Shown piece after piece: positions 1 through 64,000 of a stretch of 64,000 nt of DNA. A program made the translations under genes and the position numbers. How positions within the stretch are numbered: position 1 is the stretch's first letter; every line of letters starts with the position of its first letter. Source of the stretch: Cheilinus undulatus (taxonomy: Eukaryota > Chordata > Actinopteri > Labriformes > Labridae); assembly GCF_018320785.1 (NCBI RefSeq), contig NC_054872.1, positions 41,466,551 to 41,530,550 of the forward strand, given 5' to 3'. Below the pieces are notes generated by a model that ran no database searches, had not been told where the DNA came from, and saw only the letters and a program-made list of their open reading frames with translations.

Positions 1-20
1 AAAGTTTCTGCCAAAAGCAG

Positions 21-3000
21 TCAATCAAAAGGCTGCTTTGGGACCAAAGGGTCACTTTTCTGACCTTTTCTAGATAGAAACTTTTTGCAAACCTCTATGA
101 GCTGGGAAGATGAAAGCTGGCTATGTGAGGTTAAAGTCAGGGTCATATGGGTGGAGCCTAGCACTGCATGCTTATGGGAAATGTGTGTATCCGGCTCATA
201 TCGTTCATATGTCTTTAGAGGGGAAGAAAGGGAAGGAAGGAGGGGTTTCAGATACACACAGAAAGCTCTAAGGAATTCCATCTTGGCATTGTGGTATAAC
301 AATTGTACATTACTCAAAAGGAATATGTTCCTTTTTATTGCTGCAGATCTGAAACAGTGTTTTTTAAACAAAAGGAGAAAAGCTCAATCCATTTACCTGC
401 AAGGACATTGTTGAATGCTGCCTCCACATTGGTCGATGCCAAAGCCGAGGTCTCCAGAAACAAAAGACCATTCTTTTCTAAATGATAAAAATAAGCAAGG
501 ATAATTACCTCACAAGGCAAGGCAAGTTTATTTATATAGAACCTTTCATACACAAAGTGATCCACAGTGCTTTACAAAGTTTAAAACCAAATATATACCA
601 CATTAAGAGCAGTGACAGAAAGCAAAAAGAATGAAAATTAAATATATTTAAATATGAAATAAAAAGAAAGGAAGAAAATGAAATTTATCAGTTAGGAATT
701 ACAAAAACATTGTATTATTATGTCATACAGCATACATGATACTTACCACAACCCAATTTTTAAAACAGTTGGATCTCTAAGTAAAATGTAAATAAAAGCA
801 ATGCAACTATTTGCAAATCTCATTAAACCATATTTTACTCACAATAGAGCATAAACAACATATCAGATTTTGAAACACAGACATTTTATGATTTCATGAA
901 ATCCCTGGCTCATGTTTAATTTGACATACAAAAAAGTAGTGGCAGGGCAACAAAATGCTGGAAAAGTAAGAGATACTGATTAAACACAGCTGGAGGAGCA
1001 TGTTGCAACTAATTTAATTCATTGGCAACAGGTCAGCAACATGACTGGGTATAAAAGAAGCATTTTAGTGAGGCAATATTTTAGAGAGGGAAAGTCTCTT
1101 TAAAGACAGACAATGCATCTGATAATTGTGGAACGTTTTCAGAAAAATGTTCCTCAACTTTGAATACTCAAACATCTACAGTAGAGAATATCACCAAAAG
1201 ATTCAGAGAATCTGGAGAAATCTCTGTGAGTAAGGGACAAGGCTGAAGGTCAATATTAGATGCTCGTTATCTTCTGCAGCACTGCATTAGAAACCAGCAT
1301 TTGAGTGTTAACATAGTTCACTGGGCCACAAATGTGAGTTAAAGCCGTATCATGCAAAGAAGAAGCCATATGTCAACACAATCCAGAAACGCTGCCATCT
1401 TCTCTGGGACAAAGCTCTGTTTAAATGGACTGAGGCAAAATGGAAAACTGTTCTGTGGTTAGCTGAATCAAAATTTGATATTCTAAAGAGGAGAGGGACC
1501 AGCCACACTATCATCGCTTAAAAGTATATAAAGGTTTTAGAGCAGGGGTCATCAAGGACATCTGCACAAGGGCCAGATTTAGTCTTAGCAGAAATTCTGG
1601 AGCCAGACTTTCAAATAAACAAAAATTAGATCAACATTTTGGTCTGATTAACTTATTATTGTGCAGCAGGCCACAAGGAGACAGGCCTGCCCACAGAAAA
1701 GGTCTGGGCCCCTGAAAATCCTAGAAAATGGGCCCTCCCCAGTTGTGATTTAGCGCCAGTATTAACCCCTTTTTGTTACTTTTTGTCCCTTTCTGCCTCT
1801 TTAACCCATTTTTTGACATTCTTTAACATCTTTTGAACCACTTTTCCAGCATGTTTTATTCCCTTCATGTCACTCTTTTATCAATTTTTGCCACTTTTTA
1901 ACCCCTTTTCATTACTTTTTGCATTATTTCTGCCACTTTTAAACCAATTTTTGCCACGTTTCACCCATTTGGCCACTCTTTAACCCCCTTTTTTTTTGCA
2001 TCTTTCTTGCTAATTATTGCCCCATGTGTGCCTCTCTTTGACACCTTTTCAATACTTTGTCAGGCTATTTTTGCTATATTTCTGCCCCTTTTTGATAGTT
2101 TAACCCAATTTTTGCCACTCTTTAACCCCTTTTAACCACTTTCCCTGCATGTTTTATCCCCTTTGTGCCACTCTTTTATCCATGTTAGCAACTTTTCCTG
2201 TCTTTTTACAAGTTTTTAACCCATTTTCATTGTTTTTTGCCCTTTATTGCCACTTTTAACCCATTTTGATACTTCTTTCCCCCTTTCAACTTTTTTTCTA
2301 GCCAATTTTAACCTCTTTTCAGCACTTTTCCTGTCAACTTTTTGTCCCTGTGTGCCACTCTGCAACCCATTTTGCCACTGTCTAACCCCTAATCTGTGCA
2401 TTTTTTCAACATTTCTGCTAACTTCAACCCTATTTTAAATATTTTTTATTTATTTATTTATTTTTAACTAATTATGGCTGGCAAGTATATTTCTATAGAA
2501 AACTATCAAATATTAAGTCATTCTAAAACTATTTCAATATTCTTATTATTTTTGGAGTTGATTTAACAGCTGTAGAGGAGCCTGATATGGTCCCCAGGCT
2601 GCAAGTTGATGATCAGTGTTTTAGAGCAACATCCGGACAACGTCTCTTTCAGGGAAGGCCTTGCATATTTCAGCAAGACAGTGCTTAACCACATCCATCA
2701 CAACAGCAGGGCTTCACAGTAGAAGAGTCCAGTTTCTGAACTGGCCTGCCTGCAGTCCAGAACACATTTGGTGCTTTATAAAAGAACAAATCTGGCAAAA
2801 AAGACCCAGGACTGTTGAGCAGCTAGACAAGAATGGAACAACTTTTCTCTCCCAAAACTCCAGCAGCTGGTCTCCTCTCCTCCCAAATGTTTACAGACTG
2901 TTGTTTAAGGAAGAGAGGATGCTACACTATGGTAATCATCATACTTTAAAAAAAATGTGATGCTACCATCAATTTCAAAATGAGCAAATATTTTTCATGA

Positions 3001-6000
3001 ATTGATAAAATGTCTCAATTTCAACATTTGATATGTTGTTTATGTTCTGTTGTGGATTATGATATGGGTTTATGAGATTTGCAGAACATTGCATTGTGTT
3101 TTAATCACATTTTACACAGCAGCCCAACTTTTTTGGAACTGGGGTTGTAGATGTGTATTTGTTTCAGTGTCAACAAATATGCACCTAAAACCCTGATGTA
3201 AGATTTTATCCCACATTCCCACAGGACAATGGGATTTCTGGAAGTGATCCTGGCCTCATAAAATAATTTAATAGACTTTAATCATCATTCAGACACAAAT
3301 AAGAATTCAGAGTCAGTATTTTCACCTTGAAAAACATTTAAATGGAAAAATGAATCTACAGGACGGTTTAGTTATCAGTGTAACACTTTCACAGTAAGTT
3401 TAGGCTCATTTAAGTTTAGGTGGATATTTGGCATCAAGGTCAAACACGACAACTTTACCTGCAAAGGCTTGAGCCTCCTCAGTGGGCACGGATCTCTCCG
3501 CCTCCAGGTCAGACTTGTTTCCCACCAGCATCACTACGATGTTAGGATCAGCGTGGTCGTACAGCTCCTTCAGCCAGCGCTCTGCACTCTCATAAGTCAG
3601 GTGTTTGGTGATGTCATAGACCAGCAGGGCTCCAACTGCTCCTCTGTAATACCTGTGCAGAGATAGTCGACCTTAAAGAAAGTCCATATGTGATATTTTG
3701 AGCTTTAACTTTCACATAAGGCCACTCGTAGAGCTACTGTGAAGCCTGTCTGCATGGCTAGATGAACTTTAATTTATAGTATAAAGGTAAAAATGTAAGG
3801 ATGAGGAACCTGTTGTTTTTGCAGTAGAAAACAAAAGATTGAACATGGCTTTACTTAACAGTTCAGGCCTATATGGCAATTTGTATCTTACAAATTGAGG
3901 CAGTAGCAATAAGCATATAAAGATCTGTTCAACAAGAGATATAGCATGAAACAAAATGTAAGAAAGCAAGGAAACTATTCAAAGCACTCTAAACCATGAT
4001 GAATATCTCAAAAAATATGTAAAAGTGGGAAAAAACGACAAATGCCAGAAACACAAGCAACAAAACTAAATGTACTTTATTAAATGTTAATGTTCTCTAT
4101 TTATATAGCCCTTTACAAGACCCCTCACAGAAATGCACAGCACAAAACAAATCAATAAAATAAAAAAACAAAAGCTCTAATAAATACAGACTAAAAAGGA
4201 CACTACTATTTCACCATACTACTAAGTATTAAAGGGGACATATTATGTAAAAATCACTTTTTCAGGCTATTCTAACAAAAATATGTGCCCCTGGCCTGTC
4301 CACAATCCCCTCAAGTACCAGAACACCCCCCTCCCCATCCCCCTTTCTCCACCTTTCAGAAAAAGTGTGCTGAAATGAGCCATTCTCTCATTTTCCCCTT
4401 ATGACCTCATGTGGGGAGTTAGCCCTGCCCCCAGGTTCAGTTGGCCCTCCCTGTTTGAAAGAAAGTTCCTCCCTCATCTTCGTCTTCCTCTCAACCATTA
4501 GCTGAGATGCTGGATAGCTCAGTGGGTTACTCTGCTGACTATGGTCTGGGAGATCCATGTAAAGTTTGGGCCCTTGGGCAAGGTCCTTAACTTTGGATAA
4601 AAGAGTCTGCTAAATGACATTGTAAAATCTGCCACATTCATTTCCTGAGAGGTGCAAGAAAAAAGGTCTTTAGTTTAGAGTCTTATGCAGGAGGCCAAAG
4701 AAAACCATAGTTTTAATCAAGAATGAACTTAAAATATGTGTTAACATGTATCATATTTGCTAATAATGGGTGACAGGCAGATTTCAATAAAAAGGATCAA
4801 AAATTTAACCAATACAGACGATTGAAATCAATCTCAGTTGTTTTGGGGTTTTTTTAACAGCTGAATTGAAGTTAGAAAACTGTATCTTATATTCATCAAC
4901 CTGTTTTTCTCTGCATATTTCTCAATTTAAAAGTGTTCTGGGGACCAGATGGGAAGATACTGGGGCCCTGATGTGGCCCTCAGGCGGCCAGTTGATGATC
5001 ACTGGTGTAAAGGGTTAAAATTATTCAGAATAGTTTGCCTTCGTATCTTCCACTCAGGGATGCTGGGTAGAACTGTGGTGCACATGTCAGCTGACTCAAC
5101 TGTTATCTATCTGGCTTGAGGAATTTAAATCTTTAAAGATTTTTGCACCTTATCTCTTTACTGATCTAGTTCTGTGGTGTTACGACCAAAAAAATTCCAA
5201 AAATGACCATGTGAAAATCCTAAAACTATTCCAGTTCATCCAAGGCTGATGAAGGCTTCTTGAACGTATATCACTGGTCTGTGCTGCTGCTCCTCCAGGA
5301 CTGGCAGATGTTAGAGGACATGGTGTGTGCTGACTGTTCTGTTTCCTGTTCTTCCAGCATAAAATCCCACCCTGAGGTGCTGGAAGCCTTAGGTCCCATG
5401 CAGAGGCTCTTGTCTCTGGTTTGAGTAGCCTGGGTTCAGGTCTAACCTGTGGTTTCCACTAGCTCTTTCCACTGTCCTATGTCTCTAATAAAGGTGTAAA
5501 ACCCAAATATACAGTATCAGGAATATTAAATCTTTATCGTGAGCAATAAAAAAGCAAAAAAAGTATGCTGTCATTTTGCTCATATGAAAACTAAACCACA
5601 GCAGCATTTACAAGCATTAAAAACATTTATTATCCCTGAATTGACGGGTTTAGTCGTCTGCCTCACTGCTTTGTAATTTGTTTAAAAGTAACTCTCTGTG
5701 AAAAATCAGAGGAAAAGGTATTTATGAGATAGTTTCAGGTCAAAATCAGTGAAATACCTTCATCTGAAAGAATGTCTGAAAGCTCCAGATGCAAAGGCTG
5801 AAAACACAGCAGGTGGGTTATTTTCAAGGATAAATAAATACACCTTACCTCTAAGACAAAAATGCCATTTAAATGGCAGAAAAGGACCCAGATAATTTAC
5901 CTAAAGTAAAAGTCCTGCATTCAAAAATGCATTAACTAAATAGTTAGATGGAATATCCAAAATAACATTGGCAGAGGTAAAAGTTCAGAGGCGGGTACTG

Positions 6001-9000
6001 ATGAAGAAAAAATGGGTTGATAGAGACAGGAGGGACAGAAAATAAAAAGATGGGTTAAAAGTGGGAAAAAACTGCAGAAAAAATGTTGGAAAGCGATTAA
6101 AAAGGGACAAAGTTGCTTAGATATGGCAAAAAAATGCAGCTAAAAATGATGGAAAGTGTTTAAGAAGTGACAAAATGACTGAAAAGTGGCAACAATGGGC
6201 AGAAAAGGGGGTGAAATAATTTTAAGAAGCGGCAAAAAAGTATTTAAAGAGGCAATTATGGGTGTAACAAATGGTGAAATGTGGTTAAAACAGGAGAAAA
6301 TGGGCCTAAAAAAGAGGGGTTCATGGTGTTAAATAAGGGTCATCAGGCAAAAAATGAGCCAAAAAAGCAGTGGAATAGGTTTAGAAACTGGCAAACTGGC
6401 TCAACGTAGCAATATTGGCAGAAAAGGTGGTGAAATAGGATTAAAGCGTGGCATAAATGTGTTTAAAGTGACAAAAATGGGCGGGAAAAAAGTGATGAAG
6501 AGGGGTTCAAAATAAATAAATACAATGAGGCAATATTGATGAAAAGTATAAGCGGCAAAAATGGGTGGAAAAAGTGTTTAAAAGATAAGATATTTTCTTC
6601 AAAGCTACACCCTGAGATTTTATGAACCCTGGAAGCCTTTCTTAGTATTTGGTAAATATGATGTATTGTTTCTGTGCTGATAGTGTGGGATGACTGGCAC
6701 TTATTGTCTAGTAGGTGGGTTTATGGGTGAGGTTTGTTCTGTATTCTGAACACTCTTTTTTGTTTATTATTTTTATTTTCTTTGGTCTGAATCCTGTTGA
6801 AATAATATACACCTTTTTATATTTTCGTATATCACAAATATAAACAATAAAGAGACATTGGTTTAAAAAATGGTTAAAAGAAGGCACAAATAAATGATTT
6901 CAAATCAGAACTCAATAATTGTTTGACACACTTTCAGTTGCAAAATCAGGTAACTGTCAAAAAAAAAAAGCTGCTTCCACCAATGCTATTGATCCAACAC
7001 ACATTTAAATCCCAGCTGGGGAGGGCCCATGTCAGGGGCCACTGAGGCATCTGGCCAGACCTGTGGGCGGGTCTGGTGCTTTGTATTTAAGAGCCTTTGA
7101 CCACTAGAGCTGTATAGCTTTGCCTCCATGTTGATACAAGTAAGACCACTCTATTAAACAAGATAACAAATTGTGAAGACAGTGAATAAAATGATGAAAC
7201 TCATCCTGTGCGACACTCCTGGTGCCTTCTCATCTCCCTCTTTCTTTGTCCCTTGTCTTTGTCAATGCTAATGGTGGAGAGGTATAAAAAAATGATGCCC
7301 CACAGGCTCACAGGCTGTCAGGACACTGTGTAGTAATCATGCTGATTCTGTCATTAATGCTTGCTTCTGTCATGTGCTTTTAGGACATGCTGCTCTAAAG
7401 ACTTTCCCTATCATCCCATGTAAAACTTTCACATGAAGTCTGGGTGATCCATGAGTGAATGCAGCTGGTAATATCAAAGAAAGTGCCCAGTGAGTGAGCA
7501 GGTGGAGGTGCCTCATTCACTGATATATTAGATACATCCTTTTATGCATAGCGTTGATATAAAGGCAGAAGCAGTCATTTTGACATTTGGCTCTGTCATT
7601 TCATTTGCCATCTTGGATTTCCAAAAAAATATAATATATAATACAGTAGTTATTATAATATATGTTGCATGTTTTGCCTCTTAAGATCCGCCTTCCCAGT
7701 GAACAGGGAAAACTTCACCTTGTAAGAGATGTATGAATAAGCAGCTCTAAGATTTCAAGGGCAGGAAGTCCTTTTCCATAAACTTCCAGGAGAGCAAACA
7801 TGAAAGTAGCTTTGACTGACCTCATTCACTATGAACTTAATCCAGTCATTGATCCATTGTTAGTACAAATATATCCAGAATAGCTCTAAGTATTTTCCTA
7901 TCTTCACTGAGAATAATCAGTTTCTCCTGCTCTCATTAAAAAAAAAACAAAAAAAAACATAATGACTGACAATTGGTCTGAAGTGAAGACCCAATCAATA
8001 CTTCCTCCACAATTACATTCCTGCTCCTCTCTTCCACTAGCATAATTAATTCCACTTTAATAGGTTTTAGCCGCTTGTTACAGCACAAATGGGAAATTCC
8101 ATGGGAGTGTGAATTTGCATACTGGAATAAGTCGGCAAGTAATTACCCAAAAAGCCAAGCTGTCAGAAAAGAGCTAATCCAGCGCTGTAGCATATCCTCA
8201 GATTTCCCCATGTCTTAAAAATAAAATTGACATGGTTCTATTGTTTTAAAACCAGTTTCCGCAGTTAATCCTTCTAGTTTAATTAAAAAAAAGAATGAAT
8301 CAGGAGCACCCTCGGATAGGACGGAGACCCAATGAGGGCTGTTCAAACAAAGTCTTGGCTCTAACCAATTGGATTTTTCAATCCATGTGTTCCCGTTGTG
8401 AGCTGACAGGAGAGGAGAATGGGCCGGTGGTTTTTCAGGTAATGTGGGAGGGAGCTGAGGATCAGTGCCTGTCCCTACGTGTGTTTTGGCTGATAACAGC
8501 ACCACCTTAAGATGCTGACATACAGGTTGCTCAAGAACTATAGAGCCTGAAACAAGCATGAGATGTTGATTTAAAAATCTGCCTTTACTTTGTGCGGTTT
8601 GCTCAAGAAGTGTGCGTGTTCCAAAGAGGAGCAATATTTAAACCGATGCATCTGCCAGTACGACGTGTTACTTATTCACTAAATCTGAGGGAAGGCACAC
8701 AATGTTGCTTAGATTAAATTCAGCAGGTTCTTCAGGAACAAACATAACACTTTGATTAATCACAAAGACAGTTCCCATTATTTCCACCTATTTACCGAGA
8801 CTTTGGAGCCTTACTTTGTCAAAACTCATTAAGCTACTTGCAAATGAAAAGCAGCGCTGTCACAATATAAAACCAAACAGGTGAGGGAGAGATTATAAGT
8901 TTTGTTGAACGTGCCCTTTGAGATGCTGCTGATCCAGTTACATTTGGGGCAAATATGCTGCTTTGATTCCTTTCTGAGAGTAAAAAGTAAGACAGAGTCC

Positions 9001-12000
9001 ACATGTCCACATATGAGCATTTGTGAAAACGGGATATAAAATAATTCCATCCACTGATGCTATACCTCAACAGCATCATCCACTTGAAAACATGAATATT
9101 TTGCCACATATTTACCACTTTGCCCATTTTTGCCACTTCTCTTTACCACTTTAACTCTTATTTTGCCACTTTAATTTGATTCTGCCTCTTTTCATCTATT
9201 TTTAACCACTTTTTGCCCATGTATGCCATTGTTTGGCCAATTTTGCAACTTCTTTTTGCCACTTCAACCCATTTTTGACACTTTTCACCCATTTTTTTAT
9301 TCTCCTTTTATAGTTATTCAGTTATTTCCTACCTAAGTGCTACTGAAGTTGTCTCAGTTTCATAAGCATGCATAAATATTTAAAACATTTTTTTTGTTGA
9401 TTTGATAAGAGTGGTTATTCAGGTATTATTCAAAAATAGAAAATGGGTTTTTCAGCTTAACAACAATAGATGGTGATTTTGCTGACCTAAAGGGGCCCCA
9501 GTTTGTCTGAGCCCCAGAAAGCTCTCCCCTTTACCTCCCCTTATGGGCGACCATTACCTTAACCCTTACCCAACCCTAACAGAAAGTTAATCCGTTTTTA
9601 TTTTGAGAGTTTTAGCTGTAATGTTTTTCCATTTTGGAAGATGTGGTATTTAACATTAGCAGTCTGTGAGTGTGGGCGTCTGAGTGTTACAGGCTTTAGC
9701 CAGACCCCTCTGAAGTGAATGGGTATGAATGGGTTAATAAGGTCTGTGGTGAAAAGGGCTTAAGTTGTCAGATGACTAGAAAAGAGCTATGAAAGCACAT
9801 TTCCATTTACTATTTAACAAAGTGACGTTATAGTGACATTTATCTTTTCTGTTTTTCATGTGTGTTACCAGTAATTTCATACTAAAACTTCTCTCAGCTA
9901 TCACTGCAAGCATAGTCCCTGTAGTCAGTCAGAGTAATTAATAGCAGTGGGGGTGACCCCACATTGAATCATTAAAAGCCTTTTGTTGCATAAAGACATA
10001 CAGATGTGGAGAAAAAAGCATTATATAGTTAGAATTTGTATGCAAAGGGCACATGTGTCTGCTGATGGATGTATTCCAGGTGTGATATTCATGTCACTCA
10101 CGCAGAAGTGATGGCTCTGTATCTCTCCAGCCCGGCCGTGTCCCAGATCTGGGCCTTGATGGCGAAGCCCCCGAGCTGCACAGTTCGGGAGCTGAACTCC
10201 ACCCCGATGGTTGTGCGACTGTCATGGTTGAACTCGTTTTTAGTGAAGCGGGCCAGCAGATTGCTCTTTCCTACGCCTGATTCTCCTATTAGAACCACTG
10301 CAGGGGGACAAAAAAACACACAAGCATTTGAAGCATTTCACGGATAAACCAGACAAAACTCATAGTCACGCTGCCTAATATTTGCTAATCCTGTGACTCC
10401 CACTTTATCCTCTACTGCAGCTTTTAATTGGAGCCTTTAGTCAAGGTGTGTCTTCCTCTGTTGCCCAATAAGTCCTCTGTCTTATCTGTCTAAGAGTAGA
10501 GGTAATTGCACCATCAGGGATATGATTTCCTAATTCAAACTCCCCCCACACCTTTGTGGTAAATAAGTGAATCATTCTGACTGAAGCATGCAGGGCAGAG
10601 AAGAAGAAATCTTGAGAACAGTCATGGGGAGCAATAATGGAAGTTGATCTGCAACAGAAAACACTAAATTATTGATTACAAAGGAGATAATGAGATCTTG
10701 TTCAGCTAATGGCTATCCCAGAATGCAATGCAGGGATGTCAGTTCTTAAGTAAACGTTTTTTTTTAAAAAAAGAACTGGAGGATTTTATTGTAAAAGATT
10801 TTTCTGCAGTTCCCTTACACTTAGAGAAACTTATTTTTTCTCAAACTGTCCCAAAATGGGCCTAGAAGGATTCTGTCTTTCCTCATGTATTCTCAGCCAT
10901 GTCTCACTTATAGAAAGGTCTCACACATGCAAAACACTCCTGAGAATTTCAGTAACACTTCATAAAAACTACACACTTTTAGCAGCATTGCAAAGCCTCG
11001 CTAATTAGTTGTTTATTAATACAATCATAAATGCATAATTAATGGATTAGGAAAGCATCCATAACCACCACCCTTACCCTTATCATAGGGTTTTGGAAAT
11101 GATAAGTTAAGTATTCACTAGTGATTTATTTACCTATCAATAAACCTTTTATAAGTGGGTTTGTAAATGGCACATAAATTAGTTCAGATGGAAAGATAGA
11201 TACTTTATTTACCCTGAGGGAAATTCAAGCATTCATGATTCTTCATAAATGAGTTTACTGTAAGGCATCAGTAAAGAATTTATGATTGTGTTAGTAAATC
11301 TATCCATTTTACACACTGCTTATCCCATTTGGGATCTTGAAGGGCTGGGGCTAATCCCACATGTCAATGGGCGACAGGCGGGGTATATGCTGGACCAGTC
11401 GCCAAGGCCATCCATAAGGGGGGAAAAGTGGAAAGCCTGTAAAATGATACAAGCCTTTTATTTGGTAAGATAAAAGTAGGCTAGCCACTGCACTTAACTG
11501 TTGGGTTTGTATTTTGGATTGTGCATTACAAAGTCAGGACCTTCAAAGAGCTGAGATGCCAAAAGAGGCAGGTGAAGCAAAAGACAGAGCCGACTCACAC
11601 ATTTGAACGCTTTGGCTCAGTCAGTTCAGCAACTGGATGGTAAGTCCCACAACCTGGGAAGAAACTTGCTGACAGGCTTCTTTCACAGTCAGTGCCAAAA
11701 TCTAATTAGCAAAAACTAAAAAAAAATAAGGCAAATTTTAGCCAGAAGGCTACACTAACACCTCTCATCAGATCTACTCGCACTGATATTAATTAAAACC
11801 TTGCAAAAGAACTACTCACTGGGCCTTTTTCTTGCCTTTAGGTGGCCCTGCTGGCTGCAAGTCAATCCCAGGGCTGACACAAAGAGACAGAAACCACACA
11901 CAAACTCACACCTATGGGCAATTTAGAGGCACCAATTAACCCAACATGTCTTTGGACTGTGGGAGGAAGTTTGAGCCCAGGTATCAATGAGGTTATGCAT

Positions 12001-15000
12001 CAATAAAGCATTTTGTAACACTGATTTAGAAATTACATGAATTAGTTAATGATTCTTTCTAAATCATGAGTTATGCTTCACTAATGCTTGATATTAAAAG
12101 TGTTATTAAACCAATCAGTGTCCGTTTGTACAGCGCCAATTCAAAACTAAAGTTATGTCAAGACACTTTACAAAGAGGGCAGGTCTAGACGGCACTCTCT
12201 GCTGTGGCCTGTTATCATAAAGACCAACTCTAATCACGATGAGCTCAGTAGCGTTTAGCCCCGTTACAGCGACGAAAAACTTTCCCTTTAAGGAGCAGGA
12301 ATCTTGAGCAGATCAAGACTCATGTTGACTGCCCTCTGCAAAGCCACGCTGGGGTTAGAAAGGGGTTTGAAGTTGGAGAAAAGCAGGAAGAGGAGAATGA
12401 AGATGCAAAAAGAGGGACAAGAGAAACAACAAAACAACAAATGTATGGCTGCCATGGTCATACACTTTTCTCCCACAAGGCTGTAAGGTCAGTTGTTATG
12501 AAGTATTACCAAATACAACCCAATTTGTTTCATGTGACCGGCATGGGTTTTATCCTGACTTTACTTGAACTTTTTGCTGCCAACATGAGATTGCAGCAGG
12601 AAATATCTGAGAGTTTAAAATCCTGCTTGGCCGGTGCAATGTCCATGCATGTAATGATATTTCTGTTCTTCTTCACTCTGTATTTGATACAGTGAATATT
12701 TTGGACAGCACATAGCATCAACATAAAGGGATCATCATGAATTTGCACTCTGCTTTTTCATATTCAGTTTCACAATTGCTCATTTATTTACATATCCCGT
12801 CTCCTGACCCCCCTCCTATCCTGTCTGACAGGAAAAGCCCCCCCTGCTGTGAGGGAAATGTGAGCTGTTTTCACATAATTAACTCTTGAAAATCTCCAGA
12901 AACAGGACGACTGTCATGGAGTGGCAACACATGATGTAGCACAGAACAACACAGAAGTAGTAGAGAAGCAACAGAGTCTGCTATATGATGCTGTAACGAC
13001 AATGTGCTGTTCACAGCATCAAAAAAGAAAGAAAAAGCTGTCTATGGTCTTGACCTGGTTGCATGAAGTAAACGTCATCATTCCTGCTCACTTAAACAAA
13101 TAATATGCAAATTCCACCACTAAGGGCTCTTAATCAAAACCATGACACAAGATGACAAGAAGAGACACCCAGTGCTCCAACCACCACCACTGTTAATCTT
13201 TCCCCCTTTTTAAAATATGTACTCTGTTCAACAACAATGGCACTCCTCAAACTGTACCATGAACCTATGTTTTTGGTTTCATTCCTCATAATGAGGGAGA
13301 AAAGCTGTTTCCTTGCAAAGCAGATGGATTGGACAGATTCCCTGTCTGTCATCAGGCAAATCCAAACTAATTTATTTTAAGCACACTACTGGCAATTCCC
13401 ACTCACTTTTCACAGCCCTCCTCCACCCCAGCTCCTCCTTTGTTTTACCCTGACTGTATCAGTGTCATAACTGCTAATGAAGAAAAACTAGTTATAACCA
13501 CATATCATGTGTGTTCCTTGACAAAGTGGTCCTGATTGAACTAAAGTTATTGTGTAGTTGTCGTGATTACATATGGTTGAACAAATTCCCACGGCACACC
13601 AAGACTTAGATAATGGCACGTTTGAGAACCACTGCTATAGAGGCAGTTTTAGCAGAAATGGACCATATTCCTTTATAAAAACAAGAACAAAAAGCCACAA
13701 TGAAAGCTTTCATGAAGGGAAAGATGTTTTCGCTCTCTCCCAAACTGCTTCAGCATGAGCTTGCACAGGTGGGGTTAGGTTGTAGTACAATGTGCATGTT
13801 TTCATTCATACATGCATGCTCATACAGAAAAAATAGGGAATTTTCAGGAGCTTTGTGGCCATTTCAATCAGGAAGATTTCAGAGACAGTCTATTCTGAAA
13901 CTTTCCAGAAATTTTCTGGAGTTCATATTTCAAAATGACCACAGTTATTTATGTTTAAGGAGCTATCAGAATGAAACTGCAGGGTAGATTTACACTGATA
14001 AACACCTTTTTGTTCTTTTTTTTCCTGAAACATTTCCCCCTATTCAAACTGAAAACTTTCCAGTGAAATAAACCCCTCTCAAATGAACCTTTGTTTCAGG
14101 AAACACAGCGGTCTTTACAACAGGTGAGGCGTTTTCAGATCAGGTGGAACGAGTCAAGCTGCTGCTTCCTTTAATCTTGATCAGAGGAGCCAACCCACTG
14201 GGTAAACAGGACGAGGAATACCACAGACACCCCCCTCTGTACATGTCAGTGACTAATGTTTGGGTTTCAGTCGTTAGCAGCTGACTCACAAGGCAAAGAG
14301 GCTTGGTTTAATTGGCACAGATAGGAAAGTATGACCACATTATGGAAACACTGCAACACTGGGATAACTGCAGAGCTGGAATAAGCACAGTCAGATTCTT
14401 GCTGAGGCGTGTGAGCTCCTGAACACTGAGATAATTATTCCAATTCTTATGACATCTTTGCAGCAATTAAAGTTGGATTTAGGGTGTGATGGGAGCCGAA
14501 AGCTTGTAGGACACTTTTAGAAAAACACTTATTTGCTTTTTCTCAGGGAGGTGGAAGATAAGTTTCTAATGACTCTCGTGTCTTTGCTTGAATTTTACAG
14601 TTAAGTCAGCAGACTATTAGCTTGGTTTAGCATAAAGCCTGAGGAAAAAAGTAGCCTGTTTCTGTCATGCAAGGAAGATTAACCCCAGCAAAACTAATAA
14701 ACATTTCATATCTCATCTTTAACTCTGTATAAAAACTGAACAATAATTGTTCTACAGAGAAGTTACTGTTTTGTGAAAAAGTTGAAGAGAGTGGATCTAC
14801 GGGTGCTACAAAAAAGGAGTAGTTTAAAATCCTCATGAGATGATCAATCACATTAGTTTCTTTGCCTATTATGAATGTTTGAGTTTTTACAAAAAAAAAT
14901 GCTGTCCCTATTCACTGAGCCTTGCATTGAACATGCATGGCTCAATATGAACTTTTTGGCTCAGTAGCCACTACGGCTGGTAGTCTTCCAAAGTAACTAG

Positions 15001-18000
15001 CCACTCTGAATTTTTCTCTATCCACAACTTTCACACACACTCCTCTCACCAGCTGCTTTTGCATGTTCCACGAGCCAGGTCAGAACTGGGAAAGACTGCC
15101 CCTTTCTATTCTGCTCCTGACTCGTGGAACAGGCTACAGCAGCTGCTTAAAATTACAGACAAATGCTATTTTAAACCTCCAACCTCATGTCTGTATTTAT
15201 TTTATGTAAGTGTGACTTTTCTAGTCATTTTCATCATCACCAGTCTGATGATTTTAATGCCCTTTTGTCAGTCTCTCTGTTTCTATTAGTTTGTATTCTC
15301 TGAATTTCTTCTGTAATTGACTCGACATCATTGTAAATAAGGGTGCTCCTCAATGATGGATGATGATTGATTTCTTGTCAGAAATAATATCATACATGAT
15401 TAAGACTGACTATGGTGTGCTAAAATGTACTTAGATCAGATCTGTAGTCCTTTAAAATGCAAATGAACACTGAAATTCCGACTTCAAAGTATTTTTGTCA
15501 TCCTCCCTGTTAAGAACAAAAACTGACCAACATCTGGGCCCAGTTAGGATAAAGCCCAGGATGTGTCTCCTGTAAATTCAGCCCACTAAAGCGGTTAGCT
15601 GGAGTCACTGCAGTACCTGCCATGGCTGAAATCTACCTGCATTTGACTGGTAGCAGGTGGTGATGTCAAGCCCTGCTGACATGTAAAATAAACATATGTT
15701 TGTGTATTGTATTGCTTCATATCATTTTATATCATATAATTGTATCATATGGTACCACACCTATTCTATTATTTCATATGGTTTTGTATTAGATTGCATG
15801 GTATTGTATCATATTGTAACGTAATGTATCGTATCATATTATACCATTACATAGGATAATGTCATACCAATGACATTGTATGGTATGGTAAAGAAAGGTT
15901 TGGTTTTGTATCATTTCATATCATATTGTATCTCCTAGCATTAAAACATTGCTCACATGTAAAAGATGTATCCTATCATATCAAATGACATTGTTTCATC
16001 CCAGCCAGCATGTCCATGTGGGGCCCAAATGGGTAATTTGGGCTATCCTGGATCTCTAGAGATGGGGCCTATATGGGACTCATGGGCTGATCCACACTTG
16101 CAGTTCACATGGGCAATCACAGGTGGGGCCACCATGGAAGCCCCGCACAAACCCACATAGGGCTCATACTGTAGCTCACATATAACCTATGTGGGGCCCA
16201 CAAGGACATGTTGGCTGGGATATCATATGCAATGTATGGTGTCCCATAGCAATGAATGTACTGTATATCCTAGCAAATAATATATCATATCATATCATAT
16301 TGCATTCTATCGTATCCCCAGTGAAGAAATACCCCGTATGGTATGTTACTGTATTGTATAATGTCATATCCTTTAGCATATAATATACCATATCGTATTG
16401 TATTGTATCGTGCCATATCCTATTGTATCATATCATGTCATATTGTTTCGTATTGTATAGTAGAAAATAATGTACTGTATCATATCATATCTTATTATAC
16501 CATATTGTATCCTTACTGCATTGCATCATGTTGTATCGTATCATATTGTATTGTATCCCCAAGTAAATAAAGTAATGAAATGTATATATTGTAACATATC
16601 AGTTCGCATCGTATCAAATCATATTGTTTCGTATTAAATGGTGTAGTATCGTATCAAAAATTATCGTATTGTATCCCCAGCAAATAACGTATTGTATCAT
16701 ATTATATCATTTTGTATCATATCGTATCCACTAGCAAATTATGTTTTGAATTGTTTCATATCACATCTTATCACATCGTATCCTGCTATGTCGTATCGTA
16801 TCGTATCAAGAGATTTAGGGCATCAAATGTGTTTTCTGAATTTCTTCTGTAGAGTATTTCATAAAATGTTTTTGTCTGCAGTACACATTACAGCCACATG
16901 GGTGGCTCTGCCCTATAACGCTATGCCTAGAACAACGTTTTGGGTCAGGATGGCTTGTACCTTGTAAAAAGTGGCTCACCAGTAAAAAAGTTTGGGAAAC
17001 ACTGCCCTAGCAAATAATGTATCGTAATCTATCCTTTCACATCACATCGCATCCCCTAGCATTAAAACATCTCTAACATGTAAAATAAATGAACTTCTTG
17101 TTTAAAGGATCTCCAAATAATTTAACCAAAATGAGAGTTTTGAGTGCATGGCTGCTATTTGTGATGAATTTTTAGATCAAAAAATAAGGGCAAGTGGATA
17201 TTTTCCATTACAGTTTCACCAAATGTTTGTCATTTCACATTATTTTCACTGAAGAGAAGACTTGGTAGACCCTGACTTACAAATCTGAAATGCTGCGCAG
17301 TCCATAAAATGCTCTAAATGAGATAACATCTCAACAGAACAAAATCACTCCATTGACTTCTTAGTAAACGCTGCTTACTTGAAGAAAAAAGGCCACTAAA
17401 AGCACTCGTGTTTTCAGTAGCCTTTTGACCTTGCTTTTAATTGATAAAAACTGACCTTGATTGGGGTTTACAAATCACTTGAACAGTCATCTTGTTCTCA
17501 CAATGCCAGAATTTCAAACTTTGTCATACACACTATTGAAAATATGATGATTTCAATATCTCTTTCAAGATCTTTGAAACAGAAGCATAAGTCCTTGGAA
17601 CCTGTTGCTGGTAAAATTGCAGGCACAGTACTACACATCGACTAAAGTGCACAAATACAGATGCAATGCTTTGGTGCCAAAAGGTTGCAGTGTTTGGTGA
17701 ATATTCTAAAGAGTTATTTTGAGTATGCTTGCAATTTATGATGAATTTATTTCTCTTTGGAGCATTTGTCTTAAATAGATTTGTTAAGGCTTCAGCAGTT
17801 TTCAATACTGTCGCTCAATGAAAAATGGAGTGTATCATTTTAAAATCTAATCCTTTAGGGGGACTCTTAAATCACAAATGTCCTGACCCCTTTGGTTCTT
17901 AACTCTCAAAATGTTTAACTTCCAGTCTAAGGTCCTGGTTTTGCTTGAAATGTCCTCTCTGCAGCCGCCTCACTGTAAGGCTTTTTTCCAGTGTGGGTGA

Positions 18001-20907
18001 GGTGAGAATGCCTGTTTTCCTAGTTTTGCCCCTCTTCTCCTCCACAACTGAGTAACTTCTTAAGCAAACAATACCTCTGGTTTCTATGGCGATGCAGGAC
18101 AAGAGGCCTCAAAGCTCTGGTTTGGCCTGGTTTGTTCTTTCTATGAGGACGCACACGAAGCGTTGCAGGGAGGATTAAAGTTTCATTTTGTTTGTTTTAT
18201 TGACCTTCAAGGCTGGAAATGTAACTACTGTACTGTATACACTCCTGTCACAGCTTACAGCTCTGAAATACTGCTGGAAACTCAAACAGGACTTGTGTCA
18301 GCAGAGCCAGCTTTCATTCTCCATTCACAGATCCAAATTCAAACAGACTGTGGTTGTTAAAGCTCCATCAGTAAACCTGGCCACTCATGTTAGTTTTTAA
18401 GTAAATGTGCTAGCTAAACTCTGTGCGTCATTAAAGGCATTTTTGGCAGTGCAAATACATTTCAGTTCAAAAACAAGATCGCAAGCTTAGAGACTCACAG
18501 CTGCTGTGTTCTTCCACAAAGCACCCATGTTCTGTATGCGAGGGTCGAGAGTTTACAAGCTTTGAATTCCAGGCAAACTCTACCGACTTTGATTTTACCG
18601 ATTAGTTTCTCTGAGGGAGCTATCAGTAAATCACTGAGTGGAATGGAAACCTGCTCATACTTTAGAGATAGAAGGTATCTCGATGTTAGGAGCAGTGCAG
18701 CAGCGAGCGCGTTCATTTAATGATAACAATCAGTTTGTGAACAAATTCACAATTCACCTGCAGGAGGAGGGATTCCTGTTCTGTAGCTGCATCTGAGGTT
18801 TCTTTTATTCATCCTACAATACTCTTTTTCACTCTCTGGTGAGGAAGATGAGAAGAGAGAATAAGAAACTCTGGTCAAGTATGAGATTAAAGTCAATGGT
18901 CAGTTATCTTAGCTTAGCTTAAAAAAGGGAGCAGGGGGAAAGAGCTGAGACAGACTTCCTGGTAGGATATAACTATAAACTCAACTCCTAATAGGATATC
19001 ACAATAGTGGGTTAACAATAGGGCTGCTGTTTATGGTGGAGATCATGATCATCATTATCTTGATTATAAAACACAACTACCCATTGATTTGACACCATCT
19101 GCAACATCTGCACGTATTGGACTTTTAAATTTAACACCAATGCCCTAAAGATTCATCATGAGGCCCAATGTGCCACAACCTGGGGCTGGGGTCAAGCCAA
19201 GGTCAAGCTCAATGGCACCTCTTTTGTCTGGCTCTTTTTACCCCTGGTGATAAGCCTGGAGACTGCTGGCAGTTTTCAGACCCTTAGGACATCCACAGCA
19301 GGACCAGGAGCTTGTGGCAACCCTAGTGTGTCCACCTGGAACGTACTCTACCTAGGTTGTGCTACATCCAACCCTTACGCCACCCTAAATATATAGATAT
19401 ATATATAGATATACACTACCACTCAAAAGTTTGGGATCACTGCCACATTTTTTTGTTTTCCAAAGAAAAACATTTTCATACAGTCCACAGTTATCAGCAA
19501 CTGTCAGTCCTCTGCATCAGTCTCCTAGTATGGCTGCTAATCCAAGTTAATCATGTTGCACAGCTAAAAAACCGTTTTACTAATAAGGGAGCAAAAAGAC
19601 TGGACACTGGAAGACCGAAAGAAAGTGTTGTGCATGGATGAGTCCAAGTTTGAGGTCTATGGATCAGACAGAAGAACATTTGTGAGATGGAGAACAAATG
19701 AAAAGATTCAATAACAGAACTTAAAACCATCAGTCAAGCGAGGTGGAGGCAGCGTGATGGTCTGGGGAGTTTTGGAGGTGGTAGAATAGGAGATTTGTAA
19801 AGAGTGGATGGGAACTTGGAGAAGGAAAACTATCACAAGATATTGCAATGCCATGCCATATCCTTTTGACAGCACTTGCTTAGGGCCAATTTCATCCTAC
19901 AACAGGATAATGACCCAAAAAACATCTCCAAAATGTCTACAAAATATTTAAAGAATAAGCAGTCAGCCAGAATTCTGACTGTAATGGAGTGGCCAGCACA
20001 GTCTTCGGATCTGAACCCTATTGAGCTGTTGTGGAAGCAGCTTAACTGTATGGTACGAAGGTAAACTCCATCAAGCCAATCCATCTTGTGCGAGATTCTC
20101 CAGGAAGCATCTCATCAGATTCCCTTGAAAAATTGACAGCTAGAATGCCTAAGGTCTGCACGGCTGTAATTACTGCAAAAGGAGGTTTGTTTTTCATGAA
20201 GGCAAAGTCTAAAGATCATTTTTCATTAAAATTATTATTTCGAACACTGACAACGTGAGCATGTCCAGTTCATTTGCTGTATGTCCTATTCAGACTAACT
20301 TCACCAGTTTTTCCATGGAAGAAAAATTCCAAGTGATCCCAAACTTTTGAACAGTAGTGTGTATGTATATTCATATTTATAGATTACTGTGCAGTATTAT
20401 GTTACGTATTACTGTGCAGAAGTTTTAGGCATGTAGAGCGCTAACGGTTCTTCACAGATCCTGATGTTCCACAACCCCGGGCTGAAGAGAGGAGGGAGGG
20501 CGGCCAGAGTCAGTGACGACACATTTGACATGTACGTGTGTCGCTCAGCAGCCAAGGTTGAGCTTAACAGCATTACTTATGTCCGGGCCTTTGCACCCCT
20601 GGAAATAAGCCCAGCAACCACCAACAGTTTTCAGGTGCTTAGAAGATACACACAACAGCCAGGGGGTTGTGGCAACCCTCCTATCCACCCTAACAGTACC
20701 ATAGGCCCTAAAGCTGTGGTTTTTGTTTTGTTTTCATCAGATTATTTTCCCATGCCCTTGGTAATGTACAAAGACATCCAGAGCATGACCTGGGTTGTGT
20801 CAATCCTCCTCCGCCCGATGGGGCCCTCAGGTGGGTGTACTCGCCATTACACGCCTTAGTTCACCCTCAAATTTCAGCCCAAACATGCCTAAAACTTCTG
20901 CACACTA

Positions 20908-20946
<39 letters not shown>

Positions 20947-23900
20947 TATTATTATTCAGTTTAATCTAAGTGTCTGAAAGTATAATTCATGTATAATGGT
21001 ATAATTGAATGCATAACACTCTCATTTTCCTTTGTTAAAAAAAAAAACACTTTCCTTGCAAAGACTTTTTTGCAATGTTTGTTTTGAATAAAAAACATTA
21101 AAAAATATATATTTCTTTTAAATTTGCCAAAAAAGTAGGAATTTCAATTGGATAGATATTTTTGTCCAATCAATTCACAGTCTATATTTTTTATTGATTT
21201 GAAATGTATCTAACCTTGCAAAGCAGATGGATCTGCCCGTTTCCGTGTCTCTCACTGGCAAATTCATCTTGCAAAGCTCCCATCTGAACCGTTTGGGCCC
21301 GTTTAGAAAGTGACAGGACCAATCAGCGACGAGGGGCTGTACTTTCAGGCGTGGTGGAGTCATGACGTAAGCAAGCAGCGACAAGAAGCAAGTGCAGTTA
21401 TGGTGGAAGAGATTAGCATGGATGCTACTAAGCGTCAGTTTTATCAGAACTTGACGACATTTCTTTATTAAAAAAAGAACAAAGACGGCACTGAGTTGTT
21501 TTCTATTCAAAAACTAGAAAAGCACTCAGAGAGCGCAGACCTCCGCCATTAGTCCTATCTCCCAATAGTAAAGAATCCTTTAAAAAAATTCCAGGATCCA
21601 GACGGTGATCGGGATCACTCCAAAAATCTAATCAGTTCTTTCTTATGCCATTTCTGTCATTTCCTGAAAATTTCATCAAAATCCGTCCATGACTTTTTGA
21701 GTTATGTTGCTTACAAACTAACAAACAAACCCTGCCGATCACATAACCTCCTTGGCGGAGGTAACAACAAAAGCCGTGTACTGACATATCTATAGTCGCC
21801 ATGGTTCCTGTTACGCTGTTCTATATAGAGTTTATTCTTCGGTAGCAATGCACGCGCACCTCGGTAGCGACTACGTTGTCATGTGTTTTGTTGCTTTGAT
21901 TGGCCTGTGAAGATGTGACAGACAGAAAGTTCATTCAATCACCCTCCGAGTTTTTTTTCAAAGGCTCTACCCTTTCCCAAATGCTGTCTATCAGTGGTTT
22001 TCCAACAATTGATCTACAATGTTTCCAAAGCTTTCAGTCACTGTTACTGTGTGGAGGTCTAGAGGGCAAAAAAAACAAAAAATGCTGAGGCACCAGTCAT
22101 TTTATTCTCTATCTCTTCAAAACAGGGCTTTGCATGTTTACATCACCTGACATCTGCAGAAAAACTGAGAAATTCTTATAATCTGGAAGTTCTTTTCCCA
22201 CTTTGAACTCACACAGCACCAAGGACACTATTTGAATCACATGTTGTTTACATCACATGATGTTTACATGCTGGTACATGTGCAGTAGTTGATAATCCTT
22301 CTCTTCACACTGCCACCAGGATGAAAGATTACAAATATGGGCAGTTTTATGCAGTTTCAGAGTTTGGGTCCATAATTTAGTTATTTGAGAGGTAAAGGGC
22401 AAGAAATTCTTCATTATCAGAGCAAAGGTGAGTGCTAATTAGCTAACAGTTGTTATCCGTGTTATTTAACCATTGTACCAGAATCACTGTCAGGTGGGTC
22501 ATGGTTCTAGGCCTGTAATGTTAGCAAAGGCAGCTATATTTGATCAAGTTAACATAGTATTTGATGGCGGTATTAGAAGTCTGCTCAGTGCTGCTATCTA
22601 TTGTAGTCTGCAGAGATAGTGGAGAATCTATCAGCATTAAGCCACCATTTGCTTCTCTCTGGGTTTTCTTTCTCTTATGGCGTTCTGTAGCAATATAACC
22701 TGGGCTTCCCTCATTTATTGGTGGTTGTAGGCGAATGGAAGTGTGAGGAGGAGGAGGTGCATTTGAAAAAGGACAGTCCTGCACATTCAATCACAACATG
22801 GGGGGCATGGAAACCGGGTCATGCCCTATGTTGAAGTCAGCAGTGTACCTCTGTCCAGTTTATCGGCTTTATCAATTGCCCAGTGGATTTAAATTAAGGC
22901 ATAAAAAGCCTTTAATAATCTATTTCTTGCATGAAATTAACACATATGAAACTAGTTTAATTTTGCTACCTTTGGACATGGTCAGACGAGCTTTTCCACA
23001 ATGTTTTTTTTTGTCTTTTTTGCCAAGATAAGCTGAGCTGGGTGGCTGTAGCTTGCATAAATATACAGAACTTTTATAACTATACATCTTTGCTATAGCT
23101 ATCTTTGGTTGTAGCTTCATCAGTGGTGTACAAATGCAATCTTTTCTGACTTAGTGAGATGCAAATATGCACATTTCTGAGCTGTTTAGTTCATTCAAAT
23201 CAGTAGTTATTTCAAGCTGGCAAGAGTAAGACAAGAGAAAAGCATGCAACAAATGACCCTTAACAAGCAGTCTTTTGCAATATCTGGTGGCTTTTGTCCA
23301 TATGATTCAAACTGACTTCCCTCTTTGCATTTTGCATAATAATCAATAAATTGTTCCATGTGTTGGGTTTACAACTGTTTCCTCTGCTTAAACAATGACC
23401 TTCTTTTGCTTTTATCAACAAGCCATTTCTGTGTCACTTCCCTGTGCGTGAAGCAAACCACATTTCTGAATATATTTTCTCCTCTTGCACTTTTTTTGAA
23501 AGCCATCTGGTACCTTACACCAGTTTAATAAAAGAAATGATTACCACGCCACGTAGGTTGGGTGCAGAACAAACAGAGAGAGTAATTAAAGAGCAGTTTT
23601 ATGCAGATGCAGTGGCAACACTCCAACACACTGGGTGTGAGGTGAACGAACTGCATCTGCAGCTCAAATATACCATCAAGAAGCAGACACGCTACGTTAT
23701 GAAGCTGTTCTGCATGAAATGCTTGGGATTGCAGGAATTAAAGTTCACATCCTGGTTTTAACAATGACCTGTTTTATGCATTATGCATGCAGCGTCTTAC
23801 CCAGGGACCGTGTTGAACTCTGATGGTAGTAACACTCAGCTTGATAATATTGCTACTCACTTGAGGTGTTTTTACACTTGCAGAACGCCTGCATGCATTA

Positions 23901-24195
23901 TTTACCTTAACAGCTGACTGAACTGCTATCACACAGGCACACTGATTCAGCTTATTAGCTGTCTAAACTGTGGACTACTGTGTTAGTGCAGCACTAACAT
24001 GCTCATTGATAACAGCGCTGGAGTCTGTTGACATAGATGTTTCTGTTGAGGGAAAATGCCAAGTTAATAATAAACAAGGAAGTATAATTTCAAGGTTAAA
24101 GGGGCATTACAAAAGGAAACATTCCAAGACTTTAAAAAACAGAACAGTATGAACTCACCCTTAAAGACTAAGTTATAGGCCTCATCTGACCCCAT
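21..24195 (-). CDS. rab25: RAB25 small GTPase, five exons (last one tentative)
   Basis: Rab11-subfamily GTPase that directs apical recycling-endosome traffic in epithelia. Exons by splice sites and phase: 24159-24195, 10102-10297, 3459-3652, 397-477 and candidate 21-94. The protein starts [12 protein letters not shown] and continues with the P-loop GESGVGKS, switch I TTIGVEF, WDTAGLE, NKSD and ETSAL, covering all G motifs. Leucine replaces the usual catalytic glutamine in WDTAGQE, which is the RAB25 hallmark and separates it from RAB11A/B. The ATG at 24193-24195 gives the expected short N-terminus. All junctions keep frame (37, 196, 194 and 81 nt). The tentative last exon adds [11 protein letters not shown], like the Rab11-class helix end, then stops after 24 codons with no CC prenylation motif. 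The total would be 193 aa against about 213 in human. Intron 1 is about 13.9 kb and full of repeats. The exons up to 397 are secure; the last exon is uncertain. Confidence 0.93.
745..3149 (+). mobile_element. Degenerate Tc1/mariner-type DNA transposon, interrupted by an hAT element
   Basis: Outer ends are inverted: the left end reads CAACCCAATTTTTAAAACAG and the right end GGAACTGGGGTTGTAG. Between them lies a recognisable fish Tc1/mariner body, including a transposase relic on the plus strand. The clearest protein piece, at 2661-2900, includes NWPACSP and [11 protein letters not shown], typical of the DDE C-terminal region. The frame is broken in several places. An unrelated 1.08-kb element sits at 1543-2618. 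The whole lies in rab25 intron 3. Confidence 0.82.
1543..2618 (+). mobile_element. Non-autonomous hAT element with pyrimidine-rich internal array
   Basis: Flanked by a perfect 8-bp duplication TTTTAGAG (1535-1542 and 2619-2626). The ends are imperfect inverted repeats: CAGGGGTCATCAA at the left, and TTGATGATCAGTG at the right. These are hAT features. The interior (about 1760-2420) is a degenerate array of units such as TTTGCCACTTTTTAACCC. No transposase is seen. Confidence 0.88.
4497..4630 (+). repeat. tRNA-derived SINE
   Basis: GATAGCTCAGTGGGTTA followed by GGTCTGGGAGATCC resembles a tRNA A/B-box head. The tail, GATAAAAGAGTCTGCTAAATGA, is the conserved tail of a common fish SINE. It lies in rab25 intron 2. 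Confidence 0.7.
4931..5003 (+). mobile_element. hAT right-end fragment
   Basis: The segment ends GGCCAGTTGATGATCACTG, matching the right terminus of the hAT element at 1543-2618. No matching left end or target duplication was found nearby, so it is a solo or truncated end. Confidence 0.6.
5985..7100 (-). mobile_element. hAT-type relic with purine-rich internal array, reverse orientation
   Basis: From about 5995 to 6590 the sequence repeats units like AAAGTGGCAAAAATGGG, the reverse complement of the array at 1760-2420. At 7005-7085 it has an antisense match to 1680-1740 (GGGCCCTCCCCAG and flanks), so it is an inverted relative of that element. Its ends are not clear. Confidence 0.6.
9095..9315 (+). 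repeat. Degenerate TTTTTGCCACTTT array
   Basis: Irregular units such as CCATTTTTGCCACTTC and TTTTTGCCACTTCAACCC, the motif also found inside hAT elements elsewhere in the window. No terminal repeats were recognised here. Confidence 0.55.
11190..11235 (+). repeat. LINE-type 3' fragment
   Basis: AGATACTTTATTTACCCTGAG followed by GGAAATTCAAGC resembles a very common fish non-LTR retrotransposon end. The fragment is short. Confidence 0.5.
11300..11990 (-). repeat. tRNA-type SINE, antisense, split by an insertion of about 440 bp
   Basis: The 11305-11415 part (ending GACCAGTCGCC) and the 11864-11985 part (GGGCTGACACAAAGAGACAG through CTTTGGACTGTGGGAGGAAG) are successive antisense pieces of the SINE family also present at 33184-33490. 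About 440 bp of unrelated sequence separates them. The inserted piece has no clear terminal repeats. Confidence 0.6.
12110..12420 (+). repeat. LINE-like dispersed repeat
   Basis: Matches a common fish retroposon end (TACAGCGCCAATTC ... AAGACACTTTACAAAGAGGG ... GAAAAACTTTCCCTTTAAGG). Related heads occur near 520-580, 4090-4160 and 54835-54890. Confidence 0.5.
15045..15375 (+). mobile_element. Non-LTR retrotransposon (LINE) 3' end with reverse-transcriptase C-terminus
   Basis: Translation of 15060-15180 gives [12 protein letters not shown] ... [13 protein letters not shown], a signature of the C-terminal region of fish LINE ORF2 proteins. It is followed by a 3' tail (ATTGTAAATAAGGGTGCTCC). It is 5'-truncated and inert. 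Confidence 0.65.
15690..17045 (+). repeat. Degenerate TATCA/TATCG/TATTG tandem array
   Basis: About 1.3 kb dominated by pentamer-like units TATCA, TATCG and TATTG, punctuated by longer units containing CCCTAGCAAATAATGTAT or CCCCTAGCATTAAAACAT (15930 and 17050). Two unrelated blocks interrupt it: a MITE at 16000-16219 and an hAT-like tail at about 16830-17005. It lies in rab25 intron 1. Confidence 0.85.
16000..16219. mobile_element. MITE with about 30-bp terminal inverted repeats
   Basis: The left end CCCAGCCAGCATGTCCATGT and the reverse complement of the right end, CCCAGCCAACATGTCCTTGT, match almost fully, and both continue into GGGGCCC-like sequence. It is 220 bp, GC-richer than its surroundings, and inserted in the TATCA array. 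Only a possible 2-bp AT duplication is visible. Confidence 0.8.
19413..20360 (+). mobile_element. Tc1-like transposon, internally deleted
   Basis: Terminal repeats ACACTACCACTCAAAAGTTT (left) and the reverse complement of the right end, ACACTACTGTTCAAAAGTTT, are flanked by TA. The transposase relic at 19876-20064 reads [11 protein letters not shown] ... [18 protein letters not shown], holding the second Asp region and the final catalytic Glu of the DD34E type. The element is about 0.95 kb against about 1.6 kb for full Tc1. The N-terminal half is missing or shifted, so it is inactive. Confidence 0.9.
20413..20904 (+). mobile_element. TIR element carrying an exon-like insert
   Basis: A perfect 22-bp inverted repeat bounds it (20413-20434 and 20883-20904; core GCAGAAGTTTTAGGCATG), of the kind seen in fish Tc1/mariner MITEs. 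Inside, 20461-20559 is a 99-nt open segment with GC content well above its surroundings. It has a good acceptor (GGTTCTTCACAG) and a GT after AAG. It encodes [13 protein letters not shown] ... [13 protein letters not shown], which I cannot assign. Confidence 0.65.
20911..20943. repeat. (TA)n microsatellite
   Basis: About 16 TA units directly at the right end of the TIR element, consistent with a Tc1-type TA target that expanded. Confidence 0.9.
21190..21960 (+). repeat. Dispersed repeat X, copy 1, with a nested short element
   Basis: Sequence 21215-21500 and 21770-21960 is the inverted equivalent of 25340-25760. Shared landmarks are CTTGCAAAGCTCCCATCTGA, GTGACAGGACCAATCAGC and GCATGGATGCT. 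A 253-bp element (21515-21768) interrupts this copy only. The nature of repeat X is unknown; no transposase is seen. Confidence 0.75.
21515..21768 (+). repeat. Fixed-length interspersed element, copy 1
   Basis: Begins ACTAGAAAAGCACTCAGAGA and ends CATAACCTCCTTGGCGGAGG. The same unit, with about the same two ends and length, occurs at 55018-55272 and 63228-63476. It contains ACCTCCGCCA near the start and its inverse TGGCGGAGGT at the end. Confidence 0.8.
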
Positions 24196-24681
24196 GTTGT
24201 GTCCATTCAATGTTGCCGCCCCACAGGTTACTACCGCGTCTCCAGGACTCGCCGAGTTCTTGCAGGATGTAAGATGACACTGACTCACAACACGACCCAC
24301 CTGCCCCTCAGATCCTCCCGCTTCAGGAGAGAAATCAGCAGCAAAAACTGTTCAAAGACATGAATAAAAAGTCAGCTGCTCTCTGGCCCTCTCTATGTGA
24401 GTTTATAGAAAGCTGGCTTGTTTGGACAAGGCATGCTGAGTGTATTCAGGTTGCTCTGCTGCAGCAGGCGGGGTCAGCGTCAGGGAGTGGTGCTGCAGCC
24501 ATGGAGGTGTGTCTTTGTAGAGGAGCGAGTGCGGGGCAGGTTGGACAGGTGGGGCGACTCACAGGTACGGCTCACAGGGGCTGTGAGATGCCTTCTGCTG
24601 GGAAAATGATTTACTGCATGCAGGAAGCAGGAAGTAAGCATTTCTGCTTTATCACTGAAAGAGGGAATTCAGCCTTTAAGA

Positions 24682-25100
24682 CAGTGATTCTCAACTGGAA
24701 GGTTGGGCCCCAAAAGCAGTTTTCATTGGGTCACAAATTGGTGCCTGGAAAAGAAGAGGAAGTACATTTTTCTTGAGATTTTGTCTTGTTTATCCTGTTT
24801 TGTTGGATAGACAAATCTTGAAGAAAGCTTTTTCTCCACGATAATGCTTTTAATTCCTCTTGATGGTTAAAAAGCAACCAAAATTTGCATTATAACAGCA
24901 GAACAAAGTGAAATTAAATGTTTGTTTGCATGTCTTCTCAAAGTTTTGCCCAGTCATATGTTTGGTTCCATCAGTGGTTCTCAACTGGAAGGCATGGACT
25001 CAAAAGTGTTTCCAGTGGGTCGTAAATTTGGGGTTAAAAGTTTCTGAATTACGAAAGTACTTAGTGGACACGCCTTGCTACATTTTATTTCATTCTATTT
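24682..25100 (+). mobile_element. Two hAT left ends in tandem
   Basis: CAGTGATTCTCAACTGGAAG near 24684 and CAGTGGTTCTCAACTGGAAG near 24974, each followed by similar sequence (GGTTGGGCCC / GGCATGGACTC ... GGGTC). They resemble the right terminus of the hAT at 33829-34267. No right ends or duplications were identified. Confidence 0.55.
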
Positions 25101-25339
25101 TACTGTGAGAATGAGTATATGTAAATGTTTTCGCAATATTTCAACTCATTTATTTACTCCTCTTGAAATATAAAGCTGTTTTCCCATGATAATGAGGTAA
25201 TTCCTCAAGAACTCTGAATAATTGGTAAAAGTTAACACATTATTACGGGAAAAAAGGGGTTTAAAGCGTTTCAATTTTGTCCTGTTACTAAACTGTTACA
25301 TTTTATATCAAATAAATACACATTGCTGAAAATGTATGG

Positions 25340-25760
25340 AAATTTGCATCACAGAGCAAATTTGCCAATCAGAGCAACAAAACGTGCAATAGCTGCGACC
25401 GAAGTGCGCGTGAGGAGCTACCGAGGAACAACATGAACCATGGCGACAGTAGACATGTCAGTACCTGACTTTTGTCGTTTATGAAAAGAAAACAGCTCAC
25501 TGCTGTTCTTTGTTCTTCTTTTAACGGATGTTGTCAAGCTCTGATAAACTGGCGCTTTAGCAGCATCCATGCTAATCTCTTCCGCCATGATTGCACCAGC
25601 CTCTTGTCACTGCTTGCTTACGTCACGACTCCTCGTTGCTGATTGGTCCTGTCACTTTCTAACTGGGCCTTAACTGTTCAGATGGGAGCTTTGCAAGATG
25701 GATTTGCCAGTGAGAAACAAGGAAACGGGCGTACCCATCCACTTTGCAAGGTTAATCTAA
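25340..25760 (-). repeat. Dispersed repeat X, copy 2, inverted
   Basis: Inverse of 21190-21960 without the nested element. It lies about 3.4 kb beyond copy 1, so the two copies form an inverted pair around rab25 exon 1. Confidence 0.75.
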
Positions 25761-26036
25761 AATGTAGTGAAGTGGAAAACTTCCCCAAAACTGTACTTTA
25801 GTAAAAGAAATGACTGATTCTAAAAGCCACTTTAAAAAGTAGTACTCGAAAAAGCTACTCAATTACTCACCCCTGACCTTTGTTGTTTCTATTTATGTAA
25901 AAAGTACACAATTAAACAAACCAACAGGGCGATATTCAGTAAAACGAATGCAAACTGTGGTGAAACAGTTTTAGATAACTGCCTTTCATTGTCCAAAAAA
26001 AACAAGAGTCTCAGTCTTGAAACTTGTAAATCAATG

Positions 26037-26620
26037 TCTCCCAATCTTTTTTCCTGGCGACCCACTTTTTTTAGAAGGTAAAAGCCAAAAGCTTCATTTT
26101 CTGTACGCTATTGCTTATCGAGTCTGCCTTCTGTGCTGTCCTTGGCTGGTTGAGCTGACGGCTGCTGTGAGCTAGGATAATGTTAAATCCAGACTCAGTC
26201 TGGTCCTGACCTGGCACTTTCTGTTTAATGAGCCTGGACGGGGCAACTTTACCTTCGTCACATAGGCTTTCTTTGCATGCTCAGCTCCTTGGGCCTTAAG
26301 AAACTGTCCAGTCTGGAACAATGTGTTTCTTTATTATTAGCCAAGCATCTATAACTATGACTTTATCTTTTTTGCCATCCTTTTGCTTGTAGAGCTGGTT
26401 TGTGTGTTTAAGTATGATGGAGAGGGTGAGTGTTGTAGGGTGGAAACCCTCTAATGTGGCTTTAATGTGTACTGCAGACTTAAGTGTCCCATTAAAAACT
26501 GTAGCAAAGAAATTCTGAAAACTCATTTGGCCACCCAAAAGCAATTTCCTGCGACCAAGTTGTGGGTCCTGATCCAGATTTTGGGAATGAATGTTGTAAA
26601 TTATTGCACATTATTAAGGA
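26037..26620. mobile_element. Probable hAT relic
   Basis: Starts near TCTCCCAATCTTTTTTCCTG and GCGACCCAC and ends near GTTGTGGGTCCTGATCC, with a pattern common to decayed hAT ends. Part of its interior resembles 16850-17005 in antisense. No target duplication is legible. Confidence 0.4.
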
Positions 26621-27755
26621 ATGAAAGTTTAACACTGATTTTCCTCATTGACAGCAATCAGTAGATCGAGTCTGGTAGGCTGCAGAGATTTTAGTTCAGC
26701 ACAGATGTGTATAATGGTGAACATCCAGTCATTCTGATATCAAAGAGAGAACGCCAAAACATGGTAAGGTTTTAGAAAGTTTTTCCTGTGATTATCTGGA
26801 ATATTGTTATGCCGTATATCACAGCTGTTAAAATTGAGATTGATCCTAAGCAAGATGAAAACATTTTTGTTATGCAATAAAAAAGAAACTAAAAAACCCT
26901 CTTCAGTAAGGGCAAAATAAAATGATTTTCTAACCCATACCTTTAAAACTGATTAATAACAATGCAATAAAGGCTTAGAATGGAGACAAAACATATAGCC
27001 GCTGAGAGGTTTTGCATTGATTTTTCACTTGTTAATTCTTTTTGTGGCTCCTAGATTCAAATTAAAACACTGATGCAAGAAATGTGATTTTCTATATTTT
27101 GTTACTTTTAGGCCATATCCTTGCACATCTGACCTTTAAGCTTTAACTCATCTATGTATCGTGTTGTTCTCAACTTATGTCACTCAAACCTGTCCTGAGC
27201 AAAAGCACAAAAAGAGATCGTGTGAAAATTGAATCAGAATTGGTTTATTTGAAAGCTTTGATACAACATGTAGCAAAAAAATTAAACTGCATTTCACCAG
27301 GCAGAAACTCTTATGAAGATTTCCATCAACTTTTAGTCATTGTGTGTATTTAGTCCCTCTAATGGGTTTCTAAATGTTCTATTTTCTGCTTCACTGTTAT
27401 AGGTACGCCTGAGCTACAACTGAATAAATCAACTGAAAGACTCACAGATAATGGAGTCATTTTGGCATTTTTAACTCTCAGACTTACAATTGAAAAAACT
27501 ATGTGGACAATCAGAAAGGAGCATCATATAAAGAGTCAAGAGAGAGGGCAAAGAGTACAAGCAAGACAAGGCTTAGATTAAATAGCACGGTTATAAATAC
27601 TCTGACAAACCCTTCCCCCTCTTAACCCACACTCATGTTCCCACACACACTCAGATATATGCATAAACACAGAATGTTACAGTAGTCCATGAATAACCTG
27701 GATCATATGATGCTTTTTTCCCTCCAGGCAGACAGAAGTGACAGGCATGTCTTCA

Positions 27756-30700
27756 CTATGATGCTGCTACTTGGGTCAATGGTTCCTCCAGATACTGGAC
27801 CAGGGCTTCGGCCTAGAAAGACAACGTGCACAGATCAGCCTCAACAAGGACTTTGAAAATATGGCTGAGTATTTTGTTTTATGCACACAAATGTTCATCT
27901 GTCTTTTTTCAGGCAAGTAGCAGATGTGTTTCACACAGAAAGTGAGAAAAAGAAAATACTTTCAACTAATGTTATACATACAAAGATTGTTCTTTTTCCT
28001 ATTTAACACTTCTTTTCATTGAACTGGAGTGTTATTTCTGTTTAAAATGAACTAGGACCACTGTTGTTTAGCACATCCATTTATGACCTTTCATCAGTGT
28101 GTGATGGTGTGGGGACCCTAATGTACCTGTGGGAAAGATCCTGAACAAGTGGCCGTCATTGGCAATAGAAAAATGTACAACGTGGCTTCGGTATTTGTGT
28201 CTCACTCTTAATACTAACCAAACAGTGATCACGTGTACTAATGGAAACATGGTTTACCCAGCTATTTATGTCAGTGGACAAAAGCTAAAAATGTAAACGA
28301 GTAAGACAACCTGGACATAACACTACACTGCACTCTTACATTCAGACGCAATATTAAAAAGATGTGTCAAACATTGAAATACAATATTAGCAAAGTTTAG
28401 ACAAATCAGTTACTCATTGAATGTTGAGGCCTACTAAAAAAAAACATATTCCAATGCTATGATTTTATCTTGTTATTGTACATCATGTTGGGCTCAGGCA
28501 AACAAGACATTCCTAAAAACCCATCAGGTAACTCCAAAACAAGCCCTGAACATCCTAAAAGGAAAATCCCATCAGTTTCTCAGTGAAATACTCAACAAAA
28601 TTAAAATGCTTAGCTTTGATAATTTAATCTTGTATCAAGATGTTTTTTAGTGTATAAAATAATCCATTATGTTGCTCCTCCACCACTGAAGATTTTTGTT
28701 AAACTTCTCTCTTTGCACATTAGCAGATCTTCAAGCTCTGCCTCGAGTGTAGGGATGCGAATCGAGAACCGGTTCCAGTCGAGAGCCTGTTCCAATTGGT
28801 TTAATCCATGGATATCATTAACATTGAATCTTAACGATTCCCTAATCAATGCCTTACTTCCACGTGCCTTGGAAAAACACGATCTCACGAGAGGCAGTCA
28901 GCGAAGTAAGCAAGAACAGAGGATTCAAGGAAGTAAACATGGTGGACAGTCACAAAAACAGGCTTAAGTGGTCAAAGTGTTGCTTCATTTCTCAAAAAAT
29001 GCTGTGTACAGTGTACGTGAAACATCTGACAAACAATGATTTCATGCAAGGCATGCTTTTTTTGCTGTTAATTTTGTTCAAGATGTCATTTTATTTTCAT
29101 AAGTCTAGAGATCTATGATCCAGAGACAAGTTTTATATTCATTTAAAGGTTTTAGATTTTAAATAAAATGAGCAGTGCTATTGCATTCTAATTTAAGATC
29201 AGAGATTAAAGATCTAGAGCCGTTTGTTTCAACTGATACATTTACAACAAAAAAAGATAATTTGGGTATATTTTAGCATTTTCTCCTTCCAAACACTCGA
29301 TGTTTAACATTTTTAGTTATAAAAACTTTTAATTATAGCCAGTAACTGAAGTGTGCTTGTCATTGACAAGTCACAGGAAGAAATTGTTAGGGAATTGATA
29401 AAGAATTGAAGTGATATGAAGAATGGCATCACTATCAATAAAATCCGATCAGTTCCCATCCCTACTCAAGTGGAGACTGTTGCATCCCTTAGAGGGGCTC
29501 CACCCTTGGATGGAAATGTGCTTGTATTCTAAATCTGCTAAAAGGCATCTTTATTCCTCCTGAGAAAACATATCCCTAAATGTCCTTCATATAAATAAAC
29601 TTAACAAACTAAACTAATAATTGTGTGCATTATCTCGACACAACATCTTTGCTGAAGATGTAAAAGGACCCACCACATTGCTAGAGTGAAACCCCAAATC
29701 ACAGAATTGCATTGGCTGGTACAGCAAAACAAGGTGAATTTGCGTCCAAGTGGCTGAATTTGAAACAAATGACTGATGAGTGAACAACTACATAAGTGCT
29801 GAAAATCTCACCTTAGCTTTAAGCATTCCAAAGCCCACTGTCTCTTTGGCGTACATACACAGGAGGAGGTTTGCTACACGGGTAATGGCCACTCTTCCTT
29901 CCTGAGAGAGAAAATGAGAGAGTACCAAAGTGCCACAGAGTCAGAAGGCTGAATTCAATAAAAAAAACAATCAGTTTTCTTTTCCTGGAGCTGAGTTTCA
30001 CGTGCCACAAACTTTAAGTATGACAGTCATTCATGACAGACATAAAAACGACTGCACTGGTTGTGAATTGAACTCCTCTTACCATACAGTCCATTAGTAT
30101 GAATTTAAGTTTGTCTTCATTAAAGGCTTGGTGACCATTCTTGTCGTAGGCCGCCCAAATGTTGCTGGCGATGGCAGCTGTCACTCGAGCGTCCGTGTCC
30201 CCATAGCCAGAGTAAGCCAGAAGTGAACCTTCATTGTTCAGTAACCTGGTAGAAATATTTAAGTCAATGTTTTGGTCTCCAGCAGATGAAAGTGTGAACT
30301 ATTGAATAATAGACTGAAAGTATTAACATGCACTTTTATATTAACACAGCACCGTTAAAAAGATTGACAGCTTGAAAAGGTGAGTTATAATGCAGGAATG
30401 TAATAACACCCAGCAATATAATAAAATCAGTGAAACTAAAGCAAATACAAGTTCAACAATTTGACAAGAAATATATTGAAGAAGGTTCTATCTGCTTTTG
30501 CCCTCTCTTTTTATATCAGCAGCTAAAAGGAGCAGCATTTATCAGTGTCCCATTTTTTAAGAAAAGGTATGCATATTTCATGACCAAGTAACCATATAAC
30601 CTCGGTAGGGATGAGTAATAAAATTCAGTGATACCAACACAGCCGATACCTACCGAACCAAATTACAACTCAAGTTATAGATATTTCATTTCGGTACCCC

Positions 30701-31050
30701 GCCATCCCAACACTGCACCTGCGATTTTACAGCCTATTTGGAGGCTACTTTATTTTATGATTAAATTCTAGTTTTGATCAAATAATATATTGCAAAATAT
30801 TGACCCTATTGCAACTGTCACATTTAAATATATATTTACTTATTCTTTCTGCATTGATAGATATGTAAATAGACCATTTTAAACGTCAAACACATTAAAA
30901 GTTGACAACGATGGTGACATACTTACTCCTGTACCAGCTAGCATATCGATAGCATGTTTGCTAACGGGCTAACAGTACTCACAGTGTGCTCTGGACTCCG
31001 TTTGTGTTCGCCTGGCTCAGAACCTGCGTCAACGCCTTTGGTCGTAACAT
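27756..31050 (-). CDS. lamtor2: LAMTOR2 (p14/ROBLD3), Ragulator subunit, complete in four exons
   Basis: Roadblock/LC7-fold subunit of the Ragulator complex. It pairs with LAMTOR3 and anchors MAPK and mTORC1 signalling on late endosomes and lysosomes. Exons: 30983-31050, 30083-30245, 29812-29901 and 27756-27812, with GT-AG introns and lengths 68, 163, 90 and 57 nt. These give 125 codons plus stop, exactly the usual family length. Readable landmarks are [11 protein letters not shown] at the N-terminus, [57 protein letters not shown] and the C-terminal [10 protein letters not shown]. The ATG at 31048-31050 starts the conserved MLRPK peptide. A possible poly(A) signal (TTTATT on this strand) sits at 27244-27249. 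The gene lies downstream of ubqln4 in the same orientation, as in the human 1q22 block. No defect is seen. Confidence 0.97.
28455..29580 (+). mobile_element. LINE reverse-transcriptase fragment split by an hAT element
   Basis: Translation of 28650-28749 gives [19 protein letters not shown] ... ISRSSSSAS, and after the insertion 29473 onward gives [16 protein letters not shown]-type sequence. Together these are the C-terminal region of a non-LTR retrotransposon ORF2, with frameshifts. It lies in lamtor2 intron 3. Confidence 0.6.
28750..29464. mobile_element. hAT-type MITE, 715 bp
   Basis: Ends are inverted: TAGGGATGCGAATCGAGAAC at the left and GATCAGTTCCCATCCCTA at the right. It is flanked by 8-bp duplications CTCGAGTG (28742-28749) and CTCAAGTG (29465-29472) with one mismatch. 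It sits inside a LINE fragment. No transposase frame is seen. Confidence 0.85.
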
Positions 31051-32923
31051 AACTACTTTTTAATTTTCTAGGGATGAAATAAAAAATAATACAATCTTGA
31101 ATAAACTACCAAGACAGCCTTAAAACTGTCAAACTACTCTCATGTACACAAAGTCAAGTCAGCTGACTGAGCTTACTTCCCTTTCCGGGAAAACTTCTCA
31201 ATGCATTGTGGGAATCGTATGCCTGAAGATTTTTGTTTATTAAATGACTTCTGGTTTTCTTTGATATCCATTACATTTATCAAAATGTAAAGAGTTGTTT
31301 AATTAAAACATCAGCAGGCTACAGTTGATAGGGACAGTGAGAAAACCATGTTCATCATGGTGTTGTTGCTTATTAGCTTGCTAAGTTGTAGGCGCTAAAA
31401 ATAACATGCTGACTACTTACTAGCCGTTTTTCCTCAAACTTTTTACTTTTTGCAAAATATTTGTACGGATTATATGTAAAAGATGCTTAAAACTATCACT
31501 GAGATATAACAAAGCCTTGTTATAAGTATTTGATTCTTAACCACCAAAGAACATGTCACTTAACAGCCTCTTTTCCACAAGCTTTTCACGTTTTCTATCT
31601 AATTTGTGAATCTTTTATCACTATAGATTTTTATTTTGTATGTATGCACAAAACCTACTTACAGTCTGATGAGATCAGCACTTAAGGGTCAAAATGGCAA
31701 CATTATTTAAAAAAAAATAAATTTCCTGGAATAGCATTTGCTTTTTGCAACATTTATTTGCTGATCAACTGAATAGATGTTCATCTTTTACACAAGCTTA
31801 AAGAGATTTCTGACCAGATACGACTGAATCAGTAGAGATTGTGCACATGAATATATCAATCAGGGATAAATTACCACAACACAACAGAAAATAAAGCACA
31901 GAGAAATTGAAAGTAGTTTATTGGATTGAACAGAAAAGCCTTGTAATCTGTTCACAGACTGACAACCATAAGATTTCACAGAGCATTGAGAAATATCAGG
32001 TATTGCTGATCCCAACATTATGTTTAGGCACTACACTGCTTTAAAAAAACACCAGTGTGATAGTAATTGGGTCCTAGTTGATCTTAAATCAACCACTGTA
32101 CAAAGTTCTTCAATTCTTTTAAAGAATCACTGCTATGAACCTGCAACCCATTCAGACACTTCATAAAGAATCAATTTTAAAACTTCAGACTTAAACAAAA
32201 ATATTCCTGTTTGATTTAATTTTGGAATGTTACTTGACCAGATATCAGCTGAACCCAAAGGCCTAAAGGCAACGGCATCTCTGTAGACTACAGCAGGTTA
32301 GACCTTTGCCACAGTAGGATTTGTGATTCTTCCTCCTGTTCAGAGAGATTTTTGTTCAGCTGCGTCAAAGTCAGACAGATCACATCCTTTTATGCGATAT
32401 GGGGAATGTCTAAGTGCTATATTTAGGTCTCTTCCCAAATGAAAATAGCATTATATTCTCCAACCCCATTACATCCTTGTTTCTACAAACTGCATACTTT
32501 CACTTTCTCCTCCACAAATATCCCAACAGACAGCAGTGCAACCATACGAACAAGATTAGGTAATTTCAAAAGTATTTTAAAGCTTCAATAAATACCAATA
32601 AACCAGGAGAAAGAAAGACAGAAACAAATATCATCATTCAATCTACTGCAACAGAACTTTGATTCCAAACTCTGTCTCACCACCTAAATACAATCTTTAA
32701 ATTAAAAAAATGTCAATTTTGATTCTCACTTGTCTTTACAGAAATCATCTCCAGTTAAAGTTGCAGAAGTAACATATTATTCCAAGTAGCAATAGTCTTG
32801 GCATATTTTTGCTTTAGTGGTTCACAGTAGTTAGCTTTGGACCAATTCTGTTAGAAAAAACTTTAAAGATTAACCATGACCGTCCCTAATTCTACAAGTG
32901 TTTACCCTATGGAACTGAGAAAG
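31051..32923. other. lamtor2 promoter side and ubqln4 3' UTR
   Basis: About 1.9 kb between the lamtor2 ATG and the ubqln4 stop codon. The part near 31,150-31,220 (CTTCCCTTTCCGGGAA, GCATTGTGGGAATCG) looks like a TATA-less housekeeping promoter with an ETS-like site; this is inference. The part from about 31,917 to 32,923 is probably ubqln4 3' UTR. No other gene is seen. Confidence 0.6.
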
Positions 32924-35900
32924 TTAGGCTAGCAGTCTCTCGATGGCAGCGTTGACATCCCCTCCTGTGGCGATGAGCGCCTGCAGGTTGGCTTCACGGT
33001 TGATGAAGCCCATGGCGCTGAGCTGTTCGAGCTGCTGCTGGAAACGAACCTCCGGGGTCTGAATCTGTGAGGAAAGAAAGGTCATCTGAAGTCAGACGGA
33101 GGTAAAGAAATCCAACCAAACCTTTCTTTTGTATTTATGACTGCTAATTTTGACAACTTGTTTTTAACAACAGTATCAAAAATGGGGGCTGCACAGTGGT
33201 GCAGAGGTCAGGGCTATCATCTCACAGCAAAGATGTTCCTGTTTCGAATCCCTGACTGACAGGGCCTTTCTGAATGGAGTTTGCATATCTCCCTGGGCAC
33301 TCTGCCTTCCCCCACACACTCTAGAGACATCCTCATTGGGCTGATCGGTGACTAAATTGCCTGTGGTGTGTCTAGATCTTTAGCTATGTATGTTGGCCCT
33401 GTGATTGACTGTCTAAGGTGCCCTACTTGTCACCCAAAGACATGGGATTAACTCTGTGAATCATGAAACTGATGGAGCTGCAACAGACTGAATGACTTTC
33501 TAACTATGTGCGGTCTTTTTTGTTAAAAATATTTAAAAAAAGAAACATGAAGTCAGTTGGATGAAACATACGGATGATCCTCCACCAGCAAACATCTGTA
33601 ACATCTGTTGCATGAGCTGTTGCTGGGAGGGATTGCTGGCTGAGGGGAGACCTGGTCCAGGTGCTGTTGCAGGAGGTTGTGGGTTCAGGGGCCTGTTGCT
33701 GCCCCCCATGGGTGAAGGAACAGAAAGGCCTCCGGGAGACAATCTGGACAAGAAAATGAAATGCACAAATTATATTCATATGCATTTATAAACACTACAC
33801 ATAAAGTGGAATGCCTGATTATTTATATCATCGGGTCTGAACTGGTGGGTCGGGACCCAAAAGTGGACCAGGGAGCTGTTTCTAGTGGGTCACAAATTTG
33901 TGCCTGGAATAAAAATGGGAGGCAAAAAATTTTTACCTTATTTATCCCCTGTCTTGGAACAAAAAAAAGCTGTTTTTCCCAAGATAATGAGGTAATTCCT
34001 TGAGAAACTGCCAAAGTTTCCACTCTATTTTGAGACATTGTATTATAAATAAAGTATATGCATGGATGCATGGCCCAATGTAACTAAACACTTTGCAGAC
34101 ATCTGCTTTTTAGTCATGTTTTGTTCCATCCAACATCCAAACTGCAACATTCTTCATTAAATACATTTGTGTGATTGTTCTTTTTGTTTTGTTTTTTTTT
34201 AAATTTGGGTCACGATTCATCATAAGGTAGTGATGCGTCCTGATGCACAACCAGTTGAGAACCACTGATTTATATAAATCAGATTTTTAAGTTATTATAT
34301 ACTTAGAGCAACAAGTTTTTACCTGGCCATGAATCCGGGGGCTTCTGCTTGAAGGGTCTGCAGGCCCTGTTGGATCTGTGTGAGGGCCTGAATGGCTCGG
34401 GGGTTTGTCAGCATGGATAACGTTGCAGGATTCTGTAACTGTTTTTAGGCACAAATTACTAAAGACTACCAAAAAACTAAATGGAGTTCCTAGAATACTG
34501 AAAGATTAGAAGCTTTTAATATCAATTAAAAAACAACTATAATTAGGACTTCTGTTTAAATTCTCTCCAGAGATTTTTAAATAGCGATGCTCGGACGCTA
34601 TCAGAGTTACTAGACCACCAGCTCTGATTATGTATTGTTTATGCATCATTACTGGAGTCCTCCTTTTCAACTCTGTGGTCTGTCAAAGAAAGAGAGGATT
34701 CAAATAATAAAAATCTCTGTGAGATGAGGAGGCTGAGTAAAAGATGCTAGCTTTAGACCACTGAAATTCCTTGTATCATTGCATTGATCAATCTTTTCAT
34801 CTATCCTCAGGCTTTTTTTGCATGAATGAATAAATCTAACTAAAACTCACAAGATACAAATGCAACACAAGAAATTAACTTAACATTAAAATTAACTTTT
34901 AACATCTACAGCATGTGTAAGCAAAATTTAAATAAAACCAAAGATAAAAGTGCCATCAATGAAGATAACAGATTAACTTCCTTAGAGAAAATAAATTCAG
35001 GTAAAAATGGTTAAAAACAGTAAAAAAAAAATCACAAAAAATACATGAGCAAAAGTAGCTCTTCATATGTATTATTCTTTACTTAGTTACTAAACCCCAA
35101 GACCTTTTTTTTTAACTGTAAGCCTATGTACAAATGCATCTAAAAAAATCCTAGAATATCAATTAAAAGTTCACTTTTCCCATAATTTACTTCAGAAAGA
35201 TAAATGTCCATATATTCTAGATTCATCTCGTACTAAGTAATTGTTTTAATCTTGTTGACTATGGTTCACAGCTCATGAAAACCAAAACTCCACTATCTCA
35301 AAATCTTAGAATATTCTGGTAAAGTTCAATTTGCAAAGGTTTCCTGAGCCTTCATCCTCTCACTCTAGTTCAGTACACACAACCACAATCATGGGGAAGA
35401 CTGCTGACTTGACTCCGGTCCAGAAGACAATCACTGACACCCTCCACAAAGACGGTAAGCCACATACAGTCACTGCTGCAAGGTCTGGCTGTTCTCAGAG
35501 GCTGTATAAAAGCATACTCATGAAAAGTTCACTAAAAGGGAAAAGTGTGGTTAAAAAAAAAAAAGGAGCACAAGCAACAGGGATGAGCTCAGCCTTCAGA
35601 GGATTGCCAAACAATGCAGATTCAAGAATTTGCATCCAAATACTAACTTTTTTGACACTCCGGTAACTAATGATAAATCTGCTTTTAATTGTTATCATCA
35701 AATCTGTAAACCCTATTTTTGATTTTCTCATGTTATTTTTTGAATTTCCTGTGGAGATGCACCTCTGCCTTTGGGGTTTGGTTACTCTTTAATCTGTTTT
35801 GTCATTTGACCCTAACAAAGATTACCAGTGCTTATGTCTTTGCTTTGCATTTCAGAGCCCTACTGTGAAAGCTCTCTCTGCACTAACCTGTCTCATGAGC

Positions 35901-38900
35901 TCAGGGTTGCCTAACATCCGGGACATGTCTGGATTTCGGTCCATAATTTGCTGCATTTGAGGATTGCCTGCAAAAATCTGTCTCATCAGGTCTGGGTTGG
36001 ACAACATGTTCTGGACCAGAGGGCTCCCCATCATCTGTGACAGCATCTGTGGGTTTGACATCAGCTGACTCTGCACCTGCTGCTGCATCTCCATGAGGTT
36101 AGGTGAAAGACTGCCCAAACCGAACAGGCTGGACAGGTCACCAAGTCCACCTGAAGAGAAGGGGTAGAGCTGGTTAGTGCCTTACAGTTATGGTTGGAAC
36201 TCATATGAATGGGGTGTGGATATTTTTCTTTACTCTTTGCTAAAGGTTTGTAAAATTGCTGAGTGTTCGCTGTGTGTTTTTGCTGTGTTAAAGAGACTCA
36301 GTGTGCAAGGGAAAAATCTAGTTTTATAAAGGAAAGAAAGGTAATGTGTGGAAAACTCAGACAGGTGATTCACTCTTACTCATCACATTAACAGGTTGTG
36401 TTGGTCTCTGACTCGTACCACCTCCTGTTCTGTCTGCTGCAGGGGCAGTGGTGCTACTGCTGTTATTTGGAGCTGCTGCAGAACTTGAACTTGCCTGAGA
36501 TGTACTACCAGCTGTTGATCTGAAAAGAAAAAGAACATTTAAAAGGTAAATAATCTTCCCAGACATGAGCTTTACCTCTAAACTTTAACATATCTCATAA
36601 ATTGCACTAACTTTGGGACAGTCTTTATAACAAGATGAACAGTCATCCCATCTTTGATACCATGCTGGCTTAAAGTATCGGCGTCCTTCAGAATCTTTCC
36701 TGTAAATATCAACACCAACTGCTCCTCCTTGGCCTGGAACTTTTTGGAGACCTCTTGTCTGAACTGGAAAAAGAGAAACCAGAGCAAGAACAAGTTAATA
36801 GTCAGAAAAAGTGGGCAACTGCCATAAAGTCATCAAGAGACAACGGTTCTTTATATTCTGGTTGCTTTGGGCATTTGAGTAAATGCAGCCATGTTGGAAA
36901 TTTTCAAAAGTTCAATATCAACTGATTTAATTATATGGTCCTATTTTGAGGAATGTCCACATCATGAAATGAGCAGATAACTTGCATAAACCTTTGCAAA
37001 CTCCACATGCAAACATGTATGAGTCTCTAGTATTTTGTTGTCACTGCAAATGCAATCAAATTGCCATCTACAGAGTGAAAAAAACGTAGGCTAACCAGCA
37101 CATTTTTGCTTCAAGGATCATGAGGAGGTTGACCGAGTTAATCCATAAAGCAAGTCATTTTGGTTGATAGTTCTTCTAACACAGACGTTAGAAGAGAAGT
37201 GTCACAGATCCCAGCCACAAAGATTTGTTTATCAGTGTTGCCTAACAGCCACATCTACAAGCATCAGGAGTTTCAGTTGAACAAGAGACCGATGTTAACT
37301 TGTGACTTTCAGCCACTGCATGTGTCATAGTCATGACAGATTTTCCCCACAAAAGCCTATTTTTCTGTTGTCTTTAAATTATATCTGATATTTTGACATC
37401 ACACTTAAAAAATAAAGAAAGAGGCATATGTGAGGAGAAGTCTTTCAGCTTTCAACATCTGTCATAACTACAACTACAAGTGCATTCGTCTTAAATTCAC
37501 CAGTTAGCACGGTCACTCATTCAACAAAAACACCAGTGAGTTTAACAAAATTCTACTATGGTGTTGTTAGTTTAACAAGTATAAACAGCAAATGAAAACA
37601 CAAGATGGCATTCCTCTCAAACAAGACACTCAAGACAAATAACATTGGCAGAAAGCTACATTTTGACATTGTTATACAAAGCTTGCCATTTTTGACAAGT
37701 GTGATGTTATTTTCTAGTATGTATGATGTTTTCCTTCAGTGGACCCTGAAGTTTGCCTACTTGGCCACTTTGAAAGTAATAATCTCAAGAGTGAATATTG
37801 CTATTAAACTCAAGGAAATTCTGCTTACCACTACTATAAAGTGTTTAGAATTTAAATGGAAATCACATCTCTGCATTAATGCAGGACTGGGGTTTTGGAA
37901 GTTCATAGCTAATTTGTCACCTAAAGAACCAGGGTTGAATATTTTACAAAATACTGGCATAATCTCATCTACAAGGCAATGCTTGATCTTCTTCCTTCCT
38001 ACCCTCTGACCTACATCAGTCAGAAAATCTCTGGAACCTATCTTCTTCGCTCTTAGGGTTGTTGTGTTTTTTTTAAACGCCTGTCCCAAGGGTCAGAACT
38101 AGGAAAAAAAAAGGCCTTTAAATTTGCTGCTCCTTTTGGCTGGAATGAATTACATAAGGACCCCAAACTCAATAGCTTTGTCTCATTGGGTGCTTTTAAG
38201 AGGATACTGGTTGATTTAGAGACAGACCAGTGTTAACATTAATATTATAACACAGACTATACCCTATCACAGTCATACTCAACGCGTGGCTCTTGAGCCA
38301 TTGCAAGTCACATTAATCAGTTTGTTTCCTAACACTTACAGTTAGCTTTAAATGTTCAACCTTATTTTTTGTCTGTACAATTTCATCGCCCTAATTTGCT
38401 ATATGCTGCCCCTTTTTTGCCACTTTTAATTCATTTCTGCTGCTTTCAGCCCATTTTTGCCACATCTTGTTGCCACTTTACCCAATTTTTGCCCTTTTTC
38501 ATCTGTTCTAGCTACTTTTACCCGCTTTTTTTTTTTTTTTTCAATTTTCCCTCTTTTTTGCCACCTTTTTCCCATTTAAGCTTCCTTTTGCCATTAAGTC
38601 CCACTTTACCCATATTCCCACTTTTTTTTTTAACAGCTTTTTGCCCATTTAAGTCACTTTTAATCATTTAAGCTGCATTTTTACCACTTTTTGACCACCT
38701 GTAACCCAATTTTTTGTGTCTTTGCAACCATTTTTGCCACCTTCCACCCAATTTTGCTCATTGTATACCTAATTTAACCCTTTCACTCATTTTCCCCACT
38801 TTTTTGCTGCTTTTTGACCATTTTTGCCACTTTTCACCATTTAGATTGTGGCTCTTGCAAAAGCATTTTTCAACAATTTGTGTCTTTGGCTGAGCAGGGC

Positions 38901-40048
38901 TGAGTAACACTGCCCTATCATAACAAAGACCAGAGTTAGTTTATTTGTAATAACTATAGCAGTGAAGTAGTATTGCTCTTGGATTCAATGAAACTGTTCT
39001 AGTAGTAATCATAGAAGTAAGACTGATGTAAAAAGATGAATCATTGATCACTGTAACACTGGCATTATCAAAAATAATGCCAGTGAAGAGAAAGATATAT
39101 AAACTATATAAAGATGATATAGCAATGTAATTTGAACAGTTTATAGCAGTAGTTATATAGTTATAACAACAAAAACAACAACAACAATAATTATAACAAT
39201 AATAATAATAACAATAATAATAATGTACTGTTGTTTTTGTGGGTATGGCTGCTTATTATCTGTCTGTAACTTTGCTAACCGTGCTGCTACCCTTTCTTGA
39301 CCAGGACACTCTTGTCACCTAAAGAATCAGGGTAAAATATTTTACCAGGCCTGGTAACCCTTTCTGGTCAATGTGGAAAACCACGCTACAACTGTACAGA
39401 TATATTCTGGAAAACCATTGTTTTTCTAACCATCGAAATGAGCAATGGATTGATTACTCTCGCAGTCTAGTTCAGCTGTTTGTTTTAGTTTTAATTCAGT
39501 GTCTTTCATAAAAGTTAACTGTAATCATTGACATGCATGTGATTTTCAGAACTGAGTCTTTTATCACTCTCCGACAGTTGTCCGTCTCTCATTGTAGTTG
39601 GACTGAAAAACGGAAAATAAAACCAAAGACTGTGGTGTTGTCGTCATAGTTACCGTAATTTCGCTGTCATTTCCGCGATCTCAACAACAGCAATTTTTGG
39701 TATTTAAATATATTTTAGTAGAAGGTAAACTGAAGACTTGGGTGCCAAAATGGCAATACATGTAATGATGAAATGATCTGGAGGGCAATGACAACGTGGT
39801 AAAAAGACAAAAAAAAAAAAGACATTTCAGTTGAGGTTAACGCTTTGTCATCCTAGCATCATTTCGGCTGCCGGATTGGGAAGAAATGACATTTTCCTCA
39901 CCTGACCGACAGAGGAATCCTCCGGAATCGTTATTTCCTCTTTTCCATTCGGGGTCTTTACTGTAATCACAATCATTGATCCTCCGGGGGCTACTTTTTC
40001 ATCTTTTCTGGCTTCTCCACCGCTGTCCGTGCTGCCATTATCCGCCAT
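32924..40048 (-). CDS. ubqln4: Ubiquilin-4 (UBL-STI1-UBA shuttle), central exons missing
   Basis: Ubiquilins carry ubiquitylated clients to the proteasome: the N-terminal UBL binds the proteasome, STI1 repeats bind clients and the UBA binds ubiquitin. Exons: 39902-40048, 36612-36763, 36380-36519, 35888-36150, 34323-34432, 33572-33743 and 32924-33064. The first two encode the UBL ([13 protein letters not shown] through [14 protein letters not shown]). The third is a Ser/Ala/Thr linker. The fourth is a Met/Gln/Asn-Pro-rich STI1 segment ending NPELMRQ. The fifth holds [18 protein letters not shown] and the last the UBA ([20 protein letters not shown]). Exons corresponding to about 220 residues of human UBQLN4 (rest of STI1-1, linker, STI1-2) are not found in 34433-35887. 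The exons present still join in frame to 374 aa, against about 600 in human. Paralogue choice rests on the RAB25-LAMTOR2 neighbours and the UBA and linker sequence. A possible poly(A) signal is at 31917-31922. Confidence 0.9.
33184..33490 (+). repeat. tRNA-derived SINE in a ubqln4 intron
   Basis: GGGGGCTGCACAGTGGTGCA (A-box side) and TTTCGAATCCCTG (B-box side) form a tRNA-like head. The body reads GAATGGAGTTTGCAT ... CTAAATTGCC, a family common in teleosts. Confidence 0.8.
33829..34267 (+). mobile_element. hAT-type MITE, 439 bp, in a ubqln4 intron
   Basis: Flanked by a perfect 8-bp duplication ATTTATAT (33821-33828 and 34268-34275). The right end AACCAGTTGAGAACCACTG is the inverse of the left end, CATCGGGTCTGAACTGGT, with decay. 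No coding capacity. Confidence 0.85.
35145..35775 (+). mobile_element. Tc1-like remnant at the ubqln4 exon gap
   Basis: 35331-35640 contains ATCATGGGGAAGACTGCTGA, then GTCCAGAAGACAATCACTGA and CACCCTCCACAAAGACGGTA. These are the N-terminal transposase-region hallmarks of a common fish Tc1-like element. The right side ends TGTGGAGATGCACCT, like that family's terminus. Most of the transposase is deleted. Confidence 0.75.
37960..38235 (+). mobile_element. LINE C-terminal fragment
   Basis: 38090-38220 translates with indels as GSELGKK ... [13 protein letters not shown] ... [13 protein letters not shown], typical of fish LINE ORF2 ends. It lies in ubqln4 intron 1. Confidence 0.6.
38270..38912 (+). 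mobile_element. hAT element with pyrimidine-rich internal array
   Basis: A perfect 8-bp duplication CCCTATCA flanks it (38262-38269 and 38913-38920). Its ends are CAGTCATACTCAACGCG, and the inverse of GGGCTGAGTAACACTG. The interior (38400-38850) is the TTTTTGCCACTTTT array. It lies in ubqln4 intron 1. Confidence 0.88.
39171..39225 (+). repeat. ACA/ATA-rich simple repeat
   Basis: Runs of CAACAA and AATAAT trinucleotides inside ubqln4 intron 1. Confidence 0.8.
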
Positions 40049-40514
40049 ACTTACAAACAGCTCTCCTTCATTGGTATGTTCGTACGAGTTTACGCCGAAT
40101 CGGCGTGTCACTGCCACCTATCGGTCATTATTCGAACAACAGCTAGACAGAAAGAGCCTGTCATTGTGGTATTGATCATTTTACCATGTCTGATTTTTTT
40201 TTTAATTATCAATTTATTTCTTCTCTTACATATATCGTATGAGTATGATGGCTGATAACACTAAACTTATGTTTGAAGCTTCCCTGTATTTGTCATTGCA
40301 GAGTCTGTCCACTTGAGTGCGGTGTTATTTTGCTTTAAAGCTGAGAAAACTACAAGACACATGAGCAGAGCTTAAAATGAAGAGTAAACAATATAAAGTG
40401 CCTCAATAAACTATTTTCACTGTATATTTCAATAGCCTAAACACATTTTCAACAAGATGTGTTTAGGCTACATTATTGTGAGCCTCAGGGATTTTGCGTT
40501 GGTCGGCCAGAGTC

Positions 40515-41466
40515 ATACAACCAAAATTCCCCAAAAAGTTGGGGCACTGCGTAAAATGTGACTAAAAACAGAATGCAATGATTTGCAAATCTCACAAACC
40601 CATATTTTATTCACATTAGAATAGAAACAACATATCAAATGTTGAACAGACACATTAAATCATTTACACATGGTCACACTGAGAAGCCAGAAAAAAAAGA
40701 TTTTTTTCTCTTAATATGCGATCATTCTTGGGTTAATCTTGTGTATTTTTTCAACAAATTCAACCAATAAATAATTCCATAAATCAAAATGTTTCCGAAG
40801 CAATTAATCCATAGTAGCATGAATCTGAATATGGGGTGCAACAAGCTTTAAGCTATAAAGGAGGCGGCTGGGGTGGGGGAGGTGAGGCTGGCTACCAGCT
40901 GATTGCAGCTGAGGATATGACTTTCATTTCGCCGCTGCAAAAAACTGATTTATTAAACTGGTATTTTGACACATTTCACATTAAAGAAATATTTCAACTT
41001 CTGTGATTTGAAAATTGCAGCAGGCCATATTGCGATTTAATCTAATTTGCAATTAATTGCCCAGCCCTAATTCATAAACTACATACCACATCCATCTCAA
41101 CAGCGTGGCTTCACAGTAGAACGGTCTGGGTGCTGAACTGGCCTGTCAGACCTTTCACAAGGTGCATCATAGAATTAAAAATCCACCAAAGAAAACCCAG
41201 GACTGTTGAGAAGCCTACATCAGACAAGAATGGGAAAACATTCCTCTCCTAAAACTCCCAGAAGTTTACAGACTGTCATGAAAAGAAGAGGGGGTGCTAC
41301 CAATGGTACACATGGCCCTGCCCCTACTTTTTCATGAAATGGTAAAATGTCTCAGTCTAAAATGTTGTTAATGTTCTACTGTGAATAAAATACAGGTATA
41401 TGAGCAAATTATTGCATTCTGTTCTTAGTTACATTTTACACAATGTCCCAACTTTTTTGGAATGAG
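40515..41466 (+). mobile_element. Tc1/mariner-type relic, internally deleted
   Basis: Starts near CCCCAAAAAGTTGGGGCACT and ends ATGTCCCAACTTTTTTGGAA, an inverted pair. It has the same family body as the element at 745-3149, with GAATGCAATGATTTGCAAAT near the start. Only scraps of transposase remain (41100-41290). Confidence 0.8.
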
Positions 41467-42169
41467 TCTATTTAATATTGTGTCAAATTAACAAAAGCCT
41501 ATACAATAAATATTTAAATTCACACACACAGCCCTGCACATTCAGACTTGTTCAACATTCAATAGTGACTTTGAATGGTTCCATTGTCCTTCTTCCCACA
41601 TCTTCATCTTTGGAGTGTCCTCATTGAATCCTATTAATCTCAGTCCAAGTTCAGTTTAAATGAGAAGGAAAATAAGGAAAAGTGAATGAGCTTTAGATTA
41701 AAGTGAGCACAATGTCAAAGATGTGAGAAGAATAATGCACATAATTGACATCGCTTCCCAGAGTCCATTACAGCAGTGATTTTCAACCACTGTTCCACAG
41801 CACTGTGAGAGATCGCCAGGTGTGCCGTTGGAAATTATCGAATTTCACTTAATAGGTCAAAAAATATATCATTTAGTCACTGCATGTAATTGTTCAGTGC
41901 CTGTGCCAGCGATGTGGTGGCATAGACTGTAGAAAGACTTCTCCTCACATATGCCTCGTTGTTTATTTTATTGTTTATTAAGTGTGATGTCAAAATATCA
42001 GACATTATTTAAAAACAACAGAATTACCTTCATGTTGGTAATGTCAAAGATTTGGATGGGCACACTGGACTAAGCAATTAGGAAAGCATTGTCAAACTTC
42101 ATAGCTATGCAGTAATGGGCACAAATGTCAAGATGCCAGAAAATAAAGCAGAAAACCAGAGACAACTTT

Positions 42170-43250
42170 AATGACCTGCAAAAAACAAGAACGACACTTT
42201 AGTGGCAAAAATAGGTTAAAAATGGCCAACAGTGGAAAAAAGGGTGTAAAACAGCAAGAATAGATTAAAAGTGGAAATTATAGGCAAAATATGGGATAAT
42301 ATTGCAAAATGGGCAAAAAGTTGTAATAAATGGGCAAGAGAAGTGGAGAATATTGACACTGAGCATTAAAACAGAGGCAAATCTGAGGAAAAAAGAGGCG
42401 AAATTGGGTTCAAAGTGGCAAAAAAGTGACAAAAAGGGCAAAATATGGTAAGAATAGGATGAAAGTGCCAAATAGAAGCATAAAAATGAACAAAAAAGTG
42501 GTAAAAAAAAAATGAGCAGAAAGCTGCAACAAAATTATCACTTAAGAGTGCTAAGTTGACAATACAGTGGCAAAAATAGGTTAAAAATGGCAAAAAACAA
42601 AGTGGAAAACAAGGGCAAAAACAGCAAGAAGGGGTCATTTGTGGAAATAATTGGCAAAAATAGTTTAAATGTGGCAAAAAGTCAGAAATAAATGGGCAAA
42701 AAGAAATGGGGAAAAGGGGCATTATGTGTAAAAACAGTGGCAAAAATTGGCAAAATGTAGCAAAACATGGCAAGAATAGGATACAAGTACCAAATAGAAG
42801 TGTTGAAAATGGATATAAAGTGACAAAACAGTAGTAAAAATTAGTTGAAGGGGGCAACAAGGGCTTAAAAGTTGCAAAAAGTGATAAAAATGGGTGAAAA
42901 GCAGCAAATAATGGGTAAAAAAGTGTCAATACAGGGTAGAACGCTCCGACAAAAATTAAGTGGAAAAAAAAGTAAAAATGGGCAAAAATAAGTGGAATAC
43001 ATTGGGTGTTAAGTGACAATACAGTGGCAAAAATGTGGAAAAAAATAAATAAAAAACAGTAAGAAAGGGTTAGAGTGGAAATAATGGGCAAAAATGGGAA
43101 AAGCATGAAAATAATGGGTAAAAATGGAGTTAAAAATGGCAAAAAGTTGTAATAAATGGGCAAGAGAAGTGGAGAATATTTGATGTTGAGTAGAAAAACA
43201 GTCGAAAAAAGTGGAAAAAAGTAGCATAGATAAAAAATTACCAACATTGA
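42170..43250 (-). repeat. Purine-rich degenerate array (GTGGCAAAAATGGG-like)
   Basis: Irregular units such as AGTGGCAAAAATAGGTTAAA over about 1.1 kb. These are the reverse complement of the arrays inside the hAT elements at 1543 and 38270. The long minus-strand open frame here (42366-43247) is a product of composition. An hAT-type left end, CAGTGATTTTCAACCACTG, lies upstream at 41774. Confidence 0.8.
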
Positions 43251-43772
43251 AACACAGTAACACTTTTCGCAGCTTCAGTGTGAACTGTTAGCCAGGAGGC
43301 CAGTGCTACTTATCCAACACATATGCAGTGATATCATCAACAAATGAAAACTGGGGAAGGTCCATTCTTTGTGTTAATTCATGGACAGGCCTGTCAGTCA
43401 CTAAGGGGATAATGGTATGAGAGAACTATTATTAATAACATTATAGTCAGAGTTCCTAGTAACAATGATAGAAGTCAGGATGATGTTGGTAGATAGAGCA
43501 GGTGACTGAACTAAAGCATGAAGACTCCCAGCAGGTGATACACAGTAATATGACATGAATGCATAAAGAGAGAGAAGCTCAGTGTGCCATGACCCCCGGC
43601 AGTCTAAGCCTTTAGCAGCATTACTATGGGATGGTCCAGGCCTGTGCTAACCCCAACAATATAACCTTGCACCATTAAATTACTAATATTTCAGTAGAGG
43701 ACAAGTATATTGAGTTATTGTCTTTAGCTTCAGTGTGAAAGAAAGTTTAAAACATTTTCTCTCTCTTTTTAG

Positions 43773-46114
43773 TTCATTTTATTTGGCATCCTGAGTATTT
43801 TGTCGGAGAAATTTCCAAATCCATGTGTGGTGAGTTACAAAGCTTTATAACACCGTCATGTGATCTTTTGTTTTATAGCCAACATGTATTTTTGTTTTGA
43901 ATAAATGGAGGAGAAAATGTACTTCTGTATCTTACACCCTTGTGAGTTTGTTGTGCATTAAATTAATTGTTCACCTTTTTTTGTAGGTCATCCTCAATGT
44001 GATCCTGAGTCTGTTAGGAGTTGCTTGTGCCATTGCAGCCATTGTTTTCTACAGCATCAATATTGCAAACGTTTGGAGGTGGTGGGGTTGCCATGATTAT
44101 TATTTCGGCATAGAAAGGACGACAAGTCCATCTCCTGATCCGAGGGACTGCTTGGAGACAAAGCATCTGATGGTGGTATGTGTGGTGGAAATGGTATTAA
44201 ATAAATATAAATACTGACCCCATCAGAATAAGTCTGCAGATAAGATAAAAAAAAAGAAACAGAAAAATACTTTTAAAGGTACTTTAGTTTCTTTTTGTCT
44301 GATCAGAGGATTTTGAGGAGCATCAATGCTGTGTTGATCATCCTGGCGGTCCTGGAGCTCTGTGTCACCATCAGCTCTTACATTTTGGGGATCAAGGCCC
44401 TGATTAGGTCTAAAAGGAAAGACAAGGTAAAAAAAAAAAAAAAAGGATTTTTTTCTCTAACCTTTTTTACAGGTTACAAACAGGAAAAAAGCCGACTGAA
44501 CAAAAATACTCTCAAAGGAGAGAACAAGTTCACACCACACTGAAAATGACTTTACTGTGACTTTATCATGAGCAGCCATAGCCAAAAGCATGAGCCAGCA
44601 TAGTCAAACAGGCGTACACAGGTGGGCTTAATATATGAGGTCACGTGACCAACAGGGTGGGAAAGTAGCTCCCACCAGCAGCGAAATGCAGGAATTTTTG
44701 AGCAGTGAATTTGCTCAACTTACTGGCTACTGGGGCAGTTAAATAAACATAGTCTCATCTAAAGAGGGATTTAGTGAGAGACATAAATTAAACCCTTTAT
44801 GATGGGTAAAATGTGGTAAAAATAAATTATCAGAAAGCAGCAAAAAAAGAGGATAAAACTGGCAAAAGATGGGAAAAATGGACGAGGAGAAATGGAAAAA
44901 AATGGGTGGCAAAAATAAATAAATAGGTTAAAAGTGGAAAACAAGGGCAAGAAAAATAGCAATAATGTCTTAAGGATGGAAATAACAGGCAAAAATGGGC
45001 AAAGAACCAGAAACAAAATGGGTTGGAAGTGGCAAAAATGTGTTAACAGAGGCAAAAAAAAAAACTGACGAAAGTGGTGGAAAGTTGAAAAAAGTGGGAA
45101 AAAATGGGTAATATGCAAAATACTGGTAAAAATGAATGCAGAGTGGCAAAAGTTGGAAAAATTGCAAAAAAAAAAAAAAAAAAAAAAAATGGATGGAAAG
45201 CAGGAAAATTGGTGAAAAAGTGGTAGAATTGACCAGAAAGCTGCAACAAGAGGTTAAACATGGGGGAAAATAGGGGAAAAATTGGGCTAAAAGAAGTTGA
45301 AAAATTGGGTGCTAAGTGGAAATACAGTGGCCAAAATGGGGAAATGCAGCAATAGAAATGGTTTTAAACAGTGGAAATTTTATAAATGGGAAAGAGAATT
45401 GGATAAAATTGACATTAAGTGGCATAAATATGGAAATAAGTAGAAAAATGGGTAACATATGGCAAAAGGATAAAAGTGGCAAGTAGAAACGGCAAGAAAT
45501 TGGTAAAAAAGTTGAAAAACAGTGGTAAGAATGAATAGAAGCAACTCCCTTATATTAAATAGCCTATAACTTGATTATTATAAGCCTTGAGTTTTTCTCA
45601 ATGTTTCTTCTTTGCTTGTGAAAAAAGAGTGGCTTATGAGAATGTTTGTGGCAGGTAGATATTGGATTGCACCAGCCACAGAGGCAGATAGATGAAGATG
45701 CCTACCCTGGTGACCAATCATCATTTATATCATTCAGCATGTAGATCATTCAGCAGAGCAACTAACATGACATAAATGATACAACAGTTACCAGGAAACA
45801 TGATAATGTGGTAAGTGCAGCACATATAGTTTTAATTGAAAACATGTGATTAGAAACAAAAGACACATGTTACAAAAACAAAAACGACAAACTAATTCCC
45901 ATTCTCAAGATCAAAATCCTTGTTAACCTAGCTTATTAAAACAGCTTCCTAATAATCAGTTTAAACCTCGGTGCAGCAGCTGTCCCTCTGTGTTTTACTG
46001 CTGTAAAATCTTACTGAATACTGGAGCATGCTTTTGATTTTACTATTTTTTTTTCTCTTTCAGCACAATGATGACCTCGAACACAACAAACCACTGCTGG
46101 ATGAGGTCATCTAG
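43773..46114 (+). CDS. MS4A/CD20-like four-pass protein, copy A, 5'-truncated
   Basis: Member of the MS4A (CD20-like) tetraspanning membrane family. Exons 43773-43829, 43987-44175, 44307-44426 and 46064-46114 match exons 3-6 of the complete copy B, in the same phase and with good splice sites. They encode the end of membrane segment 2 (FILFGILSILSEKF), segment 3 (ILSLLGVACAIAAIVFYSI), a large extracellular loop with two cysteines, segment 4 (INAVLIILAVLELCVTISS) and a short acidic tail ending DEVI. This is 138 codons without a stop. The first two exons (start codon, segment 1) are not found upstream, where TE-like GA-rich sequence begins about 520 bp before the first exon. It may be a truncated gene, or use an unrecognised first exon. 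Splice sites and frame are intact, so I do not call it a plain pseudogene. Confidence 0.7.
44790..45545 (-). repeat. Purine-rich degenerate array in MS4A copy A intron
   Basis: Same unit type as 42170-43250 (AAAAGTGGCAAAAATG, GGTTAAAAGTGG), plus a 24-base or longer A run near 45166-45189. It fills much of the 1.6-kb intron between the last two exons of copy A. Confidence 0.75.
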
Positions 46115-47489
46115 ACCTCTGACTGAAGAATACTCTGTGATGTTATACTATTAAATCAATATAATCCCATGGATTTATGCCATGGATTTTATGCATTGAT
46201 GTGACAAATGTTGGTTACCATCTGACATAATCCAGTGTTTCCAGTGTGATTTTTGCTTTATTTCTGCACAAAATGATGTATGATGTATGTTACGTGTTGT
46301 TCTTTGCTAATTTTCTTGAATTAATCCTTTTTTAATGATAACTTGATGCTGCTGCTGCTTTGTTGATGATCATTTGTTGATACCCCTACCAAAGGAAGCA
46401 ATTTAGTAAAGTTTTTGTAATTTTTCCTTTAACCATAGCTTTAGTTCAAATGACTCATTTAAAGGTATGGACTACGCTGAAACACTGTTTGTGTTTGCAG
46501 TACTTTGCATCTCTTGATGCACTTAGAGTTTATTATGTTTGCTGTGAATGACTGCTCTTTGTCTGGAACTCTGTTTGCTGCTGTCTTGGCCAGAACACTC
46601 TTGAATTTTTTTTTTCAATTTTAGGTTTTCTTGGTTTAATAAAGGTTAAGTTAAAAAAAAATATGACACTAAAGTCAAAATTATGCAATAAAAGTCCTTA
46701 TTATGACATAAAGATTGAAATAATGAACTAAAAAGTCCAAAATGTGTCGTAAGAGTCCAGATAATGAGATAAAACATATTTATAAAACAAAAAGTCAAAA
46801 TTATTAGATATAAATTCCTAATTAAGAGAATTAAAAAAACCTCACAATTATGGGGAAAAATATCAACATAATAAAGAAATGAAACTTTTAAATTAAGGGA
46901 CAAAAACACTGTGGTCATAAGATTAAAAGCCATAATTTTTATTAAAAAACATAATTATGTAATAAAATACTCAAGTTATGAGCTAAAATGAATAACAATG
47001 AGATAAAAGAACACATAATTATGAGATAAAATCTAAATTAAGAGGTCAAAGTCCATAATTATGAGACTGAAAGTCAAAATTATAAGATAAACCAATCTTA
47101 TAACTTGACTATAACTTTGAATATCACAATTACAGCTTTTAATTTTCATATTAGGGTGCACAAGATCATAATCTTGACTTTTTCTCCTATAAATTAGATT
47201 CTTTACATTATAATTTCGACTTATTCATTTAATTATGGCAATCTGAAATAAGAACCGTAACAATTCGTTTTGTTTGCTTGGGCTTCCGTAGGAAGTATTT
47301 GATAAATTCAGATGGAAAATCCCATTTTACTAGATTTTTTAATGTTGGGAATTTCTTTAACAGCTTCTTTTTAAGACTCAAACACAGTCAAAGCAAAGCA
47401 TGGCATTGCTTTTTGCCTTTTGATAACCGGTAGACACTGAGAGGTTAAAGTGTGGTTTGCAGCCTGTATCACTGTGGGGGAAGTACTTC

Positions 47490-47580
47490 TGGGAAGAGCT
47501 TCACTCCTCCCCCTAAAAACACACAACAATCATAGTGCGTATCGTTTGGACTTCCATAAGTCTTTTACAGAAACAAACCG
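47490..47580 (+). promoter_or_regulatory. Candidate untranslated first exon of MS4A copy B
   Basis: The segment CGTTTGGACTTCCATAAGTC ... AAACAAACCG is followed by a consensus donor GTAAGTCTTT at 47581. It would splice to the acceptor before the ATG exon at 49874. The block is conserved in all three promoter copies. The transcription start is not known, so the left limit is approximate. Confidence 0.6.
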
Positions 47581-47866
47581 GTAAGTCTTTGAGTGCTTGA
47601 TTAAGTTTTACTGTAACGAAGTCCACGGTTATCCAGACGGTATGCTATTATTAATATAGCCTACAGTGGTTCAGTGGTGCTGGTGCGAACTCCTATCATA
47701 ACCGTCCCGTGTCATTTAAGATATCTAACGGATGACATATGAAGCCTTTGAGATAGGTTAAGCTTTTTGGCAGCATGCTTGGATAAAAACGTTTTAGATT
47801 CGGGCGGTATTAAAGGTTAAAAACACTACTTAGCTACATCAGGTTTCGTAAACTAATCCATTACTC

Positions 47867-47874
47867 TGACGTCA
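47867..47874. promoter_or_regulatory. CRE palindrome TGACGTCA, copy 1
   Basis: Full cAMP-response-element octamer about 290 bp after the candidate exon donor. It is retained in the other two copies at 56717-56724 and 58641-58648. Function is inferred from the motif only. Confidence 0.5.
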
Positions 47875-49081
47875 GAGTTGTTAGCTTGCTAACCGCTTGT
47901 TAGGAAGCTCTGCTATTACAACAGTAACGTTACGACCTACAAATACAAATGTAGTACATTCACACAATCAATAGATTTGTGGCAGTAGCATTATGAGCTG
48001 TTTACCAGTGAGGATTATCTGAAGGGTGTCAATCATAGATATCTATGGCCAAAACAAAGTAGGATGACATGCTAATGCATTCCGACCACCAGTGGCAGCA
48101 CTGAGCACAAATCTACTGAGACAGCTGCATTCTAGCCCGCGAAGAAGAAAGGCATCTCTGTGTGTGGTTGCGTAGGTGTTAGATTTTTATGAAAAACATA
48201 CAGTTTATCTGCTTAAGTAGAGGTTCTTCAGTTTAAAATCGACCGTATTCCTCTGTAGGACACGGAAGAAATACGGAACAAGAGTTTGTATAAGTTCTTA
48301 ATGCATTAAACTGTTTATTTTACTTCTTTAGATAAGTAAGAAAGGGGTGTGATAACTACAACTGGTTTAATGCTCAGTGATGTTAATATTACACAACATA
48401 CATTTATATTGCTTTATTAGTTCACTTGTCTCATTATAATAAAGCAACCATAACGAAAACAGTGGTTTTAGGCTTAAGTTGATCGTTTTGTCGTTCCTGA
48501 CGGCTCCTGGATAAGATGTGCGCAGGTAAAAAAGTGGTGAACGGGAGGTATAGGTAAAGGCAACGTTGGGATCATTCACTAAAGACCATGGTATAAATTA
48601 TATATTTATTTATCGCTTGAATTTAACTTCCAACAAACAAATTTAACCAACAAAATGATAAGCACAGGCATGACCCCTTATCAGAGACAGATAATAGTGC
48701 TGCCACAAGAATAATAATCAGGTTAAATTATAACAACGGCAGTCACATATAAAACCTATGTGACTAGTTTTAATGATAACCAAAAATAGCATATGAAATT
48801 AAAAGTAGCAGTGAGATTGAAGTTTGACAGCTGGTGTTCTTCCACACACAGCGACCCATACACCATCTGAGAACAACACAGAGCTAGTGTCATGCATTAT
48901 TGAGACATGAATGAATGCAGATGTAAATGGATAGAGGTCTGTGTTCATTTAGTCCTCTGGCAGTCTAAGCCTACAGTATTAAAACTAAGAGATGCTCCAT
49001 TGCAAGTGTGAGCCAGCCTCCTCTTGAGAGTAGGGATGATGTCTGCTGGCTCCTCCAAACTTCCATGCTTCCTACACCAGC

Positions 49082-49153
49082 ATCAAATTTGATGGGGTTT
49101 TTTTTGTTTGTTTGTTTGTTTTTTTGGGTGGGTGGGTGGGGGGGGGGGGGGGT
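49082..49153 (+). repeat. T/G homopolymer-rich stretch
   Basis: A run of TTTGTTTG units, then GGGTGGGTGGG and a G run of about 14. It is present upstream of copy B and not at the equivalent place in copy C. Confidence 0.85.
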
Positions 49154-49890
49154 ATAGCATTTGGGTTATGTTAATGCTTGTATTTTGACAGAATCTGGTA
49201 ACCAGGTAACATCTATATTATGGACAGATAAGATAGGATGTGTGGGGGGAAGTTAACATTTTTTTTTACTAGGGCGGCAAAGAGCACACCACAAAAATTT
49301 TGTTTGCAGGAAAACCTTGTTAAATACATTTTTAACTATATTTTTGGCTTGGACATTGACCTTTTTGATCCTGCTATTCAACAGTGGTCACTTCAGCTTT
49401 GAGTTTTTTTTTTGTTTGTTTTGTTTTTGTTAATTTACAAAGCAAATCACCACAACAAAATGTATCCAAGGCTCTGAATGGGTGCCACTGCACAGAGGCT
49501 TCAACATATGTCATCACAAACACAGCAGTATTTTTGAAAACAAAAAAGGCGTCTTAGAACACTTATTGTGCAGTATGATGATGAGAAATTATGATAAGAT
49601 TATTATTAAGATTAGCTGTATGACACATTTTTTTACTGTTTGCGGAAATAGAATACAATCAGTGTTTTAGAGAAATGACATGTAGCTTTGCTTCACTTGC
49701 CACTCAGTGGCAGTTTAAAGGAAGTCCAGTCACTTGACAGTAATGTTGGTGACCGAAAAGGAAATGAAAATAATAAATACTGTGTACTTTAATGTTAATA
49801 CTCAGTATTTGTTTTAAGTTAAAGAGTAAGAAACTGTATCCAAAAACTGATTTAGCATTTTTTTTCTTTTCAGTCGACAGGATCAGCAGG

Positions 49891-52800
49891 ATGTCTGTGA
49901 CCATGACCAGAGGTGACGGGGTCACTGTGTTCACTTTGACCTCGGACCCCCAAAGTTCTTTACCTCCAATATGCCAAATCCTCAGAGGTCTCTGCTACAG
50001 CCCTGTCTGCTGCTCTGTGTCTCAGCGCCTGAAGAAGTTTCAGGGAGCTTCTCAGTCAGTCCTGGGGGTGAGTCACAACCACACACGTTTTTCAACTTAT
50101 TCTGTGAAACTTCAGCTTTAGAGTGTTTACATACAACTCAGCAGCTTTTAAATTATTTTTTCTTCTTCCACACAGGTCTGATTTAATCTTTTATGAAATA
50201 ATTTGTTTCCAGAGAAACATTAGCTCAAGCAAAATGTTAATCCAACTGAATTTTTCATTCTCTTTCCTAACAGTTGTATGTTGTTGTCATAATCACGTTG
50301 GAGTCTTGTTTTAAAAGAGTGTTTTCACAATACTGTCAGGACTCTGTACCTCTAGGATCAGGTAAAGTTATTTTTAAGCAACTTTTAGGAAAGACAATGA
50401 AACTTAGAGAAAGAGGTCCTATTAAAATACTCTCTGCACCACAGCTCTGATCTCTAATGTACTCAAACCATTGCACATGGTAAGTATAGTAAAATTGTAC
50501 AGGTACATGTTGTTCACGCTGTGTTTGCTCCTCCTCAGGCCCTGCATATTATGGTTGGTTTGCTGAACATTGGCCTTGGAGCAATCCTCCTCAGTGGTGG
50601 TCCTGGCTCTTGGTGGCAGATGGATGAGTTGATGTTTCCTATTTGGTTGGGAGTACTGGTAAGCAAACCAACATTTTATTTGTTTTTTTTGGTTACTTTG
50701 CTTATTAGCCAACATTTTCCATAATTCTAATTTAAGTCTGGTTTGTGTTTTTGAATAACTCCAAGTCTTTTGTGAAGCTAGAATTAGGAATGATGCAATT
50801 TCATTGGGGGTTTGCAGTGATTCTGGGGTATTACAGCTTGTTCACACAGGACAGGACCTGCTCTGCATTAGCGTGTTGACATTGATATTAAGATTAAAAC
50901 ACCAGAGATAGTTCACTAACCCTCTGAGCAGCTTTGAAAACGATTTTCAAGAATATATCAAGAGGGTTTTTGGATATTCTGACAGACTTTTTTAATCAGT
51001 GCAGATTTGTTTTTTTTCCTCATCTCATTAAAAGTAGTTTTTGATTATTTATTTTTTTAACTGATTACAAGATTTGCCTTCTGTACATTTCCCTGTCTTA
51101 CATCTGAGTTCACATGTTTTTATGGTTGTGAATACTTGACCAAAAACAGAGCAAAGACATATTTCTTATAGGCACAGGTCAACCCAAAAACAGCTCCTCA
51201 CAGCTTCTTTAATGTTTTAGTTGTCAGTTGACATTAATAGGTCTCATTATTAAATTGCTTACCCTGGTGCATGAGTGTTATCCTTGCTTCATGAAATACT
51301 TAAGTTGAGGACAATAGTAATGGCTTGTGGTTCTCAGCCTTGGTTTGAAAAGGTGAAAGGTTAAATCATTTTCTTTTTTGTCTCTTCTTTAGTTCATTTT
51401 ATTCGGCATCATGAACATTTTGTCTGAGAAGTTCCCAAGTCCATGTCTGGTGAGTAATACAGCTTTATAACATCTTCATTTTAGCTTTCATTTGATGGTC
51501 AACTGTTATTCATGCTTTGTATAAATCAGTGTTACTCAACCCTGCTAAACAAAGAGCCAAATTGTTAAAAAACAAAATACCTTTGCAAGAGCCACAATCC
51601 AAATGCTCAGTTGAGCTGAGTGGGAAAATGGTCTGAAACACCACTGACTGCTCTATGAGAAACGGATGTAAATATGAGTTAAAAATCTGTTCCTTTACAC
51701 AACTGCTAGTTCAGACCTTAAATTCCACAATTTTCCACTTCAAAGTATTGTTGTAAAAAAAGTACAGTGTCAGGAAATATCTGTACAGTGTCACAGTGAA
51801 AAAAAGCATTTACTATACATGGGTGCTAGTGCTGCTTGGTTTTTACATTAGAGAAAAAAATATCACGATTATTCTAAATTGAAATTGAGATCACAATAAG
51901 TAAACACAATTACTCATGGGTTGAATTGAGATCCGCATCAAAGCATTTATTGAATTTCACACCTTTAACACTTTAACAAAAAAGCAGGAAATGAATACAC
52001 TAGTAGGTGCCATGGACCACCCATTCCTAGTCTGCACTTTGTGCATTGTCATGTATCCCTCAGCAGTGTTTCTGGTGTGTTTGGTTTTGAATAAATTATG
52101 TATTTTTTTCTTTTTGCAGGTCATCCTCAGTGTGATCTTGAATCTATCAGGAGTTGCCTTTGCTATCACAGCCATCGTTCTCTACATCATCAACCTCTTA
52201 AACATTTATTTGTGGTGGATGTGTCATGATTATGATTATGACTACAGATACAGACACAGGGTGACTCCTTCACCTGAAGAAATGACCAAATGCCTGGAGA
52301 CACAAGATCTGGTTCTGGTATGTGTTTAAAAAATTGTATTTAGTGAATGAAAACACACGCTGTGTAGCTGAGGAATGGAAAAATTATTTTAATGGTTAGA
52401 TTTCAACTTTAAAGTTGGATCAGGGATTATTATACAGACTTACAACAAATTAACTATGAAAAACTTTTCAAAGGAGTGATTTTAAAGGTCACATCGTTTC
52501 TTTTGTGTCTGATCAGATGATTTTAAGGGGCATCAACGCTGTGCTGATCGTCCTGGCAGTCCTGGAGCTCTGTGTCACCATCAGTTCTGCTGTTTTGGGG
52601 ATCAAAGCTCTAAAGCAGAAGACAAAGAACAAGGTAGAGTCTACACATCATATCTCACTGTTTAACTTGTTAACACAGGGAATACTGGCTGAACAAACAT
52701 GCTCTCATTTTCTTTGTGAAGCATTAGATGTCTGAATGTCTGTGCTGCTATGAGTTTGGCCTTTTGAACTAATGTCACATCTTCACTCCTGAAAGCATCA

Positions 52801-53771
52801 AAGAACTACAGGATGATGGTGAACAAAGCAGCAGGGTTGGATGCCATTATGACAAAGTTGTCAAAGGGTTCCCACTGATCCTTGACAAGTCTTACAAAGT
52901 CTTAAATTAGATTTTTGAAATTTAAGGCTTTAAAAAGTCTTAAGAGTCTTAATTTTACCCGTGAGAGTTGTCGATTTTTAGAAGGCACATTGCCTTAGAT
53001 GTGTATTTTTCCCAAATTTGTTTCTAGCAAAATTTTTAGATTTGAACATCATACACACATACTACACATCATATTTCACTGATTAACTTGTTAAAACAGG
53101 GAATACTGGCTGAACAAACATGCACTCATTTTCTTTGTGAAGCATTAGAGGTGAGAGGTCCTTATTTTTAGAAGGCACATTGCCTTTGATGTGTATTTAT
53201 CCCAAATTTGTTTTCTTGCAAAATTCTTAGATTTGAATAATTCTTTTTTGCATAAATATTTGTCCACATTACAATTAACTGCATTTACTGCAGCACTGCC
53301 TGTACCTGTCTGTGTGTCACTTTTCCTACATATTTCCTGCTGCACTTTTTCATCAGCTCAACTTGACTTAATGTAAAAATGTACAGGGTCTGGTAGAGAT
53401 GTGGGTAAAGTCTGGGTGAAAAATTTGTCCTTTTGCATTCACACTTGCAGCTTACCTCAGACTTAACAGTACCTCCATTAAAGATTTAAAGAGTAGCCAA
53501 CAATGGAAGTAAGGTTGTTTTGGTGATCTGAACTGGTTTATGCCTTTAGAGTTAGAACTGCTCTCTGTAAAAGCCTATTTATTGAAATGAGTTACCTGTT
53601 AAATGAGCTATTAAAACCTTTATTGCTGGTTTAAACTGTGAAAAAAAAAAAAGTTCCTATAAAGATTACATTGTGCAATTTCATGATATTGATTTTCTCT
53701 TTCAGAGCCCTGATGACCCAGAACAGTACAAACCACTGCTGGAGGAAGTCACCAGTAACCCTGCAGCTTAA
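49891..53771 (+). CDS. MS4A/CD20-like four-pass membrane protein, copy B, complete
   Basis: Six coding exons: 49891-50067, 50539-50658, 51393-51449, 52120-52317, 52517-52633 and 53706-53771, encoding 244 aa with all exons in phase 0. The cytosolic N-terminus is about 59 residues with a Cys cluster (GLCYSPVCCSV), a plausible palmitoylation site. Four membrane segments follow: LHIMVGLLNIGLGAILL, WLGVLFILFGIMNIL, a third around AFAITAIVLYIINLL, and AVLIVLAVLELCVTISS. The second extracellular loop is Tyr/Asp-rich with two cysteines (WWMCHDYDYDYRYRHR ... CLET). The tail is acidic (SPDDPEQYKPLLEE). This layout fits the MS4A family; TMEM176 is a related alternative. The exon 1 acceptor at 49871-49873 lies 17 nt before the ATG, so an upstream untranslated exon is expected and a candidate donor is at 47581. 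Poly(A) signal at 54146-54151. The ligand and role of the protein cannot be read from the sequence. Confidence 0.9.
51536..51640 (+). mobile_element. hAT fragment in MS4A copy B intron 3
   Basis: Starts CAGTGTTACTCAACCCTGCT, a terminus like that of the element at 38270-38912, and ends near CTGAAACACCACTG. The orthologous piece in copy C starts at 63185 and is interrupted. Confidence 0.65.
52634..53240 (+). repeat. Local tandem duplication in MS4A copy B intron 5
   Basis: 52640-52733 recurs at 53064-53150 (GGGAATACTGGCTGAACAAA, TTTCTTTGTGAAGCATTAGA). Likewise 52970-53045 recurs at 53160-53238 (AGAAGGCACATTGCCTT). Extra sequence at about 52740-52960 is in the first unit only. Confidence 0.75.
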
Positions 53772-55680
53772 ATCCAAATCTCTGCTTGGTACTATTACTG
53801 AAGAGAAAGTTTACTCCTAAGTTCTTATGCGTCTTTACCACTGAATGTATTTACTCTTGAATTACACTAATGCAGTGAATACAAAGTCAGCTGAAATACT
53901 GGGTCTCTTCCTGAGGGTTGCTTCAGAATCTTTGCACTTATTCTTCAGAGCACTTTGAATAATAATCAACAGCCACTCTTTGATTCCATCTGTTTCTGTT
54001 TTTTTAATGCTACTCTTTATTATGATTGTTGAGCGATGTGCCTTAAGGTCAGTAATTTTGTAACTGTAAGGGAAGTCTATGCATGTGTGTAACACTGATG
54101 GACTGATGGGGTTTCTGTTTTATTTTAAACCATGTTAAAAACATGAATAAAAATGGCTCAAAGCTGTGGGTTTCATTTACGTTGTTCCTCTGCTCTTTCC
54201 TTTACAAGACGCCTTAAAGCATGACTGAGAAATGGAATCACTTAATAACTACTTGTGTTTAATTTTTCCACAACTGTTGGGTGAAAAGCTGCTTCTTTTG
54301 TAGTTGTAGACAGCAATGAAGTATTGTGATGTACGTGGTATGGCTATTAAATAATGAGACTGCATTTGTGGGGATAAAACCATGTGGTTCAGTCACATGG
54401 TGGTCAAATGCACCACCTTTTCTTGTCCTTAATTCCCCAGTAAAAAGTCAATAAGCAAAAAAGTGTGCGATTTTGGGATAGTTTTTGTCTTAAAAAACAT
54501 CAATTTTCATTGCTTAAATTTAGGATGGACTATGTTTTTGCTTACCTGTATGGGCCCCTGATGGGGCTGAGTCCCAGAAAGCTTTTCCCTTTATCCTGCC
54601 ATGGGGCTCTGTTCTTGGGTGATAGCGTGAAGCTCACCAACACTAAAATGATCTATTATGCATTAGGATCACTGCTATTTTTAATAGAGTTTCCCATGTT
54701 TTACATAAGGTCTTTCAATCAATTAAGAACTTTATTTTCCCCCATAGGGGTGATTCAGTCTGCAAAATATGGGGCGCATAAGAAACACACAAGCCACATA
54801 AAACACGTAAGAGTGCATGAAAACATGTAATGGCTCTGTCAAGAAAAGTTTATAGAACATTTGTGCACACTTCAAGGTGCTTTACAGAGAAAAAAAACAT
54901 TAATACCAAAGAGCATCAATAGACATCAAAATGACATTAAAATAGAATAAACTAGAATTAAAGATAAAAGGAAATAGGGAAAATGACACTCAGCAAAAAC
55001 AGAACTTAAAATATTTTAAACTAGAAAAGTACTCGGAGAGCGCAGACCTCTGCCATTAGCCCTATCTCCCATTAGTAGAGAATCCTTTAAAAAATTCCTG
55101 AATCCAGACGGTAATCCTGATCACTCCCAAAATCTAATCAGTTCTTCCCTATGCCATTTCTGACATTTCCTGAATATTTCATCAAAATCCGTCCATATAT
55201 TTTGAATTATGTTGCTAACAAACTAGCAAACTAACAAACTCTGGCGATCACATAACCTCCTTGGCGGATGTAAATATCCTCATTAGTGTTCTTACTCAGT
55301 TTGTCTTTCAGCCCTAATCAACATGAACAATCTATAATAGTGGCTCTTCCTGAGGATTCTGGCTCACTGTTGCTCTATCTGAGTTTGGCACAGCCCTAAA
55401 CTGCCTGGAAACATCCTGTACGGGTGCCTTTGTGGAAAAAAATCCACTTAAGTCTTCAAGTATGCCATGCATAATTGTGTACTGGGTCTGCCAATCACCA
55501 CAAATGAATTAAGGGCGATGTTTGGGGTTATGTGGTGTGTATTATAGAAATCTTGATCATCTACAGCAAGCCTGAAGTAGGATTTCTTTGTCTTCATCTC
55601 TGCCATTGTTCGTCTTGGTCTGTCTCGAAAAATTCACACATGTCCCTGCATGCCTTCTGAAATGAATTTAACTAACTTTG
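53772..55680. other. MS4A copy B 3' UTR and downstream spacer
   Basis: 3' UTR to about 54170 with AATAAA at 54146-54151. Further on are an L2-like fragment (54835-54890) and the fixed-length element at 55018-55272. The frame at 54465-54830 has no recognisable domain. Confidence 0.65.
55018..55272 (+). repeat. Fixed-length interspersed element, copy 2
   Basis: Same start (ACTAGAAAAGTACTCGGAGA) and same end (CATAACCTCCTTGGCGGATG) as the copies at 21515 and 63228. Confidence 0.8.
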
Positions 55681-55687
55681 TTAGTTA

Positions 55688-56342
55688 AAAGGACAAAAAC
55701 GCTGTGGATATAAGATTAAAAGCCATAACTGTAGATAAAAAAAATTATAATTATGTAATAAAACGTTGAAATCATGAGGTAAAAATAATTCCTTATGAGA
55801 TAAAAAATAAATAATGAGGTGGAAGTCCATAATTATGAGATGTAAAGTCAAAATCATAAGATTTACCAAACTTTTAACTTGACTCTGACTTTGAATATCA
55901 CAATTTCAGCTTTTAAATCTCATATTAGGCTGTACAAGCTCATAATTTTGACCTAATGTCTCATAATTTTGACTTTTTATCTTACAAATTAGACTCTTTA
56001 TGTTATAATTTTGACTTATTCAATCAACTGTGGCGAGCTATAAAACATAATCTTCACAATAACTGTAACAATACGTATTATTTGCTTTTCAAGTGGTGGA
56101 AATGGGCTTCCGTAGGAGGTATTTCACAAATTCACACTGAACTAGATGTTTTAATGTTGGGAATTGCTTCAAAAGCTCTTGCTAGCCACTTCACCTTTTT
56201 AAGACTAAAACTCAGCCAAAGCAAAGCATAGCATTGCTTTTTGCCTTTTGACAACCGGTAGACACTGAGAGGTTAGGGTTTGGTTTACAGCCTAAATCAA
56301 TGTAGGGAAAGTACTTCACTCCTCCCCTTTAAAAAAAAAGAA

Positions 56343-56379
<37 letters not shown>

Positions 56380-57132
56380 CAATCATAGTGCGTATCGTTT
56401 GGACTTCCATAAGTCTTTTACAGAAACAAACCGGTAAATCTTTGGGTGCTTGATTAAGTTTTACTGTAACGTTCCCGGTTATCCAGACGGTATGCTATTA
56501 TTAATATAGCCTACAGTGGTTCAGTGGTGCTGGGGCGAACTCCTATCATAACCGTCCCGTGTCATTTAAGATATCTAACGGATGACATATGAAGCCTTTG
56601 AGATAGGTAAAGTTTTTTGGTAGCATGCTTGGATAAAAACGTTTTAAATTCGGGCAGTATTAAAGGTTAAAAACACTACTTAGCTACATCAGGTTTCGTG
56701 AACTCATCCAGCACACTGACGTCAGAGTTGTTAGCTTGCTAACCGCTTGTTAGGAAGCTCTGCTATTACAACAGTTACGTTACGACCTAGAAATACAAAT
56801 GAATTACATTTACACAATGAATAGATTTATGGCTGTAGCATTATTAGCTGTTTACCAGCGAAGACTATCTGAATGGTGTTAATGGCCAAAACCAAGTAGG
56901 ATGACATGCTAATGCATTCCGACCACCAGTGGCAGCACTGAGCACAAAGCTACCGACACAGCTGCATTCTAGCCCGCGAAGAAGAAAGGCATCTCGGTAT
57001 GTGGTTGCGTAGGTGTTAGATTTTTATGAAAAACATACAGTTTATCTGCTTAAGTAGAGGGTTCTTCAGTTTAAAATCGACCGTATTTCTCTGTAGGACA
57101 CGGAAGACCTAGGAACAAGAGTTTGTATAAGT
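55688..57132 (+). repeat. Partial promoter block, copy 2
   Basis: Matches copy 1 from about 46894 to 48296 and then joins directly to copy 3 at 57132. The candidate untranslated exon ends at 56433, but its donor has decayed to GTAAATC. A (CA)n tract of about 30 bp (56349-56378) interrupts the region before it. The CRE octamer is intact. Confidence 0.88.
56349..56378 (+). repeat. (CA)n microsatellite
   Basis: About 15 CA units, present only in promoter block copy 2. Confidence 0.95.
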
Positions 57133-59858
57133 TTGTTGATGATCATTTGTTGATACACCTACCAAAGGAAGGAATTTGATAAAGTTTTTGTAATTTGTCC
57201 TTTAACCATAGCTTTAGTTCAAATGACTCATTTAAAGGTATGGACTACGCTGAAACACTGTTTGTGTTTGCAGTACTTTGCATCTCTTGATGCACTTAGA
57301 GTTTATTATGTTTGCTGTGAATGACTGCTCTTTGTCTGGAACTCTGTTTGCTGCTGTCTTGGCCAGAACACTCTTGAATTTTTTTTTTCAATTTTAGGTT
57401 TTCTTGGTTTAATAAAGGTTAAGTTAAAAAAAAATATGACACTAAAGTCAAAATTATGCAATAAAAGTCCTTATTATGACATAAAGATTGAAATAATGAA
57501 CTAAAAAGTCCAAAATTTGTCATAAGAGTCCAGATAATGAGAAAAAACAGAATTATAAAACAAAAAGTCAAAATTATTGGATATAAATTCCTAATTAAGA
57601 GAATTTAAAAAACCTCACAATTATGGGTAAAAATAAGCAACATAATAAAGAAATGAAACCTTTAAATTAAGGGACAAAAACGCTGTGGTCATAAGATTAA
57701 AAACCATAATTTTTATTAAAAAACATAATTATGTAATAAAATACTCAAATTATGAGCTAAAGTGAATAACAATGAGATAAAAGAACACATAATTATGAGA
57801 TAAAATCTAAATTAAGAGGTCAAAGTCCATAATTATGAGACTGAAAGTCAAAATTATAAGATAAACCAATCTTATAACTTGACTATAACTTTGAATATCA
57901 CAATTACAGCTTTTAATTCTCATATTAGGGTGCACAAGATCATAATCTTGACTTTTTCTCCTATAAATTAGATTCTTTACATTATAATTTCGACTTATTC
58001 ATTTAATTATGGCAATCTGAAACAAGAACCGTAACAATTCGTTTTGTTTGCTTGGGCTTCCGTAGGAAATATTTGATAAATTCAGATGGAAAATCCCATT
58101 TTACTAGATTTTTTAATGTTGGGAATTTCTTTAACTGCTTCTTTTTAAGACTCAAACACAGTCAAAGCAAAGCATGGCATTGCTTTTTACCTTTTGATAA
58201 CCGGTAGACACTGAGAGGTTAAAGTGTGGTTTACAGCCTGTATCACTGTGGGGGAAGTACTTCTGGGAAGAGCTTCACTCCTCCCCCTAAAAACACACAA
58301 CAATCATAGTGCGTATCGTTTGGACTTCCATAATTCTTTTACAGAAACAAACCGGTAAGTCTTTGAGTGCTTGATTAAGTTTTACTGTAACGAAGTCCAC
58401 GGTTATCCAGACGGTATGCTATTATTAATATAGCCTACAGTGGTTCAGTGGTGCTGGTGCGAACTCCTATCATAACCGTCCCGTGTCATTTAAGATATCT
58501 AACGGATGACATATGAAGCCTTTGAGATAGGTTAAGCTTTTTGGTAGCATGCTTGGATAAAAACGTTTTAAATTCGGGCAGTATTAAAGGTTAAAAACAC
58601 TACTTAGCTACATCAGGTTTCGTGAACTCATCCAGCACACTGACGTCAGAGTTGTTAGCTTGCTAACCGCTTGTTAGGAAGCTCTGCTATTACAACAGTA
58701 ACGTTACGACCTAGAAATACAAATGTAATACATTTACACAATGAATAGATTTATGGCTGTAGCATTATTAGCTGTTTACCAGCGAAGACTATCTGAATGG
58801 TGTTAATGGCCAAAACAAAGTAGGATGACATGCTAATGCATTCCGACCACCAGTGGCAGCACTGAGCACAAAGCTACCGACACAGCTGCATTCTAGCCCG
58901 CGAAGAAGAAAGGCATCTCGGTATGTGGTTGCGTAGGTGTTAGATTTTTATGAAAAACATACAGTTTATCTGCTTAAGTAGAGGTTCTTCAGTTTAAAAT
59001 CGACCGTATTTCTCTGTAGGACACGGAAGACCTAGGAACAAGAGTTTGTATAAGTTCTTAATGCATTAAACTGTTTATTTTACTTCTTTAGATAAGTAAG
59101 AAAGGGGTGTGATAACTACAACTGGTTTAATGCTCAGTGATGTTAATATTTCACAACATACATTTATGTTGCTTTATTAGTTCACTTGTCTCATTATAAT
59201 AAAGCAACCATAACGAAAACAGTGGTTTTAGGTTTAAATTGATCGTTTTGTCGTTCCTGAAGTGTCTTGAAGATGTGTGCAGTAAAAAAAAAAGTGGTGA
59301 ACAGGAAGCAGGTGTTGAAGGGGTGTGGGAGATACAGGTAAAGACAACATTGGGATCGTTCACTCAAGACCATGGTATAAAATATATTTTCATGTATTAC
59401 TTGAATTTAAGCTACCGACAAACAAATTTAACCAACAAAACAATAAGCACAGGCATGACTCCTCATCAGAGACAGATAATAGTATTGCCACAAGAATAAT
59501 AATCAGGTTAAATTATCACAACGGCAGTCACACTGTTGATAAATATGAGTTTTTCAAGTAACTAGTTTTAATGATAACCAAAAATAGCATATGAAATTAA
59601 AAGTAGCAGTGAGATTGAAGTTTGACAGCTGGTATTCTTCCACACACAGCGACCCACAAACCATCTGAGAGCAACAAGAGCTAGTGGCATGAATGAATGC
59701 AGATGTAAATGGATAGAGGTCTGTGTTCATTTAGTCCTCTGGCAGTCTAAGCCTACAGTATTAAAACTAAGAGATGCTCCATTGCAAGTGTGAGCCAGTC
59801 TCCTCTTGAGAGTAGAGATGATGTCCACTGGCTCTTCCAAACTTCCATGCTTCCTACA
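57132..59858 (+). repeat. Tandem-duplicated block, copy 3, upstream of MS4A copy C
   Basis: Near-identical to 46359-49076. Its first 290 bp (57132-57420) are a relic of a copy-A-type 3' UTR with no gene body attached. The candidate untranslated exon ends at 58354 with an intact GTAAGT donor. Confidence 0.9.
58265..58354 (+). promoter_or_regulatory. Candidate untranslated first exon of MS4A copy C
   Basis: Equivalent of 47490-47580 with a consensus donor at 58355. It would splice to the acceptor at 61592-61594. The start of transcription is unknown. Confidence 0.55.
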
Positions 59859-59984
59859 TCGTTTTTGGATAATAACTAAGTAAAAGGGATGAGCTATGTT
59901 ATTGACATGGCACCAGCCAGCATGATGTATGTTTTAAAAGGTCATTATTAGCACTGTCAAATATGATACAGCTAAAATATCATC

Positions 59985-60665
59985 TGTAAGTATCAGGCTA
60001 TATTGGCTATGGTGGCTGCATATATCGAACAACACTGGTCTTAAATATTTGGCAGTATTGCCTATAAATGTCGGGCTACTTTGGCTGTAAACATCAGGTC
60101 ATGTTGACTTTGAATATCAGGCTATATTTACTGTAAATATCAGGCTCTATTGGCTTTAAATATCAGGCTTTATCTGCTTGAAAAATAATGCTATATTGGC
60201 TGCAAATAGTGGGCTATATTGACTATGGATATTGGGCTATATTTTCTGTAAATTTTGGGCTATATTGGCTTCCACCATCAGACTATATTGGTTGTAAATA
60301 TGGGGCTATATTTACCACAAATATCAGGCTATATTTGCTGCAAATATGGGGCTTTATTAGCTATAAATGACAGGCTTTGTTGGCCATTAATATTTGGCTA
60401 TTTTAGCTAAAATAATCAGGCTCTCTCTGCTATAAAAATAATGCTGTGTTGGATGCAAATATTAGGCTATATTTTCTGCAAATGTTGAGCTATATTGGCT
60501 GCCAATATCAGGCTACATTGGCTGTAAATATAGGGCTATGTTGGTTGTAAATATCAGGGTATATTTGCCATAAAAAGCAGGCTATATTGGCTGTGAATAT
60601 TTGGTTATATTTGCTTTAAATAACAGGCTGTATTTTTCATATATATATATATATATATAGCTATA
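59985..60665 (+). repeat. Minisatellite with unit of about 24 bp
   Basis: About 28 degenerate units of the type GGCTATATTGGCTGTAAATA plus TCA, closing in a (TA)n run at 60636-60658. It is located between the promoter block and the coding exon of copy C and absent from the same place in copy B. It gives rise to a spurious reading frame. Confidence 0.9.
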
Positions 60666-61611
60666 GTGGCTGTATTGAGTTTGATGTTGGTATTTTTGTG
60701 GTTTATGGCAGTTTTGTTATTTTTAATGCTTGTATTTTGATACAATCTGTTTTTGGCACCAGGTAGAATCTATATTATGGACAGACATGATAGGATGGGT
60801 GGGGGAAAGTAATATGTTTTCTTTACTAAGATGGCAAGAAGAACACCACAAAGTTTGCTGAAAAAACTTGTTAAATACATTCTTTTTAAGTATATTTTTG
60901 CTTGGACATTGACATTTTGATCCTGCTATTCAACAGTGCTCAGTTTGAGTTTTGAGTTTTAGGTTTTTTTGTTAATTGACAAAGCAAATCACCACAACAA
61001 ATTATATCCAAGGCTCTGAATGGATGCCACTGCAGAGGCCTAAACATATGTCATCACAAATGCAGCAGTATTTTTGAAAACAAAAAAGGCGTCTTTGAAC
61101 ACTTATTGTGCAGTATGATGATGATAAACTGAAAGGTCAGCCCATAAGAACTAAAATCTTTCCAAGCAATAATCCTTGAGACAATACATGCATGATTTTT
61201 GCAAAGTTACATGGTGATGTTGAGAGTCTTTAAACATCCAGTCAGGCTTATACTGTAGGTCCTCTTTGGGAACAGAACTGACCCAAAACTCTGACTGGTT
61301 GAGAAAATCACTTCCACATTAAATATAAAATTTTCAAAGATTAGCTTTATGACACCTTTTTTCTGTTTGTGGAAATAGAATACAATCAGTGTTTTAGAGA
61401 AATGACGTAGCTTTGCTTCACTTGCCACGCAGTGGCAGTTTAAAGGAAGTCACTTGACAGTAATGTTGGTGACCAAAGAGGAAATGAAAATAATAAATAC
61501 TGTGTACTTTAATGTTAATACTCAGTGTTTGTTTTTAAGTCAGAGAGTAAGAAACAGTAGCCATAATCTGATTTTGCATTTTTCTTCTTTTCAGTCGACA
61601 GGATCAGCAGG

Positions 61612-63107
61612 ATGTCTGTGACCATGACCAGAAGTGACGGGGTCACTGTGTTCACTTTGACCTCGGACCCCCAAAGTTCTTTACCTCCAATATGCCAAAT
61701 CCTCAAAGGCCTCTGCTACAGCCCTGTCTGCTGCTCTGTGTCTCAGCGCCTGAAGAAGTTTCAGGGAACTTCTCAGTCAGTCCTGGGGGTGAGTGTTTAT
61801 GTACAACTCAGCAGCTTTTAAATACGTTTTTCTTCTTCCATACAGGTCTGGTTTAACCTTTTATGAAGGTTTATGAAGGTTGTTTCCAGAGAAACATTAG
61901 CTCAAGCAAAATGTTAATCCAACTGAATTTTTCATTCTCTTTCCTAACAGTTGTATGTTGTTGTCATAATCACGTTGGAGTCTTGTTTTAAAAGAGTGTT
62001 TTCATAATACTGTCGGGGCTCTGTACCTTTAGGATCTTCGGGTAAAGACAATGAAACTTAGAGAAAGAGGTTCTTTTTAAAGTACTCTCTGCACCACAGC
62101 TCTGATCTGTAATGTACTCAAACCATTGCACATGGTAAGTATAGTAAAATTGTACAGGTACATGTTGTTCACACTGTGTTTGCTCCTCTTCAGGCCCTGC
62201 ATATTATGGTTGGTTTGCTGAACATTGGCCTTGGAGCAATCCTCCTCAATAGTGGTTATGGCTCTTCGTGGCAGATGGATGAGAGCAAGTATCCTATTTG
62301 GATGGGAGTACTGGTAAGCAAACCAACATGTTATTTGTTTTTTTGGTTATTTTGCTTATTAGCCAACATTTTCCATAATTCTAATTTAAGTCTGGTTTGT
62401 GTTTCTGAATAACTCCAAGTCTTTTGTGAAGCTAGAATTAGGAACTCTGCAATTTCATTGGGGGGTTTGCAGTGATTCTGGGGTATTATGGCTTGTTCAT
62501 ACAGGACAGGACCTGCTCTGCGTTAGCATGTTGACATTGATATTAAGATTAAAACACCAGAGATAGTTCACTAACCCTCTGAGCAGCTTTGAAAACGATT
62601 TTCAAGAATATGTCAAGAGGGTTTTTTTTAATGATCTGGCATATTTCTGAAACAGTGCAGATTTGTTTTTTCCCCATCTCATTAAAAGTAGTTTTTTTTT
62701 TTTTTTTTTTTTTTTACTGATTACAAGATTTGCCTTCTGTATATTTCCCTGTCTTACATCCGAGTGTACATGTTTTTTTATGGTTGTGAATACTTGACTA
62801 AAAACAGAACGAAGACATATTTCTTATAGGCACAGGTCAACCCAAAAACAGCTCCTCAATGTTTCTTTAATGTCTTAGTTGTCAGTTGACATTAATAAGT
62901 CTCATTATTAAATTGCTTACCCTGGTGCATGAGTGTTACCCTTGCTTCATGAAATACTTAAGTTGAGGACAATAGTAATGGCTCATGGTTCTCAGCCTTG
63001 GTGTGAAAAGGTGAAAGGTTAAATTATTTTCTTTTTTGTCTCTTCTTTAGTTTATTTTGTTCGGCATCATGAACATTTTGTCTGAGAAGTTCTCAAGTCC
63101 ATGTCTG
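61612..63107 (+). CDS. MS4A/CD20-like four-pass membrane protein, copy C, cut by window end
   Basis: Exons 61612-61788, 62194-62313 and 63051-63107 correspond to exons 1-3 of copy B, with the same lengths, phases and splice sites. The rest lies beyond 64,000. The N-terminal 59 residues differ from B at only three positions, and the third exon at one of 19. The second exon differs at eight of 40, seven of them in the first extracellular loop (B: SGGPGSWWQMDELMF; C: NSGYGSSWQMDESKY). Flanking introns are very similar, so this is a recent tandem duplicate. Two head-to-tail copies of the presumed promoter block precede it (55.7-59.9 kb), followed by a minisatellite. Intron 3 has gained a 250-bp repeat that B lacks. 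Confidence 0.88.
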
Positions 63108-63227
63108 GTGAGTAGTACAGCTTTATAACATCTTCATTTGAGCTTTCATTTGATGTTCAACTGTTATTCTTGTTTTGTATAAATCAGTGTTACTCAACCC
63201 TGCTAAACAATGAGCCAAATTGTTGAA

Positions 63228-63476
63228 ACTAGAAAAGCACTTGGAGAGGGCAGACCTCCGCCATTAGCCCTATCTCGAAATAATACAGAATCCTTTAAAA
63301 AATTCCTGGATCCAGACAGTGATCCAGATCACTCCCAAAATCTAATCAGTTCTATGCCATTTCTGACATTTCCTGAAAATTTCATCAACATCCGTCCATA
63401 ACCTTTTGAGTTATGCTGCTAACAAACAAACTAACTAACAAACCCTGCCAATCACATAACCTCCTTGGCGGAGGTA
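63228..63476 (+). repeat. Fixed-length interspersed element, copy 3, in MS4A copy C intron 3
   Basis: Inserted into the hAT fragment that starts at 63185. The matching place in copy B (about 51570) has no insertion, so it arrived after the B/C duplication. Same ends as the copies at 21515 and 55018. Confidence 0.85.
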
Positions 63477-64000
63477 AAAAAATACCTTTGCAAGAGCCAC
63501 AATCCAAATGCTCAGTCAGGCTGAGTGGGAACACAGTCTGAAACCACTGACTACAGGTACATGTGGTCATAAATTGAGTTTCCTGACATTTATAATGGAC
63601 CTGATTTTAGTACACAAAGCAGAGCCTGAAGGCTCTCGTCAGCTGAGCTCATCACTTAAGGATGTGAAGCTGAATTAATTTTGAAAAGTTTTGTTAATAT
63701 CAAGTTTTAGATCAGTTGTTTCTCTGTTTTTAAGCAATTCATTTACTTCTTTTTACTGAAGCTAATCGGCATAAAAATCGCTCCATGATTGATCAAAATC
63801 AAAGCGTAGCTTTAAGGTGTAGATCGATGTTTTGGTGTTCTACTGATTTGATTGGATAATTAATTAACAGGTTGGATGTATTGATATGAGGGGAGATCTC
63901 GTGAGATCGAAACGTCACGAGATTTCTCATCGAGGAAAAATCATAACTGGAAGTCATAAAAGATCACAAAGATGGCCTGGACACTTTAAAACTGTTGGTA
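63477..64000. other. Remainder of MS4A copy C intron 3
   Basis: Exon 4 of copy C, expected by comparison with B, is not reached. The last 400 bp contain no recognisable gene or repeat. Confidence 0.6.

Follow-up and report, generated by a model that had tools for sequence, protein, structure and literature searches.

A diverged second copy of ubqln4 in Cheilinus undulatus lacks four central exons and probably still encodes a short UBL-STI1-UBA protein

Introduction

Yeast Dsk2, as described in two reports, is a monomer of 373 residues with one STI1 (PMC13083928; PMC13083955). For the vertebrate protein UBQLN2, dimerisation is reported to need STI1-II (PMC13083928; PMC13336661), STI1-I is described as binding a test client more tightly, and ALS mutations are placed in both STI1 domains (PMC13083928). 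According to the survey of Marin 2014 (PMC4230246), Sti1 motifs typically number four in UBQLN1, UBQLN2 and UBQLN4, two in UBQLNL and usually one in UBQLN3 and UBQLN5, the loss of Sti1 units being a feature of the mammalian testis ubiquilins.

The same survey gives actinopterygians, e.g. Danio rerio and Salmo salar, a single ubiquilin, UBQLN4 (PMC4230246). In human 1q22, UBQLN4, LAMTOR2 and RAB25 are listed within one reported duplication (PMC4276019). In the literature library searched, fish duplicate gene names returned no publication, and none of the titles listed by broader searches concerned a fish ubqln4 duplicate; the words 'duplicat', 'paralog' and 'ortholog' do not occur in the text of a zebrafish UBQLN4 paper (PMC5451210).

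The present study characterised a stretch of 64,000 nucleotides of the Cheilinus undulatus genome (C8:41466551-41530550, hereafter the window), taken from an assembly of 1.17 Gb in 46 contigs, in which ubqln4 had been predicted to lack its central exons. Our reading, which we consider probable, is that the window holds a second, diverged ubqln4 copy, most likely a teleost ohnolog, that underwent a deletion from intron 4 to intron 8 and still encodes a protein of 376 residues, predicted to act as a Dsk2-like shuttle.

Results

Gene model and domains of the window ubiquilin

The window gene lies on the minus strand at 40048-32924 and consists of seven coding exons separated by six GT-AG introns, with zero internal stops; its joined coding sequence of 1,131 nt specifies 376 amino acids and a stop, with start and stop codons intact. 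The seven exons correspond, in the same order and with the same phases, to exons 1-4 and 9-11 of a full-length copy on contig C16, three of them (C16 exons 2, 4 and 9) being identical in length at 152, 263 and 116 nt. Exon 1 (39902-40048, 147 nt from the ATG to the GT donor) carries the start codon and the first part of the UBL, with 46% identity to its C16 counterpart; exon 2 (36612-36763) supplies the rest of the UBL, with 75% identity over 48 amino acids; and exon 3 (36380-36519, 140 nt vs 149 nt in C16) encodes a low-complexity linker. Exon 4 (35888-36150, 69% identity to C16) encodes the N-terminal part of STI1-I and has NPELMRQ as its last residues; as had been noted, it closes at phase 0 and the next coding exon resumes at phase 0, a GT donor standing directly after exon 4. 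This fifth exon, the homologue of C16 exon 9 (34323-34438), encodes the C-terminal part of STI1-II, (L)QNPATLSML; the sixth, homologous to C16 exon 10 (33572-33743, 172 nt vs 163 nt), is linker; and the seventh, homologous to C16 exon 11 (32924-33064, 141 nt), holds the UBA and the stop codon and is 91% identical to C16 over 43 amino acids.

The original prediction began the fifth exon at 34432, and its phase of 0 stands. Homology to the C16 copy nevertheless makes 34438 the more likely start, where the acceptor aaaacag is followed by TTACAGAATCCT ('LQNPATL'), as ...atgcag is followed by ATGCAGAACCCA in the C16 counterpart. Positions 34438-34433 in fact offer two acceptors six bases apart (aaaacag followed by TTACAG and then AAT), both of which keep phase 0 and which differ by two residues more or fewer.

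Pfam recognised in the window protein a UBL (PF00240, 64.3 bits, residues 28-97), a C-terminal UBA (PF00627, 31.3 bits, residues 339-374) and an STI1-type domain (PF23195, 71.5 bits, residues 182-254, profile positions 1-68 of 70), the signal of the last coming almost wholly from exon 4, which scores 74.5 bits alone. Among 11 PDB matches to the UBA, the three best are chains named ubiquilin-1, -4 and -2. Judged by its sequence, with a UBL, at least one STI1 unit and a UBA, the window gene is a member of the ubiquilin family. Gene model and Pfam results together support the predicted shortened, in-frame ubiquilin with intact UBL and UBA, most likely produced by a real genomic deletion.

Over exon 1 the observed/expected CpG ratio comes to about 1, against 0.17-0.52 in most 300-base windows outside about 39,400-40,400, and this CpG-rich stretch would fit a promoter. 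Intron 1 contains a diverged repeat array at 38400-38850 with units like TTTTTTGCCACTTTT (direct-repeat families D1-D3). Rfam returned 0 matches at gathering scores over 29000-41000.

Absence of the central exons

Relative to the 11-exon C16 copy, the window gene is without exons 5-8, which amount to 159 + 223 + 140 + 84 = 606 nt, or 202 amino acids, with phase 0 at both ends; the loss had been estimated at about 220 residues. In their place stands one intron of 1,449 nt (34439-35887, minus strand), whereas exons 4 and 9 are 6,717 nt apart in C16. When the 202 central residues were searched against this intron by tblastn (word size 2, no filter), two chance-level matches were obtained, the better with 18.1 bits and E = 11, while the same search recovered the flanking exon 4 at E = 1.5e-38 and exon 9 at E = 5.9e-16, so the claim that the 1.45 kb does not encode the central exons holds. 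Across the whole window, these residues produced just two matches below E 0.5 (E 3.8e-7 and 0.017), both in exon 4 of the gene itself, which is a related repeat, and the intron DNA gave short matches only against the C16 locus (E 0.02-0.07).

The repeat element noticed earlier in the intron was also recovered: a decayed interspersed repeat at 35123-35634 (query 685-1196) has at least 43 further places in the genome at 72-84% identity, counted from the best 40 of 4,960 candidates scored. By its reading frame it is presumably Tc1-like; Pfam found 0 families at E <= 0.01. It may, speculatively, have taken part in the deletion.

The repeat also bears on whether the exons were dropped from the assembly, or whether the deletion is a variant of the sequenced haplotype only. 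Its position in the shortened intron speaks for such an artefact, but the window has no N bases anywhere, the genome is assembled into 46 contigs, and among the 20 of 22 families listed no direct-repeat pair that has a member in 34300-36200 exceeds 40 nt, the longest showing 78% identity and lying at exon 4 itself. Genome-wide searches for the lost block covered exons 5, 7 and 8, and that with exon 5 gave a single match, in C16; of the 44 matches in a capped listing for the intron, none placed the part outside the repeat anywhere else. We thus regard an artefact as improbable, and the assembly collapse that had been raised as an alternative is not favoured.

The reading frame is less telling. 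In C16, all of introns 4-8 are phase 0 except intron 6, which is phase 1, so a deletion starting in intron 4 keeps the frame at three of its four possible ends (introns 5-8); the intact frame is accordingly weak evidence of selection and not very remarkable.

A third ubiquilin-like locus on C5

Because exon 5 was found solely in C16, misplaced exons are unlikely. The search with exons 7 and 8 hit C16 and C5 twice each, the C5 matches being an exon 7-like piece at C5:40999947-40999819 and an exon 8-like piece at C5:40998773-40998684, both on the minus strand with AG and GT flanks. Had the exons been relocated rather than lost, these pieces would be where they now lie. However, over the 4.2 kb examined (C5:40997000-41001200) the C5 locus has its own minus-strand homologues of exon 9 (beginning MQSPELLSAMMNPRAMEALL, with AG and GT flanks) and exon 10 (ending QQQQQFVQQMLQALANMNG), both of which the window gene still keeps, and its exons 7 and 8 are 53% and 63% identical to those of C16. 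Exon 5, like exon 4, was not found on C5 at E <= 0.001 in a search that scored only pre-screened candidates, which diverged exons could escape. Relocation is on these grounds very improbable, and the C5 pieces were rejected as the window's missing exons; with exons 9 and 10 of its own, the locus is better read as a third, diverged ubiquilin-like gene. Near it, in searches with the same pre-screening, no UBL was detected at E <= 10 (16 matches) and no UBA at E <= 1 (3 matches genome-wide), and the locus may be a ubiquilin reduced to the STI1-II half or one too diverged at both ends.

A full-length ubqln4 on C16 and the origin of the duplicate

A PF00240 profile search of the genome gave 37 matches, and of the 29 loci compared with the window protein one alone matched it as a ubiquilin, through exons 1, 2 and 4 (C16:32992000-33001999). 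A complete ubqln4 is located there, at C16:32994858-33005029, with 11 exons, GT-AG introns, 581 amino acids and no stops. Exon-level searches of the genome agree: exon 4 had 2 matches (C8 and C16); the UBL exon had 16, only those on C8 and C16 being strong and the others at E >= 0.006; and the UBA had 3, again strong on C8 and C16, with the third at E 0.0066. The full-length copy rules out the window gene as the sole ubiquilin of the genome, so the predicted lack of central exons in ubqln4 is true of the window locus and not of the species.

A UBL exon at C8:41198442-41198561, on the contig of the window and some 300 kb away from its ubqln4, was considered as a second ubiquilin and rejected, the 10 kb around it being without a match to the window protein. 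By its sequence this exon resembles BAG6, a ubiquilin partner.

Both ubqln4 copies have a UBL, a UBA and a RAB25-like neighbour. Unlike the C16 copy, the window copy is without the C-terminal half of STI1-I, the middle linker and the N-terminal half of STI1-II, and its protein ends in ERLLA without GSQPS. The RAB25-like gene of the window (3454-10298, minus strand) has exons at 10298-10101, with a Ras family score of 81.9 bits, and at 3672-3454, and a weaker piece near 338-571; these are 86%, 85% and 66% identical, respectively, to the RAB25-like gene beside the C16 ubqln4, and at both loci the gene is found downstream of ubqln4 and in the same orientation. Between the two genes of the window sits a LAMTOR2 exon (30083-30244, minus strand; Roadblock/LC7 domain, 40.6 bits), with an earlier exon near 31,050-30,980 recognised by eye; the 60 kb of C16 examined did not yield the second LAMTOR2 exon. 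The domains of these neighbours were assigned by Pfam, and the gene names LAMTOR2 and RAB25 are presumptive.

The window gene thus has the neighbourhood of the UBQLN4 class (LAMTOR2 and RAB25) and, with exons 5-8 absent, not its two full STI1 regions (four Sti1 motifs). Since a RAB25-like gene stands beside both copies, and LAMTOR2 also at the window, the window gene probably goes back to an old duplication. An ancient doubling of the block, in the simplest case that of the whole teleost genome, would explain both the synteny and the near-saturated dS reported below, and the window copy is perhaps an ohnolog.

In another part of the window, MS4A/CD20-like pieces were seen at 43987-44540, 50458-50721, 51925-52732 and 62113-62409, those at 43987, 50458 and 51925 scoring 16.9-20.7 bits with PF04103, below the cut-off of 27.9. 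By eye, the piece at 50458 closely resembles that at 62113, which suggests tandem duplication.

The join between exon 4 and exon 9

As a result of the loss, the C-terminal part of STI1-II, encoded by exon 9, follows immediately on the N-terminal part of STI1-I, encoded by exon 4. At the join, NPELMRQLQNP has the same spacing as LPIFLQQMQNP of STI1-II, although the repeats allow another register. Exon 9 raises the PF23195 score of the window protein by 0.6 bits (75.1 vs 74.5 for exon 4). Placed behind C16 exon 4 as a control, it contributes 2.1 bits; the gain from the natural exon 5 in the full-length copy is about 34 bits (122.6 vs 88.7). With PF17830, exon 4 scores 14.3 bits, exon 9 14.4 and the two joined 19.4, below the cut-off of 29.1.

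In 2,000 shuffles, the alignment score of exon 5 with the window exon 9 was equalled by 1.0%; the corresponding figures are 2.9% for exon 5 with the C16 exon 9 and 0.45% for exon 4 with the C16 exon 9. As exon 9 is at least as like exon 4 as it is like exon 5, the likeness runs through the repeats in general and does not single out the replaced half. A search of the PDB with the hybrid STI1 gave nothing convincing, the best match being yeast STI1 at E 0.052. By Pfam, exon 9 does not qualify as a substitute for exon 5, and the indications that a complete hybrid STI1 fold may form are weak to modest.

Constraint and divergence

The two copies differ by a dN of 0.258 and a dS of 1.73 over 368 aligned codons, a low dN/dS. 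Being pairwise, this value pools the whole period since the duplication and does not reveal whether constraint persisted once the deletion had occurred. Overall, dS is near saturation, and in exons 2 and 3 it is saturated, hence not estimable; for the UBA, dN is 0.067 and dS 0.66. Against PDB ubiquilin-4 (2knz), the window and C16 UBAs each differ at 3 of 42 residues; the window UBA differs from PDB ubiquilin-4, -1 and -2 at 3, 2 and 3 of 42, so that the UBA alone does not decide the class. The window UBL scores 102.1 bits against PDB ubiquilin-1 and that of C16 115.8 bits, which marks the window UBL as the more diverged.

In neutral simulations under a substitution-only model, the coding sequence stayed stop-free in 160, 49, 13, 1 and 0 of 400 runs at 0.02, 0.05, 0.1, 0.2 and 0.4 substitutions per site, respectively. 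The window gene has thus probably been coding for most of its history.

These data must be weighed against an early pseudogene, in which a redundant second copy has recently shed exons 5-8 and is now drifting, its open frame being a remnant of past constraint. A full-length ubqln4 is present to make the copy redundant, the deletion removed the natural C-terminal half of STI1-I and left a join that Pfam credits poorly, and the UBL has diverged further than that of C16. Yet all seven exons, the splice sites, the start and the stop are intact, the window UBA is no further from PDB ubiquilin-4 than that of the full-length copy, and a neutral sequence seldom stays open at 0.1 substitutions per site, even if it does so often enough at 0.02 to leave room for a very recent loss. 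On balance we hold a drifting pseudogene to be unlikely, if less so than an assembly artefact, and the best reading of the sequences is that the window gene is a long-constrained duplicate carrying a real deletion.

Discussion

For the ubqln4 duplicate, we propose that exons 5-8, and with them 202 codons, were removed by a deletion running from intron 4 into intron 8, and that a UBL-STI1-UBA protein of 376 residues would still be encoded because introns 4 and 8 are both phase 0. The deletion would then be real and fixed and the protein made. If so, the short protein is expected to dock on the proteasome via its UBL and on ubiquitin via its UBA, and its clients would be held by at most one STI1 groove, as in yeast Dsk2. 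The functions attributed to STI1-II, namely dimerisation and multivalent phase separation, would be absent from it. The status of Dsk2 as a one-STI1 monomer, taken with the need for STI1-II in UBQLN2 dimerisation, leads by analogy to the prediction of a monomeric shuttle with no more than one client site, which would be less prone to form condensates and work alongside full-length Ubqln4.

A bolder version can be put forward tentatively, and we consider it doubtful: the gene would have returned to the layout of yeast Dsk2, with a single hybrid client groove, joining the N-terminal half of STI1-I to the C-terminal half of STI1-II, under selection, and a monomeric Ubqln4b would act in parallel to the two-STI1, condensate-forming Ubqln4.

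The significance of the locus depends on its fate. Were the short form merely a decaying duplicate, it would be ordinary; if it is expressed and constrained, it offers a natural experiment on the role of the second STI1. A real short form would also correct the single-ubiquilin picture drawn for ray-finned fishes in 2014, as the genome examined here has two clear copies besides a third that is diverged. The loss of internal exons by a duplicate is an ordinary kind of change, but a vertebrate ubiquilin built like Dsk2 would count as a new variant.

Among known systems, the mammalian testis ubiquilins UBQLN3, UBQLN5 and UBQLNL are likewise vertebrate ubiquilin duplicates with fewer Sti1 units, but they arose independently in mammals, whereas the window gene occupies the UBQLN4 neighbourhood of a fish. 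Yeast Dsk2 shares the arrangement of a UBL, one STI1 region and a UBA and is nearly the same length (373 vs 376 residues). The two differ in that the window form would derive from a two-STI1 vertebrate gene by the loss of a block, its putative single STI1 being a hybrid of two repeats.
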